A DNA stretch of 64,000 nt from Bradyrhizobium genosp. L. GTDB lineage: Bacteria > Pseudomonadota > Alphaproteobacteria > Rhizobiales > Xanthobacteraceae. How positions within the stretch are numbered: the first letter of the stretch is position 1; each line of letters opens with the position of its first letter. The notes beneath the pieces are model-generated. The model ran no database searches. It had not been told where the DNA came from and worked only from the letters and a program-made list of their open reading frames with translations. Shown here piece after piece: positions 1-64,000 of the stretch. Where the stretch lies: assembly GCF_015624485.1 (NCBI RefSeq), contig NZ_CP061378.1:5208001-5272000 (forward strand), written 5' to 3'. The position numbers and the translations under genes were made by a program.

Positions 1-557
1 ACCGCGCGGTCGAGCAGCACGTCGGCGAGATTGGCTGGCGTCGGCCGCGCGCCGGCATCGCGGAGATAGCCGAAAGCGATCACGCCGAGCGCCTGCTCGA
101 CTTCGGCGAGCGTCGCCATGCCGGTCGACAGGATGATCGGCAGCCTGAAGCGCGCCAGATGCAGCAACAACGGTGCGTTGGTGAGATCGCCGGAACCGAC
201 CTTCAGCGTCGAGACGCCGATGCGCCGGACCAGATGGGTCGCACTGTCGGCGTCGAACGGCGTCGACATGTAGATGATGTCAGCGGCGGCACACGCGGCC
301 GCGATCCGCGCCTCGTCATCTTCGGACAGCTCGAGCGCGCGCAGCATCTCGAGCTGGGACTGCTCGGTCCCCGTCGTGACCTGCTGATAGCTTGCCTTCG
401 CCGCCTCGCTGGTGGCGAGCTTGTCGGCGCGGAACGATTGAAACTTGACGACGTCGGCGCCGGCCCGCGCCGCCGCATCCACCAGCGCCAGCGCCCGCGC
501 GGGATCGCCGTTGTGGTTAACGCCAGCCTCGGCAATGATCAGGGTTCGGCGATGCAT
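1..557 (-). CDS. neuB: Nonulosonic acid synthase, NeuB/LegI-like, N-terminal part
   Basis: Condenses phosphoenolpyruvate with an N-acylated mannosamine-type sugar to give a nine-carbon nonulosonic acid (sialic, legionaminic or related) in the cytoplasm. About 185 residues are in the window, from ATG at 557 to the left edge; the family is usually near 350 residues, so the end of the TIM barrel and the C-terminal SAF (antifreeze-like) domain lie outside. Visible family signatures are IIAEAGVNHNGD at the N-terminus, DVVKFQ, YMSTPFD and the LKVGSGDL/STGMATL barrel strands. It is divergent from the CMP-transferase and epimerase genes of the same pathway. Sequence alone does not say whether the substrate is of the Neu, Leg or Pse type; the LegB/LegC-like genes in the window favour Leg. 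Confidence 0.9.
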   Translation of the reverse strand, partial: MHRRTLIIAEAGVNHNGDPARALALVDAAARAGADVVKFQSFRADKLATSEAAKASYQQVTTGTEQSQLEMLRALELSEDDEARIAAACAAADIIYMSTPFDADSATHLVRRIGVSTLKVGSGDLTNAPLLLHLARFRLPIILSTGMATLAEVEQALGVIAFGYLRDAGARPTPANLADVLLDRA

Positions 558-738
558 CGGGTTTGTCGCGGGACGCGGTGGGCAATCGAAATCACCCGCC
601 AATCAAGCGGTTGTCTTAGTCGAGTACACTGGTAAAAGCAACGCGAGCGGGCGGCTTGCACCGGTGTTCCCAAGCCTCCTGTGCGGCATGGAATAACGCC
701 GCTTTCAGATGGCGCAGATCGCGGGATTGTCGAGGCAA

Positions 739-1479
739 ATGACTGATACGGCGCAGATCCTGTTTTTGTTGGTGGGCCGCGGCGGATCGAAGGGCGTGCC
801 GCGCAAGAATCTGCGCGAGATCGGCGGCCTCAGCCTGATCGGCTACAAGGTCCGATCGGCGCTCAAGTCGCGCTACTGCTCCCGCCTGATCGTCTCCAGC
901 GACAGCGCGGAGATCCGCGACGAGGCCAAGCGCCATGGCGCCGAAATGCTGTTCGAGCGGCCGGCCGAGCTTGCCACCGACACCGCCTCCTCCAACGACG
1001 TGGTGCTGCACGCGATGGACTGGATCGAGCAGCATGAAGGCCGCCACTACGACGCGATCATGCTGCTGGAACCGTCGTCGCCATTCGCGCGGCCGGAGCA
1101 TTTCGACGAGGCGGTCGAGCTGTTTGTGGCGCGCCAGGCCAGCCTCGTGGTCGGCATGCGCGAGACCGAGGTGGCCTCGGTGTTCGTCGGCACGCTCGGC
1201 GAGGACGGCTCGATCGGCGGCATCGTCGAGAAGATGCTGAAGACGCCGGCGCAACGCCGCCAGGACCAGGCGCCGGAGGTGACGATGAACGGTGCGCTCT
1301 ATCTGGTCGGCTGGGACGCCATGCGCAGGCATCGCAAGATCTACGCCGACCCGGCCGCAAGCTACGGGATCATGATGGACCGCCTGCACTCGATCGAGAT
1401 CGAAAGCGCGGCCGACCTCGCCTATGCGTCCTACGTCATCGAGCATGGCATGCTCGACGCCTCGCCCTGGCGGACGTGA
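739..1479 (+). CDS. neuA: CMP-nonulosonic acid cytidylyltransferase, NeuA/LegF-like
   Basis: Activates the nonulosonic acid with CTP to give the CMP-sugar used by glycosyltransferases. The nucleotide-binding signature GRGGSKGVPRKNL lies at residues 12-24, followed by the typical SRLIVSSDS and LLEPSSPFARP segments. At about 246 residues it is the length of a single-domain cytidylyltransferase with no appended phosphatase domain. I chose ATG 739 because it puts the signature close to the N-terminus as in the family; an in-frame ATG at 709 would add ten residues and has no better ribosome site. The stop overlaps the possible GTG start (1476) of the epimerase gene, so the two are probably translationally coupled. 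Confidence 0.88.
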   Translation: MTDTAQILFLLVGRGGSKGVPRKNLREIGGLSLIGYKVRSALKSRYCSRLIVSSDSAEIRDEAKRHGAEMLFERPAELATDTASSNDVVLHAMDWIEQHEGRHYDAIMLLEPSSPFARPEHFDEAVELFVARQASLVVGMRETEVASVFVGTLGEDGSIGGIVEKMLKTPAQRRQDQAPEVTMNGALYLVGWDAMRRHRKIYADPAASYGIMMDRLHSIEIESAADLAYASYVIEHGMLDASPWRT

Positions 1480-1481
1480 CC

Positions 1482-2678
1482 ATGACCGCCGCGCCCCGCC
1501 ACATCGCCGTCGTCACGGGATCGCGGGCCGATTACGGATTGCTGCGGGGCATTTTGGCGCGGCTGAAGGCCGCCGACGACGTGACGCTCAGCGTGATCGC
1601 CTGCGGCATGCATCTGGTGCAGCGATTCGGCGAGACCTGGCGCGCCATCGAGGCCGACGGCTTTCCGCTCGCAGCGAAGATCGACCTCGCGCTCGCCGAC
1701 GATCGCGCCGAGACGGTGGCGCGTGGCACCGGGATCGGCATGTCAGGCTTTGCCGACACGCTCGCCAGGCTGAAGCCCGATCTCCTCGTCGTGCTCGGCG
1801 ACCGCTATGAGATTTTGGCCGCTGCAACCGCGGCGCTGCTGCTCAACATCCCAATCGCGCATATCCATGGCGGCGAAGTCACCTCAGGTGCGTTCGATGA
1901 CGCGATCCGCCATGCCATCACCAAGATGGCCTGCCTGCATTTCGTCGCGGCTGAGCCGTACCGGCGCCGGGTCATCCAGATGGGCGAGAATCCCGATTTC
2001 GTCTTCAACGTCGGCGCGCCCGGCCTCGATCTCGCAAGCACCGCACCGGCGCTGAGCCACGGCGAATTGTTCGCGCAACTCGGCATCACCGGCCCGGAGC
2101 GCTTCCTGCTGGTCACACTGCATCCGACCACCGCGCAGCCGGAAGCCGATGCAGCCAATATCGCCGCGCTGCTCGACGCGTTGGCGCAGGTCAAGGACCG
2201 CAGCTTCATCTTCACCGGCGTCAACGCCGATCCCGGATATCGCGCGATCGACGATGCGGTCCGCGGCTTCGTCGCGGCGCGGCCGGACCGGGCGCATCTG
2301 TTCGCCTCGCTCGGCAGCGAGCGCTATTGGGCGGCGCTGCGGCTCACCGATGCCGTGGTCGGGAACTCGTCGAGCGGCATCCTGGAGGCGCCGGCTGCGG
2401 ACGTACCCTCGATCAATATCGGCGATCGCCAGCACGGCCGGCTGCGTGCCGCCTCGATCATCGATTGCCCCGCCGATTCCAGCGCCGTGCTCACCGCCCT
2501 CGAGGACATCCTGGCCGGGCGCTTCAAGGTCGATCCGTCGCTGGTTCCGCCCTATGGCCGCGGCGGCGCGTCGGAGCGAATTGCTGGAACCCTTCGAACG
2601 ATCGACCTCCGCGGGGCTTTCCCCAAGCATTTCCATGACTTATCCGCCGCTTCGGACGGCGCGAATCCCGTTTCATAA
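1482..2678 (+). CDS. neuC: Hydrolysing UDP-sugar 2-epimerase, NeuC/LegG-like
   Basis: Removes UDP and inverts C2 of a UDP-N-acetyl sugar, giving the free manno-configured sugar that NeuB condenses. Signatures of the UDP-GlcNAc 2-epimerase fold are VTGSRADYGLL near the N-terminus, LGDRYE at about residue 105, AHIHGGE, AIRHAITKM and the C-terminal VGNSSSGILEAP nucleotide-binding loop. The length of about 398 residues fits the family. Either ATG 1482 or the GTG at 1476, which overlaps the preceding stop as GTGA, could be the start. With a LegB/LegC-like pair also present, the natural substrate may be a UDP-2,4-diacetamido-trideoxyhexose (LegG role) rather than UDP-GlcNAc; this is an inference. 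Confidence 0.87.
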   Translation: MTAAPRHIAVVTGSRADYGLLRGILARLKAADDVTLSVIACGMHLVQRFGETWRAIEADGFPLAAKIDLALADDRAETVARGTGIGMSGFADTLARLKPDLLVVLGDRYEILAAATAALLLNIPIAHIHGGEVTSGAFDDAIRHAITKMACLHFVAAEPYRRRVIQMGENPDFVFNVGAPGLDLASTAPALSHGELFAQLGITGPERFLLVTLHPTTAQPEADAANIAALLDALAQVKDRSFIFTGVNADPGYRAIDDAVRGFVAARPDRAHLFASLGSERYWAALRLTDAVVGNSSSGILEAPAADVPSINIGDRQHGRLRAASIIDCPADSSAVLTALEDILAGRFKVDPSLVPPYGRGGASERIAGTLRTIDLRGAFPKHFHDLSAASDGANPVS

Positions 2679-2764
2679 CGCCGCGCCCCGGTTGCCTGCA
2701 CAACACGGCAGGTTGTATAGATCGGGCCGGCCCGGATAATCCCTGCGCCGCCGGAGAACGCGAC

Positions 2765-3919
2765 ATGACGACAATCGACTCCCTTTCCGATGCAGCGCCG
2801 AACGCCCGTGCCGCCGCTATCGGTGAGCTGCCGATCCCGCCCTATCGCGGCACGTCGATTCCCGAGATCGACTATGACGCGCATCCCGCCTATGGCCTGA
2901 TGCTGCCGAAGCCGACCTTGGCCGAGCGCCTGCAGTCGCTGAAGGTGTTCGCGCGCACCTTCGCCTTCGTCACCATCCGCCGCATCGTCGACTATGAGAA
3001 CATGCCGCTGCTGACCAAGGAAGCCGGCTTCACGGGCCTCAATGCCGCGACCGCGTGGCGTTTGATCTCACTGTACGCCCGCATCCGCACCAGCCGCATG
3101 ATCGGCTCGCTGACCGGCGCGCGGCGTCCGGCCACGCCGGCGAATCCGGCGCTGCTGAACAAGATCAAATCCGACGGCATCGTCTGCCTCAATTTGACGG
3201 CGGACGAGCTCGATCAGATCCGCACCGCGACCAAGCCCGCTTTCGACAAGCTCGACGAGCGCCGCGTCCATCTGCCGCCGGAGAAGCGCAAGTTCGACGA
3301 CAACGTCTACTGGTGCACCCGCTCGGCCGACCCGAACGCATTCGCGACCGTCGATGCCGTCTTCAAGCGCTACGGCGTCGCCGAGGCCGCCAGCGCCTAT
3401 CTCGGCCGCCCGGTCGGCGTGAAGCATGTCAACGCGCAGATCAACGACCAGGATCTCGCCTTCTGGCGCCGCGTGTTTCCGGACACTCAGCTCGCCGATC
3501 CCTGGGGCAGCTACCTGCACATCGATGCCACCTACGGCATGCTGAAATGCGCGATCTATATCCATGACATCGGCCCGGATGGCGGCCCGTTCTGCTACAT
3601 CCGCGGCAGCCAGAACGCCAAGGTCGGCCGGTTCGAAGGCATGGTACGCCGCACCATCGACTTCGCGGGCTTCTCCAGCCGCAAGCCGGAGGCGCGCAAG
3701 AAGTTCATGGCGTTGCCCGCCTTCCTGCGCAAGAAGGCCGATTTCGGCGGCGACCTGCCGGACGATTCGCCGGAAGTGCCGCGGCTGCGCGAAGGGCATT
3801 TCGCCGCGACCTCGAATTACGGCAACTGCATCCTGTTCGACGGCAACGGCATCCATCGCGGCGGCATGGTCAACAACGGCGAGCGCCGCTGCCTGTTCAT
3901 CATCCTCGCCGAGATCTGA
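2765..3919 (+). CDS. Phytanoyl-CoA dioxygenase-like Fe(II)/2-oxoglutarate enzyme
   Basis: A 384-residue cytosolic protein of the PhyH-like cupin oxygenase group. The likely iron facial triad is HID (in SYLHIDATYG, near residue 255) and the distal His in NGIHRGG near residue 365, followed by an Arg in NGERR that could bind 2-oxoglutarate. A GGPFCYIRGSQ segment matches the PhyH core. The first 130 residues carry no recognised domain. The start has a good ribosome site (GGAG upstream of ATG 2765). It lies 86 bases after the epimerase gene on the same strand, so a role in modifying a sugar or its acyl group is plausible, but the substrate is unknown. Confidence 0.75.
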   Translation: MTTIDSLSDAAPNARAAAIGELPIPPYRGTSIPEIDYDAHPAYGLMLPKPTLAERLQSLKVFARTFAFVTIRRIVDYENMPLLTKEAGFTGLNAATAWRLISLYARIRTSRMIGSLTGARRPATPANPALLNKIKSDGIVCLNLTADELDQIRTATKPAFDKLDERRVHLPPEKRKFDDNVYWCTRSADPNAFATVDAVFKRYGVAEAASAYLGRPVGVKHVNAQINDQDLAFWRRVFPDTQLADPWGSYLHIDATYGMLKCAIYIHDIGPDGGPFCYIRGSQNAKVGRFEGMVRRTIDFAGFSSRKPEARKKFMALPAFLRKKADFGGDLPDDSPEVPRLREGHFAATSNYGNCILFDGNGIHRGGMVNNGERRCLFIILAEI

Positions 3920-3994
3920 CGGCGCGTCGCCGGCGGACGGGGTAATCCGACCCCTTCAAGCCAAACTCCGGATGTCAGCATGCGACAGCCGGGC

Positions 3995-4855
3995 TCAAAC
4001 CGGTCGCGTGCGCGATCTTGCCTGGGTCATGGCGACGCCGGAGATCGCGAGCAGGCCACCGACAATCAGCTTGGGGGTCATGCGGTCGCCGAGGAACAAC
4101 ACGCTCGACATCAAGGCGAACACCGGAAGCAGCAGGCCGAAGGGTGCGACGCGCCTCATCGAGCAACGGGCGATCAGCCAGAACCACAGGCCGAAGCCGA
4201 CAATTCCTCCGATGAAGATCGTATAGGCGAGCGCCAGCCAACCGCGTTGATCTGCCGTCACGAGGCTCGCCAGTTGCCCATATTCAAGCAGCAACGACAT
4301 CAGCAAGACCTGCGGCACCGTGAGCAGCGACGACCACCCCATCAACATCAGGGGATCGAAAGGGCCGTAGCGTTTGGTCAGGACGTTGGACACCGCGAAT
4401 GCGAAGGCTGCCCCGACCACGAGCAGCAGCGGAAGCGGATGTGCCGACAGGCCAGGCTCCGCTGCCAATACGACCACGCCGCCGAATGCAAGCACCACGC
4501 CGGCAGACGTCGCGAGCGACGGCCGCTCCGCGAGCAGCGGCCAGGCCAGCAGGACGGTGAACGGCGTGGCGAGTTGATAGGCGACCGCCGACAAGCTTCC
4601 CGAGCCGAGCCCAAGGCCAACGTAGAACAGCCCGAAGTTCAAGCCGCCAAGGAACAGCGAAATGGCTGCGACAGGGCCGAACTGTTGACGCGTGGGCCGC
4701 TTGACGAAAGGAACCAGCAGCAGCGCGATGGCCAGGAAACGCAGCGCAAGGAAGAACAGCGGCGGAAACTCCGCAACGCCCACCTTGATGGCCACGAACT
4801 GATAACCCCAGAGCAAGGGAACGGCCACTGCGCAGATGATCTGGATCGCAGACAT
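3995..4855 (-). CDS. EamA/DMT-family transporter
   Basis: A 286-residue inner-membrane protein with about ten hydrophobic segments arranged as two EamA repeats. It opens with the typical LLWGYQFVAIKVG and has LGGLNFGLFYVGL in the first repeat. These drug/metabolite transporters export small metabolites, amino acids or xenobiotics. It lies downstream of a TetR regulator on the same strand. A palindrome resembling the one in front of tetR lies 17-30 bases upstream of its ATG, so it is probably controlled by that regulator. It has no obvious tie to glycan synthesis despite its position. Confidence 0.85.
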   Translation of the reverse strand: MSAIQIICAVAVPLLWGYQFVAIKVGVAEFPPLFFLALRFLAIALLLVPFVKRPTRQQFGPVAAISLFLGGLNFGLFYVGLGLGSGSLSAVAYQLATPFTVLLAWPLLAERPSLATSAGVVLAFGGVVVLAAEPGLSAHPLPLLLVVGAAFAFAVSNVLTKRYGPFDPLMLMGWSSLLTVPQVLLMSLLLEYGQLASLVTADQRGWLALAYTIFIGGIVGFGLWFWLIARCSMRRVAPFGLLLPVFALMSSVLFLGDRMTPKLIVGGLLAISGVAMTQARSRTRPV

Positions 4856-4871
4856 GGCATCCTTCCTTTCA

Positions 4872-4885
4872 AGACCGATCGGTCC
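4872..4885. promoter_or_regulatory. Probable TetR operator upstream of the EamA transporter
   Basis: GACCGATCGGTC at 4873-4884 is a perfect palindrome with flanking A and C. It shares the GACC...GGTC half-sites with the stronger palindrome in front of tetR at 5550-5565. It lies 17-30 bases upstream of the transporter ATG (4855). Confidence 0.6.
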
Positions 4886-4924
4886 AAATTTCGGCGCACC
4901 GACGGCCGAGGCGCCCGTGGTTGC

Positions 4925-5539
4925 TTAGCTGATGAAGCGGTCGAGAAGCGCGTCGGCAGTGGCTTGCGATGCGGTCGGCGTCGGCGCCGTTTTGCCGACC
5001 ACGCGCAGCCCCTCGACGAAACAGACGAGAATCCGGGCGGCACTTGAGGGCTCGACGCCATCGGCCAGCTTGCCCGCCGTCCTGGCACGATCAAGTGCAT
5101 CCGCCACCCTGCTCTCCATGGCCTTGAAGAAGCCCGCGACGCGCCGACCGACGTCGGCATCCTGGCCAGCCAATTCCATGGCCGTGGCCACCAGCAGGCA
5201 CCCACGCCGGCCATTGGCACCGCTGGTGCGTTCGACATAGCCGGCAAGATAGGCCCGCAGGCCCTCGACCGGCTCTCTACGCGGGTCGAGTTCGATATCC
5301 ATCCGTGTCACGGCATCGGCAATGTAGCGATCGAGCGCACGCAGGAAGAGTGAGTGCTTGTCACCGAAGGCCGCGTAAAGGCTGCCACGCGAGAGCTTGG
5401 TCGCCCGAAGCAGGTCCGGGAGCGCCGTGGCGTGATAGCCGCGCGACCAGAACACGCCCATCGCGCGCTCGACCGCGGCGTCGACGTCGAAACTTCGCGG
5501 GCGGCCACGCGGCAACTGCACAGGGGTCTGGCGGCTCAT
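4925..5539 (-). CDS. TetR/AcrR-family transcriptional regulator
   Basis: A 204-residue repressor with the N-terminal TetR helix-turn-helix: GRPRSFDVDAAVERAM, then TALPDLLRATKLSRGSLY and AFGDKHSLFLRAL. The C-terminal ligand-binding half is alpha-helical and ends SQATADALLDRFIS. An in-frame ATG at 5575 exists, but the coding stretch from there would run through the palindromic operator at 5550-5565, so ATG 5539 is the better start. It probably represses itself and the downstream EamA transporter, since both have similar palindromes upstream. The inducing ligand is unknown. Confidence 0.87.
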   Translation of the reverse strand: MSRQTPVQLPRGRPRSFDVDAAVERAMGVFWSRGYHATALPDLLRATKLSRGSLYAAFGDKHSLFLRALDRYIADAVTRMDIELDPRREPVEGLRAYLAGYVERTSGANGRRGCLLVATAMELAGQDADVGRRVAGFFKAMESRVADALDRARTAGKLADGVEPSSAARILVCFVEGLRVVGKTAPTPTASQATADALLDRFIS

Positions 5540-5549
5540 TCCCAATATA

Positions 5550-5565
5550 TAGACCAACTGGTCTA
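5550..5565. promoter_or_regulatory. TetR autoregulatory operator
   Basis: TAGACCAACTGGTCTA is a 7-2-7 inverted repeat, 11-26 bases upstream of the tetR start. Its half-sites match the palindrome before the EamA gene, which supports a shared regulator. Confidence 0.7.
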
Positions 5566-5696
5566 GAAATCGCAAGTGCCACTCTCGGTCAAACGACGAC
5601 CGGGCGACCGCTGGGGATATTTGCTGCTATCCGGGAACCGGGCGTCTGAACTGCCGCGAGAAGGGCTTTGACCGAAGCGCTCGGTCGCCGCGCCAA

Positions 5697-6497
5697 TCAG
5701 GCGCCGGCCTGCGGAAGCCTGCGCGACGTCCTGAGATAGTCCGTCAGCTGAGCCGGCGTGAAGGTTGCGGTCTTGCTGCGCAGCACCGAATCCTTGCGGA
5801 CGAAGGCAAGATCGATCTGCGCGAGCGCGCCGTCCAGCGACCGCATATGGCCTTCCAGCACGTCATAGACCGCAAAGCCCGCCTCGTCGCAGAACCGCAC
5901 GATCTCGGCGAATTCCGGGATGCCATGGCGCGCCTGCATCATGGTGGTCTCGAGAATCATCAGGTCGATCTCGCCGATGCGCGAGCCCAGCCCCTTCAGC
6001 ACCTCGAGCTCGGCGCCCTGGGTGTCGACCTTGAGGAACACGGGATGTTCGAGCTTCTCCGGCAGCAGCGAATCCAGCCGCCGCATCGGCGTCGGCCGCG
6101 CCTCGCCGTCGAGCGCCTTGCCTTCGACCTGGCCATACAGGCTCGAACCGGAGACGTCTTCATGGACGTTGAAGATGACCTCGCCGTTCTCGGCGCCGGC
6201 GGCAACCTGGAAATATTCGGCGTTGAGCCGCTGCTTGAGTGCTTCGAGCACCGGCTTGCATTCGGCGACCGGCTCGATCAGGAAGTAGCGCGCGCGCGGA
6301 AACGCCTCGTAGATCGGCGGCGTGCCGAATGCGATGCCGATATCGATTACGGTCTTGACCTCGAAGCCGAGCGACCTCAGGTGCTGAAAGAACAGACGGA
6401 AGTTCCGCACCGGCGCGCTGGTGCGCATCAGGCGCAGGCCGATCAGCTCCAGGACGCGGTTGATGGCCTGGAATACGGCAGAAACGAATGCCTTCAT
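5697..6497 (-). CDS. FkbM-family SAM-dependent methyltransferase
   Basis: A 266-residue methyltransferase of the FkbM type, which usually O-methylates sugars or polyketides. The SAM-binding strand is TVIDIGIAFGTPPIYEAFP, followed by YFLIEPVAE; the family motif VFLKVDTQGAELEVLKG lies in the middle. ATG 6497 is preferred over the in-frame TTG at 6542, which would add 15 residues without similarity. It is divergent from the NAD-dependent epimerase at 6657. In this setting its likely substrate is a sugar of the surface glycan. Confidence 0.85.
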   Translation of the reverse strand: MKAFVSAVFQAINRVLELIGLRLMRTSAPVRNFRLFFQHLRSLGFEVKTVIDIGIAFGTPPIYEAFPRARYFLIEPVAECKPVLEALKQRLNAEYFQVAAGAENGEVIFNVHEDVSGSSLYGQVEGKALDGEARPTPMRRLDSLLPEKLEHPVFLKVDTQGAELEVLKGLGSRIGEIDLMILETTMMQARHGIPEFAEIVRFCDEAGFAVYDVLEGHMRSLDGALAQIDLAFVRKDSVLRSKTATFTPAQLTDYLRTSRRLPQAGA

Positions 6498-6656
6498 GAA
6501 GCGAGCGCCGGTTGGACGGGTGACGGAAACCGCCGATCGCAAAATGCTCGTCTGGTGAGAATATAGCCGCAGTTTGCAATCGACTGGTCGGTTTGGTAGA
6601 TCAGCCCGGCAAGCTGGTCAAGCGACCGCTTCCCGAGCAAAAACAACCAATTTCGC

Positions 6657-7622
6657 ATGAAAATTCTTATCACCGGCAGCTCCGGCTTTATCGGGCAGGC
6701 GCTCGCGCAACGATTGAAGGCCGAAGGTTGGCAGGCCCTGGGTCTCGACAAGCGGCCGGGTCCGGCGACGGATTTTGTCTGCGATATCCTCGATGCCGGC
6801 AAGCTGCAGCAGACCGTTCAGGCCTGCGCGCCCGATGCACTGATCCATCTGGCTGCTCGAATCGACATCGACGAAACTGCCGGCGTTGAGGACTATCCCG
6901 CCAACGTCGAAGGCGTTCGCAACGTCGTTGCGGCCGTCAGCCGCACGCCGTCGATCAAGCGGACGATCTGGACGTCGTCGCAGCTCGTCTGTCGGATCGA
7001 CTACGTTCCCAACGGCGACACCGACTACAATCCCGATTCCTCCTATGGCCGCAGCAAGGTGCTGACCGAGCAGATCGTGCGCGAGCAGGACGGCGGCGGC
7101 AGCGTATGGAGCCTCGCCCGCCCCACCACGGTGTGGGGACCGGGCATGAGCGCGCACTACCAGCGCTTTCTGCGCATGATCCAGCGCGGCTACTATTTCC
7201 ATATCGGCAGCGAGCCGCTGCTCAAATCATTCAGCTATGTCGGAAACATCGCCCATCAGTACCTGCAATTGCTGAAGGCCCCCGAGCGGCAGGTGCAACG
7301 GCGGACGTTCTACCTCGCCGACTACGAACCGCTCGATCTGGTCGCCTGGGGCGACGCGTTCCAGCGCGCGTTTCACGCCCGCCGCATTCCGCGGATGCCG
7401 GTTTTCGTCGCGCGCGCGCTGGCGCATTCCGGCGACGCGGCCATTGCGCTCGGGCTCAAGCAGTTTCCGCTGACCTCGCGCCGACTGAAGAACATCCTGA
7501 CCGAGTATCAGTTCGACCTGTCCGCGACCAGGGAAGTCTGCGGGCCACTGCCGAGCGACTTCCGGCAGAGCGTCGAGCAAACCGTGGAATGGTTCAACAG
7601 CCTGTCACAACCGAAGGCCTAG
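6657..7622 (+). CDS. NAD-dependent sugar epimerase/dehydratase (extended SDR)
   Basis: A 321-residue nucleotide-sugar enzyme with a Rossmann fold. The N-terminus reads MKILITGSSGFIGQAL (TGxxGxxG), with LIHLAARID following. The catalytic Tyr-Lys pair is in SSYGRSKVLTE near residues 125-130, and RPTTVWGPG is the usual post-catalytic motif. The subfamily (epimerase, dehydratase or reductase) cannot be set from sequence alone. It is followed on the same strand by a 2-oxoglutarate oxygenase gene at 7741. Confidence 0.82.
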   Translation: MKILITGSSGFIGQALAQRLKAEGWQALGLDKRPGPATDFVCDILDAGKLQQTVQACAPDALIHLAARIDIDETAGVEDYPANVEGVRNVVAAVSRTPSIKRTIWTSSQLVCRIDYVPNGDTDYNPDSSYGRSKVLTEQIVREQDGGGSVWSLARPTTVWGPGMSAHYQRFLRMIQRGYYFHIGSEPLLKSFSYVGNIAHQYLQLLKAPERQVQRRTFYLADYEPLDLVAWGDAFQRAFHARRIPRMPVFVARALAHSGDAAIALGLKQFPLTSRRLKNILTEYQFDLSATREVCGPLPSDFRQSVEQTVEWFNSLSQPKA

Positions 7623-7740
7623 CGGCGCTGGGGCCGCGCAAAATTCTTCAAATAATTCAAAGGCCGGGATCTGTTCCTATCTTCACAATAGCGGCGATTG
7701 CGTGTAACAGCCGCACGTAGCACGGCAAGGGAGCGGACAT

Positions 7741-8574
7741 ATGCAGCGCACGCAGATCGTCGACCTCATTGTGGATCGCCTGGAAGGCGAAAGGGCCAAC
7801 ATTCTGTCGCAGTGGCAGGCTCCCGTCGGCACCACGACCCGGCACTTCTACGTCGACAATTTCCTGCCGATCGAGCTTGCCGATGAAGCCTACAATGCCT
7901 ACCCGCGCGACGGCTCCGGCTTCTTCAGCAAGGAGACCTTTCGCGAGAAGAAGCGGACCAGCGCGCATCTGTCGGAATACGCGCCGATCCTCGCCGACCT
8001 GACCTACGCGATGCAGGACCCCGCCGTCGTCGCGAAGGTGGCCGACATCGTCGGCTTCACGCAGATCGAGCCCGACCCGTCGCTCTATGCCGGCGGCCTG
8101 TCGATGATGTTCAAGGGCGATTTCCTCAACCCGCATATCGACAACAGCCATGATGCCAAGCGCGATCGCTATCGCCGGCTCAACCTGCTGTACTACGTGT
8201 CGCCGGACTGGGCGATGGAGAATGGCGGCAATTTCGAATTGTGGAACGACGACTGCTCGATGCCGGTCACGATCATCTCGCAGCAGAACCGCCTGCTGGT
8301 GATGGAGACCAACAAGACCTCGTGGCACTCGGTGAGCCCGGTCCAGGTCGACCGTCCGCGCTGCTGCGTCTCGAACTACTATTTCTCGACGATCTCGCCC
8401 GATGCGACCGACTATTTCCACGTCACGTCGTTCACCGGGCGCCCCGACGAGACCGTGAAGAAGATCGTCGGCGTGGCCGACAACGCGCTGCGCAACATGG
8501 TCTCGAAGACGCTCGGCGTCGGCCGCGGCAAGAAGGAGATCAACTCCGATCCCGGCGCCGGCCCGAACAGCTAG
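7741..8574 (+). CDS. 2OG-Fe(II) oxygenase, prolyl-4-hydroxylase-like fold
   Basis: A 277-residue oxygenase. The iron ligands appear as HID in NPHIDNSHDAK near residue 132 and the distal His in TSWHSVSPV near residue 197, followed by an Arg in VDRPRCCVSNYYF expected to bind 2-oxoglutarate. RLNLLYYVSPDW and GGNFELW are the usual core strands of this fold in bacterial glycan clusters. The ribosome site GGAG precedes ATG 7741 at good spacing. The substrate is unknown; a sugar, a lipid-linked intermediate or an acyl chain are all possible. Confidence 0.8.
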   Translation: MQRTQIVDLIVDRLEGERANILSQWQAPVGTTTRHFYVDNFLPIELADEAYNAYPRDGSGFFSKETFREKKRTSAHLSEYAPILADLTYAMQDPAVVAKVADIVGFTQIEPDPSLYAGGLSMMFKGDFLNPHIDNSHDAKRDRYRRLNLLYYVSPDWAMENGGNFELWNDDCSMPVTIISQQNRLLVMETNKTSWHSVSPVQVDRPRCCVSNYYFSTISPDATDYFHVTSFTGRPDETVKKIVGVADNALRNMVSKTLGVGRGKKEINSDPGAGPNS

Positions 8575-8648
8575 AGCGCGATGTCGGCATCACACCGCCG
8601 CGCACGGCGCCGCGGTACGACCTGAGGCGTAGGAGATGTCTCCCACTC

Positions 8649-10190
8649 TCACGCCTTGGTGCGCTCGCCCGCAGATCTGGTCCAGATGTCGACGGCGAGG
8701 CCTGCCGCGAGCATCGAGACCAGCACCAGAGCAGAGTTGGCAACGCCCAGCGGACCCTGAACAGGGCTGAGCAAGATGCTGGCGAGAGTGAATACCAGCA
8801 ACAGCCGCGGCGTCAGCAAGTGGGACAGTTTGGTACCCGCCGCACTCCATCCCGCCATGCATCCCCAGACCAGGATGTAGATGATCGCGCCGACCAGCCC
8901 GAAATCGATGAAGGCGGCGAGCCAGGCCGACGGGAAGAAACCGAACAGCCCGGCCGATCGCTGTTCTGCCTCCACCTTGTTCACCTGCTGGTCGCTCCGG
9001 AAGAACACCCGCAGGATCGGCGACAGCACACCAACTTCATAGACGCCCCATTGCGGGGACAATCCGTCACGGGCCTGCCAGCCGACATCGATCGAGCGCA
9101 CGCCATGTGTCAGGTAGAAGTAAGTGCTCAGCCCAATCATCATCGCGCGCGGCGACAGGTAGCCGGCGTTGACCGCGGCGGTGACGTAGCCGCGCGGCTT
9201 CACGTGCCAGGCCTCCAGCATGATCGCCAGCACTGCGTCGGCGGAAAGCGGCTGCGGCGCCGGCGCCGCGCTGGGCCCCGTCGTTGCGGCAGCCATCTGC
9301 TTGCTGAGATCGGTACCGGAGATCACTTCATTGGATTTCCGAGTCTCGGCGGCGGCCGGTGCAGGCTGTTGTTGTTGTTGCTGTTGCTGTTGTTGTTGTC
9401 GTTGCTGCAGTTGCTGCTTCTGCTCCAGCTCGTGAATCAGCGGCGTCAACTGGGCGCAGAAATTCTGCCGGCTTGACCAGATCGAGCTCGAATAGACCGC
9501 AAACAGCCCGACCGCGAGCACCGCCTTGAGCAGCAAATAATGCCCGGCCGGCAGCGGCCGCCGCCCCTCGCTGACGCGGACCAGGATCGCGGCAATCACC
9601 AGCAGAATCACGAGCAGGATCGGCATCCGCCCGGAATAAAGCAGCGCATAGCCTACCGGCGACACGATGGATAGTTGGGCCAGCGCCGCCGCCCATCCCC
9701 TGACAACCTCGCCTTTCAGCAGGAACAGGATCACGGAGACGAAGCCGAACGAGAACATGACATAGCCGAGATAGAGGATCGGCGTGCGCTTGATCGCGAT
9801 GGCATTGACCAGTCCCGGCGCGCAGCGCAAGAGCTCGGCGTAGACGCCATTGCTCACGCCGCTCAGGACCATCCGATCGAGCGCGACGAAGCCTATTCCC
9901 GCGATCCCGATCAGCGACGTGATCGTGACGGCGCGGTTGAGCGTCCTTGCCGAGGGTTCCGCAATCGGCTTCCCGCGCCCGAACCAGCGGTCAAACATGG
10001 AACCGCCGCCGCGATAGCCGAGGAGAAACAGCACAATCCCGATACCGACCACCGCCAGCACGGCCAATGACGGCTGCCCCGGGTAATCGATCGGCCCGAC
10101 AGCGACCAAAGCGAGCGCTATTCCCCAGACCACGACAATGAGAGTCGCCGGCGACGAAAGACCGCCGGCCAGCCCAATAAATCGTTGCAT
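8649..10190 (-). CDS. Putative O-antigen polymerase (Wzy-like) with polyglutamine loop
   Basis: A 513-residue inner-membrane protein with about ten to twelve hydrophobic segments, consistent with a Wzy polymerase that joins glycan repeat units in the periplasm. The open frame continues upstream to 10937, but that stretch is low-complexity antisense to the neighbouring flippase frame, so ATG 10190 (MQRFIGLAGG) is taken as the start. A large hydrophilic region near residues 237-320 begins with a glutamine-rich tract (11 consecutive Gln after an Arg) and a PAPAAAE segment. The preceding gene on the same strand is a flippase, which supports a Wzx/Wzy pair. Wzy proteins share little sequence, so the name rests on topology and context. 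Confidence 0.62.
   Translation of the reverse strand: MQRFIGLAGGLSSPATLIVVVWGIALALVAVGPIDYPGQPSLAVLAVVGIGIVLFLLGYRGGGSMFDRWFGRGKPIAEPSARTLNRAVTITSLIGIAGIGFVALDRMVLSGVSNGVYAELLRCAPGLVNAIAIKRTPILYLGYVMFSFGFVSVILFLLKGEVVRGWAAALAQLSIVSPVGYALLYSGRMPILLVILLVIAAILVRVSEGRRPLPAGHYLLLKAVLAVGLFAVYSSSIWSSRQNFCAQLTPLIHELEQKQQLQQRQQQQQQQQQQQPAPAAAETRKSNEVISGTDLSKQMAAATTGPSAAPAPQPLSADAVLAIMLEAWHVKPRGYVTAAVNAGYLSPRAMMIGLSTYFYLTHGVRSIDVGWQARDGLSPQWGVYEVGVLSPILRVFFRSDQQVNKVEAEQRSAGLFGFFPSAWLAAFIDFGLVGAIIYILVWGCMAGWSAAGTKLSHLLTPRLLLVFTLASILLSPVQGPLGVANSALVLVSMLAAGLAVDIWTRSAGERTKA
9366..9422 (-). repeat. CAG/CAA microsatellite encoding polyglutamine in the Wzy-like protein
   Basis: Nineteen codons that are nearly all CAG or CAA on the minus strand, giving an uninterrupted run of 11 Gln plus Gln-rich flanks. 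It falls in the large hydrophilic loop of the polymerase-like protein. Confidence 0.9.
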
Positions 10191-10273
10191 ATTGCCCCGC
10201 CAAAAAATTCCGGCGCCAACCCAAGGCTGTGTAGCAAGCTCGCTCCGGTACCGCAATGCAGTGCCGCGCGGCC

Positions 10274-11602
10274 TCAGGGATAGAGCATGTCGGGGTCGGT
10301 CGGCAGGCCGACGGTCTCCGCCGCGCTGCGTTCCGCGCCATTCTTGCGCACCCTGCGAACAGCGAAGCCGGTCAGCGAGGCGAACAGCACCGTGCTCGCA
10401 GCGGCGCCGGCCAGCGCCGCGCCATAGATGCCAAGCCGCGGAACCAGCGCGAGGTTGAGCAATGTCGCGACCACCGCGGAACCAAGGTTGCAGAGCAGCA
10501 GGTATTTGTCGGATCGCGCGGCGTAGAGCGCATAAGAAGGGACATCGGACATCATGCGCAGGAAGATTCCCGGCAGCATCGCGTAGAAGACCCCGACGCC
10601 CGACGCATAGGCGGTCAATCCGAGCATCGTGAGCATCGGTTTCATGACGAGGCCGCAGCCGACCATCGCGGCCGTCGCAAGCCCCAGCATCGACCAGAAG
10701 AACGAGCGCAGCGCCCCGCGATAGGCCTCGGCGCCGGCCGCGTGTCCGGCAATCACTTTCGGCAAGAACTGATGCGAGACCGATGCGCCGAGCGACAGCA
10801 GGCCGATCAAAATCGTCGAATAGAATGTGTAGATGCCGAGCGCATCGCGCCCGACAAACCCATCGATTGCGAAACGGTCGACATAGGAAATCACCAGCGC
10901 CCCGGCCGAGGTCACCATGAACGGTCGCGCCGTCCACAGCCCTTGTCGGATCGCCTGCCAGTTAGGGCGGTATCCGGTGAGCCCGCGCCAAGGCAAATCG
11001 GACAGCGAAATCGCCGAAAAGCCGATCGCCGCCACACCGCCGAGCGCCCACCAGGCCAGCACCGTCCCCAGCGTGCGCGTCGAGGGCGTCGTCAGCATCA
11101 GGACTGCGATCGCATAGACCCAGATGCCGCCGCGCAGGAATATGCCGATATAGGCCCGCACCGGGCGCGAGGTGATAATGAGGATCCGCGTCGCCTCCAG
11201 CGATAGATGCTCGGTCACCAACAGCAGAAGGAACCAAGGTGCGAGCTGTGCCGGAAACAGGCCGGCGAGGATCGCGCCGATGACGACGAGGCCGATCCCC
11301 AGCAATGCGAGCGCACAAAGCGCGATCTGGTCGACGATGATCCGGGCGCGCCGGTCGGGCGTCGCCGGTACCATCTCGCGCAACGTGTACGAGTAGAATT
11401 CGAGCCCGACCGCAAGCAGCGCAAATGCCAGCACCGCGGTCAACAGGCCGTATTCGCCCATCTCTGCCGGCGACAGCATCCGCGCCAGCAGCAGCGATAG
11501 CAGGAAGCGGCTTGCGAGCGTCAGCGCGCGCAGGATCAGCGCCGACATGGTGCCGGCGACCGCGGGCCGCCTCACGAGCTCGACCAGGCGGGACAGCTTC
11601 AT
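10274..11602 (-). CDS. Polysaccharide flippase, Wzx/MATE-like
   Basis: A 442-residue membrane protein with 12-14 hydrophobic segments typical of the polysaccharide-transporter branch of the MOP superfamily. These proteins flip undecaprenyl-linked repeat units across the inner membrane. Early segments include LILRALTLASRFLLSLLLAR and MGEYGLLTAVLAFALLAVG; the C-terminus VRRVRKNGAERSAAE is basic and cytosolic. ATG 11602 (MKLSRLVELV) is chosen over the in-frame start at 11656, whose extra residues are Gly/Arg-rich. It precedes the polymerase-like gene by 83 bases and is divergent from the acyl carrier protein gene. Confidence 0.8.
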   Translation of the reverse strand: MKLSRLVELVRRPAVAGTMSALILRALTLASRFLLSLLLARMLSPAEMGEYGLLTAVLAFALLAVGLEFYSYTLREMVPATPDRRARIIVDQIALCALALLGIGLVVIGAILAGLFPAQLAPWFLLLLVTEHLSLEATRILIITSRPVRAYIGIFLRGGIWVYAIAVLMLTTPSTRTLGTVLAWWALGGVAAIGFSAISLSDLPWRGLTGYRPNWQAIRQGLWTARPFMVTSAGALVISYVDRFAIDGFVGRDALGIYTFYSTILIGLLSLGASVSHQFLPKVIAGHAAGAEAYRGALRSFFWSMLGLATAAMVGCGLVMKPMLTMLGLTAYASGVGVFYAMLPGIFLRMMSDVPSYALYAARSDKYLLLCNLGSAVVATLLNLALVPRLGIYGAALAGAAASTVLFASLTGFAVRRVRKNGAERSAAETVGLPTDPDMLYP

Positions 11603-11819
11603 GCTGCCGGCTCGCGCAAGCGCGGGGCTGCGACGGCCGCCACCACCGCCGGCCATCTTGCAAAGTCAATCGTTTGCGCTTGCATCGCTTCATTCCCCGA
11701 GCGCCGGCTCGGGCGGGTCATGGAGGAATTGCGCATTTACCGTGTTTCGGCGCGCGTGACAAATGCCGCGCGAAATCCTAAAATGCTCGCCTATCCGGAC
11801 ACTTAGGGAACTACGGCAA

Positions 11820-12119
11820 ATGCCCCCAAATACGGGACAAACTCTCGCTCTGGTCTATGGCTGCCTCGACGAGATCAACGACCTGAGACCCCCGGAAGAA
11901 GCCATCGAAAAACGTCCCGACGTGCTGCTGGTTGGCGAAGGCGGCAGCCTCGACTCGCTGGCGCTGACCATGTTGATTCTCAACCTCGAACGCCAGGCCA
12001 GCAAGATGTCCGGCAAGGAGATCAGCCTGCTCGACGGGCGCGAGCTCGAGGACAATCTGGCGCGCTTTGCCACGCCGGCAGCCCTCGCCGAACTGGTCGA
12101 TGAGGCCGTTGGCGCATGA
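11820..12119 (+). CDS. Acyl carrier protein
   Basis: A 99-residue carrier protein. The phosphopantetheine attachment motif is DSL in GGSLDSLALTMLI, with the modified Ser near residue 46, followed by a helix of NLERQ type. Translation is set at ATG 11820, which has AGGGA upstream; an earlier in-frame ATG at 11763 adds 19 residues without ACP character. The stop overlaps the FkbH gene start as ATGA, implying coupled translation. Next to an FkbH-type enzyme, it probably carries a C3 glyceryl or other hydroxyacyl group. Confidence 0.82.
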   Translation: MPPNTGQTLALVYGCLDEINDLRPPEEAIEKRPDVLLVGEGGSLDSLALTMLILNLERQASKMSGKEISLLDGRELEDNLARFATPAALAELVDEAVGA

Positions 12120-13816
12120 GCACGCCCTGCAACGTCCTGGTGGTGTCCGATTTCAACGCCGAGCTGGTCTCGCGATATATCTCGGCCGACCGCACGATGC
12201 CGGCATGCGCCGCGACCAGCGCGCCCTACGGCCAGGTCTTCCAGGTGCTCTCCAGTGACGGCGCCGCGGCGCCCGGCAGCGTTGCGCTGATCTGGACCCG
12301 GCCCGAAGGCGTCATCCCGGAATACGCCAAACTGCTGGCGGGACATCAAAGCGAGCCCGCGCGCCTCGACGCCGAAGTCGACGCATTCGCCGCGATGATC
12401 AGGACGTTCGCGAAGCGCTGCAAATATGTCTTCGTCGCAAGCTGGGCGGCGACCTTCCATGATCGCGGGCTGGGCTTGCTGAGCTGGTCCAGGCAAGGTG
12501 CCGCCGGCCTGCTCGCGCGGATGAACCTGCGGCTGGCCGAGCAGCTCGGCGGGGCCGCCGATGTCTTCATGCTCGACAGCCAGCGCTGGATCGACGCCTC
12601 GGACAATCCGCGCGATCGCAAGTCGTGGTATCTCGCCAAGGCGCCGTTCACGGAAAAAGTCTGCAAGGCCGCAGCCCAAGACGTGAAGTCGGCGCTACGC
12701 ACGGCGTCGGGCCAGAACCGCAAGCTCGTCGTCGTCGACCTCGACGACACGATGTGGGGCGGCATCGTCGGCGATGACGGCTGGGAGAATCTGCGGCTCG
12801 GCGGCCACGACCATGTCGGCGAAGCCTATGCCGAATTCCAGAGCGTGCTGAAGACGCTGGTCAACCGCGGCATCGCGGTTGCCGTCGTCAGCAAGAACGA
12901 TGAGGCGGTGGCGCTCGAGGCGATCGCCCAACATCCCGAGATGATCATCCGCAAGGACGACCTCGCCGCCTGGCGCATCAACTGGAAGGACAAGGCACAG
13001 AACATCGCCGAGCTGGTCGAAGAGCTCAATCTCGGCCTGCAATCGGTCGTGTTCATCGACGACAACCCAATCGAGCGCGGCCGGGTGCGTGAGGCACTGC
13101 CGGAAGTCCTGGTGCCGGAATGGCCGGGCGATCCGTCGAAATATGCCGACGCGTTGCGCCAGCTCGACTGCTTCGATCGTGCCTCGATCACGACGGAGGA
13201 TCGCGAGCGCACCCGCATGTATGTCCAGGAGCGGGAGCGGCGCGACAGCCTCACCGTCGCCTCTTCGCCGGAAGATTGGCAGGCCTCGCTGGGCGTTCGC
13301 GTTCACGCCGCCCCGGTCTCCGCGTCGAACGTGAAACGGATCGTGCAGCTGATGAACAAGACCAATCAGCTCAATCTGCGCACGCGGCGGACGACAGAGA
13401 AGGAGCTGTTTCAGTGGCTCGAAGAGGGCCATAACCGCAACCTCGCGGCGGTGACCGTCTCCGATCGCTTCGGCGACCTCGGGCTGACCGGCATCGTGAG
13501 CTGGGAACAGGTCGGCGCTGCCATCGAGATCGTAGACTATGTGCTGAGCTGCCGTGCCATGGGCCGGCGGGTCGAGGACCTGATGGTCCATCTCGCCGCG
13601 CAAGCCGCCTCGCGCGCGGGCTGCGATACCGTGAACGCACGGTTGATCCCGACCGCGAAGAACCGCCCCTGCCTGGAGTTCTGGCAGAACTCCGGCTTCA
13701 CCGACGCCGGAGACAATGTCTTCGTCTGGAACACCGCGACCGACTATCCGAAGCCGGCCTTCATCACGCTGGAGAACGATGTCGCGCCGGCCGCGCCCAT
13801 GGCTGCCGCGATCTGA
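12116..13816 (+). CDS. FkbH-like HAD-IIIC phosphatase/acyl-ACP loading enzyme
   Basis: A 566-residue multidomain protein. The HAD motif DLDDTMWGG is at residues 208-216, later HAD elements include VVSKND and VFIDDNPIERG, and the C-terminal third (about 420-540) resembles the GNAT-like domain that follows HAD in FkbH proteins. In polyketide pathways FkbH proteins load a glyceryl unit from 1,3-bisphosphoglycerate onto an ACP; this is known for the family and inferred here from the adjacent ACP gene. The N-terminal 200 residues hold a less conserved domain. Its start overlaps the ACP stop and the acyltransferase gene begins four bases after it, so the products probably work together. Confidence 0.87.
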   Translation: MSTPCNVLVVSDFNAELVSRYISADRTMPACAATSAPYGQVFQVLSSDGAAAPGSVALIWTRPEGVIPEYAKLLAGHQSEPARLDAEVDAFAAMIRTFAKRCKYVFVASWAATFHDRGLGLLSWSRQGAAGLLARMNLRLAEQLGGAADVFMLDSQRWIDASDNPRDRKSWYLAKAPFTEKVCKAAAQDVKSALRTASGQNRKLVVVDLDDTMWGGIVGDDGWENLRLGGHDHVGEAYAEFQSVLKTLVNRGIAVAVVSKNDEAVALEAIAQHPEMIIRKDDLAAWRINWKDKAQNIAELVEELNLGLQSVVFIDDNPIERGRVREALPEVLVPEWPGDPSKYADALRQLDCFDRASITTEDRERTRMYVQERERRDSLTVASSPEDWQASLGVRVHAAPVSASNVKRIVQLMNKTNQLNLRTRRTTEKELFQWLEEGHNRNLAAVTVSDRFGDLGLTGIVSWEQVGAAIEIVDYVLSCRAMGRRVEDLMVHLAAQAASRAGCDTVNARLIPTAKNRPCLEFWQNSGFTDAGDNVFVWNTATDYPKPAFITLENDVAPAAPMAAAI

Positions 13817-13819
13817 CCG

Positions 13820-14860
13820 ATGGGCATCACCCTCGAGCTGTGCGGGCTTTCGGATCGACAGGATCTGATGGACTTCATCCGCGACTACTGGAGCGCCAAC
13901 CACGTGCTGGCGCGCAGCGAAGCGCTGATGGACTGGCAACACCGCGACGAGGCCAACCAGCGCTATAATTTCATCGCCGCGCGCGACGATGAAAAGGGCA
14001 TGGTCGGCATTCTCGGCTTCATCCTGGCGAGCCGGTACGACCCCACCCTTGCCGGCGAGGCCGATACGCTGTGGCTGACGACCTGGAAGGCGCGGCCGGA
14101 TTTCGCCCACGGTCTCGGGCTTTTGCTATTGCGCAAGCTCGACAGCCTGATGGCGCCGAAATGGATCGGCACCGTCGGGCTCAACCTCGCGACCAAAGGC
14201 ATCTATCAGGCGCTCGGCTATCACGTCGACATGCTGTCGCGGCATTACATGCTCAACAGCGCGATCGAGAACTACAAGTTGGCAACCGTGCCTGCGGACT
14301 CGCGGAGCAGCCCGAATTTCAGCTCGGGTGCGACGCTCACTGTGCTTGATCGGGACAATTTCTGGACCGCCACCGAAGGTCTCGGCCTGGACGCGTCGCT
14401 TCAGGTCCCACGCAAGACCCGTGCGTTCCTCCATGGACGCTACCTGTCTCATCCCTTCTATCACTATCAGGCAATGCTGCTGGTCGATGGGCTGCACGCC
14501 GCGATCTGCATGCTGCGGAGCTGCACAGCCGAAGGTGCGACCGCGCTGCGCATGGTGGATTTCCTCGGCGATGGCGCGGCCTTGCGACGCGCCGGCGCCG
14601 CTTTCCAGGAGTTGCTGCGCGCGAGTGACGCCGAATACATCGACTTCTTCTGCAGCGGACTGCAGGCCGAACTTGCAGCGGCCGGCTTTCTCACGGTGCC
14701 GCCGGGCAAGGATGCCGGGATCGTGCTGCCGGGCTATTTCGAGCCGTTCGAACGCTCCAATGTCGAACTCGCCTTCTCGCTGCGCGGTCCGGGCGACGAT
14801 CGCATCGTCTGCAAGGGCGACGCCGATCAAGACCGCCCCAATTTGCTGATCAGTCCATGA
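13820..14860 (+). CDS. GNAT-like acyltransferase, double domain
   Basis: A 346-residue protein. Residues 1-150 look like a GNAT fold: GMVGILGFILASRYDPTL as beta strands, RPDFAHGLGLLLLRKLD in the position of the acyl-CoA loop and helix, and IYQALGYHVD as the terminal GNAT strand. The second half repeats a similar architecture but lacks clear motifs. It lies between the FkbH gene and the MaoC-SDR gene, with an ATGA overlap at its end. It is the best candidate for transferring the ACP- or CoA-bound acyl group to an amino sugar; acceptor and donor are inferred. Confidence 0.6.
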   Translation: MGITLELCGLSDRQDLMDFIRDYWSANHVLARSEALMDWQHRDEANQRYNFIAARDDEKGMVGILGFILASRYDPTLAGEADTLWLTTWKARPDFAHGLGLLLLRKLDSLMAPKWIGTVGLNLATKGIYQALGYHVDMLSRHYMLNSAIENYKLATVPADSRSSPNFSSGATLTVLDRDNFWTATEGLGLDASLQVPRKTRAFLHGRYLSHPFYHYQAMLLVDGLHAAICMLRSCTAEGATALRMVDFLGDGAALRRAGAAFQELLRASDAEYIDFFCSGLQAELAAAGFLTVPPGKDAGIVLPGYFEPFERSNVELAFSLRGPGDDRIVCKGDADQDRPNLLISP

Positions 14861-16254
14861 CGGCCGCTCGGCGACGGTTCGAGATCGACGATCAGCGCTG
14901 GTTTGCGGCCGCCTCCGGCGACCACAATCCGATCCATGTCGACGGCGAATGGGCGGTACGGCATTTTCCGGGCGCGCTGGTGGTGCATGGCATGCACGTC
15001 CTGCTGTGGGCGCTGGATCAGTTTGCCCAGCGGCGGCCGGGCGCGTCGTTTGCCGCGATCGACGCGACCTTCGTCAAGCCGATCGTCGTCGGCGACGAGG
15101 TCGTCGCAACCGGATCCGATGACGGCAAGCTGATCCGCGTCACGGTGGGGCGCGAAATCGCCCTGGTCGCGCGCATCGAGCCCGGCGAGACCGTCGTCGA
15201 CGGTCAGCTGCGCTTTGAGCCGGGCACCCCGCCGAGCGTACCCTCTCCCCGCACGCACGCGGACATCCCGGGCTTCGCCGGGGTCATCGCGCTTCCTGAG
15301 ACGGCGTCCTCCCTCCCCGCCCGGTTCGGCGCACTGGCCACCGCACTTGGTGTCGACCGCGTGATTGGACTTGCTGCCGTCTCGACCGTGGTCGGAATGG
15401 AGATCCCGGGACTTCGCAGCATGCTGTCCAAGATCGCGCTCAAATGCGTGCCGTCGACAGCCGGCGTGCTCGGTTTCGCAGTTCACAAGTTTCACGACGC
15501 CATGAGCCTCGTCGAACTCGATGTTCTCGGCCTGGGCATCCGAGGAACCGTATCGGCCTTCGCGGGACGCGAGCCGCCCGCGCCCGCCACGGACGAAGCC
15601 TTGCGCCGGATGGTGGCGCCGGCCGAATTCAGCGGGTCGCGGCCGCTCGTGATCGGCGCGGCCAGCGGGCTTGGCGCAGTCACAGCGAGGCTGCTTGCAG
15701 CGGGCGGCGCCGATCCGGTGCTCACCTGGCACGCATCCGATCTCGATGAGACGCTGCAGAGCGTGCGCAACCTCGGCGCAACCGGCTGCGCCCTCAAGCT
15801 CGATGCGACATCGCCGTCGCAGGGCCTCACCGATCTCGCCGCCACCGGCTGGGATGGCGGGCAAGTCTACTATTTCGCCTCGCCTCGCATCTTCCGCCGC
15901 CGTATCGAGCTCTACCAGGCCGGAGACTTCCGCGATTTCGCCGCGGTGTTCGTTGACGGTTTCTACGCCGTCGTCCAGCAACTGCTCGCACAGACCAGCG
16001 GCAGGTTGACCGTGTACTACCCGTCGACCGTCGCGATCGACGAAAAGGCATCGGACTTGCTGGAATACGCTGCCGCGAAAGCGATTGGCGAGCAGCTTTG
16101 CGCGCGGCTGGAAAAAAGCAATTCTCGCCTGAAGATCATCGTGGCGCGGCTGCCGCGGATCACGACGCGGCAGACGGAAACCTTCCTGAAGGTGAAGGCC
16201 GAGCTGCCGGAAGCCGTGATGCTGCCGTTGATCCGCACCGTGCAATCGGCGTGA
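14857..16254 (+). CDS. MaoC-like hydratase fused to a short-chain dehydrogenase
   Basis: A 465-residue two-domain enzyme. The N-terminal hot-dog domain carries the (R)-hydratase signature SGDHNPIHVD at residues 20-29, followed by GALVVHGMH. A middle section (about 100-250) may be a second degenerate hot-dog. The C-terminal domain is an SDR: cofactor loop VIGAASGLGAVTARL near residues 264-278 and catalytic YAAAK near residues 404-408. The pair could interconvert 3-oxoacyl, 3-hydroxyacyl and enoyl thioesters. It overlaps the acyltransferase gene by ATGA and is followed 11 bases later by the deacetylase. A single reading frame spans both domains, so the fusion is real in this sequence. Confidence 0.78.
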   Translation: MTAARRRFEIDDQRWFAAASGDHNPIHVDGEWAVRHFPGALVVHGMHVLLWALDQFAQRRPGASFAAIDATFVKPIVVGDEVVATGSDDGKLIRVTVGREIALVARIEPGETVVDGQLRFEPGTPPSVPSPRTHADIPGFAGVIALPETASSLPARFGALATALGVDRVIGLAAVSTVVGMEIPGLRSMLSKIALKCVPSTAGVLGFAVHKFHDAMSLVELDVLGLGIRGTVSAFAGREPPAPATDEALRRMVAPAEFSGSRPLVIGAASGLGAVTARLLAAGGADPVLTWHASDLDETLQSVRNLGATGCALKLDATSPSQGLTDLAATGWDGGQVYYFASPRIFRRRIELYQAGDFRDFAAVFVDGFYAVVQQLLAQTSGRLTVYYPSTVAIDEKASDLLEYAAAKAIGEQLCARLEKSNSRLKIIVARLPRITTRQTETFLKVKAELPEAVMLPLIRTVQSA

Positions 16255-16265
16255 GCGAGGGAAAC

Positions 16266-17255
16266 ATGGACAGGCCGACCGGCAAGCTCACGATCGTCAT
16301 GTACCACTATGTGCGGCCGCTCAAGCGCACGCGCTTTCCACGCATCAAGGGCCTCGATCTCGACCTGTTCGAGCAGCAGCTCGGCTATCTCGCGCGACAT
16401 TATTCGCTTGTGACGATGGAGCAGCTGATCGATGCCATCGACGGCCGTGGGGAGCTTCCGCCCCGGCCCGCGCTGCTGACCTTCGACGACGGCTATCTCG
16501 ATCATTACACCTACGTGCTGCCCAAGCTCGTCGAGCGTAAGATCCAGGGCTCGTTCTTTCCGCCGTCATGCTCGGCGATCGACCGCAAAGTGCTCGACGT
16601 CAACAAGATCCATTTCATTCTCGCCTCCAACGTCGATCCCGACGATCTCGTCGCCACGATCGAGACGGCGTGCCGCGAACGCGCCGAGGAATTCGGTCTG
16701 CAGCCGATTGCTCACTACCGCGAGAAGTACATGGTCGGTAATTTCCTCGATCCGGCCAACGTCGACTATGTCAAGCTGATGCTGCAGCATGCGCTGCCTT
16801 CAGCGTTGCGCAGCGAACTGATCGAGCAGCTCTTCAGCCGTCACGTCGCAGCCGACGAGGCGACCTTCGCGGGCGAACTGTACGCGACGGTCGAGCAGTT
16901 GCGCCTGATGCGAGGCTGCGGCATGCACATCGGTTCGCACGGCAGCCTGCATCAGTGGCTGGGCCATCTGCCCAGAGAAGAGCAGGAAGCCGACATCGAC
17001 GGATCGCTGGCGCTGCTCGACGCGGTCGGGGTCGCTCCCGCCTATCGCAGCATGTGCTATCCCTATGGCAGCTACAACGACGACACCGTCAGCGCGATCG
17101 CGTCGCGCGGTTTCAAGCTCGCGCTCACGACCGAGGTCGCGCTGTCGGAAACGAATGCCGCGGCCCGCTTCCGACTTCCGCGTCTCGATACCAATCACCT
17201 GCCGAAGGACGCATCCGCGCCGGTCAATGAATGGACATTGGCGGCCGAAACCTGA
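16266..17255 (+). CDS. Polysaccharide deacetylase, NodB-like
   Basis: A 329-residue metal-dependent deacetylase of carbohydrate esterase family 4 type. The N-terminus TIVMYHYVRP, the catalytic TFDDGYLDH (Asp 74 and 75) and the metal-binding SHGSLHQWL are in order, with YPYGSYND toward the C-terminus. There is no signal peptide, so it should act in the cytosol on a nucleotide-linked or lipid-linked sugar. ATG 16266 follows a good GAGGG ribosome site; a GTG at 16251 overlapping the previous stop is an alternative. It closes the ACP-FkbH-GNAT-MaoC/SDR run, which suggests it frees an amine for re-acylation. Confidence 0.85.
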   Translation: MDRPTGKLTIVMYHYVRPLKRTRFPRIKGLDLDLFEQQLGYLARHYSLVTMEQLIDAIDGRGELPPRPALLTFDDGYLDHYTYVLPKLVERKIQGSFFPPSCSAIDRKVLDVNKIHFILASNVDPDDLVATIETACRERAEEFGLQPIAHYREKYMVGNFLDPANVDYVKLMLQHALPSALRSELIEQLFSRHVAADEATFAGELYATVEQLRLMRGCGMHIGSHGSLHQWLGHLPREEQEADIDGSLALLDAVGVAPAYRSMCYPYGSYNDDTVSAIASRGFKLALTTEVALSETNAAARFRLPRLDTNHLPKDASAPVNEWTLAAET

Positions 17256-17290
17256 TCGCCGCGGCAATCAGGGCTTCATGAACCGCGGCA

Positions 17291-18511
17291 TCAGGTCCGG
17301 TTCGCGCCGGCGGCGAGGAACGGGCTGCTCGGCAGGTTGATGCAGCGCGTAAACATGTCCTCGGCGACGCCAAGCGGCGCGCGCGGGCAGTCGCGGTACA
17401 TCGGCAGCATGTGCATCGGCGTCCACAGCGGCCGGGCGCGGATGCCGTGGCCGTGCAGCGCCGACAACAGCCGGTCGCGCTCAGCCGCATGATCGCCGTC
17501 GAGCACCAGCGTGTTGAGCCAGTAGTTGCTCTGCGCGCCGTCGGGCTCGCGAAAGATCCGCGCCCAGGGAAACGCGCTGAACGCCGCGAGATAGCGCTCG
17601 GCGAGTTCGCGCTTGGCCGCGACCATCGCCGGTAGCCGCTCCATCTGCCCGCAGCCGAGCGCGGCATTGATGTTGGGCAGGCGATAATTGTAGGCGACCT
17701 CGTCATGGTCGAACGCCCAGGCGTGCGACCTCTTCGCGGTCGAGGTGAAATGCCGGGCGTGACGGGCGTGCTGGTCGTCGTCGGTCAGGATCATGCCGCC
17801 ACCGCCGGTGGTGACGATCTTGTTGCCGTTGAAGCTCAGCACCGCCGAATGGCCGAACGTGCCACAGCCCTGCCCGTTCCAGGTCGAGCCGAGCGATTCG
17901 GTTGCGTCCTCGACGACCACGAGGCCGTATTTCGCGGCAATCGCATTGAGCGCGGCCATGTCGGCCGGATGGCCGAAGATGTGGACAGGAACCAACGCGC
18001 GCAGCCGGCGCCCGGTTTCCCTGTTCACCCACCCGCCATCGCGTTGCGCGGCGATCGCCGCGAGATGTTTCTCCAGCGCAACGGGGTCGATGCCGAGCGT
18101 ATCCCAGGTCGAATCGACGAAATGCGGGATAGCGCCGGCGTGGCTGACGGCATTCGCGGTCGCGACGAAAGTGATTGCGGGCAGCAGCACCTCGTCGTTG
18201 GGCTCGACGCCCTCGAGCAGGAGCGCGGCGTGCAGGGCAGCCGTGCCGTTGACGATTGCGACAGCATGGCGGGCGCCGGTCGCCTGCGCGACCATCTGCT
18301 CGAAGCGGTTCACATACTGGCCAGCCGACGACACCCAGTTGGTATCGATGCAATCGAGCACGAATTCACGCTCGCGCGCGCCGAGCCGCGGCTCGTGCAA
18401 TTCCACAGGACGCGGGTTGGCGCCGAGGACGGCGTCGACCGCGTCGAGGGCGGGTTGCAGGTCGAGTGGCGCCGATCCGGCCTTGCCGGCTTGTGCGGAC
18501 GAAATGCTCAT
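17291..18511 (-). CDS. legC: Nucleotide-sugar aminotransferase, LegC-like (DegT/DnrJ/EryC1)
   Basis: A 406-residue PLP enzyme that would aminate a 4-keto sugar nucleotide. Distinctive LegC-type features are DTNWVSSAGQYVNRFE near residue 50 and AIVNGTAALHAAL, then LPAITFVATANAV and VVVEDATESLGS. The PLP-binding Lys is in SFNGNKIVTTGGGG. The open frame extends upstream to 19297 but that part is antisense-like noise across legB; ATG 18511, or GTG 18520 overlapping the legB stop, is the start. Directly downstream of the dehydratase that would supply its substrate. Confidence 0.87.
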   Translation of the reverse strand: MSISSAQAGKAGSAPLDLQPALDAVDAVLGANPRPVELHEPRLGAREREFVLDCIDTNWVSSAGQYVNRFEQMVAQATGARHAVAIVNGTAALHAALLLEGVEPNDEVLLPAITFVATANAVSHAGAIPHFVDSTWDTLGIDPVALEKHLAAIAAQRDGGWVNRETGRRLRALVPVHIFGHPADMAALNAIAAKYGLVVVEDATESLGSTWNGQGCGTFGHSAVLSFNGNKIVTTGGGGMILTDDDQHARHARHFTSTAKRSHAWAFDHDEVAYNYRLPNINAALGCGQMERLPAMVAAKRELAERYLAAFSAFPWARIFREPDGAQSNYWLNTLVLDGDHAAERDRLLSALHGHGIRARPLWTPMHMLPMYRDCPRAPLGVAEDMFTRCINLPSSPFLAAGANRT

Positions 18512-18516
18512 CGAGG

Positions 18517-19515
18517 TCACAGCGTGTAGGCGTTGGCGCGATAGCGGGACAGGTTCTCCTGCTTGGTGAACCAGGCGATGGTCTCCTCGAGGCCCTTGCG
18601 CAAGCCGTCGACGCCGGCAAAACGCGGCGACCAGCCGAGCAGCCTCGCGGCCTTGGCATTGCTGGCCCACAGCCGCTCCACCTCGCTGCGGTCGGGGCGG
18701 ACGCGGACGTCGTCCTGCTCGATCTCGATCTCGACGCCCATCAGCTCCGCGATCAGGCGCGCGGTGTCGCCGATCGAGATCTCGAAGCCGCTGCCTATAT
18801 TGACGACCTCGCCGATGCCGGCCCTGGTCCCGAGCGCCGCCAGGAAGCCGCCGACGGTGTCCGAGACATAGTTGAAGTCGCGGGTCGGGTGGATGCTGCC
18901 GAGCTTGATGCGGCGGCTGCCGGCCGCGATCTGGGTGATGATGGTCGGAATCACCGCGCGGGTCGATTGCCGCGGGCCGTAGGTATTGAAGGGACGCACC
19001 ACCGTCACCGGCGTACCGAACGACTTCTCGAACGACAGCGCGAGCTGGTCGGCCCCGATCTTGGTTGCCGAATAGGGCGACTGCCCCTGCAGCGGGTGCT
19101 CCTCGGTGATCGGAACGAACTGCGCGGTGCCGTAGACCTCGCTGGTCGAGGTGTGCACGACATGGCCGACATCGAGGTCGCGCGCCGCCTGCAGCACGTT
19201 CAGCGTGCCGCGGATATTGGTGTCGAGATAGGTGTCGGGCGAATGATATGAATAGGGGATGGCGATCAGCGCGGCGAGATGCAGCACCGCATCGCACCCC
19301 TTCATCGCGGTCCGTAGCCCGTTTGGGTCACAAATGTTGCCCGCGAACACGTCGATCTTGCCGAGGATTTCGGCCGGCAGCGAATCGAGCCAGCCATAGG
19401 ATCCCATGCCGTTGTAATGCACGAAGGCACGCACGCCGACCTGTCGGCGGACCAGTTCTTCCGCAAGGTGAGAGCCGATGAATCCACCCGCGCCGGTCAG
19501 CAATACCTTTTGCAA
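18517..19515 (-). CDS. legB: Nucleotide-sugar 4,6-dehydratase, LegB-like
   Basis: A 332-residue SDR that oxidises C4 and removes water at C5-C6 of a UDP- or GDP-linked N-acetylhexosamine, the first step toward legionaminic acid. It has TGAGGFIGSHLAEEL at the N-terminus, HLAALIAIPYSYHSP, SEVYGTA, the catalytic YSATK and RPFNTYGPRQS. These segments, especially the IAIPYSYHSP region, are typical of LegB. No ATG is close to the N-terminus. The TTG at 19515 gives the canonical short lead-in and has CAGGAG upstream; a GTG at 19560 would add 15 residues including a duplicated ETRSLQ. Confidence 0.86.
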   Translation of the reverse strand: MQKVLLTGAGGFIGSHLAEELVRRQVGVRAFVHYNGMGSYGWLDSLPAEILGKIDVFAGNICDPNGLRTAMKGCDAVLHLAALIAIPYSYHSPDTYLDTNIRGTLNVLQAARDLDVGHVVHTSTSEVYGTAQFVPITEEHPLQGQSPYSATKIGADQLALSFEKSFGTPVTVVRPFNTYGPRQSTRAVIPTIITQIAAGSRRIKLGSIHPTRDFNYVSDTVGGFLAALGTRAGIGEVVNIGSGFEISIGDTARLIAELMGVEIEIEQDDVRVRPDRSEVERLWASNAKAARLLGWSPRFAGVDGLRKGLEETIAWFTKQENLSRYRANAYTL

Positions 19516-19548
19516 GCTCCGAGTCTCCTGCAAGCTCCGTGTCTCCGT
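19513..19548 (-). repeat. 18-bp tandem duplication at the legB translation start
   Basis: Two adjacent 18-base units (19513-19530 and 19531-19548) match at 16 of 18 positions. Each contains a TTG codon in the legB frame with a GGAG-like stretch nearby, so the copy carries a second possible initiation site. Confidence 0.75.
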
Positions 19549-20014
19549 GAGCGCCAGCACCCGCCGCCAGCACGCCGCTTCTAGCTACTCCGGTGCCGGG
19601 AGGCCAGACGGAAAGTGCCGAAAGCCGGCGTCGCCGTCCAAAGGGCTCTTGCAATCGCCCGTAGGATCTTTTTCTTAGATCCTAATAAGTATCTGAATTT
19701 GCTATGCTATCTAAGACGATCTAAAGATCGGACGACACCGCATCCGGTCGCCGCGGACGTAGCGAAGGGGTTGGCGGTGTGTGCGATCGGCCTCCTCTGG
19801 ATTGCACGACGACAAGGCACACGACCCGGGGCGAAGGAGTCTGGCAACGCCTGTTCGGGATTCGCAGAGATGAGAACACCGGGAACAGCAGGGAACATGC
19901 CGTGGCGCGTAACGCACAGGCTACAGACGCGCACAATCGCAACAAACGTTGTATGGGCGTTTTGAATGGGGTATCGGACGACGTGTTGGCGTCAAGCCTT
20001 GCTGGAGGAACTAG
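19549..20014. other. Divergent intergenic region with AT-rich core and two inverted repeats
   Basis: Lies between legB (minus) and the polymerase-like gene at 20015 (plus). An AT-rich patch around 19660-19730 stands out from the GC-rich surroundings and holds AGGATCT/AGATCCT (19663-19669 and 19677-19683, 7-base loop) and CGATCT-AA-AGATCG (19717-19730). These could be promoter or operator elements for one or both genes. An open frame at 19779-20018 would end in a GTGA overlap with the next gene, but its codon use is poor and I do not call it a gene. Confidence 0.5.
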
Positions 20015-21340
20015 GTGAGTGGGATCGGTCGCGGCCTGATGCCGGAACGCTACAGGCTGCCGCTCCTGGTTTTTCTCCATATCGCGGTGGTCTGCCTGTC
20101 GCTCGGCTGCGTCGCGTATCTCTATTCGGACTATCACATCTTCTTCCGCTGGGACCGCATGGCCTCGGCAGCGGCCGTGGTCGCCGTGTTCTCGGTTGTC
20201 GCCGTTCTGTTCCTGTACGCCGAGTTCAGCTTTGGCTATTTCGTCGGGTTTTACCTGTTCACGATGATTGCCGGCTATCTCTGGCTCAACCAGTTCTCGG
20301 AATTCATCTACAACCACGCCCTGAGCGGGCTATCGGCGGCGGCATCCGCCATCGCGTTCCTGCTGCCTGCGCTGTTCATCCGATCGCCGCTGCCGCAAGT
20401 CTGGACCCTGTCGCCGAAGGCGCTCGACCGCGTCATCGACGGCATCCTGGTGTTCGGCGCCATCGTGGTGTCGATCGGCGCGACCTACGACTTCAGGCTG
20501 GTGTCGATCGAACAGATCTACGACTACCGTGAGTCGCTGCGGACTCCGACCGCGCTCAACTATCTGATGGGGATCGCGAGCGGCGCGCTGCTGCCGTTCG
20601 CCTTTGCCTGCTGCGTCGAGCTGAAGAGGCCGTTGCGCGCCGCGATCGCGCTGGCGATCCTGCTTGCCTTCTATCCGGTCACGGTGAGCAAGATCTCGCT
20701 CCTCACCTCCGCCTGGCTGGTGGTGATGACGATACTGTCGCGGATTTTCGAGCTCAGGATCGCCGTCGTCGTCTCGCTACTGGCGCCGCTGGTCGCGGGC
20801 CTGTTGGCGTTCATGCTGTTCGAGCTCGAATGGGTGCCCTATTCAGCGACGGTTCCCTATTTCGGACTGGTCAATTTCAGGATGGTCGCGATCCCGTCGC
20901 TGGCCATGGACTTCTACAACGATTTCTTCTTCAAGCATGATCTGACCCACTATTGTCAGATCGGGTTCCTGAAGTCCCTGGTGTCCTGTCCGTATAACGA
21001 ACCGCTTTCGGTGGTGATCTACAAGGCGTTCGGTATCGGCGGATACTTCAACGCATCGCTGTTCGCGACCGAGGGGATTGCGTCGATCGGCGCCCTGTTC
21101 GCGCCGGTTGCGGCTTTCGTCTGCGGGCTCGTCGTCGCGCTCGGCAACCGGGCGTCGGCCAACCTGCCGCCGCGTTTGGCGCTCATCTCCGGGGCGGTGC
21201 TGGTCCAGTTGATCCTCAACGTCCCCTTCACCACCGTGCTGGCGACCCACGGCGCGCTATTGCTGTTCCTCTTGTGGTACGTGACGCCGCTGCGCGCCGA
21301 ACGCAAGCCGGATCAGGGCTATTCCGGCCTGTCAGCTTAG
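20015..21340 (+). CDS. Polytopic membrane protein, putative second Wzy-like polymerase
   Basis: A 441-residue inner-membrane protein with about eleven hydrophobic segments, beginning LLVFLHIAVVCLSLGCVAYL and ending with the helix ALLLFLLWYV before a short basic tail. The large loop between about residues 270 and 350 (FNDFFFKHDLTHYCQ region) is probably periplasmic, as in O-antigen polymerases. The GTG start at 20015 has a strong GGAGGA ribosome site 6 bases upstream. Its TAG stop overlaps the stop of the convergent glycosyltransferase gene. The name rests on topology and context; another lipid-linked-sugar membrane enzyme is possible. Confidence 0.55.
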   Translation: MSGIGRGLMPERYRLPLLVFLHIAVVCLSLGCVAYLYSDYHIFFRWDRMASAAAVVAVFSVVAVLFLYAEFSFGYFVGFYLFTMIAGYLWLNQFSEFIYNHALSGLSAAASAIAFLLPALFIRSPLPQVWTLSPKALDRVIDGILVFGAIVVSIGATYDFRLVSIEQIYDYRESLRTPTALNYLMGIASGALLPFAFACCVELKRPLRAAIALAILLAFYPVTVSKISLLTSAWLVVMTILSRIFELRIAVVVSLLAPLVAGLLAFMLFELEWVPYSATVPYFGLVNFRMVAIPSLAMDFYNDFFFKHDLTHYCQIGFLKSLVSCPYNEPLSVVIYKAFGIGGYFNASLFATEGIASIGALFAPVAAFVCGLVVALGNRASANLPPRLALISGAVLVQLILNVPFTTVLATHGALLLFLLWYVTPLRAERKPDQGYSGLSA

Positions 21341-22500
21341 CGCTGAACGGCCTGCCGCATGGTGGCCGCGAAGCTTGCAGCGAAGGCGCTGACATTGTCA
21401 TCCTGCTGCGGGACGACATTGCGAACGGTGAGCCCGGCGGCCTGCCGTGACGCCTCCATGAGGTGGTCGGCCAGCGCAACGGGATCGTCGACGCCGAAAT
21501 AGCGGGCACCGCCCGCGGTCTGCTCCCGGTGCACGTCGATGTCGGACAGGATCATCGGAACGCCGAACGATTTCGCCTCCTCCACGGTCGAGCTCCAGCC
21601 CTCGAAACGCGACGGGTTGACCATGGCGGTCGCGGCCCGCAGCAGCGCGTAGACATGAGAGAACGGAATGATGCCGACATGGCGGAAGTGCCGCTCGAGG
21701 CCGCGGCTGTGCACCTCGGCATTGACCTGATCGTAGTAGCCCGGCTCGCGCCGGTCCTCCGTGCTGCCGGATGCGCAGACCACCACATCGGCCCCGCGCT
21801 CTTTCAGGATCGCCAGAGCATCGACCACCAGCTGGTGGTTCTTGTGGCGGTAGAACTGATTGGGCAAATAGAAATAGTTTTGCGGCAGGCCATAGGCCGC
21901 AATGACTTCGGCCGGATCGGTGTTCAGCAGGCCAAGCTGCGGCTGGGTGGCAAAGCGGACCACGCGGACGTTGTTCTTGACCCGCGGGTAGTAGGCCCTG
22001 AAATCGCGCAGCGCGCTTTCGCTGCTGAGCATGATAGTGCGGCGGCCCGCGATCTGCATGCGGAAGCCGAATTCGCGCCGCCAGCGCGCGGCCCTTGGAA
22101 AAAGATGCGGCAGCGAGCGGTGCTGCAGATCCGGGATCCAGGCGATCGCCGGGATCGGCAACCGCCAGCCGAAGAAGCGCGCCGATTCGACCACCGCATC
22201 GATCCGGGCGGCGCCAAACGCCGCGCTGGCTTCGCGCGCCAGACCGAGGGCGAGTGCCTTGGCCAATTCCGGCTGGCCTTCGAAGGCCTCCGACCGCACG
22301 ATCTCGACGCCGGAGATCGCGGCAAGCTGCGCCAGCTCGCCTGCGTCGCCGCGGCTGCTGGCGAACACCACCGGCGCGAACTCGCCGGGCCGGAACCGGG
22401 CCAGCGCCGCGAACAGATTGCTCTGATAATTGTACCCGCCGGCCCACAGGGTGCGCGAGATGTAGTTGAACGCGATGCGCATCGGAGCTTGCGGTGTCAT
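21337..22500 (-). CDS. Glycosyltransferase, GT4-like (GT-B fold)
   Basis: A 387-residue cytosolic or membrane-associated glycosyltransferase. The C-terminal half has the GT4 donor-binding pattern: YLPNQFYRHKNH, ALLRAATAMVNPSRFEGW with the characteristic Ser-Arg-Phe-Glu-Gly, and TVEEAKSFGVPMILSD. The N-terminus RIAFNYISRTLWAGGYNYQ is the acceptor-domain start. ATG 22500 overlaps the stop of the upstream epimerase gene (ATGA). It is the last gene of a seven-gene minus-strand run that begins with the flippase at 29340. Confidence 0.85.
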   Translation of the reverse strand: MTPQAPMRIAFNYISRTLWAGGYNYQSNLFAALARFRPGEFAPVVFASSRGDAGELAQLAAISGVEIVRSEAFEGQPELAKALALGLAREASAAFGAARIDAVVESARFFGWRLPIPAIAWIPDLQHRSLPHLFPRAARWRREFGFRMQIAGRRTIMLSSESALRDFRAYYPRVKNNVRVVRFATQPQLGLLNTDPAEVIAAYGLPQNYFYLPNQFYRHKNHQLVVDALAILKERGADVVVCASGSTEDRREPGYYDQVNAEVHSRGLERHFRHVGIIPFSHVYALLRAATAMVNPSRFEGWSSTVEEAKSFGVPMILSDIDVHREQTAGGARYFGVDDPVALADHLMEASRQAAGLTVRNVVPQQDDNVSAFAASFAATMRQAVQR

Positions 22501-23423
22501 GAGGCCTGCTTGAACCACGCCACATAGTCGGCAAGGCCGCGGTCGAGCGGAATCCGCCAGTCGAAGCCGACGCGGCGCAGGTTTGCATCGTCGGCGAGCA
22601 GGCTGACGGGATCGCCGGGCCGGCCGATACCGGAGTAACGCACGACCGTATTGCCGCCCAACTCCCTGACCAGGCCGTTCGCGATGTCGGCGACGCTCGC
22701 GCCCCGACCCGAGCCGCCATTGACGACGCGGAAGCCGTCCTGCCGCGATTGTCCCGCAAATTGCGCCAGCAATCGCGCGACATCGCGCACGTCAGTCCAG
22801 TCTCGGATCTCGGTGCCGGTGCCGCCGAGGCTGAGCGGCTGCTCCCCCGCCTTCAGCCGCGAGCAGATGTCCCACAACAGCTGCTTGCGCAGATTGGGGC
22901 CATAGACCGAGAACAGTCGCACCACGGTACAGCCGAGGCCGAAGGTTCGGGCATTGCTCTCGCACAACTGCTCCATCATCAGCTTGTGCTGTCCGTAAGG
23001 CGACATCGGCGTCGGCACGGCACTCTCGGCAATCGGGCCTGCGTGATCCGCACCGTAGACGGCAGCGCTCGAGGCTGCGATCACCGCGCAGTCCGGCGCG
23101 GAGCCGCGCAGCCATTCCAGCAATCGCGCCGTGCTCGCCACGGTGCGGGAGAAATCCTCGAACGGCCGCTCGATCGAGACCCCGACCGATGATCCGCCGG
23201 CCAGGTGCAGCACGCGCGTCGGCCGTCCATGCGCGGCGGCCAGCGCGTTGAGATTGGCCGCATCGATCTCGCCATTGATCCAGCTTGCAAGGCCGAGCCG
23301 GCGCGTCTCTGCCGCATCGAGCGCGCCATGGCCGACGCCATGCACGGCATGCCCCGCTGCCGCCAGTTCGCGAACCAGATGGCGGCCGATAAACCCGTTC
23401 GCGCCGGTGACCCAGATCGTCAT
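22497..23423 (-). CDS. NAD-dependent sugar epimerase/dehydratase (extended SDR)
   Basis: A 308-residue Rossmann enzyme: MTIWVTGANGFIGRHLV at the N-terminus, LHLAGGSSVG, ASSAAVYG and the catalytic YGQHK, followed by VVRLFSVYGPN. Enzymes like this convert GDP- or UDP-sugars (epimerase, GDP-4-keto reductase, dehydratase); the exact reaction is not determined. The gene lies 7 bases downstream of the hexapeptide acetyltransferase gene and overlaps the GT4 gene, so it is part of a single transcription unit. Confidence 0.83.
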   Translation of the reverse strand: MTIWVTGANGFIGRHLVRELAAAGHAVHGVGHGALDAAETRRLGLASWINGEIDAANLNALAAAHGRPTRVLHLAGGSSVGVSIERPFEDFSRTVASTARLLEWLRGSAPDCAVIAASSAAVYGADHAGPIAESAVPTPMSPYGQHKLMMEQLCESNARTFGLGCTVVRLFSVYGPNLRKQLLWDICSRLKAGEQPLSLGGTGTEIRDWTDVRDVARLLAQFAGQSRQDGFRVVNGGSGRGASVADIANGLVRELGGNTVVRYSGIGRPGDPVSLLADDANLRRVGFDWRIPLDRGLADYVAWFKQAS

Positions 23424-23430
23424 GCGCCCT

Positions 23431-23994
23431 TCATGCCTCGAGGATGGACTTTACCACACGCGCGGGATTTCCGGCGACCACCGTATCATCAGCCACGTCC
23501 TTGGTGACGACGGTACCGGCCGCGATGATGGCGCGGGCGCCGATCGTGAGACCCCGCATAACGAATGCGCCGGCGCCGATCCAGGCGTCGTCGTGGATCG
23601 TGACCGGACGCTCGTCGAGATCGAGCTTGCGCGGATGGCCGCGGGTGAACATTTCCTGGATCTGGCTGTGACGCGCCACCGGGTCGACCGGATGGGTCAA
23701 ATTGTCGAAGATGTTCACGCCGTGCGCGATCAGCACCCTGTCTCCGATCCTGACCGAGGCTGCCGACCAGATCCTCGTATGCTCTCCGACGTAGCACCAC
23801 GCGCCGATCTCGATCCGCCCGCCATGCGCAAATGTCAAAAGCTCGCCGCGGATGACGCTGTTGTCGCCGACCACGATGCAGTCGCCGTCGCCGCGGATAT
23901 TGCGAATCCGCGCTGTCGGCATCAGCCTGGCCTGCGGTCCAAGCCGGCAGGTCGCGCGCCCAACAGCTCGCTGCAGCCAGTAGTCGAGATTCAT
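23431..23994 (-). CDS. Hexapeptide-repeat acyltransferase (left-handed beta-helix)
   Basis: A 187-residue O- or N-acyltransferase of the WbbJ/LacA type. Repeats of the [LIV]-G-x4 kind appear in IEIGAWCYVGEHTRIWS, VRIGDRVLIAHGVNI and IHDDAWIGAGAFVM, ending with AGTVVTKDVADDTVVAGNPA, the standard C-terminal signature. The catalytic His is probably in LIAHGVNI. The open frame runs farther upstream, but ATG 23994 overlaps the methyltransferase stop as ATGA and gives the family's usual length. Likely an acetylation of a sugar in the repeat unit. Confidence 0.85.
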   Translation of the reverse strand: MNLDYWLQRAVGRATCRLGPQARLMPTARIRNIRGDGDCIVVGDNSVIRGELLTFAHGGRIEIGAWCYVGEHTRIWSAASVRIGDRVLIAHGVNIFDNLTHPVDPVARHSQIQEMFTRGHPRKLDLDERPVTIHDDAWIGAGAFVMRGLTIGARAIIAAGTVVTKDVADDTVVAGNPARVVKSILEA

Positions 23995-24845
23995 CTGATC
24001 ATCTCGATGCAGGCGATGGCGCGCGCGCAGCCCGCATTGTCGTCGAGTCGACCGCGGCCGCTGTGCGGATCGAACGCCGTCGCATTGGCGACGTCGGCCT
24101 GCGAGGCGCGGCGCCAGCCGGCTTTGTCGTAGGCAAAGAATTCGAGATCGAAGGACGACGGCCCGAAGGCATCGATCAGCGCCTGGATCATCGCGCCGTC
24201 GAACAGCTGGAACCAGTTGAAATTCTCGTAGCGGCCGTAGGGCACCGTGATCAGGCAACGACCGCCGGGCGCGATGATACGCCGGAACTCGCTGACGGCA
24301 TCGGCGAAGCCATGCTTGTTGGTTTCCGATTTCGTGGGATCGCTGGTGTAGAGCATCGTGTTGTCGAGCCCGACATGCTCCAGCGTCGAGATGCTGACGA
24401 TGGTATCGAACGCCCCGTCCGCAAAACTGGTCTTGCGGAAATCACCGAACACGTAGGAATAGCCATCGTACCAGTAGCAGCGTTTCTCGGGCGCCAGCGT
24501 CATCATGGTCAGATCAGCCTTGCGCAGCGGATTCCGGCTGAGGACGTAGTCGTGATTCAGCGTCGAGCCTGCGTCAAGCATCCGGCCGAGCTTGACGCCG
24601 TCACGGCGCAGCCGATCGAACAGCCAGGGATATTCGACGACGCGTTCGTCGATCCCGACACCGAAGCCGTCGGGGAGTTGGCGTCCGGGTTGCACGGCCG
24701 CGCCATCGATCGCGCTCTCGATACTCGCCTTCTTGCGCGTGTAATAGCCGAGCGACCAGGGCCTGCGCCCGCTCAATTGATAGAGCGGCGACGCCGCGGC
24801 GTCGGCGATCTCCTTGATCCTGAAAACCAGACCGTCAACGTGCAT
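23991..24845 (-). CDS. Class I SAM-dependent methyltransferase-like protein
   Basis: A 284-residue protein with a methyltransferase core: LGRMLDAGSTLNHDYVLS in the position of the SAM-binding loop, TIVSISTLEHVGLDN as the motif after strand 4, and RIIAPGGRCLITVPYGRYE as post-motif. The first SAM loop is degenerate (DAGSTLN instead of DxGxGxG), so activity is not certain. The ATG at 24845 has AGGAG 8 bases upstream. It overlaps the acetyltransferase start and follows a glycosyltransferase gene. Substrate unknown. Confidence 0.72.
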   Translation of the reverse strand: MHVDGLVFRIKEIADAAASPLYQLSGRRPWSLGYYTRKKASIESAIDGAAVQPGRQLPDGFGVGIDERVVEYPWLFDRLRRDGVKLGRMLDAGSTLNHDYVLSRNPLRKADLTMMTLAPEKRCYWYDGYSYVFGDFRKTSFADGAFDTIVSISTLEHVGLDNTMLYTSDPTKSETNKHGFADAVSEFRRIIAPGGRCLITVPYGRYENFNWFQLFDGAMIQALIDAFGPSSFDLEFFAYDKAGWRRASQADVANATAFDPHSGRGRLDDNAGCARAIACIEMIR

Positions 24846-24853
24846 GCCTGCTC

Positions 24854-25942
24854 CTAGAGGCGCTCCAAGAGTTGTCCAAATAGAGCCCACTGGCGCTCTT
24901 TGCTATACAAATCTCTGACCGCGGTCCGCCCCTTATCGGCCCGCGCCTTCAGTTCGTTCCAGCCACGCAGGCAATTCTCGACCTCGATCGGGCAGTCATT
25001 GCCGCTCTGATAGATCGCAATCGTCTTGCCCTCCTCCATCCCCACCGGATAGTTCCCGGCATCCGACAGCAGCAGCGCGCCGCAGCCCATCGCCTCGAAG
25101 CAGCGCATGTTGCCGCGATCGTTTCCGGCCATGTCGATCGCGCCGTTGAGCACGATCTTGGCCGAGCCGAACAGCGCGTAGAGATCGCGGCCGAACACCG
25201 GCGCCCGCGCGATGCGGGCAATGGCGTCGGGACGGCGGTGCTTGCCGAGCGGCAGCAGGCGACCGAGCGCGCTTTCGGCGAGCCGGGTCAATCGCGAGGC
25301 GTCGAGGCAGAACACGATCTTGTGCCGGGCCGAAAGATCGGCCACCTGCTCCAGCGTCCTGCCGCGCGCGCTGTGATGCCGCGAATAGCCGCCGACGAAG
25401 GCGACGTCGATCGGCCGCTCGCCCTGGCCGTACTCGTCCATGACGGGATCGACCGCGGGGAAGAACAATTCGGCCCGACAGCCCTTGGCTCGCCAGGACT
25501 CCAGGATCGAAGGGAAATTGCCGAGCACCGCGCCATAGCCGGTCAGGTCCGCATTGCCCGAGGGCGCCGCGCGCCAGCACAGTGTGGTCTTCACACAACC
25601 AGGCAGCTTGGCTGTGAACGCACTCGGATAGCGCACCGGGTCGAGATTATAGAACACCTCGGCCTCGTGATGCTCGATCTGCGCGAGCAGGATTGCTTCC
25701 AGCGTCGGCGTGCCTGCCATGCCCTGCGCGCGCGCCCACTGCCGCTGCAGCACCTCGTCATCGCCGTTGGTGAAAAAGGCCTCCGGCGCGCCATCGAGCA
25801 CCGGCTTGAGGAAATGCGCCGCACCAAAGCGATCGTGCAAGAACACGTCGCGCCGCGCTTCGAACGTCGACGCGCCGGCGGCGAGTTGGTTCAGGCGCGG
25901 CAAATAGGACGGATAGAGGCCGCTATTCTGGAACAGGCGCAT
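24854..25942 (-). CDS. Glycosyltransferase, GT-B type (CgeB/Glyco_trans_1_2-like)
   Basis: A 362-residue protein whose C-terminal half matches the glycosyl-transferase 1_2 pattern: VFGRDLYALFGSAKIVLNG, NDRGNMRCFEAMGCGALLLSD and GKTIAIYQSG. The N-terminal half includes DVAFVGGYSRHH midway, a common start of the donor domain in CgeB-like proteins. ATG 25942 lies three bases after the asparagine-synthetase stop. It probably adds one sugar of the repeat unit; neither sugar nor linkage can be inferred. Confidence 0.75.
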   Translation of the reverse strand: MRLFQNSGLYPSYLPRLNQLAAGASTFEARRDVFLHDRFGAAHFLKPVLDGAPEAFFTNGDDEVLQRQWARAQGMAGTPTLEAILLAQIEHHEAEVFYNLDPVRYPSAFTAKLPGCVKTTLCWRAAPSGNADLTGYGAVLGNFPSILESWRAKGCRAELFFPAVDPVMDEYGQGERPIDVAFVGGYSRHHSARGRTLEQVADLSARHKIVFCLDASRLTRLAESALGRLLPLGKHRRPDAIARIARAPVFGRDLYALFGSAKIVLNGAIDMAGNDRGNMRCFEAMGCGALLLSDAGNYPVGMEEGKTIAIYQSGNDCPIEVENCLRGWNELKARADKGRTAVRDLYSKERQWALFGQLLERL

Positions 25943-25945
25943 CGC

Positions 25946-27784
25946 TCACGCGTACCTTGCCAACATCCATTTCATGTTCAGATAGGGCCAGATCCGGCCG
26001 ACGCTCTCCCAATCCCAGCCTTGCCGCGCGGTCAGGCGGCCGACCGCCCGCACAAGCTGCACCTCATCGACCATGTCGGCAAAGGCCGGCACCTTTCGCG
26101 CCAGCAGCTCGGCGGTCCAGCTCGAGAGCGGCCCGTTCAGCCATTCCGGCATCGGCGAGTTGAAGCCGACCTTGCGCCGCGCGGTGCGGATGCTTTCCGG
26201 CATCAGATTGGCCATCGCCTTTCGTGCCACCGCCTTGGTGATGCCGTCGGAGAGCTTGCTCGTCTCCGGCAGAGCCATCGTGTAGGTCACCAGACGCCAA
26301 TCCATGAAGGGCATGCGGACCTCGATGCCATGCGCCATCGAGAGCCGGTCGAAATTGCGCAGGATCGTCGGCAGCGTGCTCGAATGGAACATGCGGTAGA
26401 GCCGCCGGTTCAGCGCACCCCAGTCGCGCGGCAGCTCGTCGTCCTCGGCGACCAGCGGCAGCGGCGCCGGCGTCGCGGCAAGCCCGCCGCGCAGGAAGTA
26501 ATGCCCCTGGCGGCGGATCATCTGCGCCCGCGCCAGGTCGACGCCGCGCTGCGCGAACGGCAAGCGCGAGGTCAGCGCGGCCGCGGCGTTGCGGACACGA
26601 AACGCCGCAGACTGGCCTTCCTGCAGATAGGCGCCCATCAATTCGTCGGCGCCATGGCCGTCGAGTGACACCGTGACGTTCTGCCGGCGCAGCTCGCGGT
26701 AGATCAACCAGGCCGCGCTCGGCAGTCCGATATAGACGTCGTCATTATCCGCGAGGATGCGATCGAGGTCGGTCAACGCATCGCCGCGCCCGATCGCGAG
26801 GAAGGTCGGCTCGACCTCGGCCCAGGCCGCCGCTTCCTCGGCCGCCGGCCGCTCGTCGTTGCTGGCGCCGGGAAACGTCGCGACAAAGGCATGGCGCCAG
26901 GCGGTCGAGTCACGCGGGCCCATCCCCGCGCGCTCATGCGAGGCCATCGCGCAGATCACCGCGGACGAATCGAACCCCCCGGACAGGCAGGTCCCGATCG
27001 GTACGTCGCTGCGCATGCGCAGCGCGACGGAATCCTGAAACAGCCCGCGAAAGCGGTCCACCCGCTCGGCCTCGCCGCTCGGAATCTCCGGCAGGTGATC
27101 CACGGTGCGCCACCAGCGGCGCATCTCGACGCGTCCCTGGCGCAGCCACATGCAATGGCCGGCCTGCAGGCGGCGCACCTGCCGGAACAGGCTCCGCGCG
27201 CTGCCTTCGATGCCGAACGGATCGAGCAGCAGCCGCCGCGCCACGTCGAGATCGATTGTTGCGTCGATCAACCCGCTGCCCGCCAGCGCGCGCTGTTCGG
27301 ACGCGAACACGAAGCGCTCGGGCGTCAGCGCATAGAGCATCGGCTTGATGCCGAAGCGATCGCGGGCGAGGAACAGTTCGTCGGTCGTCGTGTCGACGAT
27401 GGCAAGCGCCCACATGCCGTTGAAGCGCAGCAGCATCTCCTCGCCCCAGGCTTGCCACGCGGCGAGGATCACCTCGGTGTCGGATTGGCTCCGGAAAGTC
27501 GCACCCTTCGCCTCGAGCTCGCGGCGCAACTCGAGGAAATTGTAGATCTCGCCATTGTAGAGGATGACGTGGCGGCCATCGCCAGAGACCATCGGCTGAT
27601 AGCCGCCGTCGGTCGGATCGATGATCGCGAGCCGGCGGTGGGCGAAAGCGAGATTGCGCTTCGCGTTGAACCAGTTGCCCTCGCCGAACGGCCCCCGATG
27701 CGCGATCAGGCTGCTGAGCCGCGAGAGCTCGGCCGGCTCGACCGGATTGCCCCGGAGATTGACGATGCCAGCGATCCCGCACAT
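25946..27784 (-). CDS. asnB: Asparagine synthetase, glutamine-hydrolysing (AsnB-like)
   Basis: A 612-residue amidotransferase. It starts MCGIAGIVN, with Cys2 as the glutaminase nucleophile, then RHRRLAIID-type ammonia-channel motifs and ILYNGEIYNF. The synthetase domain has the PP-loop SGGFDSSAV near residue 262 and DGHGADELMGAY. In glycan loci such enzymes often amidate uronic acids or sugar precursors rather than aspartate; which applies here is unknown. The upstream in-frame extension to 28699 overlaps the flippase gene and is noise. It begins two bases after the flippase stop. Confidence 0.87.
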   Translation of the reverse strand: MCGIAGIVNLRGNPVEPAELSRLSSLIAHRGPFGEGNWFNAKRNLAFAHRRLAIIDPTDGGYQPMVSGDGRHVILYNGEIYNFLELRRELEAKGATFRSQSDTEVILAAWQAWGEEMLLRFNGMWALAIVDTTTDELFLARDRFGIKPMLYALTPERFVFASEQRALAGSGLIDATIDLDVARRLLLDPFGIEGSARSLFRQVRRLQAGHCMWLRQGRVEMRRWWRTVDHLPEIPSGEAERVDRFRGLFQDSVALRMRSDVPIGTCLSGGFDSSAVICAMASHERAGMGPRDSTAWRHAFVATFPGASNDERPAAEEAAAWAEVEPTFLAIGRGDALTDLDRILADNDDVYIGLPSAAWLIYRELRRQNVTVSLDGHGADELMGAYLQEGQSAAFRVRNAAAALTSRLPFAQRGVDLARAQMIRRQGHYFLRGGLAATPAPLPLVAEDDELPRDWGALNRRLYRMFHSSTLPTILRNFDRLSMAHGIEVRMPFMDWRLVTYTMALPETSKLSDGITKAVARKAMANLMPESIRTARRKVGFNSPMPEWLNGPLSSWTAELLARKVPAFADMVDEVQLVRAVGRLTARQGWDWESVGRIWPYLNMKWMLARYA

Positions 27785-27786
27785 CT

Positions 27787-29340
27787 CTAGACGGCCCTCA
27801 ACGGCAAGAAGCGAGTGACGATGGCGCTGAGATCGCGCCGGCAGACGGTGCGATAGGGCCCAAGTTGCGAGGCGGCGACCGCGGCAACGAAGATCGCCGC
27901 CGCCGACACCACGTAGAGCGAGATCACATACCACCATGACGGCGCGTGGTCGAATGCCGCGTGGCCGAGTTCTGCGCGCAACGCCAGGGCGACCGCGATG
28001 CCGACGCCGAGCGGCACCAGGACGAAATGCAGAACGCGCGACCACAGGCCCTCGAGCCTGAACGTCCGCTGCAGCAGGACCACGGTCGTGACCATCTGCG
28101 CGATCATGCCGAGGCAAGTGCTCCAGCCGGCGCCCTGCCAGCCGAACATGGGCAGCGCGATGGCGCTGGTCGCCAGCGTGAAAATACCCGTCATCAGCGA
28201 GATCAGCGCATTGGAGCTGGAGCGGCCCTGCGACAGCAGATAGAATGCAAACACATTGGCGCAGGACCCCAGGATCCCGCTGATCGACAGCACCACCAGC
28301 ACCAGTTGCGCTTCGTTCGCGACCTCTGCGCCGGTCCAGCGATAGAGCAGCGCGCCGGCAACCGGGATCAGCCCGCCGAGCGCGCTTGCCGCGAGCACGT
28401 TGAGGATCCAGGACGACCGCAGCAGCAGGTCGACCTTGCGGTCGTCGGCTTCCTTTTGCAGCGTGCTGAAGAACGGGAACAGGATCTCGCCGACCCGCAG
28501 CACGCCGATATAGACTGCCTCTTCCAGCCGCTGCGCGACGCTGTAGAAGCCGACGAATTGCGGCTGCAGCAGCGCGCCGAGCAGATAGCGGTCGGCCTGC
28601 CCGGCAAACAGCGCGCCGCTTTGAGCCGCGAGCTGCCAGCCACCGAGCTTGACCAGCGCGTGCAGCGCGCCGCGATCGAGCGCGGGCCGCGCCAGCCACT
28701 CACGGATCACGCGCCGCGACCAATAGACGGCCATCGCCAGATTGGTCGCAAAGCCCAGCGCCTGGCAGCCGAGAAAGGTCGAGGCGCGTGGCGCCAGCGG
28801 GATCAGCGCGAGCATCGACAGCGTCGCCACCAGCGTTCCGGAAATGCTGATCGAGGCGATCCGCCGATAGTCCTGCCGCGCCGTGAACAGCGACAGGAAC
28901 ACCGCGAACAGGCACTGCGCCAGCCAGCCGGCGCCGGCAAGCGCAAAAGCCAACGTGAGGTCGTCGGCGGCAGCACCGCTCAGATGAAAGCCCAGCCGCG
29001 CCAGCGGCGCTCCGGCAAGGCCCAGCACGAGCGTGATCACGCCGCCGGCCAGGAGCGCCATGGCAAGCGCGGTCGCAAAGAAACGCCGCGCCTCGCCGCG
29101 CTCGGACGGCGCCAATCGCTGCGCGAGCTCGCGCGCGGTCGACAGCCCGAGCGCATTGCTGAACATCAGCGCCGGCGCGACGCACGCCGTCACCAGCCCC
29201 GCGACACCGAACGCGGCGAGTCCGAGACGGAAGATGACGAACGGCAGGATCGCGAGGTTGAGCAGCACCGCGACCGCAAAGGCGACCGCATTCCACGCCG
29301 AGTTACCGAGCAGATCGGACGGACTTTTTTTCAACGCCAT
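27787..29340 (-). CDS. Polysaccharide flippase, Wzx-like (second copy)
   Basis: A 517-residue membrane protein with 12-14 hydrophobic helices, opening AWNAVAFAVAVLLNLAILPF and ending in VISLYVVSAAAIFVAAVAA. This is the polysaccharide-transporter architecture of the MOP superfamily. ATG 29340 (MALKKSPSD) is preferred to the start at 29409, whose added residues are hydrophilic and lack similarity. It heads the seven-gene minus-strand run down to 21337. It is the second flippase in the window, the other being at 10274-11602. Confidence 0.8.
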   Translation of the reverse strand: MALKKSPSDLLGNSAWNAVAFAVAVLLNLAILPFVIFRLGLAAFGVAGLVTACVAPALMFSNALGLSTARELAQRLAPSERGEARRFFATALAMALLAGGVITLVLGLAGAPLARLGFHLSGAAADDLTLAFALAGAGWLAQCLFAVFLSLFTARQDYRRIASISISGTLVATLSMLALIPLAPRASTFLGCQALGFATNLAMAVYWSRRVIREWLARPALDRGALHALVKLGGWQLAAQSGALFAGQADRYLLGALLQPQFVGFYSVAQRLEEAVYIGVLRVGEILFPFFSTLQKEADDRKVDLLLRSSWILNVLAASALGGLIPVAGALLYRWTGAEVANEAQLVLVVLSISGILGSCANVFAFYLLSQGRSSSNALISLMTGIFTLATSAIALPMFGWQGAGWSTCLGMIAQMVTTVVLLQRTFRLEGLWSRVLHFVLVPLGVGIAVALALRAELGHAAFDHAPSWWYVISLYVVSAAAIFVAAVAASQLGPYRTVCRRDLSAIVTRFLPLRAV

Positions 29341-29593
29341 CCTTTTCTCAACAAACTTGCCAGCTTTCAGGCGATCGCCTCGATCCGCCTCAAGTGCCTC
29401 TGCCATCAAGGCAAAACCTTTTCAACCGGCACGGGCTAGCAGGGGCGGCGCGGAATGTCGAGGGTAGGCGTCTATCGCGCCGGCTGATCGGCGGGGTGGG
29501 CGAATTGGCCGTTGATTCCACGACCCGAAACCGCCTATCTGGCGTCATCCGCCCTTCAAATCCGCCGCCATCCCAGCGTCCGAAAGCAGCAAC

Positions 29594-30736
29594 GTGGCCA
29601 TCGACCCGATTCCGTTCAACCGGCCCTACACGACCGGGAAGGAGCTCGACAACATGGCCGAGGCGCAGCGCGCCCTGCATCTGTCGGGCGACGGCGGCTT
29701 CACGGCGCGCTGCCATCGCTGGATCGAGCAGCAGACCGGCTGCGCCCGGGCGCTTCTAACCCATTCCTGTTCGTCCGCACTCGATATGTCGGCGCTGCTG
29801 CTCGACATCGCCCCCGGCGACGAGATCATCATGCCGTCGTTCACCTTCGTCTCGACCGCGAATGCGTTCGTGCTGCGCGGCGCCGTCCCGGTGTTCGTCG
29901 ATATCCGCGAGGACACGCTCAATCTCGACGAACGCCTGATCGAGGCCGCGATCACGCCGCGGACACGCGCGATCGTGCCGGTGCACTATGCCGGCGTCGC
30001 CTGCGAGATGGACGCGATCATGACGCTTGCGCGGCGCCATGGGCTCGCCGTGGTCGAGGACGCCGCGCAAGGCGTCGCGGCCGACTACAAGGGCCGCGCG
30101 CTCGGCGCGATCGGCGATCTCGGCAGCTTCAGCTTTCATGAGACCAAGAATGTGATCGCGGGCGAAGGCGGCGCGCTGCTGGTCAACGATCCCGCGCTGG
30201 TGCAGCGCGCCGAGATCATCCGCGAGAAGGGCACCGATCGCGCCCGCTTCTACCGTGGCGAGATCGACAAATACACCTGGCAGGATGTCGGCTCGTCGTA
30301 TCTGCCGAGCGAGATCAACGCCGCATTCCTGTGGGCGCAACTCGAGCAGGCCGAACGCATCACCCGCGAACGCGTCGCGCTGTGGCAACGCTATCATGCC
30401 GGGCTCGAGCAACTCGAGCAGCGCGACCTGTTGCGGCGTCCGATCGTGCCGGCGGAGTGCCGGCATAACGGCCATCTCTACTACGTGCTGCTGGCGCCCG
30501 GCATCGATCGCCAGACGGTCATCAGGAAGCTGAAAGACGCCAGCATCTCGTCCGTGTTCCACTATGTGCCGCTGCATTCGTCGCCGGCGGGCCGGCGGTT
30601 CGCCCGCGCCCATGGCGAAATGTCGCTGACGACGGAGCTCTCGGAGCGGTTGATCAGGCTGCCGATGTGGGTCGGCCTGAGCGAAAGTCAGCAGCAGCGC
30701 GTCTGCGACGTGCTGGGCACGATCCTCGCGGGATGA
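29594..30736 (+). CDS. wecE: dTDP-4-amino-4,6-dideoxygalactose transaminase-like (WecE/RffA)
   Basis: A 380-residue DegT/DnrJ/EryC1 aminotransferase. IPFNRPYTTGKELD at the N-terminus, GDGGFTARCHRWIE, SCSSALDMSALLL and VVEDAAQGV are hallmarks of the WecE/RffA group that makes dTDP-Fuc4N. The PLP-binding Lys is in SFHETKNVIAGEGGA. GTG at 29594 is the start, since no ATG lies near the conserved N-terminus. It is divergent from the flippase operon and convergent with the GspC-like gene at 30755. No dTDP-glucose dehydratase is seen in the window, so its substrate must come from elsewhere. Confidence 0.85.
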   Translation: MAIDPIPFNRPYTTGKELDNMAEAQRALHLSGDGGFTARCHRWIEQQTGCARALLTHSCSSALDMSALLLDIAPGDEIIMPSFTFVSTANAFVLRGAVPVFVDIREDTLNLDERLIEAAITPRTRAIVPVHYAGVACEMDAIMTLARRHGLAVVEDAAQGVAADYKGRALGAIGDLGSFSFHETKNVIAGEGGALLVNDPALVQRAEIIREKGTDRARFYRGEIDKYTWQDVGSSYLPSEINAAFLWAQLEQAERITRERVALWQRYHAGLEQLEQRDLLRRPIVPAECRHNGHLYYVLLAPGIDRQTVIRKLKDASISSVFHYVPLHSSPAGRRFARAHGEMSLTTELSERLIRLPMWVGLSESQQQRVCDVLGTILAG

Positions 30737-30754
30737 TCGCCGGCACGGACAGGC

Positions 30755-31495
30755 TCAAAGCCCGTCCGACTCGCCATTCTTCGGCGTCGAGCGCGGCACG
30801 AACGGCGCATAGGAGCCGTCTGCGGCACCGGCCACCGGCACCGGCGGCAGCGCGGGGTTGACCAGCGGCGTTCCGCCGATCTGGCGAGGTACGCCACCGC
30901 TGCTCACCTGCGACGTAGCCGGGGCGTCCTGGCGCTGCAGGGCAATGACCTCGCTGCGGCCGCTCTTGACGAGGGTGACCTCGCGCGGCTGCACCGCGCT
31001 GAGCTGCCACCCCTGGTGCGTGTCGCCCTGGCGCAGCCGAATCGCCTTTTGTGTCATGCGGTCGATGAACACCGCGAAGGCGTCGCCGTCGCCGACCACG
31101 GCGCCGATCAGGCTCAGCGCCGGATGCTCGGGTTCGGCAGGAGGCGGCGGCGCGGCAGCGACCGGCACCGCCGCCGGCGCAACCACGGCGCGCTGCGGCG
31201 GCCGCCGCGAGACCGAGAAGATCGGCCGGTCCACCGTCGCAGTCAGCGCCGACAGCGGCACCGCCCAGAGCGGGTTTCCGCTCGGCAACGCCTTGGCCGG
31301 CTCCCGGGCAGGTTGCGCCAGCGGCCTCAAATTGCCGATGTCGACCGAATCGCCGGCGTCCCCGGCCCGCTCGGCCGGAAGCACGTCCAGCGACGACGAG
31401 GTCGCGGCCTTTAGCTCAAGCGGCGTGGCCACGGACAAGGCCGCGCCCGACAGCAGCGCGAGAAGCAGAAATTTGGGCCACTTGTCCATGCTCAT
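30755..31495 (-). CDS. GspC/GspN-like type II secretion inner-membrane protein
   Basis: A 246-residue protein with an N-terminal hydrophobic segment (KFLLLALLSGAALSVA), a proline/alanine-rich linker near residues 110-125, and a C-terminal small beta domain with LSLIGAVVGDGDAFAVFID, IRLRQGDTHQGWQLSAV and VTLVKSGRSEVIAL. The sequence VDRPIFSVSRRPP before the linker and the later domain resemble the homology region of GspC or PilP, and alphaproteobacterial proteins of this kind are often labelled GspN. It is 4.6 kb from the main gsp operon. Which T2SS role it plays is uncertain. ATG 31489 is an alternative start. Confidence 0.6.
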   Translation of the reverse strand: MSMDKWPKFLLLALLSGAALSVATPLELKAATSSSLDVLPAERAGDAGDSVDIGNLRPLAQPAREPAKALPSGNPLWAVPLSALTATVDRPIFSVSRRPPQRAVVAPAAVPVAAAPPPPAEPEHPALSLIGAVVGDGDAFAVFIDRMTQKAIRLRQGDTHQGWQLSAVQPREVTLVKSGRSEVIALQRQDAPATSQVSSGGVPRQIGGTPLVNPALPPVPVAGAADGSYAPFVPRSTPKNGESDGL

Positions 31496-31741
31496 CCAAA
31501 AGCATTGTGCGATGCGGTCGCGCCGCACCCGGTCGAGCCACCCTATCCGCAGCAGGCCATCCCATCAACTCGACGCGATTCGCGGCACCGTCTCCGGTAA
31601 TGATTGTTCCATGCGCTCATTGCGAATGTTGCCGAACAGTCACGCAGTCCAAAATACGCAGGCCCGAGCGCCAGAACAGCGGCACAACGCTGTGAGATCA
31701 TGGCAGAAATTGGCGTGTTTCGTGACTCCGGCCGCGAAGAC

Positions 31742-31755
31742 GTTTTGACCAAAAC
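31742..31755. promoter_or_regulatory. Palindrome upstream of the autotransporter gene
   Basis: GTTTTG-AC-CAAAAC is a perfect 6-2-6 inverted repeat 20 bases upstream of the ATG at 31775. It could be an operator; there is no independent support. Confidence 0.3.
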
Positions 31756-31774
31756 AATTTTTGAGACAGGCGCC

Positions 31775-34700
31775 ATGGCTGAGCTGAGATTGCCCGTGCG
31801 GAATGCCAGGAGCGGATTGCGGTCCGTGACGCGGCATTCGATTGCGGTGCTGCTCGCCGCCACCGCATTGGGCGTCGTCTCCGCGCATGCGACCGACGGC
31901 ACCTGGACCGGCACCTCCAGCAACGACTGGACCGACGGCACCAACTGGTCATCTACCCCGACCGTTCCGGACGGCACCGCGACCTTCACCAACAACGGCG
32001 CTCCGACCAACGTCGACAGCAACGGCGCGGTCAATGTCGGAACCGTGGTGTTCACCCCTGCTCCGGCCAATGCCCCCGCCTACACCATCAACACCAACGA
32101 TTTCTTCATCGTGAACGGTGTCGGGGTCTCGAACAATTCGACCAACACCCAAACCTTCAACATCAATTCGGGGATGGTCTTCTCGAATGCGAGCAGCGCG
32201 AGCGCGGGCACCAACGGGGTAACCTACAACGTCAATGGCGGCGCTGCGCTGAGCTTTACCGGCACCAGCACCGCCGGCACCGCGACCATCAACAGCACGA
32301 TCGGGGACATCGAGTTCTACAACAACAGCACCGCAGGCTCGGCGACGATCGCAACCGGGCTGGTGATGAATTTCAACGACGCCTCGTCGGCCGGCAGCTC
32401 GCTCATCACCAACACCGGCACGCTCGGCTTCAACACGACGGCGACCGCGGGAACGGCCAGCATCACCAACGACGCGATCGTCGCCTTCACCGGTTCGGCC
32501 ACCGCCGGAAGCTCGACCATCACGACCGACAATGCGGCGACCACCGGTTTCTCCGGCTCGAGCACCGGCGGCAACGCGCGCTTCATCACCAATGTCGGCG
32601 GCACGGTCGACATCTCCGGCCTGACCTCGGGCGGCATGACGTCAGGCTCGATCGAGGGCGCCGGCGATTACGTGCTCGGTGCCAACACGCTGACGACCGG
32701 CAGCAACAACCTCTCCACCCAGGTCGACGGCACGATCTCCGGCACCGGCGGCGGGCTGACCAAGGTCGGCACCGGCACCCTGACGCTGACCGGCTTCAAC
32801 AGTTATACCGGCGCCACCACGATCAATGCCGGCACGCTGGCGCTGTCGGGCTTCGGCGGCATATCGAGCTCCAGCGTCGTCACCGTCAATGCGACGTTCG
32901 ATGTCTCCGGAGCAACGCTTCCCTTCGCCGCGATCACGACCCTCGCCGGCAGTTCCGCCGGCGTCGTGACGCTGGGCAGCACGCGCCTGATCATCACCAA
33001 CGGCTCCACCGAATTCGCGGGCTCGATCCAGGGAGCCGGCGGAATCGATATCTTCGCGGGAACGCAAACGCTGTCCGGGGTCAACACCTACGGCAACGTG
33101 TCGCAGATCGAGGCCGGCGCGACGCTGGCGCTGAAAGGCAGCGGCTCGATCGCGAATTCGCTCTATGTCGGGCTCGCCGGTCCGGGCGCGACCTTCGACA
33201 TTTCGCAGACCACATCCGGCGCATCGGTCGGCGGCCTGCTCTCGTCCGGGACCGACGGCACGGTATCGCTCGGCTCGAAGACGCTGACCATTACCAACGG
33301 CAACTTTTTCGGCGGCGTGATTCAGGACGGTGGTATCGGCGGCGGCACCGGCGGCAACCTGGTCATTGCCAACGGCGCCTGGCAGCAGCTCGGCGGCGCC
33401 AACACCTATACCGGCACGACGACGATCGCCGCCGGCGGCGAGCTTGACCTGATCAACAACGGCGCCGTCAACGGCAGCATCGCGACCTCCAGCAGCGTCA
33501 TCAACAACGGCTTGTTCGATATTTCCGGCGTCACCAACGGCGCCTCGATCAAGTCGCTGTCGGGCGCGAGCACCGGTTCGGTCAATCTCGGCAACAACAC
33601 GCTGACGATCACCAATGCGAACGGCAACTATGCCGGCGTGATCGGGGACAGCGGCCTTGTCGGCAGCCTCGTGATGTCGGGCGGCACGCAGGTGCTGTCC
33701 GGCACCAACACCTACACCGGCACGACCACGGTGAACGGCGGCACGCTGGTGGTCGACGGCTCGACTGCGACCTCGTCGCTGACGACGGTGAATGCCGGCG
33801 GCACCCTGGCCGGCTCCGGCATGGTCGGCGCCACCGCCGTGAACGGTGGCACGTTGGCGCCGGGATCGGCCGGCGGCAGCGCCTTCGGCCCGCTCACCGT
33901 AGCGGGCAACCTCTCGTTCACCGCAGCCTCGACCTACATGGTCCAGGTGACGCCGACCGCCTCCGGTCTCACCAACGTGACCGGGTCGGCCAATCTCGGC
34001 GGCGCAACGGTGAGCGCAGCGTTTCTTCCGGGGAGCTACGTCAACAAGCAATACACCATCGTCAATGCCACCGGCGGAATCGGCGGCACGACATTCAATC
34101 CGACCGTTGTTTCCAACAATTCGAACCTGCAATCGTCGCTCAGCTACGACGCCAACAATGCCTATCTCAATATCAAGCTGGTCTTCACCCCGCCGCCACC
34201 ACCCAGCGGACCGAGCGGACCGAGCGGGCCCAGCTTGCCGAGCGGCTTGAACATCAACCAGCAGAACGTCGCCAACACGCTGGTCAATTACTTCAACGGC
34301 ACCGGATCGATCCCGCTATCGTTCGCTTCGCTCAATGCGTCGGGCCTGACGGTGGCCTCCGGCGAACTCGGCACCGGCGTGATCCAGTCCTCGATCAACG
34401 CCGACAGCCAGTTCCTCGGCCTCATGCTGGATCCCACCATCGCCGGTCGCGGCACGGGCTTTGCCACGCCCGGCGGCGCCTCGGGCTATGCTGCCGAGAT
34501 CAGTGCTGCGTCCGCCTATGCTATGCGTCCGGCAACCGAGAGCGAGCGGGCAGCCTATGCGATGGCCACCAAGGCGCCGTTATTCGCGCCGCAGCCGCTC
34601 AACCGCTGGAGCGTCTGGGCCGCAAGCTATGGCGGCTCGGCGACGACCAACGGCAACGCCATGGTCGGCTCGCAGGACGCCAAATCCCAGGTCTGGGGCA

Positions 34701-35446
34701 TGGCTGCGGGCGCCGACTACAAGCTCTCGCCGGACACGTTGATCGGCTTCGCGCTCGGCGGCGGCGGCACCAATTATTCGCTGGCCAACAACCTCGGCAG
34801 CGGCTCGGCCGACCTGTTCCAGGCCGGCGTGTTCGGGCGTCACAATTTCGGCGCCGGCGGCTATCTGTCCGCGGCGCTGGCCTATAGCTGGCACGACGTC
34901 ACCACCAACCGCACCGTGACCTTGGCCGGCTTCGACCAGTTGCAGGGCCGCTTCCAGGCGGAATCCTTCTCGGCCCGCTTCGAGGGCGGCTACCGCTACG
35001 CGACGCCGTGGGTCGGCCTCACGCCTTACGTCGCGGCGCAAGTGGTCACCTTCAACCTGCCCGCCTACGCCGAAACCGCAGTCATCGGCACGCCGCTGTT
35101 CGCGCTCAACTATGCGAACCAGAGCACCACCGTCGGCCGCACCGAGCTCGGCCTGCGCACCGACAAGTCCTATGCGCTGCAGGACGCGGTGCTGACCTTG
35201 CGCGGGCGCACCGCCTGGGCCCATGACTATAACAACAACAACTCGGTCAGCGCGATCTTCCAGTCGCTGCCGGGCACCAGCTTCGTGGTCAACGGCGCAA
35301 CCCCGAAACCCGACTCGGCCCTGGTTAGCGCCGGCGCCGAGGTGAAGTGGCTGAACGGCTTCTCGGTTGCCGCGACCTTCGAGGGCGAGTTCTCCAGCAA
35401 CGTCACCAGCTACGCCGGCAAGGGCGTGGCGAAGTATAGTTGGTAG
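31775..35446 (+). CDS. Autotransporter (type V secretion) with PATR-type repeats
   Basis: A 1223-residue outer-membrane protein. The N-terminus MAELRLPVRNARSG begins an extended signal region that continues through IAVLLAATALGVVSAHA to a likely cleavage before TDG. The passenger (about 35-800) is Gly/Thr/Ser/Asn-rich with passenger-associated repeats such as TGFNSYTGATTINAGTL, recurring as TYTGTTTIAAGGEL and TYTGTTTVNGGTL. A proline/glycine linker (residues about 805-825) precedes the beta-barrel domain (about 940-1223), which starts RWSVWAASYGG and ends in an aromatic residue (KYSW). No enzymatic passenger domain is visible, so adhesion or surface-structure functions are more likely. It is flanked by T2SS genes. 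Confidence 0.9.
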   Translation: MAELRLPVRNARSGLRSVTRHSIAVLLAATALGVVSAHATDGTWTGTSSNDWTDGTNWSSTPTVPDGTATFTNNGAPTNVDSNGAVNVGTVVFTPAPANAPAYTINTNDFFIVNGVGVSNNSTNTQTFNINSGMVFSNASSASAGTNGVTYNVNGGAALSFTGTSTAGTATINSTIGDIEFYNNSTAGSATIATGLVMNFNDASSAGSSLITNTGTLGFNTTATAGTASITNDAIVAFTGSATAGSSTITTDNAATTGFSGSSTGGNARFITNVGGTVDISGLTSGGMTSGSIEGAGDYVLGANTLTTGSNNLSTQVDGTISGTGGGLTKVGTGTLTLTGFNSYTGATTINAGTLALSGFGGISSSSVVTVNATFDVSGATLPFAAITTLAGSSAGVVTLGSTRLIITNGSTEFAGSIQGAGGIDIFAGTQTLSGVNTYGNVSQIEAGATLALKGSGSIANSLYVGLAGPGATFDISQTTSGASVGGLLSSGTDGTVSLGSKTLTITNGNFFGGVIQDGGIGGGTGGNLVIANGAWQQLGGANTYTGTTTIAAGGELDLINNGAVNGSIATSSSVINNGLFDISGVTNGASIKSLSGASTGSVNLGNNTLTITNANGNYAGVIGDSGLVGSLVMSGGTQVLSGTNTYTGTTTVNGGTLVVDGSTATSSLTTVNAGGTLAGSGMVGATAVNGGTLAPGSAGGSAFGPLTVAGNLSFTAASTYMVQVTPTASGLTNVTGSANLGGATVSAAFLPGSYVNKQYTIVNATGGIGGTTFNPTVVSNNSNLQSSLSYDANNAYLNIKLVFTPPPPPSGPSGPSGPSLPSGLNINQQNVANTLVNYFNGTGSIPLSFASLNASGLTVASGELGTGVIQSSINADSQFLGLMLDPTIAGRGTGFATPGGASGYAAEISAASAYAMRPATESERAAYAMATKAPLFAPQPLNRWSVWAASYGGSATTNGNAMVGSQDAKSQVWGMAAGADYKLSPDTLIGFALGGGGTNYSLANNLGSGSADLFQAGVFGRHNFGAGGYLSAALAYSWHDVTTNRTVTLAGFDQLQGRFQAESFSARFEGGYRYATPWVGLTPYVAAQVVTFNLPAYAETAVIGTPLFALNYANQSTTVGRTELGLRTDKSYALQDAVLTLRGRTAWAHDYNNNNSVSAIFQSLPGTSFVVNGATPKPDSALVSAGAEVKWLNGFSVAATFEGEFSSNVTSYAGKGVAKYSW

Positions 35447-35468
35447 GTCTTAGCAGACCCCGCAGCCC

Positions 35469-35503
35469 TTGACGTTGACGCGATTGTATCCTATAGGATA
35501 CCT
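35469..35503 (+). promoter_or_regulatory. Promoter and palindromic operator of the toxin-antitoxin pair
   Basis: GTATCCTATAGGATAC at 35486-35501 is a perfect 16-base palindrome ending 4 bases before the toxin ATG. TTGACG at 35469 and again at 35475 provides a -35 element; TATAGG inside the palindrome can serve as -10 (17-base spacing from the first). The arrangement suits autorepression by the antitoxin. Confidence 0.7.
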
Positions 35504-35505
35504 CA

Positions 35506-35796
35506 ATGTTTGAGGTTCTGAAGACCGACTTGTTCGACAGTTGGCTTTCGAACCTCACGGACCGGCGCGCTGCCGCCAAGATCGCGTCTCGAATTGAACG
35601 TCTCGCGCTCGGCAATCCGGGTGACGTCAAGCCGGTGGGCGAAGGCGTGAGTGAAATGCGTCTGGCCTACGGCCCGGGATACCGCGTTTACTACAAGCAA
35701 ACAGGACAACGGATCATTCTGATCCTGTGCGGCGGCGACAAATCGAATCAGGACCGCGACATCAAGCGTGCCAAGGAAATCGCGGCACAACTCTAG
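35506..35796 (+). CDS. higB: Type II toxin, RelE/ParE superfamily (HigB-like)
   Basis: A 96-residue protein of the addiction-module killer group. The pattern WLSNLTDRRAAAKIASRIERL, then GNPGDVKPVGEGVSEMRLAYGPGYRVYY is diagnostic, and it ends with LILCGGDKSNQDRDIKRAKEI. Toxins of this family are usually ribosome-dependent mRNA nucleases. The ATG at 35506 follows a palindromic operator; the antitoxin gene begins 11 bases after the stop. Toxin-first order is the HigBA arrangement. Confidence 0.88.
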   Translation: MFEVLKTDLFDSWLSNLTDRRAAAKIASRIERLALGNPGDVKPVGEGVSEMRLAYGPGYRVYYKQTGQRIILILCGGDKSNQDRDIKRAKEIAAQL

Positions 35797-35807
35797 CAGG
35801 CAGCAAG

Positions 35808-36107
35808 ATGGTCAAGATTTCAAAATTCGACGCGGCTGACTACCTGAAGGATCCGGTGTCGATTGCAGCCTACCTCACCGAGGCCTTCGAGACCGACGAT
35901 CCCGTCTATATCAGCATGGCGCTCGACACGGTTGCGCGTGCCAAGGGGATCGCCGACATAGCGAAAGCCACCGGATTATCGCGCGAGAGCCTCTACAAGA
36001 CATTCAAGGAGACCGCACGTCCGGAGTTCGAGACGGTTCGCAAGGTGATGAGTTCGCTCGGCGTCAAACTGGTCGTCGAGCCGATCGACGCGCAGAAGGT
36101 CGCCTGA
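35808..36107 (+). CDS. higA: Antitoxin, HigA-like addiction-module antidote
   Basis: A 99-residue DNA-binding antitoxin of the putative addiction module antidote family. It begins KFDAADYLKDPVSIAAYL, has the helix-turn-helix IADIAKATGLSRESLYKTF near residues 50-68, and ends in a dimer/strand segment MSSLGVKLVVEP. ATG 35808 sits just after GGCAGCAAG and gives the family length; upstream in-frame codons overlap the toxin and are not used. It should neutralise the toxin and repress the shared promoter. Confidence 0.87.
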   Translation: MVKISKFDAADYLKDPVSIAAYLTEAFETDDPVYISMALDTVARAKGIADIAKATGLSRESLYKTFKETARPEFETVRKVMSSLGVKLVVEPIDAQKVA

Positions 36108-36127
36108 CGTCCAGGTATGATCGCGCC

Positions 36128-36691
36128 CTACTTCCCGCCCTGCCACTGGCCGGAGACACCGAGCACGACGCGGATCGGGCCGGTACCGGCTTCGCTGGCC
36201 GTGGTCAGCTGCGGCACCTGGACGTCGAGCTGATCAATGAACAGGAAGGGCATGCCGACCTCGAGATCATAGAGCAGTTTCTGCAGCGCCGGCTGCTCCA
36301 TCTCGCAGCTGACGACGAGGCCGACGAAGCCGTCGCGCGCCTGGGTGCCGAGCACGTCGACCTGCGAAGACTGCACGGTGCCGCCGACATTGCCGATCGC
36401 GCTCGCGACCCGCTGCAGCAGCGCGGCGCCTGCGACCGTCACGGTCGGCCCTTCCAGGAACGGCGTGCCCGGATGCTCCGCCGACAGTGCGGCCGGATTG
36501 CGCGGCTTGCGCCCGCGCAACTGCTCGAGCAGGTCGGAGGTCCGCGCCAGCGTGCGCTGATGGTCGAGCATGCCGACGACTGAGACCACGCTCATGGTCG
36601 CGAGCCCGCCGAGCACCGCAAGATACAGCACCACCGCGATCAGCGGCGACTGCGCCAGCGTGCGCGTCACGATGTTGCTCGCCGCACTCAT
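36128..36691 (-). CDS. gspM: Type II secretion protein GspM
   Basis: A 187-residue inner-membrane protein: one N-terminal transmembrane helix (LIAVVLYLAVLGGLATMSVVS), a coiled-coil-like stretch HQRTLARTSDLLEQL, and a C-terminal ferredoxin-like periplasmic domain with LLQRVASAIGNVGGTVQSSQ. It binds GspL in the assembly platform. ATG 36691 overlaps the GspL stop (ATGA). It is the last gene of the gsp run. Confidence 0.78.
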   Translation of the reverse strand: MSAASNIVTRTLAQSPLIAVVLYLAVLGGLATMSVVSVVGMLDHQRTLARTSDLLEQLRGRKPRNPAALSAEHPGTPFLEGPTVTVAGAALLQRVASAIGNVGGTVQSSQVDVLGTQARDGFVGLVVSCEMEQPALQKLLYDLEVGMPFLFIDQLDVQVPQLTTASEAGTGPIRVVLGVSGQWQGGK

Positions 36692-37752
36692 GGCGTCACC
36701 AGGCCGGTGACGCTGTTCTTCGGCTCGACCCGCGCCTCGATATGGAAGCGTTCGCCCGGATCGGACGGCCCACGCGTGGTCGGCGCAAAGAAGGTGGCGC
36801 GGGTGAAGTGCTGCGACTGCTCGATCAGCGGGATCAGCGACGGCGCGTTGCTGGTGATGCCGGAGATCTGCAGCTTGTTGCCGGCCAGATGCAGCTCCGT
36901 GACATAGGTGTGGTCGGGCAGCAGCCGACTCAGCGTCTCCAGCACGATCACGCTCGACGGCGTCTCGTATTTGCGTCGCTCGAGGGCTGCGACCGGCGAA
37001 CGGTCGCCGCCGTCGGCGCCGGCGCGGATCGTCGCGCGCCGCGCCGAGATCTGCCGCGCCAACTCCTCTTCCTGGGCGCCGAGGCTGCTTCCGACATAGG
37101 CGGAGACGCCGGCCGAGATCACCGCGATCACCGCGGCGGCGCCGAGCACGAGTTGCAGCGCGCGGGCCAGCCGCGCCGCATCGAGATGGCCGCGCGCGCT
37201 CTGCTCGTACACTTTGACGGGTGCCGCCTGGCCCTCGACCCGGGTCGCGACCGCGACCGCCGACGGATGGAAGAGAGCCACCGCCTGCGCATAGGAGGTC
37301 GCAACCCTGCGCGGCGCCGCCGCGATCATGGTGGAGATGGCATCGCCGCTCGATGAAACCGGCGCCGTGCAGCCGAACACGGCGTCCGCCGCGCTCCATG
37401 GCGTCAGCCGATCGATCTGGGCGCGGACGATGCCTTCGAGGAAATCCGACGCCCGCCCCGGCAGTTCCAGCGGCCGGAACAGGAAGCGCTTCGGCTGCAG
37501 CACGATCTCGACCCGCTTGCCGCGGAACAGCGACGCGAGATTGGGGGCCGACAGGGCGCCGTCGGCAAAGCCGATCCGCGCGGGGACGTTGTCTTGCTTG
37601 CCCGCCGTCTCGACCGCAAAGCCGCCGTCGTCGCCCTCGACCAGACGGACCACGCGCGGCGAGACGACCCGGTTGATGGCCGCGATAAGAGCGTTGGCGA
37701 CGCTTGTCGTCCAGGCGCTGACGATCGCCGTGAGGCTCGAGACCATGCTCAT
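36688..37752 (-). CDS. gspL: Type II secretion protein GspL (PilN-like)
   Basis: A 354-residue protein linking the GspE ATPase to the periplasmic platform. It has a cytoplasmic actin-like half (FRGKRVEIVLQPKRFLFRP, LPGRASDFLEGIVRAQI), a transmembrane helix near residue 205 (LGAAAVIAVISAGVSAYV) and a periplasmic ferredoxin-like domain (LETLSRLLPDHTYVTELHL, LQISGITSNAPSLI). ATG 37752 overlaps the GspK stop and its own stop overlaps GspM. Confidence 0.8.
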   Translation of the reverse strand: MSMVSSLTAIVSAWTTSVANALIAAINRVVSPRVVRLVEGDDGGFAVETAGKQDNVPARIGFADGALSAPNLASLFRGKRVEIVLQPKRFLFRPLELPGRASDFLEGIVRAQIDRLTPWSAADAVFGCTAPVSSSGDAISTMIAAAPRRVATSYAQAVALFHPSAVAVATRVEGQAAPVKVYEQSARGHLDAARLARALQLVLGAAAVIAVISAGVSAYVGSSLGAQEEELARQISARRATIRAGADGGDRSPVAALERRKYETPSSVIVLETLSRLLPDHTYVTELHLAGNKLQISGITSNAPSLIPLIEQSQHFTRATFFAPTTRGPSDPGERFHIEARVEPKNSVTGLVTP

Positions 37753-38663
37753 CTCGTGGAAACCCTTTGCGGCGCCGTGCTGCCGTCCGAATTATTGCGC
37801 CACGACAATACACGATAGGGCTCGTCGCCGCTTTCGAGAAGCAGGATCACGACCTCACTGCCGCGGCGGCTGCCGTCGGGGAGCTCGGCCTCGACGATGA
37901 CGCGATAGGCCTTCGAGGCGGCCAGCGTCGCGCCCTCACCGCCGGTCATACCGACCAGGGCGCGCGGATCGGCGGTGGGATCGGCGCGCTGCGACAGAAC
38001 CGATTGCAGCATCTCCGGCGTCATGTTCGGCAGCGCCGCCAGCACCTGCGGCGCGGCGTCGTGGACGTTGACCTGCGCGACATTGCTGAACACGGTGACG
38101 AAGGGCAGCATGCGCTCGATCAGCGCGGGCGGAATGCCGTACACCAGCCACAGCTCCTCGGGCGCCGGAAACGGCGCGTGCCGCGGCGCATAGGCGACGC
38201 CGGAGTTCTTGTAGAAGGCGGTCTCGGGATCGTTGTCGCCTTGCTCGGTCGGCGCCCGCCACGCCAGGATGCGGTCGGCGTAGCCGGCGGCATCGGACGC
38301 GCCGGCGCCGAGCCCGGTCATCAGGCCCGCCAGCAGCGCCTTCGGCGCGACATTGAGGTCGATCCGCGCGGCCTCGGAGCGGAACGTCACGAAGACCCGG
38401 CCGGCGCCGACCCGTGCATCGAAGGTGCCGCTGGTCGGGCGCCCGGCCTCGGTCGTGCCGGAGAGCTGCAGCGCGGTGAGCTCGAGGCCCGCTGTGACCA
38501 TCGCCTCGGCCTGGATCCGCTCGGTGCTGCCGGCGACGACGACGGCGGTGTTGGTGACATAGGTCAGATAGATCAGCACCAGGCCCGCGAGCGCGGCGAG
38601 AATCCACAGCACCGCGACCACGATGAAGCCGCGCTGCAACGTGCGAGGAAGTGCGGCTGTCAA
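37749..38663 (-). CDS. gspK: Minor pseudopilin GspK
   Basis: A 304-residue minor pseudopilin at the tip of the pseudopilus. The prepilin region is RGFIVVAVLWILAALAGL, with hydrophobic helix to about residue 35, and later sections match GspK: RIDLNVAPKALLAGL, PFPAPEELWLVYGI and VNVHDAAPQVLAALP. The start appears to be TTG at 38663, overlapping the GspJ stop as TTGA with GGAGGAG just upstream. The in-frame start at 38741 would run 26 codons into GspJ and is less likely. Confidence 0.85.
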   Translation of the reverse strand: MTAALPRTLQRGFIVVAVLWILAALAGLVLIYLTYVTNTAVVVAGSTERIQAEAMVTAGLELTALQLSGTTEAGRPTSGTFDARVGAGRVFVTFRSEAARIDLNVAPKALLAGLMTGLGAGASDAAGYADRILAWRAPTEQGDNDPETAFYKNSGVAYAPRHAPFPAPEELWLVYGIPPALIERMLPFVTVFSNVAQVNVHDAAPQVLAALPNMTPEMLQSVLSQRADPTADPRALVGMTGGEGATLAASKAYRVIVEAELPDGSRRGSEVVILLLESGDEPYRVLSWRNNSDGSTAPQRVSTR

Positions 38664-39385
38664 AGCTGCTCCTCCTTTTTCTCGGCCGCGGGATTGGCCC
38701 GCGTCGCGAGGCAGGCCACGGCATTCTTGGCACGAGCGCATTCCGCCGGCGCGTTGACGTGGACGGTCGCGGCGCTCGACACCGCCAGCACCTGTCCGGT
38801 GGCGGCGTCGCGCACGGAGACGCGGACCAGGCTCGGCAATTGCACCTGGTCGCGCCAGGTCGGCTGCCAGACCTGGTCGGGCCCGGCATAGGCGAAGGTG
38901 ACGCGGAAGGGCGCGCGGACCAGCACCACCTGGTCGACAAAACGGATCTGCTCATCCGGCGAGCGCGGACTAAACGGCGAACGCTCGCGCACCAGCGCAA
39001 GCCCCTCTGCGTCGGCCTTCTCGATCAGGCGGATGATCTCGAGGCCGGGACGGGTGTTCGGCCCGACCGCGGTGCGGACGAAGGTGACGGAGAGCTCATT
39101 GCCCTCGAACAGCGGCCGCTTGCCGTTGCCGCTGATCGGGATCATCTCGGCGACCTCGAGATCGGCGAGCGCCCGCTCCAGCCCGATCGCGAGCTTTTCG
39201 GCGCGCTGCACCCGCAGCATGCCGCGGTTCCAGTTCGGCAGCCATTGCGCCGTGACGGTGGCAAGCGCGGCGAGGATCACCGTCATCAACAGCGTCGCCA
39301 GCAGCACCTCGAGCAGCGTAAAGCCCGCTTCGGCGCGCTGAGCACCGCGCCGAGACTTGCGCCACCATGACGTCATCGCGTTCAT
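38660..39385 (-). CDS. gspJ: Minor pseudopilin GspJ
   Basis: A 241-residue minor pseudopilin. The type IV prepilin cleavage site is EAGFTLLEVLLATLL at about residues 19-33, with conserved Glu+5. The rest is a pilin-like soluble domain (VFEGNELSVTFVRT-type core, QIRFVDQVVLVRAPF). The start (ATG 39385) overlaps the GspI stop as ATGA. It should help initiate the pseudopilus with GspI and GspK. Confidence 0.85.
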   Translation of the reverse strand: MNAMTSWWRKSRRGAQRAEAGFTLLEVLLATLLMTVILAALATVTAQWLPNWNRGMLRVQRAEKLAIGLERALADLEVAEMIPISGNGKRPLFEGNELSVTFVRTAVGPNTRPGLEIIRLIEKADAEGLALVRERSPFSPRSPDEQIRFVDQVVLVRAPFRVTFAYAGPDQVWQPTWRDQVQLPSLVRVSVRDAATGQVLAVSSAATVHVNAPAECARAKNAVACLATRANPAAEKKEEQL

Positions 39386-39885
39386 TGTGGCGGCGCCTTC
39401 GGCACCAGCCGCACGGTCGTGACCTGGATCTGCGCGCCGCCCGGTCCTTGCATGCGCAGATTGACCGCGAACGGCACGAACCGGTTTGTAGGCCCATCAG
39501 CAGCACCGGCATTGATCGGCGCGACGTCGATGCGCCAGCGATGGCCGGCGAGCGTGCCGCTCTGCCGTCCGACCTTCAGCGCGCTGCGCTGTGGCAGCGA
39601 CGCCAGCACCGTCTCGGCGGCGCCGCTCAGCGCCAGTTTCTGGTCGATCGCGCGGGTGCCCTGCACCGTGGTGGCGATCACCGAGCCGATCGCGCCGAGC
39701 ACGGATGCGACGATCGCGAGCGCCACCAGCGCCTCGATCAGGGTAAAGCCCCGAGAGTGTTTTTGAGCGAAGTGGGCACCGGTTCGCGTGAAGAAAACGC
39801 GTCCAAAAAAAAGAAGCGAGCCCGGTTCTGATCCAAACAGAACCGAACGGGCTCGCTCGCCGTCAGAGCAGATTCTGCGCGACAA
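39382..39885 (-). CDS. gspI: Minor pseudopilin GspI with an abnormal N-terminal region
   Basis: A minor pseudopilin recognised by RGFTLIEALVALAIVASVL and the downstream TTVQGTRAIDQKLALSGAAE core. No ATG or GTG exists in frame before the prepilin peptide. The only standard start is TTG at 39885, inside gspH, which would give a leader of about 46 residues encoded largely by a repeat element (39780-39860). Usual leaders are 6-25 residues. Either a rare start codon is used, the TTG start is real, or the gene is impaired. The mature part looks intact and continues to an ATGA overlap with gspJ. Confidence 0.72.
   Translation of the reverse strand: MSRRICSDGERARSVLFGSEPGSLLFFGRVFFTRTGAHFAQKHSRGFTLIEALVALAIVASVLGAIGSVIATTVQGTRAIDQKLALSGAAETVLASLPQRSALKVGRQSGTLAGHRWRIDVAPINAGAADGPTNRFVPFAVNLRMQGPGGAQIQVTTVRLVPKAPPQ
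39805..39857 (-). terminator. Intrinsic terminator-like hairpin between gspH and gspI
   Basis: AGCGAGCCCG pairs with CGGGCTCGCT, extended by GTTCTG/CAGAAC around a 7-base loop, with a 4-base bulge. On the minus strand the stem is followed by TCTTTTTTTT. It begins 6 bases after the gspH stop codon, and the following bases resemble a dispersed repeat common in bradyrhizobia. Confidence 0.75.
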
Positions 39886-40333
39886 TATCGACCCCTCCGG
39901 TCAGCCAGTTGACGCGAATCTCGTAAGCCATGCCCGGCCGCGCCAGCGCGATGGTGCCGCCGCAGGACATCCCCGACGGAAAGAAATCGATCGAGCGCCC
40001 CGCGCTGCGGTCGGCGCAGCGCGAGGCCAGCGCCGTGTTGACGGTGACGTCGCTCGGCAGCCGGACGATTTGCCCGGTGGCGCCGGAGCGGATCGCGCGC
40101 GCCGGCGCATCGACCAGCGTCGTGACCTGGACATGCCTGCGCAACGCCGCGCTGCGGTCGGCCTTGAGCAGCGCCGCGGTCGCGGCCGCGTAGCTCTCCA
40201 GCCGCGTCCGCGTCGTGCTGCGCGGGATCGCCGGCAGGATGATCGCGGCCAGCATGCCGATGATCGCGAGCACGCAGACCATCTCCAGCAGCGAGAATCC
40301 CGCCTCGCCCCGCGGGGCGTCAGCGCACGGCAC
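39863..40333 (-). CDS. gspH: Minor pseudopilin GspH
   Basis: A 156-residue minor pseudopilin with prepilin site EAGFSLLEMVCVLAIIGML. The soluble part contains a GspH-type beta domain with VTVNTALASRCADR and IDFFPSGMSCGG. GTG at 40333 gives a short 11-residue leader and overlaps gspG by 14 bases; the in-frame start at 40399 lies deep inside gspG and is less likely. It is followed by the hairpin at 39805-39857. Confidence 0.8.
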   Translation of the reverse strand: MPCADAPRGEAGFSLLEMVCVLAIIGMLAAIILPAIPRSTTRTRLESYAAATAALLKADRSAALRRHVQVTTLVDAPARAIRSGATGQIVRLPSDVTVNTALASRCADRSAGRSIDFFPSGMSCGGTIALARPGMAYEIRVNWLTGGVDIVAQNLL

Positions 40334-40778
40334 TGGTGACGTCAGCGGCCGTGCCACTGCCGCCTTCCTGGCCGTCCGATCCGAGCGAGATGATGTCATA
40401 GGCCGCGCGCTCGCCTGGCGAGCGGTAGATGTAGCCGCGGCCCCAGGGATCGTTCGGCACCACGCCGCCGCGCAGATAGGGCCCGTTCCAGCCCGGCGCG
40501 TTGTTGCCGCGGGTCAGCGCGGCGAGCCCCTCATTGCTGCTCGGATAGCGGCCGAGGTCGAGATAATAGAGATCGAGAGCGCTGGCGAAGCTCTCGATCT
40601 GGATCTTGGCCGCCTTGGATTTGGACTCGCCGAGATAGTTCAGCACCCGCGGCCCGACCAGCGCCATGATCAGGCCGATGATGGTGATGACGACGAGCAT
40701 CTCGACCAGCGTGAAGCCGGCCTCGGAATGACGCCGGCGTCGCGCCGGCCGCTTGGCAGGTTCGTGAAATATCCTCAT
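40320..40778 (-). CDS. gspG: Major pseudopilin GspG
   Basis: A 152-residue protein that polymerises to form the pseudopilus shaft. EAGFTLVEMLVVITIIGLIM is the processed hydrophobic N-terminus. The C-terminal features of GspG are present: YYLDLGRYPSSNEGLAAL, GPYLRGGVVPNDPWGR and a calcium-site-like DIISLGSDGQEGGSG. ATG 40778 has GAGG 9 bases upstream; ATG 40787 has it too close. The start follows the GspF stop closely. Confidence 0.9.
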   Translation of the reverse strand: MRIFHEPAKRPARRRRHSEAGFTLVEMLVVITIIGLIMALVGPRVLNYLGESKSKAAKIQIESFASALDLYYLDLGRYPSSNEGLAALTRGNNAPGWNGPYLRGGVVPNDPWGRGYIYRSPGERAAYDIISLGSDGQEGGSGTAADVTSAVR

Positions 40779-40789
40779 GGGCAACATCC

Positions 40790-42001
40790 TCAACCAACAA
40801 TCTGACTGACCGACATCAACGCAGTCATCACAGACACAATCAAGCCACCGACCACGACGCTGATCACAATGATCGCCGCGGGGCCGGCGATGCCGACCAC
40901 GCGGTCCAGCGTGCGTTGCAGCTTGGCCTCGTAAAATTCCGCGACCCGCCCCGCCAGCATCGGCAATTGCCCGGTCTCGTCGCCGAGACGGAGCATGCGC
41001 ACAGCCATCGCCGGCAGCGCCTCGGTCTCGGACATCGCCTCCGACAGCTTGGCGCCGTGCCTGACACGATCGGCGGCCTCGGTCCAGACCTCGGACGAGC
41101 CGATCGAGGCCATCATATCGATCAGGATGCGCAAAGTCGTCGTCAGATTGACGCCGCTGCCGAGCAACAGCCCGAGGTTCCGGCAGAACAGCGCGGTGCG
41201 ATGATATTTCATCACCTCGCGGATCACGGGCAGCCGCGCCATCGCGGCCAACAGCGAGCGCCGCACCCGCTCCTGCCGCAGCAGGAGCCAGGCCGAGCCG
41301 ATCGCCACCACCAGGATCATCAGCACCGCATCCGAATTGCCGCGCAGCCAGGTCGACAAATTGAGGAAGGTCTGGATGAACGGATCGACCTTGGCGTTGA
41401 AATCCTGCAGCACGCTGGCGAACTGCGGCAGCACGAAGGTGAGGAAGAACAGCAGCACGCAGCCCGCCGCGCCGAGCACGAACAGCGGATAGCGCACGGC
41501 ATCGCCGAGCCGGCGCTTCAGCGCCTCGCTGCGGCTGCGCTCGTCGGCCAGCACCTCCAGCACATGGTCGAGCGAGCCGGAGGCCTCACCGACCCGGATC
41601 AGCGCGACATACATCGGCGGGAACAGGCCCTGGTGCCGCGCCAGCGCCTCGGCAAAGCTCTCGCCGGCCATCACGCGCGACCGCACGTCGGCGACCACCG
41701 GCCGCAGCCGGCCGAAGTCGCGATCGGCGGCCAGCAGCTCGAGCGCGTCGTTGATCCGCGCGCCGGCGCGCAGCAACAGCGCGAGGTCGCGGGTGAAGAT
41801 CGTGACGTCTTCCGGCTTCGGCGCGTTGAACAGGCTGAAGGCGCGGCCCGCCGAACCGCCTTCCTCCAGCGTGACGTTGTCGACCAGCACCAGGCCGAGC
41901 CGCTCGATCCTGGCTGCGACGTCGCCCGGCGCGGGGGCTGCGATCGCGCCCGAAACCAGCTCGCCGTCCGAATTCATCGCGCGGTAGCGGTAACTCGGCA
42001 T
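40790..42001 (-). CDS. gspF: Type II secretion platform protein GspF
   Basis: A 403-residue inner-membrane protein with two homologous cytosolic helical domains and three transmembrane helices (YPLFVLGAAGCVLLFFLTFV region, LMILVVAIGSAWLLL, and AAIIVISVVVGGLIVSVM). RDLALLLRAGARINDALELLA and FCRNLGLLLGSGVNL mark the two repeats. ATG 42001 is used; a GTG at 42004 is in frame. It follows gspE directly. Confidence 0.9.
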   Translation of the reverse strand: MPSYRYRAMNSDGELVSGAIAAPAPGDVAARIERLGLVLVDNVTLEEGGSAGRAFSLFNAPKPEDVTIFTRDLALLLRAGARINDALELLAADRDFGRLRPVVADVRSRVMAGESFAEALARHQGLFPPMYVALIRVGEASGSLDHVLEVLADERSRSEALKRRLGDAVRYPLFVLGAAGCVLLFFLTFVLPQFASVLQDFNAKVDPFIQTFLNLSTWLRGNSDAVLMILVVAIGSAWLLLRQERVRRSLLAAMARLPVIREVMKYHRTALFCRNLGLLLGSGVNLTTTLRILIDMMASIGSSEVWTEAADRVRHGAKLSEAMSETEALPAMAVRMLRLGDETGQLPMLAGRVAEFYEAKLQRTLDRVVGIAGPAAIIVISVVVGGLIVSVMTALMSVSQIVG

Positions 42002-42005
42002 CACA

Positions 42006-43691
42006 TCACCGGATCGTCGTGACGCGGAACACTTCGGGCACGGTGGTCACGCCGGCGCGGCATTTTTCGACCGCATCCGCCAGCATCGTGGTCATGCCGC
42101 CCGATATCGCAGCCTGGTCGATCGCATGCGAATCGGTCTGCGGCCCGACCAGCTTGCGCACATCATCGGTCATCTCGAGGAGCTCGAACACGCCGTTGCG
42201 GCCGCGATAGCCGGTGCCGCCGCAGCGCTCGCAGCCGCCGGCCTCGTGCACCACCTCGCCGGCGGCAAAGCCGATCACGGCAAAACGCGGGTCTTTCTCG
42301 ATATCGTTTGCCGAAAGTGTGTGCGGCACCTTGCAGCGGTCGCACAGCACGCGCACCAGCCGCTGCGCCACCACCGCGCGCAGGGTCGAGCGCAGCAAAA
42401 AGCCCTCGACGCCGAGATCGATCAGCCGCGGCACCGCGGCGGCGGCGGTCTCGGTGTGCAGCGTGGTCAGGACCAAGTGGCCGGTCAGCGCCGCATGGAT
42501 CGCGATATGCGCGGTCTCGGCGTCTCTGACTTCGCCGACCATGATCACGTCGGGGTCCTGGCGGACGAAGGAACGCATCGCGGACGCAAAGGTCAGCCCG
42601 ATCGAAGGCTTGACCTGCGACTGGTTGATGCCGGCGATCTCGTACTCGACGGGATCCTCGATGGTGAGGATTTTTCTGGTCGGTTCATTGAGGATCGACA
42701 GCATCGTCGCCAAGGTCGTGGTCTTGCCGCTGCCGGTCGGGCCGGTCACCACGATCATGCCGTGCGGCAAGGTCAGCAGCCGCGACAGCATCTTCTCATC
42801 GCGCGCAGCCAATCCGAGCTTGCTCATTTCCAAGAGGCCGCGGTCGCGCGGCAACAGGCGGATCACCGCGCTCTCGCCGCCTTGCGTCGGCATGGTCGCG
42901 ACGCGGACGTCGAGCTCGGTGCGGCTGACGCGGACCCGAGCGGCGCCGTCCTGCGGCAGCCGCCGCTCGGCAATATTGAGGCCCGCGAGAATTTTTACGC
43001 GCGAGATCAGCGCTTGTGGTGGAACCGAAGACGGCGCGGGCAGCGCGCGCAACAGCCCGTCGACACGCATGCGGACGACGAGGCCGGTGCGGAACGGCTC
43101 GATGTGGATATCGCTGGCGCGTAGCTCGACCGCACGCTCCAGCAAATCGTTGAGTGCGCGCACCACCGGCGCGCCGGAGGCGAGGTCGCGCAGGCTTTCG
43201 ATATCGTCGTCGGATTGCTGGCTCGCGGCCACCGCGCGCTCGTCCGTGGCGGCATCGGTGGCCGCGATGCGCTGGTCGAGCACCGTGGTGATGTCCTCGA
43301 ACGAGGCCACCGCCAGCTCGACCGGCTCGCCGAACACGATCTCGGCTGCGCGAATGGCCGCGGTGTCGGAGGGATCGGCGACCGCGATGCGATAGCCGCC
43401 GTTCGGCGCGCGCAGCGGGAACACGGTGGATTCCCTGAGGAAGCGATGCGAGAAGCCGTCGAGGCACGGGGTCGCGGCAAGCAGTTGCGGCAGGCTCAGC
43501 CGCTCCACGCCGAAATAGTCGGAGACCTCGTCGGCGAACTCGGCAGCCGAGAGATCACTGGTCTCCCACAGCTCGCGCAACGGACGCGTCAGCGTCGAAT
43601 TGGCGTGTTCGGCGCGCGTTCTCACGCGCGTCGGCACAGCGTGCTTATCCAGGAGATGCTGCCGGAAGGTTTCGGCGGACAAATCGCGCAT
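42006..43691 (-). CDS. gspE: Type II secretion ATPase GspE
   Basis: A 561-residue cytosolic ATPase. It has Walker A GPTGSGKTTTLATML near residue 318, Asp box ILTIEDPVEYEI, Walker B QDPDVIMVGEVRD and His box LTTLHTETA. A tetracysteine zinc site (LCDRCK and GCERCGGTGYRG) follows, as in other GspE proteins. The N-terminal region (about 1-170) matches the GspL-binding domains. ATG 43691 is preferred; TTG 43727 would add 12 residues. Divergent from gspD. Confidence 0.92.
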   Translation of the reverse strand: MRDLSAETFRQHLLDKHAVPTRVRTRAEHANSTLTRPLRELWETSDLSAAEFADEVSDYFGVERLSLPQLLAATPCLDGFSHRFLRESTVFPLRAPNGGYRIAVADPSDTAAIRAAEIVFGEPVELAVASFEDITTVLDQRIAATDAATDERAVAASQQSDDDIESLRDLASGAPVVRALNDLLERAVELRASDIHIEPFRTGLVVRMRVDGLLRALPAPSSVPPQALISRVKILAGLNIAERRLPQDGAARVRVSRTELDVRVATMPTQGGESAVIRLLPRDRGLLEMSKLGLAARDEKMLSRLLTLPHGMIVVTGPTGSGKTTTLATMLSILNEPTRKILTIEDPVEYEIAGINQSQVKPSIGLTFASAMRSFVRQDPDVIMVGEVRDAETAHIAIHAALTGHLVLTTLHTETAAAAVPRLIDLGVEGFLLRSTLRAVVAQRLVRVLCDRCKVPHTLSANDIEKDPRFAVIGFAAGEVVHEAGGCERCGGTGYRGRNGVFELLEMTDDVRKLVGPQTDSHAIDQAAISGGMTTMLADAVEKCRAGVTTVPEVFRVTTIR

Positions 43692-43761
43692 CGAAGTCCC
43701 ACCGCTCACGTTGTTACCTGAATACAACAGCTCGTGCGTGCAGCAATCCGGCCCTTGGCGC

Positions 43762-43789
43762 TTGACTCTTGTAACATCAAAAACATAAT
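43762..43789 (+). promoter_or_regulatory. Sigma-70-type promoter for gspD
   Basis: TTGACT at 43762-43767, a 16-base spacer and CATAAT at 43784-43789 match the -35/-10 consensus at 5 of 6 positions each. It lies 80 bases upstream of the gspD start in the gspE-gspD divergent region. Confidence 0.6.
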
Positions 43790-43871
43790 CGTGTCGTGAA
43801 TTTACCGGGCGTCCGAGCCGAGGGGGATCGGACGTTATTCAATTTCAACGATAGTACTTGATAGGCGTATT

Positions 43872-46214
43872 TTGTTCAAAGTGGTGCATCCGCTTGCGCG
43901 CCCGCGTTCAGCGTTGACTGGAACGCTCGTTCTGTTTTTGTCCGCGTTCACGCTTTCCGCCTGCATCGTCACCGCCGATCAATCGGTCGAGACCAATCCG
44001 AAGGATCCTCGCGCGCCGGACCTTGTGGAGAAAGTGAATTCGCTCGATCTGCAGCCCCGTCAGACTACGGATACGCCGGCAGGCAGCCTGCGCCAGCAGA
44101 GCGCATCACGGCCTGCGATCTTTCTCTCCGACGGCACGCCCACCGGCGGCGAGCTCGCGGAGCGCGACGGCGGCGGCAATGGCTACGATCTGAATTTCGA
44201 GAACGCGCCGGTCGCGACCGTGGCAAAGGTCATCCTCGGTGACGTATTGCAGGTCGGCTACACCATCGATCCGCGGGTGCAGGGCACCATCACCCTGGCC
44301 TCGGTCCGTCCTGTCCCGAAACAGGACGCGATCTACGTGCTGGAGAATGCGCTGAAGATGTCCGGCATCGCGCTGGTGCGCGATCGCACCGGCAGCTACC
44401 GCCTGCTTCCGTCGGCGGAGGCGGGCCCCGGCGGCATCGACCGCAGCGCCACGGCCGAAGCCGGCCAGGGCGTCAGCGTGGTGCCGCTGCGCTATGTCTC
44501 GGCACAGACGATGTTCAAGCTGCTCGACGGCTTCGGCGTCAAGGCGACCACGCTGCGGCCCGACAATGGCCGCAACACGCTGCTGGTCACCGGCAGCGGC
44601 TCCGATCGCGCCGCGGCGATCGACACCATCATGAGCTTCGACGCCGACTGGATGCGCGGCCAATCGGTCGGCATCTTCCCGGTGCGCAACTCCTCGCCGG
44701 AGCCGCTGGTCGCCGAGCTCGAGAAAATCATGGATTCCGGCGAGGGCGGGCTCAGCACCGGCGTGGTCAAGTTCCAGGCGATCAACCGCCTCAATGCCGT
44801 TCTCGTGGTGAGCCAGAAGCCGGACTATCTCAAGCGCGCCGGCACCTGGATCGCGCGGCTCGACCGCTCCGACACCGAGGCGGTGAACCTGAAGTCCTAT
44901 CCGCTGCGCTACGGCAATGCCAAGGTCGTGGTCGGCATGCTCAACGAGATGTTGGTGGCGCCCGGCAACAACGGGTCTTCCAACCTGCTCGATAACGGCA
45001 CCAGCCAGATCGCGCCGGGCTCCGGCCTGACATCGTCTTCATCCTCGTCTTCGTCCGGCTCCGGCCCGATCGCCTCGCTAAGCGCGATGCCGACCGCAGC
45101 TGCCGGCGCCTCGACGCCGGTCACCGGTGTCGGCGGCGCGTCGCTGAACGCGCGCCCGGCACCTTCGACCAGCGCCGACCAGTCGCTCTCGAACGCGTCA
45201 CAGTCCGGCGGCAGGGGTGCCTCCGGGCCGAGCTTCCTGCCCAATGTCCGCATCACCGCCGACATCACCAACAACGCGGTGCTGGTCTATGCCAACGCGG
45301 AGTCGCAGCGCATCGTCGAGCAGACCATCCGGCAGATCGACCGGCCGCAGCGCCAGATCGCGATCGAGGCGACGATCGCCGAGGTCACGCTCAACAACGA
45401 CCTGAACTACGGCGTGCAGTTCTTCCTGGCGAGCCAGAAGGGTTCGGTCGTCAACACGATCTCGAGCGGCGGCGGCGGCACTAACAGCGTCGATCCGCCG
45501 AGCAACGCGGTCAACGCGGCGGCCGGCGCGTTGATGGGGCGGGTGCTGCCCGGCTTCAATCTGCTGGTCGGCTCGGAGAATTCGCCGCGCGTCATCCTCG
45601 ATGCGCTGCACGGCGTCACCGACGTCAAGGTGCTGTCCAATCCCTCGCTTGTCGTGCTCGACAACCAGGCCGCCACCTTGCAGGTCGGCGACCAGGTGCC
45701 CTACTCGACCGGCACCGCGACGGTGTTGACTGCCAACAACACCGTGGTCAACACCATCGACTACAAGAACACCGGCATCATCCTGCGCGTGCTGCCGCGC
45801 GCCAACGCCAACGGCAACATCGTGCTCGACATCGAGCAGGAGATCTCCAGCGTCTCCAATGCCGGCGCCAACGGCCTGACGCCGACCATCTCGCAGCGCC
45901 GGGTCAAGAGCTCGATCGCGGTGACGTCAGGCCAGACCGTGCTGCTCGCCGGCCTGATCAGCGAGAGCGAGACCAAGGGCAAGCAGGGCATTCCGGTGCT
46001 CGACCAGATTCCCGGCATGGGCGATGCGTTCTCGCACCAGACCAACAACCGCAAGCGCACCGAACTGATCCTGTTCATCCGCCCGACCCTGATCAAGGAC
46101 GGCGTCGATGCGCATGTCATCGCCGAGGAGATGCGCAGCAAGATGAACAGCCGCCTGGTCGGCACCAGCAACGCCGTGGTCGTGACGACCCCGCCCGGCG
46201 TGCCGCCGCGGTAG
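43872..46214 (+). CDS. gspD: Type II secretion secretin GspD (lipoprotein)
   Basis: A 780-residue outer-membrane secretin. A signal sequence ends in lipobox LSAC (Cys near residue 31), so the protein is probably lipidated. N-domains include YDLNFENAPVATVAKVILGD (N0) and VSVVPLRYVSAQTMFKLLDG. A Ser-rich, repetitive insert (about 385-450) separates N2 and N3. The C-terminal secretin domain has VKVLSNPSLVVLDNQAATL, VGDQVPYSTGTAT and LLAGLISESETKGKQGIPVL. The start is TTG 43872 with AGG 7 bases upstream; GTG 43881 and 43884 are possible. No pilotin gene is visible. Confidence 0.92.
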   Translation: MFKVVHPLARPRSALTGTLVLFLSAFTLSACIVTADQSVETNPKDPRAPDLVEKVNSLDLQPRQTTDTPAGSLRQQSASRPAIFLSDGTPTGGELAERDGGGNGYDLNFENAPVATVAKVILGDVLQVGYTIDPRVQGTITLASVRPVPKQDAIYVLENALKMSGIALVRDRTGSYRLLPSAEAGPGGIDRSATAEAGQGVSVVPLRYVSAQTMFKLLDGFGVKATTLRPDNGRNTLLVTGSGSDRAAAIDTIMSFDADWMRGQSVGIFPVRNSSPEPLVAELEKIMDSGEGGLSTGVVKFQAINRLNAVLVVSQKPDYLKRAGTWIARLDRSDTEAVNLKSYPLRYGNAKVVVGMLNEMLVAPGNNGSSNLLDNGTSQIAPGSGLTSSSSSSSSGSGPIASLSAMPTAAAGASTPVTGVGGASLNARPAPSTSADQSLSNASQSGGRGASGPSFLPNVRITADITNNAVLVYANAESQRIVEQTIRQIDRPQRQIAIEATIAEVTLNNDLNYGVQFFLASQKGSVVNTISSGGGGTNSVDPPSNAVNAAAGALMGRVLPGFNLLVGSENSPRVILDALHGVTDVKVLSNPSLVVLDNQAATLQVGDQVPYSTGTATVLTANNTVVNTIDYKNTGIILRVLPRANANGNIVLDIEQEISSVSNAGANGLTPTISQRRVKSSIAVTSGQTVLLAGLISESETKGKQGIPVLDQIPGMGDAFSHQTNNRKRTELILFIRPTLIKDGVDAHVIAEEMRSKMNSRLVGTSNAVVVTTPPGVPPR

Positions 46215-46238
46215 CGGGGAAACGACGCGCTGCGGGGA

Positions 46239-46691
46239 TCAATCCAGCACTCGTTCCATGAGGATGGTGCGCTCGTCACCATGATAGCTGTCGCGCACGG
46301 CCTGGAAGCCAAGCCGCGCGTAAAAGGCTTCGGCGGTGACCGAAGACGGCACCGCCAGTTTGGAGATATTTCTTTCGCGCGCCGTACTCTCGACCTTGTC
46401 CATCAGCAACTTGCCGACCCCCCGGGCCTGGACATCCGGCGCAACGAACACCGAACGGACCACGTCTCCGTCGAGGCTTGCGGTCCCGACCACGCGGCCA
46501 TCGATCTCGGCGATAAACACGGTCCGCCTGCCGATCAGCTCCCGCACGGCGCTTGGACTGAAGCTGCGCTCGACCCGCTCGATGATCTCGGCCGTGTAAT
46601 CCTGCGCATTGGTTTCGCGCAGCGCACGCAGGATGACCGCGCTGATTGCATCGGCGTCGTCATCAAGCGCAGGGCGGATCGTGCAGTGCAT
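46239..46691 (-). CDS. GNAT-family N-acetyltransferase
   Basis: A 150-residue acetyltransferase. The fold is visible as VVGTASLDGDVVRSVFVAPDVQARGVGKLLMDKVE (strand 4, acetyl-CoA loop Q-A-R-G-V-G-K) and AEAFYARLGFQAVRD (terminal strand). ATG 46691 is chosen, giving MHCTIRPAL; ATG 46712 adds seven residues. It is convergent with gspD, 24 bases past its stop. Substrate unknown. Confidence 0.85.
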   Translation of the reverse strand: MHCTIRPALDDDADAISAVILRALRETNAQDYTAEIIERVERSFSPSAVRELIGRRTVFIAEIDGRVVGTASLDGDVVRSVFVAPDVQARGVGKLLMDKVESTARERNISKLAVPSSVTAEAFYARLGFQAVRDSYHGDERTILMERVLD

Positions 46692-46747
46692 TGCTCGGCT
46701 CCACCCGATCAAAATGGTCCGCAGTCACGACGGCAAGTCTTCGCCCC

Positions 46748-47308
46748 TCAATGCTCCCGCACCGGCGCCCATTCCAGCGCGCGCAGCCGCGCTTGGGCGA
46801 TCTCGCCGCGCGACATCTTGCTGGTGACGGCGTCGCGGATGCGCTGGCGCGCGTCGCGCGCGCTCGGCGGCGCCGCGGCGACCGAGAGGTTGAGCCATTT
46901 GCTGGCCTCGACGATGTCGCGTGGCACGCCCTGCCCGCGGTCGTAGAGCAGGCCGAGCGAGTATTGCGCCAGGCTGTCGCCCTGCGTGGCGGCGCGGCGA
47001 TACCACATCGCGGCTTCGGTGTAGTTCTGCGGCACGCCGTGGCCGGTCTCGAACAGGAAGCCGAGATAGGTCTGCGCCACCGGATTGCCGTACTCGGCGA
47101 GTGGAATGAAGATCTGCGACGCGCGCTGATAATCCTGCCGCTTGGCGGCCGCGACGCCCTGGCCCAGCGACTGCGCCGACGCCGGCGCGACGATCGAGAT
47201 GCCCAGCATGACGGCCGCGAAAACCAGCGCGGCAAGCAGCGCGCCGCGCGTCCGCTTGCGGGAAACCTGGTCGTCACATTCGCAACCGCCGCGATCCGCA
47301 TTCATCAT
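46748..47308 (-). CDS. Secreted Sel1-repeat (SEL1-like TPR) protein
   Basis: A 186-residue protein. An N-terminal hydrophobic segment (LLAALVFAAVMLGISIVAPA) ending in ASAQS looks like a signal peptide. Two or three Sel1-like repeats follow: AEYGNPVAQTYLGFLFETG and ATQGDSLAQYSLGLLYDRG with the expected A..G...A...L.......G pattern. Such proteins mediate protein-protein interaction in the periplasm; no specific partner is evident. In-frame ATGs are at 47308 and 47305. Confidence 0.82.
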   Translation of the reverse strand: MMNADRGGCECDDQVSRKRTRGALLAALVFAAVMLGISIVAPASAQSLGQGVAAAKRQDYQRASQIFIPLAEYGNPVAQTYLGFLFETGHGVPQNYTEAAMWYRRAATQGDSLAQYSLGLLYDRGQGVPRDIVEASKWLNLSVAAAPPSARDARQRIRDAVTSKMSRGEIAQARLRALEWAPVREH

Positions 47309-47638
47309 GTTGCCCTGCCCGCTCTCTGCCGGGCGAGACTATTCTGCCGCAGCGAGGGAATCCATAGCCGGACGCGCTGGAAATCATTCGACGCAAGCCG
47401 GCAGGAACTCGCCTGCGATAACGACGTCACAGCGCTGTCATTCTCGATCGACGAGCACTCCTGCCTCTGGTGATGACACTGAGCTTGCCGAACAGAGGCA
47501 GTGTCGTCCCGGCGAAGGCCGGGACCCAACCACGAATGCTTATTGTTGCGCGCGCTGGGGCCACAGCTCACTTCAACAACACAACCCTGTGGCAATGGGT
47601 CCCGGCCTTCGCCGGGACGACACTGGAAAGAGCCTGCC
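47309..47638. repeat. Intergenic region with a paired REP-like palindrome
   Basis: Two copies of a hairpin-forming unit, GTCGTCCCGGCGAAGGCC... at 47503-47528 and its reverse complement at 47597-47621, face each other across about 70 bases. Each unit folds on CCCGGC-GAAG-GCCGGG. The whole resembles a mobile REP doublet. The remaining bases (47309-47500) show no gene I can support. Confidence 0.7.
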
Positions 47639-48553
47639 CTACACCGCCCGCGCGACGACGACGCGGCTGCCGCCGGCGGGCCAGCGGAATCCGGCCAGGG
47701 TCATCCGCACCTCGGCGCGCAGGATCGCCGTCAGGATGCGGTTGACGAGTGGGCTCGGAGCGAATTCATGCTCTTCCTGATTGGCCGCCTTGCTCTTCTG
47801 CAGCAGGCGGCTGACCGCCATCAGCGGCAGCAGCAGCGCCGTGTAGGAGGACGAGAAAACGATCTCGAAGCCGTTGCGGCGCAGCTTGTCCTCGAGCTCG
47901 CCACGGCGGTAGCGGCGCTGGTGGTGGCCGATGTCGTCGGCGGCGCTCCACAGCCAGGGATGCTGCGGCACCGCGACGATGATGCCGCCGCCGGCGCAAG
48001 TCGCCGCGCGCAACCCGCGCAGCACCGCCTCGTCTTCGGCGATGTGCTCGATCACGTCGAAGGCGCCGGTGAGATCGAACACGCCGACGGCCGGAATGTC
48101 GCGCGCGTCCATCTGCACGAATTCGACCCCTTCGGGCAGCCGCTGCCTCGCATGAGCCAGGCCCGACGGGTGCAGCTCGGAGCCGACCAGGCGCTGCCAG
48201 CGGCGCGCGCCGGCCAGCGCGCCCAGCACCATGCCGGTGCCGCAGCCGATCTCGATGAAACGGCGGGCCTGGGGAAAAAATTTTCCGGCCAGGCCGGTGA
48301 TCAGCTCGCCGCGCGGCACGAACCAGAAGTGCCCGGCCTCCACCCTGGCGAGCACCGCAAAGCCCTTGGGATCGACGCCGGAGACGGTATCGGCAAGGTC
48401 GGGGGCGAACATCGGGATGCCGTCGTCCTGCGCGACCACGGCGCCGCAGGCGGAGCAGCGCCATCCAGGCGGCCACAGCGGCGCGCCGTCGGCCACCGCC
48501 TCGACCGCGCTGCAGGCAAGGCAGCGCCGGCCCGATCCCTCCGGCAGGCTCAT
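47639..48553 (-). CDS. SAM-dependent methyltransferase with N-terminal zinc ribbon
   Basis: A 304-residue protein. The first 40 residues carry RRCLACSA and WRCSACGA, a four-Cys zinc-ribbon pattern. The methyltransferase core is RRFIEIGCGTGMVLGALA, VGSELHPSGLAHAR, VEFVQMDARDIP and FDVIEHIAEDE; it continues with a YRRGELEDKLRRNGFEIV helix-strand and a short hydrophobic segment (SSSYTALLLPLMAVSRLL) that may touch the membrane. Proteins of this layout commonly occur in glycan clusters. Substrate unknown. Confidence 0.82.
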   Translation of the reverse strand: MSLPEGSGRRCLACSAVEAVADGAPLWPPGWRCSACGAVVAQDDGIPMFAPDLADTVSGVDPKGFAVLARVEAGHFWFVPRGELITGLAGKFFPQARRFIEIGCGTGMVLGALAGARRWQRLVGSELHPSGLAHARQRLPEGVEFVQMDARDIPAVGVFDLTGAFDVIEHIAEDEAVLRGLRAATCAGGGIIVAVPQHPWLWSAADDIGHHQRRYRRGELEDKLRRNGFEIVFSSSYTALLLPLMAVSRLLQKSKAANQEEHEFAPSPLVNRILTAILRAEVRMTLAGFRWPAGGSRVVVARAV

Positions 48554-48739
48554 GCGGAACGTGGGGCAGGCCGGCCGGGACCGAACCGATCGAGGATTAT
48601 GCGTGCTTTCGGCATAGAGCGACTATAAACACTTGCCCAAGCCGTGGCCAGCAACCCTCACCGGCTGGCAATCCCCGCGGCGTTCCCTGGTGCCCGATCC
48701 GGGTGCGACACCGATTTTGACGGTCAGAAGAGTGGCACG

Positions 48740-49435
48740 TTGCGCGTCAGCATCATCCAGTCCTGCTACATCCCCTGGAAGGGCTTCTTCGACCTGATCG
48801 GGCAATGCGACCAATATGTCGTGTTCGACAGCGCGCAATACGCCAAGCGGCACTGGCACAACCGCAACCGCATCAAGACCGCCAACGGGCTCGCCTGGCT
48901 GACCATCCCGGTGGTCACCAAGGGGCGCTTCGAGCAGCCGATCGACGAGGTCGAGATCGAGAAGCCGTGGGCCGAGAAGCATTGGCGCGCGATCGAGCTC
49001 GCCTACCGCCCCGCCCCCTTCTTCGACCAGTTCGCGCCGACGCTGCGGACCTTCTACGAACGGGCCGATGCGGAAACCAGGCTCACTAATGTCAACGAGC
49101 TGTTCCTGCGCGGGCTGGCTGAACTGCTCGGCCTCACCACCCGCATTGTCCGCGACAGCGCCTATCCGGCTGACGGGACCAAGACGACGCGGCTGAAGAC
49201 CATCGCCAGCGCGGCCGGCGCCGATCGCTATCTCAGCGGCCCCTCCGCCCGAGATTATCTCGACGAAGCCGAGCTCGCCGACGCGGGAATCGCGACCGAA
49301 TGGATGGGTTACGAAGGGTACCGCGAATATAACCAGCTTCATGGCGGCTTCGAGCACGCCGTCAGCGTGATCGACCTGCTGCTCAACACCGGTCCGGAGG
49401 CGCCGCGCTACCTGCGTCGCGGAGCCGCACCATGA
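48740..49435 (+). CDS. WbqC-like family protein
   Basis: A 231-residue protein of the WbqC family, usually found in O-antigen loci and of uncertain reaction. Hallmarks are VSIIQSCYIPWKGFFDLIG at the N-terminus, VFDSAQYAKRHWHNRNRIK, WLTIPV and the C-terminal YREYNQLHGGFEHAVSVID. Family members start just before the VSIIQ strand, so the in-frame TTG at 48740 is the likely start; the longer frame from 48644 adds an unrelated stretch. Followed closely by a strong hairpin at 49460-49485. Confidence 0.82.
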   Translation: MRVSIIQSCYIPWKGFFDLIGQCDQYVVFDSAQYAKRHWHNRNRIKTANGLAWLTIPVVTKGRFEQPIDEVEIEKPWAEKHWRAIELAYRPAPFFDQFAPTLRTFYERADAETRLTNVNELFLRGLAELLGLTTRIVRDSAYPADGTKTTRLKTIASAAGADRYLSGPSARDYLDEAELADAGIATEWMGYEGYREYNQLHGGFEHAVSVIDLLLNTGPEAPRYLRRGAAP

Positions 49436-49459
49436 GCACAGCGATCGTCCCAAGACGCA

Positions 49460-49485
49460 AACCCCGGGCGCTGGCGCCCGGGGTT
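49460..49485. terminator. Hairpin between convergent genes, probable bidirectional terminator
   Basis: AACCCCGGGCGC and GCGCCCGGGGTT form a perfect 12-base-pair stem. It lies between the stops of the WbqC-like gene (49435) and the beta-helix gene (49510). The T-tracts are poor, so termination is inferred from position and stem strength. Confidence 0.65.
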
Positions 49486-49509
49486 CCGTCCGTCATGAGA
49501 TCGATTGCC

Positions 49510-50385
49510 CTACTGCTGCGCAGCGGTGTTGAAGGCGCCGACCGCCGCGTTGCCGACCAGCCGGTTGGTGCCGAAGCTGGTCGGCGTGCCGGCATAGGCC
49601 GCCGTCGTGTTGAAGTTGATGTCGGAATCCGCCACGCGGATGCCGCCGCCGTTGACGCCCGTCGCATTGCTGTTTATCGCGCTGCTGTTCACCGTGATCT
49701 GCGATCCGGTGTCGCCGGTGACGCCGGTGCCGTTGTTGCTCAGATCGCTGCGTTCGACCGTGACGTTGTTGCCGGTGGCGGCCGCAAGCCCGAATGCGTT
49801 GTTGTACGAATACAGGCCTTCGACCGTCGCATTGTTGGTCGCCGCACCAGCGACAGAAACGCCGGCGCCGCCGTTGAGCGAGACCAGAGTATTTTTGACG
49901 TACAATTTGCCGCCGGCGTTGGTGCGCGCGTCGAGGATGCCTTGCTGGGTGAACTGGGTCACGACGCAATCCTCGATCGATACCGATCCGGCGGTATTGA
50001 TCTTGACACCAACCAGGCCGGTCCCGATGCCCTGGATCTGGAGATTGCGGAGCACGACCTTGTCCGCCGCGCCGGCGCTGATGTTGAGGCCGTTGGTGCC
50101 GGACACCAGCACGGAGCCGAACACCTCATGGCAGTTGATGGTGATCGACTTTGTGATGGTCAGCGCGCCGAACCCGCCGGGATCGAGGCAATTGATCTCG
50201 CCCGCGGCGGCGGTCTTGGAGATCGCGCCGGCAAACGTCTTGCAGGGTGCGGTGCGACTGCATGGGTTGGCGTCGTCACCCACGCCGGAGACCCAGGTTC
50301 GGGTCGCCTGGGCATGGGCCGGGGCGGCAGCGAGAAGCGGTAGGAACAGGCCAGTGATCAATGTGAGCAAGGCTAAGCGGCGCAT
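49510..50385 (-). CDS. Secreted right-handed beta-helix protein
   Basis: A 291-residue exported protein. The signal peptide MRRLALLTLITGLFLPLLAAAPAHA (cleavage before QAT) is clear, and ATG 50385 has GGAGGG upstream. The mature protein begins RTWVSGVGDDANPCSRTAPC, then shows repeating short strands typical of pectate-lyase-like beta-helices: VVLRNLQIQGIGTGLVGVKI, VSIEDCVVTQ, VTVERSDLSNN and ITVNSSAINSN. The Cys residues near the start suggest a disulfide. Catalytic residues are not obvious, and a structural or adhesive role is as likely as carbohydrate lysis. Confidence 0.78.
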   Translation of the reverse strand: MRRLALLTLITGLFLPLLAAAPAHAQATRTWVSGVGDDANPCSRTAPCKTFAGAISKTAAAGEINCLDPGGFGALTITKSITINCHEVFGSVLVSGTNGLNISAGAADKVVLRNLQIQGIGTGLVGVKINTAGSVSIEDCVVTQFTQQGILDARTNAGGKLYVKNTLVSLNGGAGVSVAGAATNNATVEGLYSYNNAFGLAAATGNNVTVERSDLSNNGTGVTGDTGSQITVNSSAINSNATGVNGGGIRVADSDINFNTTAAYAGTPTSFGTNRLVGNAAVGAFNTAAQQ

Positions 50386-50885
50386 AATCGAACCCTCCAG
50401 TTGAAAAATGAACGTAATATTCACTCGTCCCAAAAGTCTGCGTCCCGGCATCGAAGGACCCGTACTGCAAAACCAGAAATGGGCATTGCAGCCGATAACT
50501 GAACGACAAAGTCTCGGGAGTCCACTGAACCGACCCCGTTCGCGTGAAGACGAACCCAGCCCAGTTAACCATTATGTCCGAGTATTGCGGGTTTGGTTCA
50601 AGCAGAATCGCATCGCGCGCGAGGATCCTCCGCGCCACAACTCGCGAGCGTCATCTGCGTGTTTCATATCTTTCATTCAACCTTCAAGAGCGTCCGACGC
50701 CGGGTAACTTTCTTGCGCGGGGGTCCCTGGCCCCATAGAATTCGGCGTTCCGAGGCGGGAAACCGGCTCCGTGCGGACCCGGGCAGCTTGCTGGGACCAA
50801 TCCGGAATGGCATCAACGGCGCTACGGACGCCGGTTTGCCGGCCAAATCGGCCACGACGAGTGCCGATCCATCCAGGACCCGCGT
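50386..50885. other. Intergenic region, no gene supported
   Basis: Holds the divergent promoters of the beta-helix gene and the GT2 gene. At 50516-50556 the minus strand carries TCTTCACGCGAAC, shared with the repeat in gspI (39780-39800), suggesting a remnant of the same dispersed element. Frames here (for example 50276-50638 minus) have atypical composition and overlap the beta-helix gene. I see no further structure. Confidence 0.5.
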
Positions 50886-51860
50886 GTGAAACTCTCCATT
50901 GTAACAACCCTGTATCGGTCGGCGACCACGGTCGAGGCGTTCTACCAGCGGGCCATGACCGCGGCGGAAGCGATCTTTCCGGAGATCGAGCTGATCATGG
51001 TCAATGACGGGTCCCCCGACGACAGCCTGGCGCGCGCTCTGGCGCTCCAGAAAAAGGATCCGCGCATCGTGGTGGTCGACCTGGCGCGCAACTTCGGACA
51101 TCACAAGGCGATGATGACCGGCCTCGCCTACGCCGCCGGCGACCTCGTCTTCCTGATCGACAGCGACCTCGAGGAAAAGCCCGAAGATCTTGCGGCCCTG
51201 CACCAGCGCTTTGCGAAGGGCGACTGCGACGTGGTGTTCGGGGCGCTGCCGACGCGGCGCGGCGGCTTCTTCGAGCGACTGCCGGGCGCCCTGTTCTTCA
51301 CCCTGCTCGACTTCCTCAGCGACCATCCGATCCCTCGCAACATCCTGACCTCGCGCCTGATGACCAGGCAGTATGTCCAGGCGCTGCTGCGGCACCGCGA
51401 CCGCGCATTTTCGATCTCGCATCTCTGGCAAGTGACCGGGTTTCGGCAACAGGCCATCGCGCTCGAGAAGCTCTCGGCCTCGCCGACCAGCTATTCGCTG
51501 CGGCATCGCGTCGAGATGGCGATCCGCGACATCACCACGACGTCGAGCAAGCTGCTCTACCTGATCTTCTATGTCGGCGCCTCGATCTTCGGACTTTCGA
51601 TTGCCGTGATCCTGTTCGTGCTGTGGCGCTATTTCGCGATCGGCATTGCGGTCAGCGGTTTCACCTCCGTCATCATCTCGATCTGGTTCCTCGGCGGCCT
51701 GATCACCCTTATCCTCGGTATTCTCGGAATCTATATCGCCAACATCCTGGCTGAGACGAAGCGCAGGCCATACACGATCGTGCGCAAGGCCTACCGCAGC
51801 GACGCGCCGGCGATTGTGCCCCTCCCCCGTCAGGATCAACCGGAAGGGAGCGTCCGGTGA
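50886..51860 (+). CDS. GT2 glycosyltransferase, polyprenyl-phosphate type
   Basis: A 324-residue glycosyltransferase with a GT-A domain and two C-terminal transmembrane helices. KLSIVTTLYRSATTVEAFY starts the fold, IELIMVNDGSPDDSL and LVFLIDSDLEEKPED (DxD-like) bind the nucleotide sugar, and NFGHHKAMMTGLAYAAGD is typical of the DPM1/GtrB-like subgroup. The helices (YLIFYVGASIFGLSIAVIL and GFTSVIISIWFLGGLITLIL) suggest transfer to undecaprenyl phosphate. The start is GTG 50886. Its stop overlaps the next methyltransferase gene. Confidence 0.87.
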   Translation: MKLSIVTTLYRSATTVEAFYQRAMTAAEAIFPEIELIMVNDGSPDDSLARALALQKKDPRIVVVDLARNFGHHKAMMTGLAYAAGDLVFLIDSDLEEKPEDLAALHQRFAKGDCDVVFGALPTRRGGFFERLPGALFFTLLDFLSDHPIPRNILTSRLMTRQYVQALLRHRDRAFSISHLWQVTGFRQQAIALEKLSASPTSYSLRHRVEMAIRDITTTSSKLLYLIFYVGASIFGLSIAVILFVLWRYFAIGIAVSGFTSVIISIWFLGGLITLILGILGIYIANILAETKRRPYTIVRKAYRSDAPAIVPLPRQDQPEGSVR

Positions 51861-52498
51861 CGGAAGGCACCCACCCCGAGATCCTGCAACAGGTGGCGGT
51901 GTATTACGCCTCGCGGCTCGCGCAGCACGGGCCGACCCCGCAGGGGGTCGATTGGAACGGCCGGAGCTCGCACGAGCTGCGCCACCGCCAGTTTCTGCGC
52001 CTGCTCGACGACGCGCCGAATGGATCGCTGATCGATCTCGGCTGCGGCTTCGGCGACTTCTGGCGTTTCCTGCGCGACGCCGGCTACGAGGGAGCCTTCA
52101 CCGGCTACGACGTCGCGGCGAGCATGATCGACAAGGCGCGGGAGCTATATGGCGAAAACGAGCGCTGCCGATGGCGCGTCGGGGCCGAGCCGGCGGAGCC
52201 GGCCGATTTCGCCGTTGCGAGCGGCATCTTCAACGTCAAGGGCGCGGTCGCGGCGGAGCGCTGGGCCGGCTATGTCAGCGACACGATCGACGTTCTCGCC
52301 CGCGCCGGGCGGCGCGGCTTCGCCTTCAACATGCTGAGCCTCTCGAGCGATCCCGAGCGGCGGCGAGCGGATCTGTACTATGGCGACCCGGTCGCGATAC
52401 TCCGCGATTGCCTGGCGCGCTTCGGCCGGTCCGTCGCCCTGCTTCAGGACTACGGATTGTATGAATTCACCGTCATCGTGAGGCACCCCGGCGTTTGA
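51857..52498 (+). CDS. SAM-dependent methyltransferase
   Basis: A 213-residue class I methyltransferase. Motif I is SLIDLGCGFGDFWRFLRDA, followed by FTGYDVAASMIDKAREL and FAVASGIFNVKGAV. Starts with GTG at 51857, overlapping the GT2 stop as GTGA, so it is coupled. The small size suggests a single-domain O- or C-methyltransferase acting on a sugar intermediate. Confidence 0.83.
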   Translation: MTEGTHPEILQQVAVYYASRLAQHGPTPQGVDWNGRSSHELRHRQFLRLLDDAPNGSLIDLGCGFGDFWRFLRDAGYEGAFTGYDVAASMIDKARELYGENERCRWRVGAEPAEPADFAVASGIFNVKGAVAAERWAGYVSDTIDVLARAGRRGFAFNMLSLSSDPERRRADLYYGDPVAILRDCLARFGRSVALLQDYGLYEFTVIVRHPGV

Positions 52499-52592
52499 TT
52501 TGAGCACCTCATTCAGTTACGGATGAGACCGGATTGCGCCTACTACCCGAATTCACTGACCTAGCAACGCCCATGTTCAAGCTGGATTTTCG

Positions 52593-53327
52593 ATGAGCAT
52601 AATTGAGATAGATCCCGCCCGGATCGACGACGAACTCAATGCGAACGGATACGTGATCTTCCGCAATGCGGAGCTGCAACGGCTGAGCGAACAGGCGCGG
52701 TCCGAATACGAGGCCTGCCTGCGCGCGTCACCGCTGCAGGCGACCCGCGAGAAATTCCATTACAGCTCGCTGGCTGCGCGTCCATGGCGGAAGCTTGCGA
52801 TCGGCTCCAGCAACGGTCTCGGCGAAAGCTACGCGCAGAACCTGCAATCGATCTACTTCTCGGCCGAGAACCCGGCCTACCCGGCGCTCGGCGTGTTGTT
52901 CAAGGAGATGATCCGGATCCGCAACAGCCTGATGGGCGTCGATCCGTCGTTCGGCTCGAACCCGGATCGCGACCGGTTTTGGGATGCCTGCCGCATCCAT
53001 CATTATCCGCGCGGCGGCGGCTTCATGGTCACCCACAGGGACACGCACTTCCCTCAGGTGATCGCGTCGCAGATCGAAAAGCCGTTCTACCAGATCTGCG
53101 TGCTGTTGAGCCGGAAGGGCACCGACTTCCACACCGGCGGCGGCGTGATCTATGACGGCAACAAGCAGCGCATCGACCTCGAAGACGCCGGCGGGTTCGG
53201 ATCCCTGATCCTGTTCGACGGGCGCACCTATCACGGCGTCGAGGACGTCGATCTCGATCAGGTGATCGACTTCTCCAGAACGGATGGACGGCTCGCCGCG
53301 TTCGTCAACCTCTATAAGGTGCTGTGA
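52593..53327 (+). CDS. 2OG-Fe(II) oxygenase-like protein
   Basis: A 244-residue protein with a probable Fe(II)/2OG jelly-roll core. HRD in GFMVTHRDTHFPQ supplies two iron ligands near residues 147-149, and the distal His is in RTYHGVEDVDL near residue 213, followed by Arg in TDGRLAAFVNLYK. An N-terminal segment (LNANGYVIFRNAEL) matches the usual N-terminus of such enzymes. It is the third candidate oxygenase in the window, between two methyltransferase genes. Substrate unknown. Confidence 0.72.
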   Translation: MSIIEIDPARIDDELNANGYVIFRNAELQRLSEQARSEYEACLRASPLQATREKFHYSSLAARPWRKLAIGSSNGLGESYAQNLQSIYFSAENPAYPALGVLFKEMIRIRNSLMGVDPSFGSNPDRDRFWDACRIHHYPRGGGFMVTHRDTHFPQVIASQIEKPFYQICVLLSRKGTDFHTGGGVIYDGNKQRIDLEDAGGFGSLILFDGRTYHGVEDVDLDQVIDFSRTDGRLAAFVNLYKVL

Positions 53328-53372
53328 TCGCACGGCGTCCGAATGGCTGCGCGCAAACCGGGATGAAGCAGG

Positions 53373-54218
53373 TTGAAGTTCGTCAAGATCAATCCTCCCG
53401 GCACCTTCTGCACCCAAGAGGCGCTCCGCGATCTCTTGAAGGGGCAGCAGGCCAAGACGTTAGGTAAGACGTTCCTGGAGGTCGGCTGTGGCAACGGCGA
53501 CCTGTCCCGGATGCTCTGCGATGCCGGCCTGACCGGGATCGGCGTCGACTTCTCCGCGCAGGCGATCGAGATCGCGAAGACGGCGCTCGATCCCTATCTG
53601 AAGGACGGCCGCTACCAGCTGCATCTCGGCGACATCCGCGATCTGCCGGCTGACGCCGCCAAGGTCGACATCGCGGTCAGCTACATGGTGATGGAGCATG
53701 TCGAGGACGACGTCGGGTTCATCAGGAAGCTATCCGAGTTCGTGAAACCCGGCGGCATGGTGATCCTTGGCGTTCCAGGACGCCGCGACCGCTGGTCGTT
53801 CGAGGACGAGACGGTCGGGCACTTCCGCCGCTACGACCGCGGAGATCTCGAGGCCACGCTCGAGAAGGCCGACCTCCGCCAGGTCTCGGTCTGGTCGGTC
53901 GGCGTTCCCACCATCAATCTGCTGTTCAACGCCAGCCTCTACATGATCAAGCGCTCCGGTGCGGCATCGCATCTGGCGGAGAGCAAGCGGCAGCAGACCG
54001 AAACCAGCGGCATCCGGGAAATTCCGTGGAAGACGGTATTCCCGTCATGGGTGCGCATCATTCTCAACAGAACGACGCTGTTTCCGCTGTTCGTGCTACA
54101 GAGGCTATTCTACCGCACCGGGCTCGGCCTCGTGATGATGGGGGTCGGCAGAATCTCGGAGAACCGGCCGGGAGCCATGCTGGACCAGGTTGCACATGAC
54201 ACACAGCGACACGCCTAG
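53373..54218 (+). CDS. SAM-dependent methyltransferase
   Basis: A 281-residue class I methyltransferase with motif I KTFLEVGCGNGDLSRMLCDA, then GIGVDFSAQAIEIAK, LHLGDIRDLP and VSYMVMEHVEDDVGF. A C-terminal portion (WSVGVPTINLLFNASLYMIK and later FPLFVLQRLFYRTGLG) has hydrophobic helices that may associate with the membrane. The start is TTG 53373 with AGCAGG upstream. Its end overlaps the next gene by 23 bases. Confidence 0.82.
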   Translation: MKFVKINPPGTFCTQEALRDLLKGQQAKTLGKTFLEVGCGNGDLSRMLCDAGLTGIGVDFSAQAIEIAKTALDPYLKDGRYQLHLGDIRDLPADAAKVDIAVSYMVMEHVEDDVGFIRKLSEFVKPGGMVILGVPGRRDRWSFEDETVGHFRRYDRGDLEATLEKADLRQVSVWSVGVPTINLLFNASLYMIKRSGAASHLAESKRQQTETSGIREIPWKTVFPSWVRIILNRTTLFPLFVLQRLFYRTGLGLVMMGVGRISENRPGAMLDQVAHDTQRHA

Positions 54219-55023
54219 ACGCTACGGCGTTGCCGAGCAGACCCGCTCCGACACCGATGTCGAACGAACCTGCGAGACGATCCGCCAGCTCGGCTACGGG
54301 ATCATCGACGGCGGCTACGACGGCGCGCAGTTGGCCGCGCTCTCGGCGGCGTTCGACCGGGCGCAGCAGCGCCATGGCGGCGAGCATGGCGGCCTCGACG
54401 CGCTCAAGGCGATCGACGAGCACAACACGATCCGCCTTCCCCTCGCCTACGAGACGGCGTTTCTCGAACTGGCGACCAATGCAGGGATCCTCGAAATCTG
54501 CCGCAAGCTGATAGCCGATTATGTGATCCTCAATCAGCAGAACGGCATCATCAATCCGCCGAACGGGATGCGCTACAATCAGGGCGCCTGGCATCGCGAC
54601 CTGCCGTATCAGCATTTCGTCTCGTCGCGGCCGCTCGCGATCAATGCGCTGTTCTGCCTCGACGCGTTCACGATCGAGAACGGCGCGACCATGGTGCTGC
54701 CGGCTTCACACCGGCTGGAGGCGTTTCCGTCCGACCATTTCGTCGATACGCAGGCGGTGAAGGTCACCGCGCCTGCGGGCTCGTTCATCGTGCTCGACTG
54801 CATGGTCTTCCATAGCGGCGGCGTCAATGTGTCGGCGCAACCGCGCCGCGCCGTCAACCATGTCTATTCGATCCCCCTGCTGCGCCAGCAGATCGACCTG
54901 CCGGCTGCGCTCGGCGAGGATTTTGTCAGCACCCCCGAGTTGCGGCGGCTGCTCGGCTATGATGTTCGCCAGCCGCGGTCCGTCGCCGAATATCTGGCCG
55001 GCCGTGCACCGCCGCGGCCCTGA
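54196..55023 (+). CDS. Phytanoyl-CoA dioxygenase-like Fe(II)/2OG enzyme
   Basis: A 275-residue oxygenase with clear PhyH features. The iron-binding HRD is in GAWHRDLPYQ near residues 134-136, the distal His in DCMVFHSGGVNVS near residue 200, and Arg in QPRRAVNHVYSIP binds 2-oxoglutarate. GATMVLPASHRLE is the classic PhyH strand. ATG 54196 overlaps the methyltransferase end. It is the fourth oxygenase of this superfamily in the window. Confidence 0.83.
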   Translation: MTHSDTPRRYGVAEQTRSDTDVERTCETIRQLGYGIIDGGYDGAQLAALSAAFDRAQQRHGGEHGGLDALKAIDEHNTIRLPLAYETAFLELATNAGILEICRKLIADYVILNQQNGIINPPNGMRYNQGAWHRDLPYQHFVSSRPLAINALFCLDAFTIENGATMVLPASHRLEAFPSDHFVDTQAVKVTAPAGSFIVLDCMVFHSGGVNVSAQPRRAVNHVYSIPLLRQQIDLPAALGEDFVSTPELRRLLGYDVRQPRSVAEYLAGRAPPRP

Positions 55024-55026
55024 CGA

Positions 55027-55075
55027 GAGCATGATCCGGAAAAGCGTGAAGCGGCTTTCCGAAGAGATCATGCTC
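55027..55075. repeat. Dispersed palindromic repeat (bradyrhizobial type)
   Basis: GAGCATGATC (55027-55036) and GATCATGCTC (55066-55075) bracket CGGAAAAG and CTTTCCG, forming a nested inverted repeat. It lies between the convergent PhyH-like and beta-propeller genes and may act as a bidirectional terminator. Confidence 0.7.
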
Positions 55076-55080
55076 AAGCT

Positions 55081-55998
55081 TCAGAGAGCGAGCTCGCCGT
55101 CCCAGACCGCCAATCCGATACCGGTCGCGCCGTAGCCGTTGCCGTTATAGGCGAGCCACAGCCGCTCGCGGTGCCAGAACAGCGCCGGATAGCACGTCAT
55201 CTCGCTTTCCCAGGCCTGGTCCGACGGGCCGAGCCCCATCACCCCATCCAGCCGCCGCCAGCTTGCGCCGTCGTGGCTCGTCGCCGCACCGATCCGGTAA
55301 TGCGGACCGCGACAGGCGAGGCACATCAGGAACCGGTTGCCGACGCTCACCACCGTCGGGCGCGCCAGCGCGTACTCGTCCGGCGTCGCAAATCCGACCA
55401 CAGGTTCGGCCTGCCTGCTCCAGCGAAGTCCATCCGCCGACCGCGCCAGCTTGATTGCGTGCCGCATATCGGTACCGCCGACCACAGGAGCGAGATTGGA
55501 GCCGTACCACATGCGCCAATCCTGCGGCCCGAGCCGAAGCACCCAAGGATAGGATAGCGTGTAGGGATCTTCCGGCGAACGATCCAGGATCGGCCCCGGC
55601 GAGAATTTCACGAAGGGTTCGCCGGGCGCCGGCGACCGCGCCAGCCCGATCGCATTGCGCCATGCCGAGCGGACACCGAGATTCCAGCCCATGTAGTACA
55701 GCGAAAGCCCGCTGTCCGCCGCAACGACGCAGCCGACGCCGATGCCGCTATCGTCGAACGAACCATCGGCACCGGGCAGCAGCACCGGCTGCCGCCCGAC
55801 CTTATCGACGCGCGGCGTGTCGGATATCTCGACGTCGATCCATCCCACATGCGAGCGCTGCTCGGCATCGCGCGCGCTGTAGAACACCCTGTATACGTCA
55901 CCATCGAGGTGCACCGGCGTCGGCAGCGACGCATGGCTGCGCGCCCATGGCTGGTCTCCGGCAGGAGCGAACACCAATCCGAGACGGCGCCAGGGCAT
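55081..55998 (-). CDS. Glycosidase-like five-bladed beta-propeller protein
   Basis: A 305-residue protein with repeated blade motifs of the GH43/GH32/GH130-like fold: YRVFYSARDAEQRSHVGWID, LSLYYMGWNL, DWRMWYGSNLA, RFLMCLACRG and ERLWLAYNGNGYG. Proteins of this sort sit in glycan clusters without assigned activity; acidic catalytic residues cannot be picked out with confidence. No signal peptide. It begins 9 bases after the acetyltransferase stop, so the two form a unit. Confidence 0.68.
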   Translation of the reverse strand: MPWRRLGLVFAPAGDQPWARSHASLPTPVHLDGDVYRVFYSARDAEQRSHVGWIDVEISDTPRVDKVGRQPVLLPGADGSFDDSGIGVGCVVAADSGLSLYYMGWNLGVRSAWRNAIGLARSPAPGEPFVKFSPGPILDRSPEDPYTLSYPWVLRLGPQDWRMWYGSNLAPVVGGTDMRHAIKLARSADGLRWSRQAEPVVGFATPDEYALARPTVVSVGNRFLMCLACRGPHYRIGAATSHDGASWRRLDGVMGLGPSDQAWESEMTCYPALFWHRERLWLAYNGNGYGATGIGLAVWDGELAL

Positions 55999-56006
55999 TC
56001 AGCGCC

Positions 56007-56675
56007 TCACAGTTTTCTCAGGCGTGTGCTCGGCACCGGCGAGCGCTCCGTTCCGCGCGGCGCGAGTACGGAGAAATCGGGCTGATCCTCCAGCACCAGC
56101 GCGCCGGCGCCCAGCACGCATCTCTCGCCGACGGTCACGTGGTCGCGGATCGTGACGTTGACGCCGACGAAGCTGCCCCGGCCGATCCGCACCCCGCCCG
56201 ACACCACGACATGCGATGCCAGGAACACGTCGTCCTCAATGACCGAGTGATGGCCGATATGGTTGCCGCTCCACAGCGTGACATTGGCCCCGACCTTCGC
56301 GAAAGGCTGGATCGTGTTGTCCTCCAGGATGAAGCAGTTCTCCTGCGGCTCGAAGCCGGGAAACACCGTCGCGCGGCTGCTCAGGTAGGTCGCGAGCCGG
56401 TATCCCTTGGCCCGCGCAGCGGCCACCTTCTCGGCCCTGACGGCATTGATCTTCGCGTAACTCACCGCGACGAACATGCCGAACTCACCGGGCGGGAATC
56501 TCTCGGCCACCTCTTCGAACGCGACGACCGGCCGGCCGCGGAATTCACCCTGCTTCAGATACGCGGCATCGACGGTGAAAGCCGCGACCTCGACGTCGGA
56601 ATCCTCGGTGAAATAAAAGTCGGCGAGTTCGGCAATCTCGCCGATCCCGAAGATGACAATGCGCCGCGCCTTCAA
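56007..56675 (-). CDS. PglD/NeuD-like sugar acyltransferase
   Basis: A 222-residue protein with an N-terminal Rossmann-like PglD domain (RRIVIFGIGEIAELADFYF) and a left-handed beta-helix C-terminal domain: NTIQPFAKVGANVTLWSG, IGHHSVIEDDVFLASHVVVS and VRIGRGSFVGVNVTI. The catalytic His is in GHHSVIED. Such enzymes acetylate the 4-amino group of UDP-sugars, as in bacillosamine and legionaminic acid synthesis (PglD/LegH role), so it could provide the acetyl step missing near legB/legC. The only fitting start is TTG 56675. Confidence 0.8.
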   Translation of the reverse strand: MKARRIVIFGIGEIAELADFYFTEDSDVEVAAFTVDAAYLKQGEFRGRPVVAFEEVAERFPPGEFGMFVAVSYAKINAVRAEKVAAARAKGYRLATYLSSRATVFPGFEPQENCFILEDNTIQPFAKVGANVTLWSGNHIGHHSVIEDDVFLASHVVVSGGVRIGRGSFVGVNVTIRDHVTVGERCVLGAGALVLEDQPDFSVLAPRGTERSPVPSTRLRKL

Positions 56676-56711
56676 TTGCAGTGCCTCCGAGCTGACAGCC
56701 GTCTCCGCGCG

Positions 56712-57600
56712 CTACGCGATGTGCCACGTCCCGGGCACCAGGCCGGCGCTGGAGATCAGATGCGCGCTGTTGATCTGACCATTGTTCCAGATCGAGACCG
56801 CGCCGTTGTCGTTCTGCCAGAGAATATCCGAATGGCCGTTGGCGTCAAAGTCGCCGATACCGGCGACGTGCCAGCTCGAGGCAACGTCACCAGGAGTGGC
56901 GATGAGGTGAGCCTGGCCGATCTGACCGTTATTCCAGATCGAGACCGCGCCATTGTCGTTCTGCCACAGGATGTCGGAATGCCCGTTGCCGTCAAAATCA
57001 CCGATGCCGGCGACGTGCCAGCTCGAGGCAACGTCACCCGGTGTGGCGATCAGGTGAGCCTGGCCGATCTGGCCGTTATCCCAGATCGAGACCGCGCCAT
57101 TGTCGTTCTGCCACAGGATGTCGGAATGCCCGTTGCCGTCGAAATCGCCGACGCCAAGGATGTGCCAGCTCGATGCATAGGAATCCCCGGTGACGATGAA
57201 GTGCGCGGTGCCGATCTGGCCGTTATTCCAGAGCGACAGGGTGCCATTGTCGTTGCGCCACAGGATATCCGACTGCCCGTTGCCGTCGAAATCACCGACG
57301 CCGGCGATGTGCCAGCTCGACGGCACGGCACCGGCGGCCGCGACCGTCTGGCTTTGGGTCACCTGCCCGTTATTCCAGATGAACACCGCGCCATTGTCGT
57401 CGCGCCACAGAATATCGCTCTGACCGCTGCCGTCGAAATTGCCGACGCCCTCGATGTGCGACGTACTCGCGACGCTGCCGGGACTCGCGATCCAGTGCGC
57501 GGCGCCCGATTGGCCGCTGTTCCAGAGCGATACGGTTCCGTTGTCACTGTACCAGAGGATATCGCTCTGCTGGTCGGCCGTGAACAAACCGGTCGCATAG
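56712..57600 (-). repeat. 147-bp tandem repeats encoding FG-GAP-type units
   Basis: Six units with a 147-base period at the 3' end of the serralysin-like gene. Units around 56880-57020 and 57020-57170 are nearly identical at the DNA level. A matching six-unit block ends the neighbouring gene (about 59712-60600). Confidence 0.85.
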
Positions 57601-59420
57601 TTCGCGGTGGCGTTGCTGACGTCGACATTGATATGGAACGTCACCGTCCCCGACGTCGCTCCGGACGGGTTCGAGACCGAATACTGGAAGCTGTCCGAGG
57701 ACACGCCGAGGCCGGTCTCATGGTAGGTGACAAGTCCGTTGTTGACGTCCGCTTGCGTGAACGAGGTCGTGGCCGCTCCGTTCAGCATCAGCGTGCCGTG
57801 CCCGGGCACACTGGTGACCGCATAGTGCAACTGAGAGGCGCTGGCGTTGTCGACCGTGCTCAGATAGCTCGAACTCACGATATAGGCCGCGCCGGTCGCA
57901 AGCCCGAGCGGGTTTGCGGTGGCCGCAACCGTCGATAGCCCGATCAGATCGGCAGTGGTCAGCGCAATGTTGCCGGTGAGATCGATAGCGAAATCGGCGC
58001 TGCCGTCGCCGTTGATATCCCCCCGAAGTGTCGTCACGCCGGTCGTGCCGTTGTAGCCGTAGTCGAGCTCGTAGGCGCTGTGGTCGAACGACGACGTACC
58101 GATGAACTTGAACAGACCGAGGCCGCTGAGATCGATGTGATCCACGCCCGATGCGAAATCCGAGATCAGATCGTGACTTCCGCTCGCCGCAGTGACGTCC
58201 CCGGTCGCAAACGCGAAAACGTCGCCGGCGCCGTTGCCGGTCATGATGTCGGCGCCGGAGCCGGCGATCAGCCGGTCGGAACCGGCGCCGCCGATCAGCG
58301 TGTCGTTGCCCGCGCCGCCGATCAGGGTGCAACCGTTGTCGTTCGCGATCAGCGTGTCGTTGCCGCTGCCGGCGATCGCCCTCTCGATGATGGTGTTGGT
58401 CGCGATCCCGATGTTGTTGACCAGACCGCCGACCGACGAGAAGGCACCGGGATGCAGATCGATGGTCTGCGCCGCGGAGTATCCCGAGCAGTCCAGCGTG
58501 TCGTTACCGCCACTGTCGTAGATCGTCAGCGCGGGTGCCTGGTTGTAGTTGGCGAAACTGAAGATCGAGCCGGCGTTGCTGTGGAAGCCGTAGACGGTAT
58601 CGCCCGTCCGCGTCGTGGTCGACGCGCCATAGATCTGGTCGACGGCGTAGATGTCGGCCATTTCCGGCGTGACGACGTAGCGATAGGAGCTTCCGGAATA
58701 ATTGTCCTGCGAGAAGTAGGACATGATCGAATATTGCCAGGTGTCGTCGGCGTAGATCGCGTCGGTCGAATAGACGGCGTTGTTGTTATAGGGCCCCTGG
58801 TGGCCGAGGCCGAGCGCGTGACCGATCTCGTGGATGTACGTCTGATATCCGTAGCTGTCGATCCCGGTCTTGCCGTCATTGGTGCCGCCGTCGCTCGTGA
58901 TCCAGTCGGCGCTGATGTCGACCGTAGCCGAGCTCATGATGCCCGCGCCATTCCAGCTCGCGTTGGTCATGGCCGTCATCGTGCCGGTGTCGACGAAGGT
59001 GATGTTGGCAGCGCCGCCGGTCTGGACGAAGCTGACATTGGCGACCTCGTGCCAGGCTTCGAGTGCCGACAGCGCAAGCGTCTGCTCGGCGGAATTCAAT
59101 CCATTGATATTGTAGCTGACGGTACTGGAGCCCCAATGATGGGCGATCGAGCCTTCATAGGCCCAGTAGCCGCTGATCAGGTAGTTCGCAAGCGTGGGGA
59201 CACTCGCCACTGTTTTGGTGGAGCTGGCATTGACCAGAGTGGCGGCGGTGCTGTCCGCAGTTGGATATGGATCGCCGGAATCTGCCAGAACGGGGGCGGC
59301 CGCCGCCCCCGCAAACGCCGACGGTCCCGTTGCGAACGACGGGTCAACCAAGCTGTCGAACAATGAATCCGTTCCGAGATCGTCGTGAAGCCAGAAGCCT
59401 TTTCGCATCATGTCGACCAT
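56712..59420 (-). CDS. Serralysin-like metalloprotease with RTX and FG-GAP-type repeats
   Basis: A 902-residue secreted protein without a classic signal peptide. The M10 zinc site HEIGHALGLGH is near residues 196-206 and the Met-turn SIMSYF near residue 231. RTX calcium-binding nonapeptides (GGAGNDTLIGGAGSD) follow at about 355-385, then a cadherin-like segment (GTLMLNGAATTSFTQADV) and six repeats of about 49 residues with cores such as DFDGNGHSDILWQ (about 600-902). Type I secretion is expected for RTX proteases, but no T1SS genes are in the window. In-frame ATGs at 59411 and 59408 are alternative starts; spacing from AAGG favours 59411. Confidence 0.88.
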   Translation of the reverse strand: MVDMMRKGFWLHDDLGTDSLFDSLVDPSFATGPSAFAGAAAAPVLADSGDPYPTADSTAATLVNASSTKTVASVPTLANYLISGYWAYEGSIAHHWGSSTVSYNINGLNSAEQTLALSALEAWHEVANVSFVQTGGAANITFVDTGTMTAMTNASWNGAGIMSSATVDISADWITSDGGTNDGKTGIDSYGYQTYIHEIGHALGLGHQGPYNNNAVYSTDAIYADDTWQYSIMSYFSQDNYSGSSYRYVVTPEMADIYAVDQIYGASTTTRTGDTVYGFHSNAGSIFSFANYNQAPALTIYDSGGNDTLDCSGYSAAQTIDLHPGAFSSVGGLVNNIGIATNTIIERAIAGSGNDTLIANDNGCTLIGGAGNDTLIGGAGSDRLIAGSGADIMTGNGAGDVFAFATGDVTAASGSHDLISDFASGVDHIDLSGLGLFKFIGTSSFDHSAYELDYGYNGTTGVTTLRGDINGDGSADFAIDLTGNIALTTADLIGLSTVAATANPLGLATGAAYIVSSSYLSTVDNASASQLHYAVTSVPGHGTLMLNGAATTSFTQADVNNGLVTYHETGLGVSSDSFQYSVSNPSGATSGTVTFHINVDVSNATANYATGLFTADQQSDILWYSDNGTVSLWNSGQSGAAHWIASPGSVASTSHIEGVGNFDGSGQSDILWRDDNGAVFIWNNGQVTQSQTVAAAGAVPSSWHIAGVGDFDGNGQSDILWRNDNGTLSLWNNGQIGTAHFIVTGDSYASSWHILGVGDFDGNGHSDILWQNDNGAVSIWDNGQIGQAHLIATPGDVASSWHVAGIGDFDGNGHSDILWQNDNGAVSIWNNGQIGQAHLIATPGDVASSWHVAGIGDFDANGHSDILWQNDNGAVSIWNNGQINSAHLISSAGLVPGTWHIA

Positions 59421-59711
59421 ACCTTGAGGTAATTGCCTGGGATGAATCGTCTGATGAACACAGACAGAATAACATAGAAGGACGACATTTCGTTTGCCGC
59501 GATCCCGCGGAAACGCCGTTGGCGGAAGATTGAGGCGACCGGGAAGATGCCGGCATGGCCTGAACGAACGTCAAAGTACCAGAGCGGAACCTGATCGGGA
59601 AAACAAAGGCCCGCAGATCTGCGCGATTGCAGCCAGCCCTGCGACATTCTGCGCCAAACCGGGCTTGGGAATTGAGCGGCCGTCTCACCAGGCGGGCCGC
59701 GGCGCCGACAT

Positions 59712-62528
59712 TTACGCGATGTGCCAGGTGCCCGGCACGGAAGCCGCGGCAGCGACGATATGCGCACCGGAGAGCTGGCCGTCATCCCAGATCGAGACCG
59801 CGCCATTGTCGTTCTGCCAGAGAATGTCGGAGCGACCGTTGCCGTCAAAATCGCCGATCCCGGCGACGTGCCAGCCTGCGGCGACGGAGCCTGGGCTGGC
59901 GACGATGTGGGCCGCGTTGATCTGGCCATTATCCCAGATCGAGACCGCGCCGTCGTCGTTCTGCCAGAGAATGTCGGAATGCCCGTTGCCGTCGAAATCG
60001 CCGATCCCGGCGATGTGCCAGCTCGAAGCGACGGCGCCCGGACTGGCGATGACGTGGGCCGCGTTGATCTGACCATTATCCCAGATCGAGAGCGCGCCAT
60101 TGTCGTTCTGCCACAGAATGTCCGAATGCCCGTTGCCGTCAAAATCGCCGACGCCGACGATGTGCCAGCTCGAGGAATAGGAGTCTCCGGTTGCGATCCA
60201 GTGCGCGCTGCCGATCTGGCCGTCGTCCCACAGCGAGAGGGTGCCATTGTCGTTGCGCCACACGATATCCGACTGACCGTTGCCGTCGAAATCACCGACG
60301 CCGGCAATGTGCCAGCCGGCAGGAACGACACCCGCGGCGGCGACGCTGCGGCTGTCGGTCGGCTGGCCGTTGTCCCAGATGAACACCGCGCCGTCGTCGC
60401 CGCGCCACAGAATGTCACTCTGGCCGTTGCCGTCGAAATCGCCGACCCCTTCGATATGCGACGTGTCGGCGATGGTACCGGGACTGGCGATCCAGTGTGC
60501 GCCGCTCGACTGGCCATCGTTCCAGAGCGACACGGTTCCGTCGTCGCTGTACCAGAGGATGTCGCTCTGGCTGCCGCCATTGAACAAGCCGGTCGCATGG
60601 CTGGCAGCGGGATTGCTGGTGTCGACGTTCACGTTGAACGTCTGCACCTGCGATGTCGCGCCGAGCGGATCCGAGACCGAATACTGGAAGCTGTCCGCAG
60701 ACACCCCGAGGCCCGTCTCGTGGTAGGTCACGCGTCCACTGTCGATTTCGGCCTGCGTGAATGACGTCGTCTCCGCTCCGTCCAGCAGCAGCGTGCCATG
60801 GCTGGGATCGCTTGCGACCGTGTAATGCAGATCCGCAGCATCCACGCTATCGTTTGCCGCAAGGAAGCCAGAGGTCAGGGCATGATCGCCACCGGTCGAG
60901 ACATCGAGCGGCTGGGCCGCGACGCTGATCGCAATGCCGCTCAGCGCCGCGGCAACGGCCGCATCGGCCTGCACCAGGCCGGCGCCGCTGACGGCCGCAT
61001 CCGCCATCGGCAGCGCCGTCAGCTCCATGAAGTGTTCGACCTGCGCCGGCGTGAGGTTGGGATTGGCCGCCAGCATCAGTGCGGCGACGCCGGCGAGGCT
61101 CGCAGATGCAGCCGAGGTGCCGTAAAAATCGCCGAGGCCGCCGGACAGCGTCGTCGCAATGTTGTCCAGGCCCGAGACCGCGACCGGGCTCAACAGATCG
61201 GGCGTCGACAGCCGCGTTCCATCATTGGCGAACAGCAGCTCGGTGCCGGCTCCCGACGACGAGAAAGACTCGCTCTGCGCGGGGCTCACGCCGTAGACAG
61301 GCACCGAGGCAACGTTGACGGCACCCGCGGTGATCGCACCGGGCGTCATCGCATGACCAAACACCGTGCCGGTGTCGGCGCCGCTGATCGTCACCGGCAA
61401 CCCGTCGGCGCCGGAAACCAGCTTGATCATCGTCGGATCGGAATTGGAGATCGACGACAGATTTTCGATCACGATCTGGTAGGTGCCGGATGCCGTGAAC
61501 TGCAGGCCCGTCCACGGATTGGTCGCCACGCCGCCGACCGATCTGTTGGACACCGCCCCCAGATAGGTTCCGTTCTGGAAGACGTTCAAAACGAGATCGG
61601 CCGTGGCCGCGCCGTAGGCCTGATCCCACTCGAGCAACAGCGGAGATGGATTGGTCTTGCTGGCCGTGACCGTGATGTTCAAGACCATGCTACCGCCGAA
61701 GCTCTCGGCGTCTGCGAAGCCAAATCCATCGTAGATGCCGAACGTCGGCCGCCATGCCGCCTGATAGGCGTTGCTGGCATTGTTGCCGGCGGCCGTGACG
61801 TAGGTAACGCCCTCGGACTCCACGGTCTGAATGGCCTGGGCGACGATGCCATTCTGGAAAAACGGCTCGTCGAAATAGCTGACGTCGTCGCAGATCACTT
61901 TGCAGCCGGCCGCCGCAAGCGCGAGAATGCCGTTGGCAAAATCCTGCTCGCTGACATCGGCGGTATAGAAGGCGAGGCTGGCGCCCGGCGCGATCTCATG
62001 CACGATCTGCATCATCGCGCGGCCTTCGTCCGTTCCGCCCGACGATCGGTCTTCCAGCACCTGGATATTCGCGGCGGACGGCAACGCGCCGCTGGCCTCG
62101 TCGGCGGCCGCGCCGCCGAGATCGTTGAAGCTGTCCGAGATCACGCCGACTTTGATCCCGGAGCCGGTGCCGCTCAGGCCGCTTTCGCCAAGGGCCTGTT
62201 GCACCTGCCCGGCAGTGGCACCCTTGGCGCTGGCGGCGGCACTTGTGCTTCCGCTCGATCCCGACACTGGATTGGCCAGGCTGGCGAGGCTGTTGATCGC
62301 CTCAAAGGCCCCAACGCTCGGCTGGACCAATGCGGCCAGGCCGGCGTCGAGCTGTGGGAACTCACTGCCGGATACAAGCGGCGCCTGCACAGGCAACACC
62401 ACGAACACCGGCGTGGCACTCGTTCCCGCGTCCCATGTGTCAATCAAATTACCGGTTTGATCGAGACCGTCCCAGCTCGAAATAAAATCGTCGCCGAATG
62501 CATCAAAAACGTCGTGAGGGCGCTTCAT
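59712..62528 (-). CDS. Subtilase-like (S8-type) protease with FG-GAP-type repeats
   Basis: A 938-residue protein. The peptidase domain (about 120-500) has a probable catalytic Asp in IKVGVISDSFND, an oxyanion Asn in VTYVTAAGNNAS and a nucleophilic Ser in YGTSAASASLAGVAALML. The usual HGT/H motif is absent; its place is taken by GGTDEGRAMMQIVHEIAPGA near residue 165. A cadherin-like segment (GTLLLDGAETTSFTQAE) and six 49-residue FG-GAP-type repeats follow, ending GTWHIA like its neighbour. No signal peptide is evident. Same strand and same C-terminal block as the serralysin-like gene downstream. Confidence 0.83.
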   Translation of the reverse strand: MKRPHDVFDAFGDDFISSWDGLDQTGNLIDTWDAGTSATPVFVVLPVQAPLVSGSEFPQLDAGLAALVQPSVGAFEAINSLASLANPVSGSSGSTSAAASAKGATAGQVQQALGESGLSGTGSGIKVGVISDSFNDLGGAAADEASGALPSAANIQVLEDRSSGGTDEGRAMMQIVHEIAPGASLAFYTADVSEQDFANGILALAAAGCKVICDDVSYFDEPFFQNGIVAQAIQTVESEGVTYVTAAGNNASNAYQAAWRPTFGIYDGFGFADAESFGGSMVLNITVTASKTNPSPLLLEWDQAYGAATADLVLNVFQNGTYLGAVSNRSVGGVATNPWTGLQFTASGTYQIVIENLSSISNSDPTMIKLVSGADGLPVTISGADTGTVFGHAMTPGAITAGAVNVASVPVYGVSPAQSESFSSSGAGTELLFANDGTRLSTPDLLSPVAVSGLDNIATTLSGGLGDFYGTSAASASLAGVAALMLAANPNLTPAQVEHFMELTALPMADAAVSGAGLVQADAAVAAALSGIAISVAAQPLDVSTGGDHALTSGFLAANDSVDAADLHYTVASDPSHGTLLLDGAETTSFTQAEIDSGRVTYHETGLGVSADSFQYSVSDPLGATSQVQTFNVNVDTSNPAASHATGLFNGGSQSDILWYSDDGTVSLWNDGQSSGAHWIASPGTIADTSHIEGVGDFDGNGQSDILWRGDDGAVFIWDNGQPTDSRSVAAAGVVPAGWHIAGVGDFDGNGQSDIVWRNDNGTLSLWDDGQIGSAHWIATGDSYSSSWHIVGVGDFDGNGHSDILWQNDNGALSIWDNGQINAAHVIASPGAVASSWHIAGIGDFDGNGHSDILWQNDDGAVSIWDNGQINAAHIVASPGSVAAGWHVAGIGDFDGNGRSDILWQNDNGAVSIWDDGQLSGAHIVAAAASVPGTWHIA

Positions 62529-62914
62529 CGGTCAGTCATTTTCTTATTCAGGCAGAATTACTCGGTGGTCCCACGGCGAACGCTTGGATGAATCAGCCCG
62601 TCCCCCTGAGTCTTATCACGCGAAATATTTGCTGGCGCAATCTGCGAATGCGCTAAAGCCGGGACCATCTGTGCGAAGCGACGAAGTCGGCCTTGCGTGT
62701 ATGAAGATCAGTATACCAGACCGGTCGCAGTCGGGGTCGACGGCTCCGTGGATTTACGGAATCCTAGTGAGCCGTCCGACCCCGCAGTGAAACGCCGCGT
62801 TGGGCAGGTCAGTTGTTTCCAGCTATTTCTGACGGGAGGACCGGTTGGAAACGCCGGTCAAATTGGCTAAGCCAGACGGGCCCCTTCGGGCCCGCCAATC
62901 AAGAGGTGTTCTCA
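62529..62914. other. Intergenic region with three hairpins before the CoA transferase
   Basis: Divergent space between the subtilase-like gene and the CoA transferase. GGGGTCGACGGCTC (62733-62746) pairs with 62769-62783 with one bulged base. GACCGG/CCGGTC (62839-62844 and 62854-62859) and CGGGCCC-CTTC-GGGCCCG (62877-62894) follow. The last two lie in the probable leader of the CoA transferase gene. A repeat or structured leader is possible. No gene is supported. Confidence 0.5.
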
Positions 62915-64000
62915 ATGCCCTTCCCCCGCGCGTCGCAAGCCCTGTCCCGTTTCACCGTGCTGGATCTGACCCGCGTCCGTTCGGGGCCGACCTGCGTGCG
63001 GCAGCTTGCGGACTGGGGCGCCAATGTCATCAAGATCGACGCGCTATTGGAGGATGCCGGCGGCGAGCAGCTCGGCGGGGCACGGCAGGGCTCCGACTTC
63101 CAGAACCTGCATCGCAACAAGCGCGCGATGACGCTGAACCTGAAGGACCCCAAGGGACTCGAGGTGTTCAAGCGGCTGGCGGAACAGGCCGACGTCGTCG
63201 TCGAGAACTTCCGGCCGGACGTCAAGGCCAAGCTCGGCATCGATTATGAGAGCGTGCGCAAGATCAACCCGAAGATCGTCTACGGCAGCATCTCCGGGTT
63301 CGGGCAGGACGGCCCCTATCACAAGCGGCCCGGCTTCGATCAGATCGCGCAGGGCATGGGCGGGCTGATGTCGATCACCGGCGCGCCCGGCGAAGGACCG
63401 ATGCGGGTCGGCATCCCGGTCGCCGACCTCACCGCCGGACTGTTCTGCGCCATGGGCATTCTGACCGCTCTGCTGGAACGCGACGTTTCCGGCCAGGGCC
63501 AGTGGGTGCAGACCTCGCTGCTGCAGGCGCAGATCTTCATGCTGGATTTCCAGGCCGCGCGCTGGCTGATGGAAAAGGACGTCGCAAAACAGGCCGGCAA
63601 CAATCATCCGACCTCGATTCCAACAGGCGTATTCAAGACGTCCGATGGCTACATCAATATCGCCACGACGGGCGGCCGGATCTGGGAACGCTGCGCGCAG
63701 GCCCTCGGCGCGCCCGAATTGTTCAGCCATCCGGATTACGTCACCGCGCCCTTGCGCTCGAAGAACCGCGACGCGCTGAACGCGACCATCAACAAGCTCA
63801 CCGCGACGAAACCCACCGAGACCTGGGTCAAGGAATTGAATGAGGCCGGTGTGCCCTGCGGACCGATCTATTCGATCGACCAGATGTTTGAGGACGCCCA
63901 GGTCAAGCATCTCGGCATGGCCCAGCACGTTCCCAATGACGAGAACCGGCACATCCAGCTGGTGAGCCAGCCGGTGACGCTGTCGCGGACGCCGAGCAAG
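62915..64000 (+). CDS. CaiB/BaiF family CoA transferase, 5' part
   Basis: A family III CoA transferase, complete except for the C-terminus beyond the right edge (362 residues visible; family members are near 400). VLDLTRVRSGPTCVRQLADW, LHRNKRAMTLNLKDPKG, VVENFRPDVKAKLGIDYE, GSISGFGQDGPYH and VGIPVADLTAGLFCAMGI are standard; the Asp in VADLTAG is the expected catalytic residue. ATG 62915 has AGAGG upstream. It transfers CoA between small carboxylic acids; the specific acids cannot be read from the sequence. It has no evident link to the glycan or protease genes. Confidence 0.88.
   Translation, partial: MPFPRASQALSRFTVLDLTRVRSGPTCVRQLADWGANVIKIDALLEDAGGEQLGGARQGSDFQNLHRNKRAMTLNLKDPKGLEVFKRLAEQADVVVENFRPDVKAKLGIDYESVRKINPKIVYGSISGFGQDGPYHKRPGFDQIAQGMGGLMSITGAPGEGPMRVGIPVADLTAGLFCAMGILTALLERDVSGQGQWVQTSLLQAQIFMLDFQAARWLMEKDVAKQAGNNHPTSIPTGVFKTSDGYINIATTGGRIWERCAQALGAPELFSHPDYVTAPLRSKNRDALNATINKLTATKPTETWVKELNEAGVPCGPIYSIDQMFEDAQVKHLGMAQHVPNDENRHIQLVSQPVTLSRTPSK

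Follow-up and report, generated by a model that had tools for sequence, protein, structure and literature searches.

A tight operon of five open reading frames, all on the + strand at positions 11820-17255, may carry out an acyl exchange on an amino sugar, namely N-deacetylation followed by N-lactoylation, probably of a legionaminic-type nonulosonate. Judging from the sequences, we hold this reading with moderate confidence. It lies in the window, by which we mean the whole stretch of 64,000 nucleotides from Bradyrhizobium genosp. L that was analysed, and comprises the following genes:

11820-12119, + strand: acyl carrier protein (ACP), 99 aa; GxLDSL motif with Ser46 as predicted phosphopantetheine site; predicted carrier of a C3 unit
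12116-13816, + strand: FkbH, 566 aa; N-terminal extension, HAD-IIIC domain and C-terminal part; predicted glyceryl loader (1,3-bisphosphoglycerate to ACP)
13820-14860, + strand: GNAT-like protein (tandem GNAT), 346 aa; predicted N-acyltransferase that takes an acyl group from the ACP and attaches it to the amine of a sugar
14857-16254, + strand: MaoC-SDR fusion, 465 aa; two hotdog-like halves (catalytic motif in the first) and an SDR part
16266-17255, + strand: CE4/NodB-type deacetylase, 329 aa; motifs 1 and 2 separated by a long insertion

From the gene set, its conservation, the homologies, the catalytic residues and the predicted folds, we infer each reaction, their order, the lactyl product and the acceptor. 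FkbH would take a glyceryl unit from 1,3-bisphosphoglycerate and load it onto the small ACP, after which the MaoC half would remove water from glyceryl-ACP to yield pyruvyl-ACP and the SDR half would reduce its alpha-ketone to yield lactyl-ACP. In the cytosol, the CE4 deacetylase would strip a sugar precursor of its N-acetyl group. The resulting free amine, most likely at N5 or N7 of a legionaminic-type nonulosonate made by LegB, LegC, NeuC, NeuB and NeuA, would receive the lactyl group of the ACP by way of the tandem GNAT.

Such a pathway would connect bacterial surface sugars with the chemistry by which antibiotic starter units are formed on ACPs. If true, it predicts that N-lactoyl nonulosonates derive from 1,3-bisphosphoglycerate, gives functions to the MaoC-SDR fusion and to a GNAT family mostly missed by Pfam, and provides enzymes for the synthesis of N-lactoyl amino sugars. 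In the literature searched (mostly papers open without subscription), no paper contained both words FkbH and MaoC, and among the papers listed in broader searches none described the gene set, as judged by titles, starts of abstracts and passages.

Gene layout and conservation of the operon

The first-pass annotation had the five genes overlapping or within a few bases of each other, and so they are: ATGA overlaps of 4 nt join ACP to FkbH and GNAT to MaoC-SDR, and the gaps measure 3 nt (FkbH/GNAT) and 11 nt (MaoC-SDR/deacetylase). The ACP start at 11820 agrees with the starts of homologous ACPs; an alternative ATG lies upstream at 11763. For the deacetylase, 16266 is preferred over the listed start at 16098, which falls inside the MaoC-SDR gene.

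Its reading was also made to depend on the five genes being conserved together, and all five families indeed stand together in eight loci from three phyla, the window included. Two gene orders occur, one shared by the window, L008, L009, L010, L011 and L038, the other, with the deacetylase first, found in L087 and L090. This conservation rules out a chance adjacency. The group formed by the window's MaoC-SDR does not include those of L087 and L090, but this split lacks strong support, and we therefore make no claim on whether the cassette forms one lineage.

The scan for MaoC-SDR loci used two peptide patterns, and relatives without those patterns were therefore missed. FkbH is present within the fetched stretch in 30 of the 36 loci with a MaoC-SDR match (L008-L043; L033 is cut by a contig end), and in five of the six without it the contig ends no more than 3 kb away. 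Across the same 36 loci, a profile search (E up to 1e-12) finds the deacetylase in 7/7 loci that have the GNAT and in 0/29 that do not. Seen from the GNAT side, 16 of 21 distinct loci (window included) carry the deacetylase, none of them having been fetched with the deacetylase as query; these 21 leave out L003, L004 and L078-L083 as duplicates of longer loci and L077 as a second record of the window, as well as L005/L076, L085 and L086 with weak or broken GNAT matches. No deacetylase was detected in L067, L084, L089, L091 and L097, where L067 and L084 are short records. The idea that a sugar is deacetylated and then re-acylated, put forward in the first-pass annotation, gains strength because the GNAT accompanies the deacetylase even where FkbH was not found (L053, L074, L075 and L092).

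Some genomes show looser arrangements. In G150 and G169 no deacetylase was found near the GNAT, and MaoC-SDR is located elsewhere in the genome. G153 has the order deacetylase-ACP-FkbH-GNAT with a full MaoC-SDR absent from its genome, whereas G161, of the same genus, holds MaoC-SDR inside the operon, a contrast that fits, as expected, a MaoC-SDR acting as an optional tailoring step.

The module is rare. Not counting the window's genome, GNAT matches occur in 3 of 148 relatives (one broken) and in 9 of 397 phylum-sample genomes (two weak). Among the matches listed (the best 120 of 929 for GNAT and 120 of 158 for MaoC-SDR), 20 of 79 GNAT matches on contigs of at least 3 kb sat on a contig of the same length as one with MaoC-SDR, whereas shifted lengths gave 0.4 on average; this is a supportive but indirect sign of linkage. 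Two of the 20 share one length.

The acyl donor: glyceryl or lactyl

The first two genes would provide the ACP-linked C3 unit. In the module-locus alignment, G39, G42, L44, D45, S46 and L47 of the ACP are invariant in 10/10 sequences, window included. The window ACP had no match of its own in the Pfam scan, and of the nine relatives put through it three gave a weak PF00550 match (best E 0.023). FkbH scores 280.3 bits against TIGR01686 (cut-off 146.65). Its HAD motif DxDxT and the SCR cysteine C479, which we take to hold the glyceryl unit, are present in all 12 module sequences, where D208, D210, D315, D316, S478, C479 and R480 are invariant; these seven residues are identical in the FkbH of Streptomyces plasmid pSGRIFU1. 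FkbH is predicted to form glyceryl-ACP from 1,3-bisphosphoglycerate. It is common without MaoC-SDR, as a plasmid search found it in 107 records versus 12 for the fusion. Passages elsewhere place FkbH in haliangicin biosynthesis and in an oocydin DH-MT-FkbH-ACP module thought inactive (PMC4552970, PMC4768178). The literature on bryostatin and glyceryl or lactyl units gave no lead for the module.

What the fourth gene adds is the decisive question. The MaoC part scores 46.2 bits against PF01575 (cut-off 27) and the SDR part 25.4 bits against PF00106, slightly below its cut-off of 26.6. D22, N24 and H27 of the former and S390, Y404 and K408 of the latter are invariant in 18/18 sequences. The structure model has a pLDDT of 90.7; the second hotdog-like half (around residues 135-237) is assigned from predicted secondary structure only, because SDR chains fill the fold-comparison list. 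We predict that the fusion acts as a glyceryl-ACP dehydratase and alpha-ketoacyl-ACP reductase, yielding lactyl-ACP.

This prediction draws on a parallel with antibiotic biosynthesis. According to passages of PMC8443760, pSGRIFU1 bears the lankacidin cluster, one of four. By tblastn the plasmid matches MaoC-SDR at one place only, with 27% identity, and the profile (E 1e-39 over positions 11-464 of 472) extends this to full-length homology. The plasmid fusion keeps all six catalytic residues, and ACP and FkbH genes, both present in L093, start 1.7 kb beyond it. From its gene content, this stretch appears to be the lankacidin cluster, and the fusion is presumably the DH-KR protein assayed for lankacidin (primary paper He et al. 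2014). DH-KR proteins of the lankacidin and FR901464 pathways convert glyceryl-S-ACP to lactyl-S-ACP, as a review states (PMC4765723), and passages of PMC6162330 describe a lankacidin starter that derives from 1,3-bisphosphoglycerate and is pyruvoyl-ACP or, by preference, lactoyl-ACP. Because the module's MaoC-SDR resembles the fusion of that type, its acyl group is most likely lactyl rather than glyceryl. An ACP-borne special acyl group, as first proposed, fits the C3 unit, but the glyceryl group named there probably falls one step short.

Could the group nevertheless stay glyceryl, with MaoC-SDR acting elsewhere or editing stereochemistry only? In tetronate biosynthesis FkbH needs only the ACP to yield glyceryl-ACP (passages of PMC7489565), a glyceroyl derivative is described on the pseudaminic acid of C. 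jejuni (passages of PMC3068675), and G153 does without a full MaoC-SDR. We nonetheless regard this as unlikely, given that both active sites of the fusion are kept in 18/18 sequences, that it stands with FkbH in 30/36 loci and that it resembles the lankacidin-type fusion.

MaoC/SDR pairs usually act on 3-hydroxyacyl thioesters, and 3-hydroxybutyryl groups are known on nonulosonates. Together with top PDB relatives that include an R-specific enoyl-CoA hydratase and 3-oxoacyl-ACP reductases, and with a ketosynthase III in the L013 FkbH locus, this leaves a small chance that MaoC and SDR make another beta-hydroxyacyl group such as 3-hydroxybutyryl, with FkbH serving a second, separate donor. The window module, however, has a single ACP and neither a ketosynthase nor an acyl-CoA ligase, and the lankacidin parallel also points to lactyl.

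That the operon makes a tetronate- or polyketide-like small molecule and not a glycan is very improbable: polyketide clusters are the best-known setting of FkbH, ACP and DH-KR, but the subset of window proteins scanned contains no ketosynthase or NRPS family, and the module sits among genes for glycosyltransferases, a flippase-like protein and Leg enzymes.

Acyltransferase, deacetylase and acceptor

The lactyl-ACP would be used by the GNAT-like protein, which had no match of its own in the Pfam scan; PF00583 matches 5 of 25 family members. Its model (pLDDT 92) has a tandem GNAT fold, which in the fold comparison comes out alongside Eis, N-myristoyltransferases and glucosamine GNATs, near a glucosamine N-acetyltransferase. 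Sequence searches of solved structures gave best E values of 0.66 (protein alone) and 0.12 (its alignment), and comparison with a viral fold library gave nothing informative. A CelD/FemAB-type enzyme was considered and set aside as less likely: Pfam gives no pointer to it, and the fold, in a listing where CelD/FemAB does not appear, sides with the three groups above. In L038 the GNAT is spread over several frames, perhaps through an assembly error.

The deacetylase scores 65.6 bits against PF01522 (cut-off 23.1), and D74 and D75 (TFDDG) as well as H225 and H229 (HxxxH) are invariant in 16/16 sequences. No obvious signal peptide was seen by eye, and the protein is predicted to be a cytosolic sugar N-deacetylase. 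The earlier label NodB-type does not suit it well, since the PgaB model scores higher (70.8 versus 16.0 bits for NodB, TIGR04243), both below cut-off (240 for NodB); its PDB relatives include PgaB/BpsB.

As for the acceptor, the window holds the following nonulosonate genes:

1-602, - strand: NeuB-type nonulosonate synthase (TIGR03569, PF03102), straddling the left window edge (genome 5207475-5208602)
709-1479, + strand: CMP-nonulosonate cytidylyltransferase, PseF/NeuA type (PF02348, 57.4 bits)
1476-2678, + strand: NeuC/LegG-type NDP-GlcNAc 2-epimerase (TIGR03568, 432.4 bits, cut-off 235.9)
17291-18532, - strand: LegC-family aminotransferase (TIGR04181, 517.6 bits, cut-off 420)
18517-19560, - strand: LegB 4,6-dehydratase (TIGR04180, 489.7 bits, cut-off 475)

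The window homologues of LegB, LegC, NeuC/LegG and NeuB/LegI all exceed the curated cut-offs, the whole NeuB gene (L006) reaching 459.3 bits against TIGR03569 (cut-off 399.65), while the cytidylyltransferase scores 112.5 bits against TIGR03584 (PseF), under the cut-off of 205.7. The neighbouring LegB and LegC likely belong to the acceptor pathway, and the acceptor is probably a legionaminic-type nonulosonate, the product of the flanking genes. The flank further encodes an acetyltransferase of NeuD/PglD type, next to NeuB, as well as a WbuX/HisH/HisF-like amidation set; other N-substituents would therefore compete for the same amines. The idea that the module substitutes for a missing N-acetyltransferase LegH is weakened by that acetyltransferase.

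It is possible, if somewhat unlikely, that the same chemistry serves a different amino sugar, one whose amine is lipid-linked or part of a polymer. The deacetylase is closest to PgaB-type polysaccharide deacetylases, L087, L088 and L090 have no Leg/Neu gene adjoining the operon, and no NeuA/B/C match was found in L010 (no Leg/Neu gene on its contig), L028 or L038 (weak LegB-like matches only). On the other hand, Leg or Neu genes occur in the stretches of the window, L008, L009, L011 and L053, and in L053 the GNAT and deacetylase have NeuB on one side and NeuC/NeuA on the other. The adjacency to nonulosonate genes expected by the first-pass annotation accordingly holds for several loci and not for all; in genomes G161, G153 and G157 no Leg/Neu gene was found beside the operon. 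Its glycan-locus setting applies to the window, whereas in L087 and L090 no glycan gene was recognised in 19 kb (by eye and with ten window queries).

At the genome level, NeuB (PF03102, which includes other synthases too) is present in 10/10 GNAT genomes asked versus 78/192 other phylum-sample genomes; these ten are out of 13 with any GNAT match (G051, G245 and G372, with a weak or broken GNAT, being left out), and the comparison spans seven genera, its related genomes not being independent.

Taking N-lactoylation as the preferred reading, the occurrence of the module in at least three phyla raises a broader and more tentative idea, namely a transferable route in which a glycolytic intermediate would be turned into lactyl-ACP by polyketide-starter enzymes and passed to an amino sugar by the tandem GNAT and CE4 pair. 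The same cassette is found with other acyltransferases, an MBOAT protein (L016) and WcbI (L096). If true, the lactyl-ACP cassette would be of general use to bacteria for lactoylating their surface glycans.

Comparison with known systems

The legionaminic acid pathway (LegB, LegC, LegG, LegI and LegF) is represented beside the module by homologues of LegB, LegC, NeuC and NeuB. To our knowledge, the acyl-exchange module is not part of that pathway and would be an added step. NodB, NodA and NodF perform N-deacetylation and then N-acylation from an ACP, an order the module would share; its deacetylase, however, reaches 16.0 bits against the NodB cut-off of 240, and its acyltransferase is a tandem GNAT.

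Enterobacterial flagellin glycosylation islands also carry fatty-acid-type genes (ACPs, FabG and once FabZ) amid glycan genes, but with LuxE/LuxC/CaiC partners, and the passages of PMC4875605 name neither FkbH nor MaoC.

The first-pass annotation knew of no named system with this exact set. We found none described either, but the logic has a precedent in the glyceroyl-pseudaminic acid of C. jejuni. Strain 11168 carries 5-(2,3-di-O-methylglyceroyl)amino-pseudaminic acid, and Cj1295 has been put forward as the enzyme that takes off the N5-acetyl group (passages of PMC3068675). The strain's flagellar-glycan locus holds an FkbH-domain gene, Cj1302 (PMC7099621), which the passages of the two papers do not tie to the glyceroyl group. 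Compared by description, both systems feature a C3 acid amide on a nonulosonate, a proposed N-acetyl removal before re-acylation and an FkbH-domain gene in the locus; they differ in the deacetylase (aminopeptidase-like there, CE4 here) and in the acyl group (methylated glyceroyl there, predicted lactoyl here). Cj1295 is presumably a DUF2172/DUF4910 protein, a domain that the Pfam scan did not find in the module's five proteins. In L009, DUF2172/DUF4910 is fused to an Antibiotic_NAT domain 2.1 kb upstream of the module.

Of the lactyl-ACP starter systems of lankacidin and FR901464, the lankacidin-type one of pSGRIFU1 was the one compared. It shares FkbH, a stand-alone ACP and a full-length MaoC-SDR homologue with the same catalytic residues. 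The lactyl unit there starts a polyketide, whereas here a tandem GNAT and a deacetylase accompany the cassette, within a glycan locus.

The module and its glycan locus

The host genome comprises 7.4 Mb in one contig. Searches with the window's proteins gave close named matches from Bradyrhizobium, and the host is accordingly treated as Bradyrhizobium-like. The genes of interest lie as follows.

11820-17255, + strand: five-gene module (ACP, FkbH, GNAT-like protein, MaoC-SDR, CE4 deacetylase)
17291-19560, - strand: LegC and LegB, downstream of the module and convergent with it
709-2678: cytidylyltransferase and NeuC, upstream of the module
1-602 and beyond, - strand: NeuB, straddling the left window edge, upstream of the module
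outside the window, upstream side: NeuD-type acetyltransferase, nucleotidyltransferase, SDR, WbuX, HisH, and a HisF/WbuZ-like protein

The first-pass annotation had described the five genes as a tight cluster, and this is borne out: two junctions are 4-nt overlaps and the other two are gaps of 3 and 11 nt, a spacing that gives the picture of one operon. LegB, LegC, NeuC, NeuB, NeuD, WbuX, and HisH score above curated cut-offs, the PseF-like cytidylyltransferase and WbuZ below them. The module sits in a nonulosonate locus of the legionaminic type that also holds amidation genes.

Leg or Neu genes are also found in the stretches of four homologous loci (L008, L009, L011, and L053), with a NeuA-like match in L035 and a LegB-like match in L064; NeuA, NeuB, and NeuC are missing from the stretches of L087, L088, L090, and L091. 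In the phylum sample, NeuB (PF03102) occurs in 10/10 of the GNAT genomes asked (from 13 with any GNAT match) versus 78/192 others (Fisher p 2e-4, the genomes being related). A nonulosonate is the favoured candidate acceptor.

Other features of the window are mentioned in passing. The minus-strand ORF 8649-10937, a glycan-locus protein without Pfam match, holds about eleven consecutive glutamines (EQKQQLQQRQQQQQQQQQQQPAPAAAE) at ~9360-9440; a CAGCAGCAGCAG run was not found. Similar 147-bp repeats at 56772-57563 and 59773-60449 lie in two long minus-strand ORFs (902 and 938 aa), which look like a duplicated repeat protein. A type II secretion/pseudopilin-like cluster (PilN, T2SSE) occupies 36688-43727.

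Conservation and the two pairs within the module

A MaoC-SDR family scan with one genome per species gave 66 loci, 36 of which (L008-L043, with L033 truncated by its contig end) match beyond the MaoC part. The window's gene order with all five families recurs in Bradyrhizobium tropiciagri (L008), a Gemmatimonadaceae MAG (L009), Pseudolabrys (L010), Magnetospirillum (L011), and an Acidobacteria MAG (L038, GNAT split over frames). A GNAT family search of 398 phylum-sample genomes, including the host's own, matched 10; two of these 10, L087 and L090, show the order deacetylase-ACP-FkbH-GNAT-MaoC-SDR, with ~0.2 kb preceding MaoC-SDR within the operon of L090. Co-occurrence of the five families, proposed earlier as a check, is thus seen at 8 loci (window included) in Pseudomonadota, Gemmatimonadota, and Acidobacteriota, with nonulosonate genes nearby in several but not all of them. 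That two gene orders occur in groups so far apart speaks for a functional unit preserved despite transfer and rearrangement. An Actinomycetota MAG (L035) carries FkbH-GNAT-MaoC-SDR with a weak ACP match (E 9e-4) and a deacetylase ~5 kb away on the opposite strand. The GNAT match in L005 / L076 (G051, same genus) is partial and interrupted by stop codons, perhaps a decaying module copy.

Not all arrangements are so orderly. In G150, a contig with ACP-FkbH-GNAT carries MaoC-SDR ~20 kb away, and a deacetylase was not found in the stretch; G169 has GNAT alone of the module genes in its stretch; both count against a tidy module picture.

Within the module, two pairs co-occur separately. FkbH lies in the fetched stretch of 30/36 MaoC-SDR loci, and in five of the six lacking it (L014, L025, L028, L033, L037) the match is <3 kb from a contig end. 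The deacetylase profile matches all seven GNAT-bearing loci among the 36 (L008, L009, L010, L011, L028, L035, L038) and none of the 29 without GNAT. Overall, 16/21 distinct GNAT loci carry the deacetylase; in L053, L074, L075, and L092 the two occur together, and no FkbH was found in these stretches. All these counts favour close kin, as the deacetylase profile was built from module members, stretch lengths are unequal, and relatives are not independent. The FkbH/MaoC-SDR pair therefore looks like acyl supply and the GNAT/deacetylase pair like acyl exchange on an amine; all that goes beyond sequence, predicted fold, and neighbourhood we infer.

The supply pair also has other partners elsewhere: in L016 it stands with an MBOAT O-acyltransferase, in L096 with a WcbI-type protein, in L012 with a methyltransferase, and in L013 with ketosynthase III. 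An MBOAT-family gene is seen in the MaoC-SDR loci L014, L016, L039, L041, L042, and L043 (PF03062 confirmed in L016), where polysaccharide is perhaps O-lactoylated. In Methylobacterium (L013, L015, L017, L018, L021, L022, L024) FkbH is divergent from MaoC-SDR; the maps of L013, L015, and L017 also show ketosynthase III (Pfam confirmed in L013), an SDR, a PglD-like acyltransferase, and small ORFs that may be ACPs. A longer ACP-borne acyl group is possibly made there.

Glyceryl or lactyl: the fusion in a probable lankacidin cluster

FkbH proteins are described, in passages of PMC7489565 and PMC4979870, as loading glycerate from 1,3-bisphosphoglycerate onto ACP. A dehydratase acting on glyceryl-ACP would yield the enol of pyruvyl-ACP, which a ketoreductase would then convert to lactyl-ACP. 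Conversion of glyceryl-S-ACP to lactyl-S-ACP by DH-KR bifunctional proteins is stated for FR901464 and lankacidin biosynthesis in a section of a review (PMC4765723), and a passage of PMC6162330 gives the lankacidin starter as pyruvoyl- or lactoyl-ACP from 1,3-bisphosphoglycerate, lactoyl being favoured.

A plasmid protein search with the window's MaoC-SDR matched 12 records, including Streptomyces griseofuscus pSGRIFU1 (one place, 93% of the query covered, 27% identity), a plasmid with four clusters, lankacidin among them, according to part of PMC8443760. The match adjoins polyketide synthase genes, a discrete dehydratase, a malonyltransferase, and an FAD oxidoreductase, the same protein kinds as LkcA-LkcE in a passage of PMC6162330; a stand-alone ACP and FkbH follow 1.7 kb on. 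From this gene content we infer that the lankacidin cluster lies here. A like arrangement is present in Streptomyces sp. NBC_01224. The module-family profile finds the pSGRIFU1 fusion at E 1e-39, and it keeps D22, N24, H27, H44, S390, Y404, and K408; the FkbH there keeps D208, D210, D315, D316, S478, C479, and R480 and lacks D12, D154, and N417. Given this homology, the kept active residues, and the adjoining FkbH and ACP, the module's acyl group is probably lactyl. The acyl-exchange logic proposed at first is right in outline, its acyl group now being refined to a probable lactyl.

On a Streptomyces atratus plasmid (L094), the MaoC-SDR relative has Tyr for the catalytic H27, a change that would fit loss of the dehydratase step. 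It lies beside an NRPS and deoxysugar genes, in a stretch where FkbH was not found.

Nature also offers a variant pair in one genus. G153 (one contig, 99% completeness) has deacetylase-ACP-FkbH-GNAT and lacks a full-length MaoC-SDR throughout its genome (best match E 2e-5), whereas G161 has the complete operon; gene content thus predicts glyceryl in G153 and lactyl in G161, making this pair the neatest natural test.

Comparison with known systems

With the lankacidin-type system of pSGRIFU1, the window module has FkbH, the stand-alone ACP, and the MaoC-SDR fusion in common. In L009, a DUF2172/DUF4910 protein fused to Antibiotic_NAT (2644-4800) lies 2.1 kb upstream of the module and may unite an acyltransferase and a deacylase. 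DUF2172 is the domain of Cj1295. Campylobacter jejuni carries 5-(2,3-di-O-methylglyceroyl)amino-Pse, and for Cj1295, tabulated as an aminopeptidase next to Cj1296/7 as N-acetyltransferase, the proposed role is cleavage of the N5 acetamido group (sections of PMC3068675). This Pse pathway is a precedent for a C3 acid amide on a nonulosonate after a proposed N-acetyl removal, so that the module, whose exact gene set was first held to match no named system, is less unprecedented than thought. The novelty lies in how ACP-borne C3 acid supply is combined with N-deacetylation/re-acylation, each of them of a known kind.
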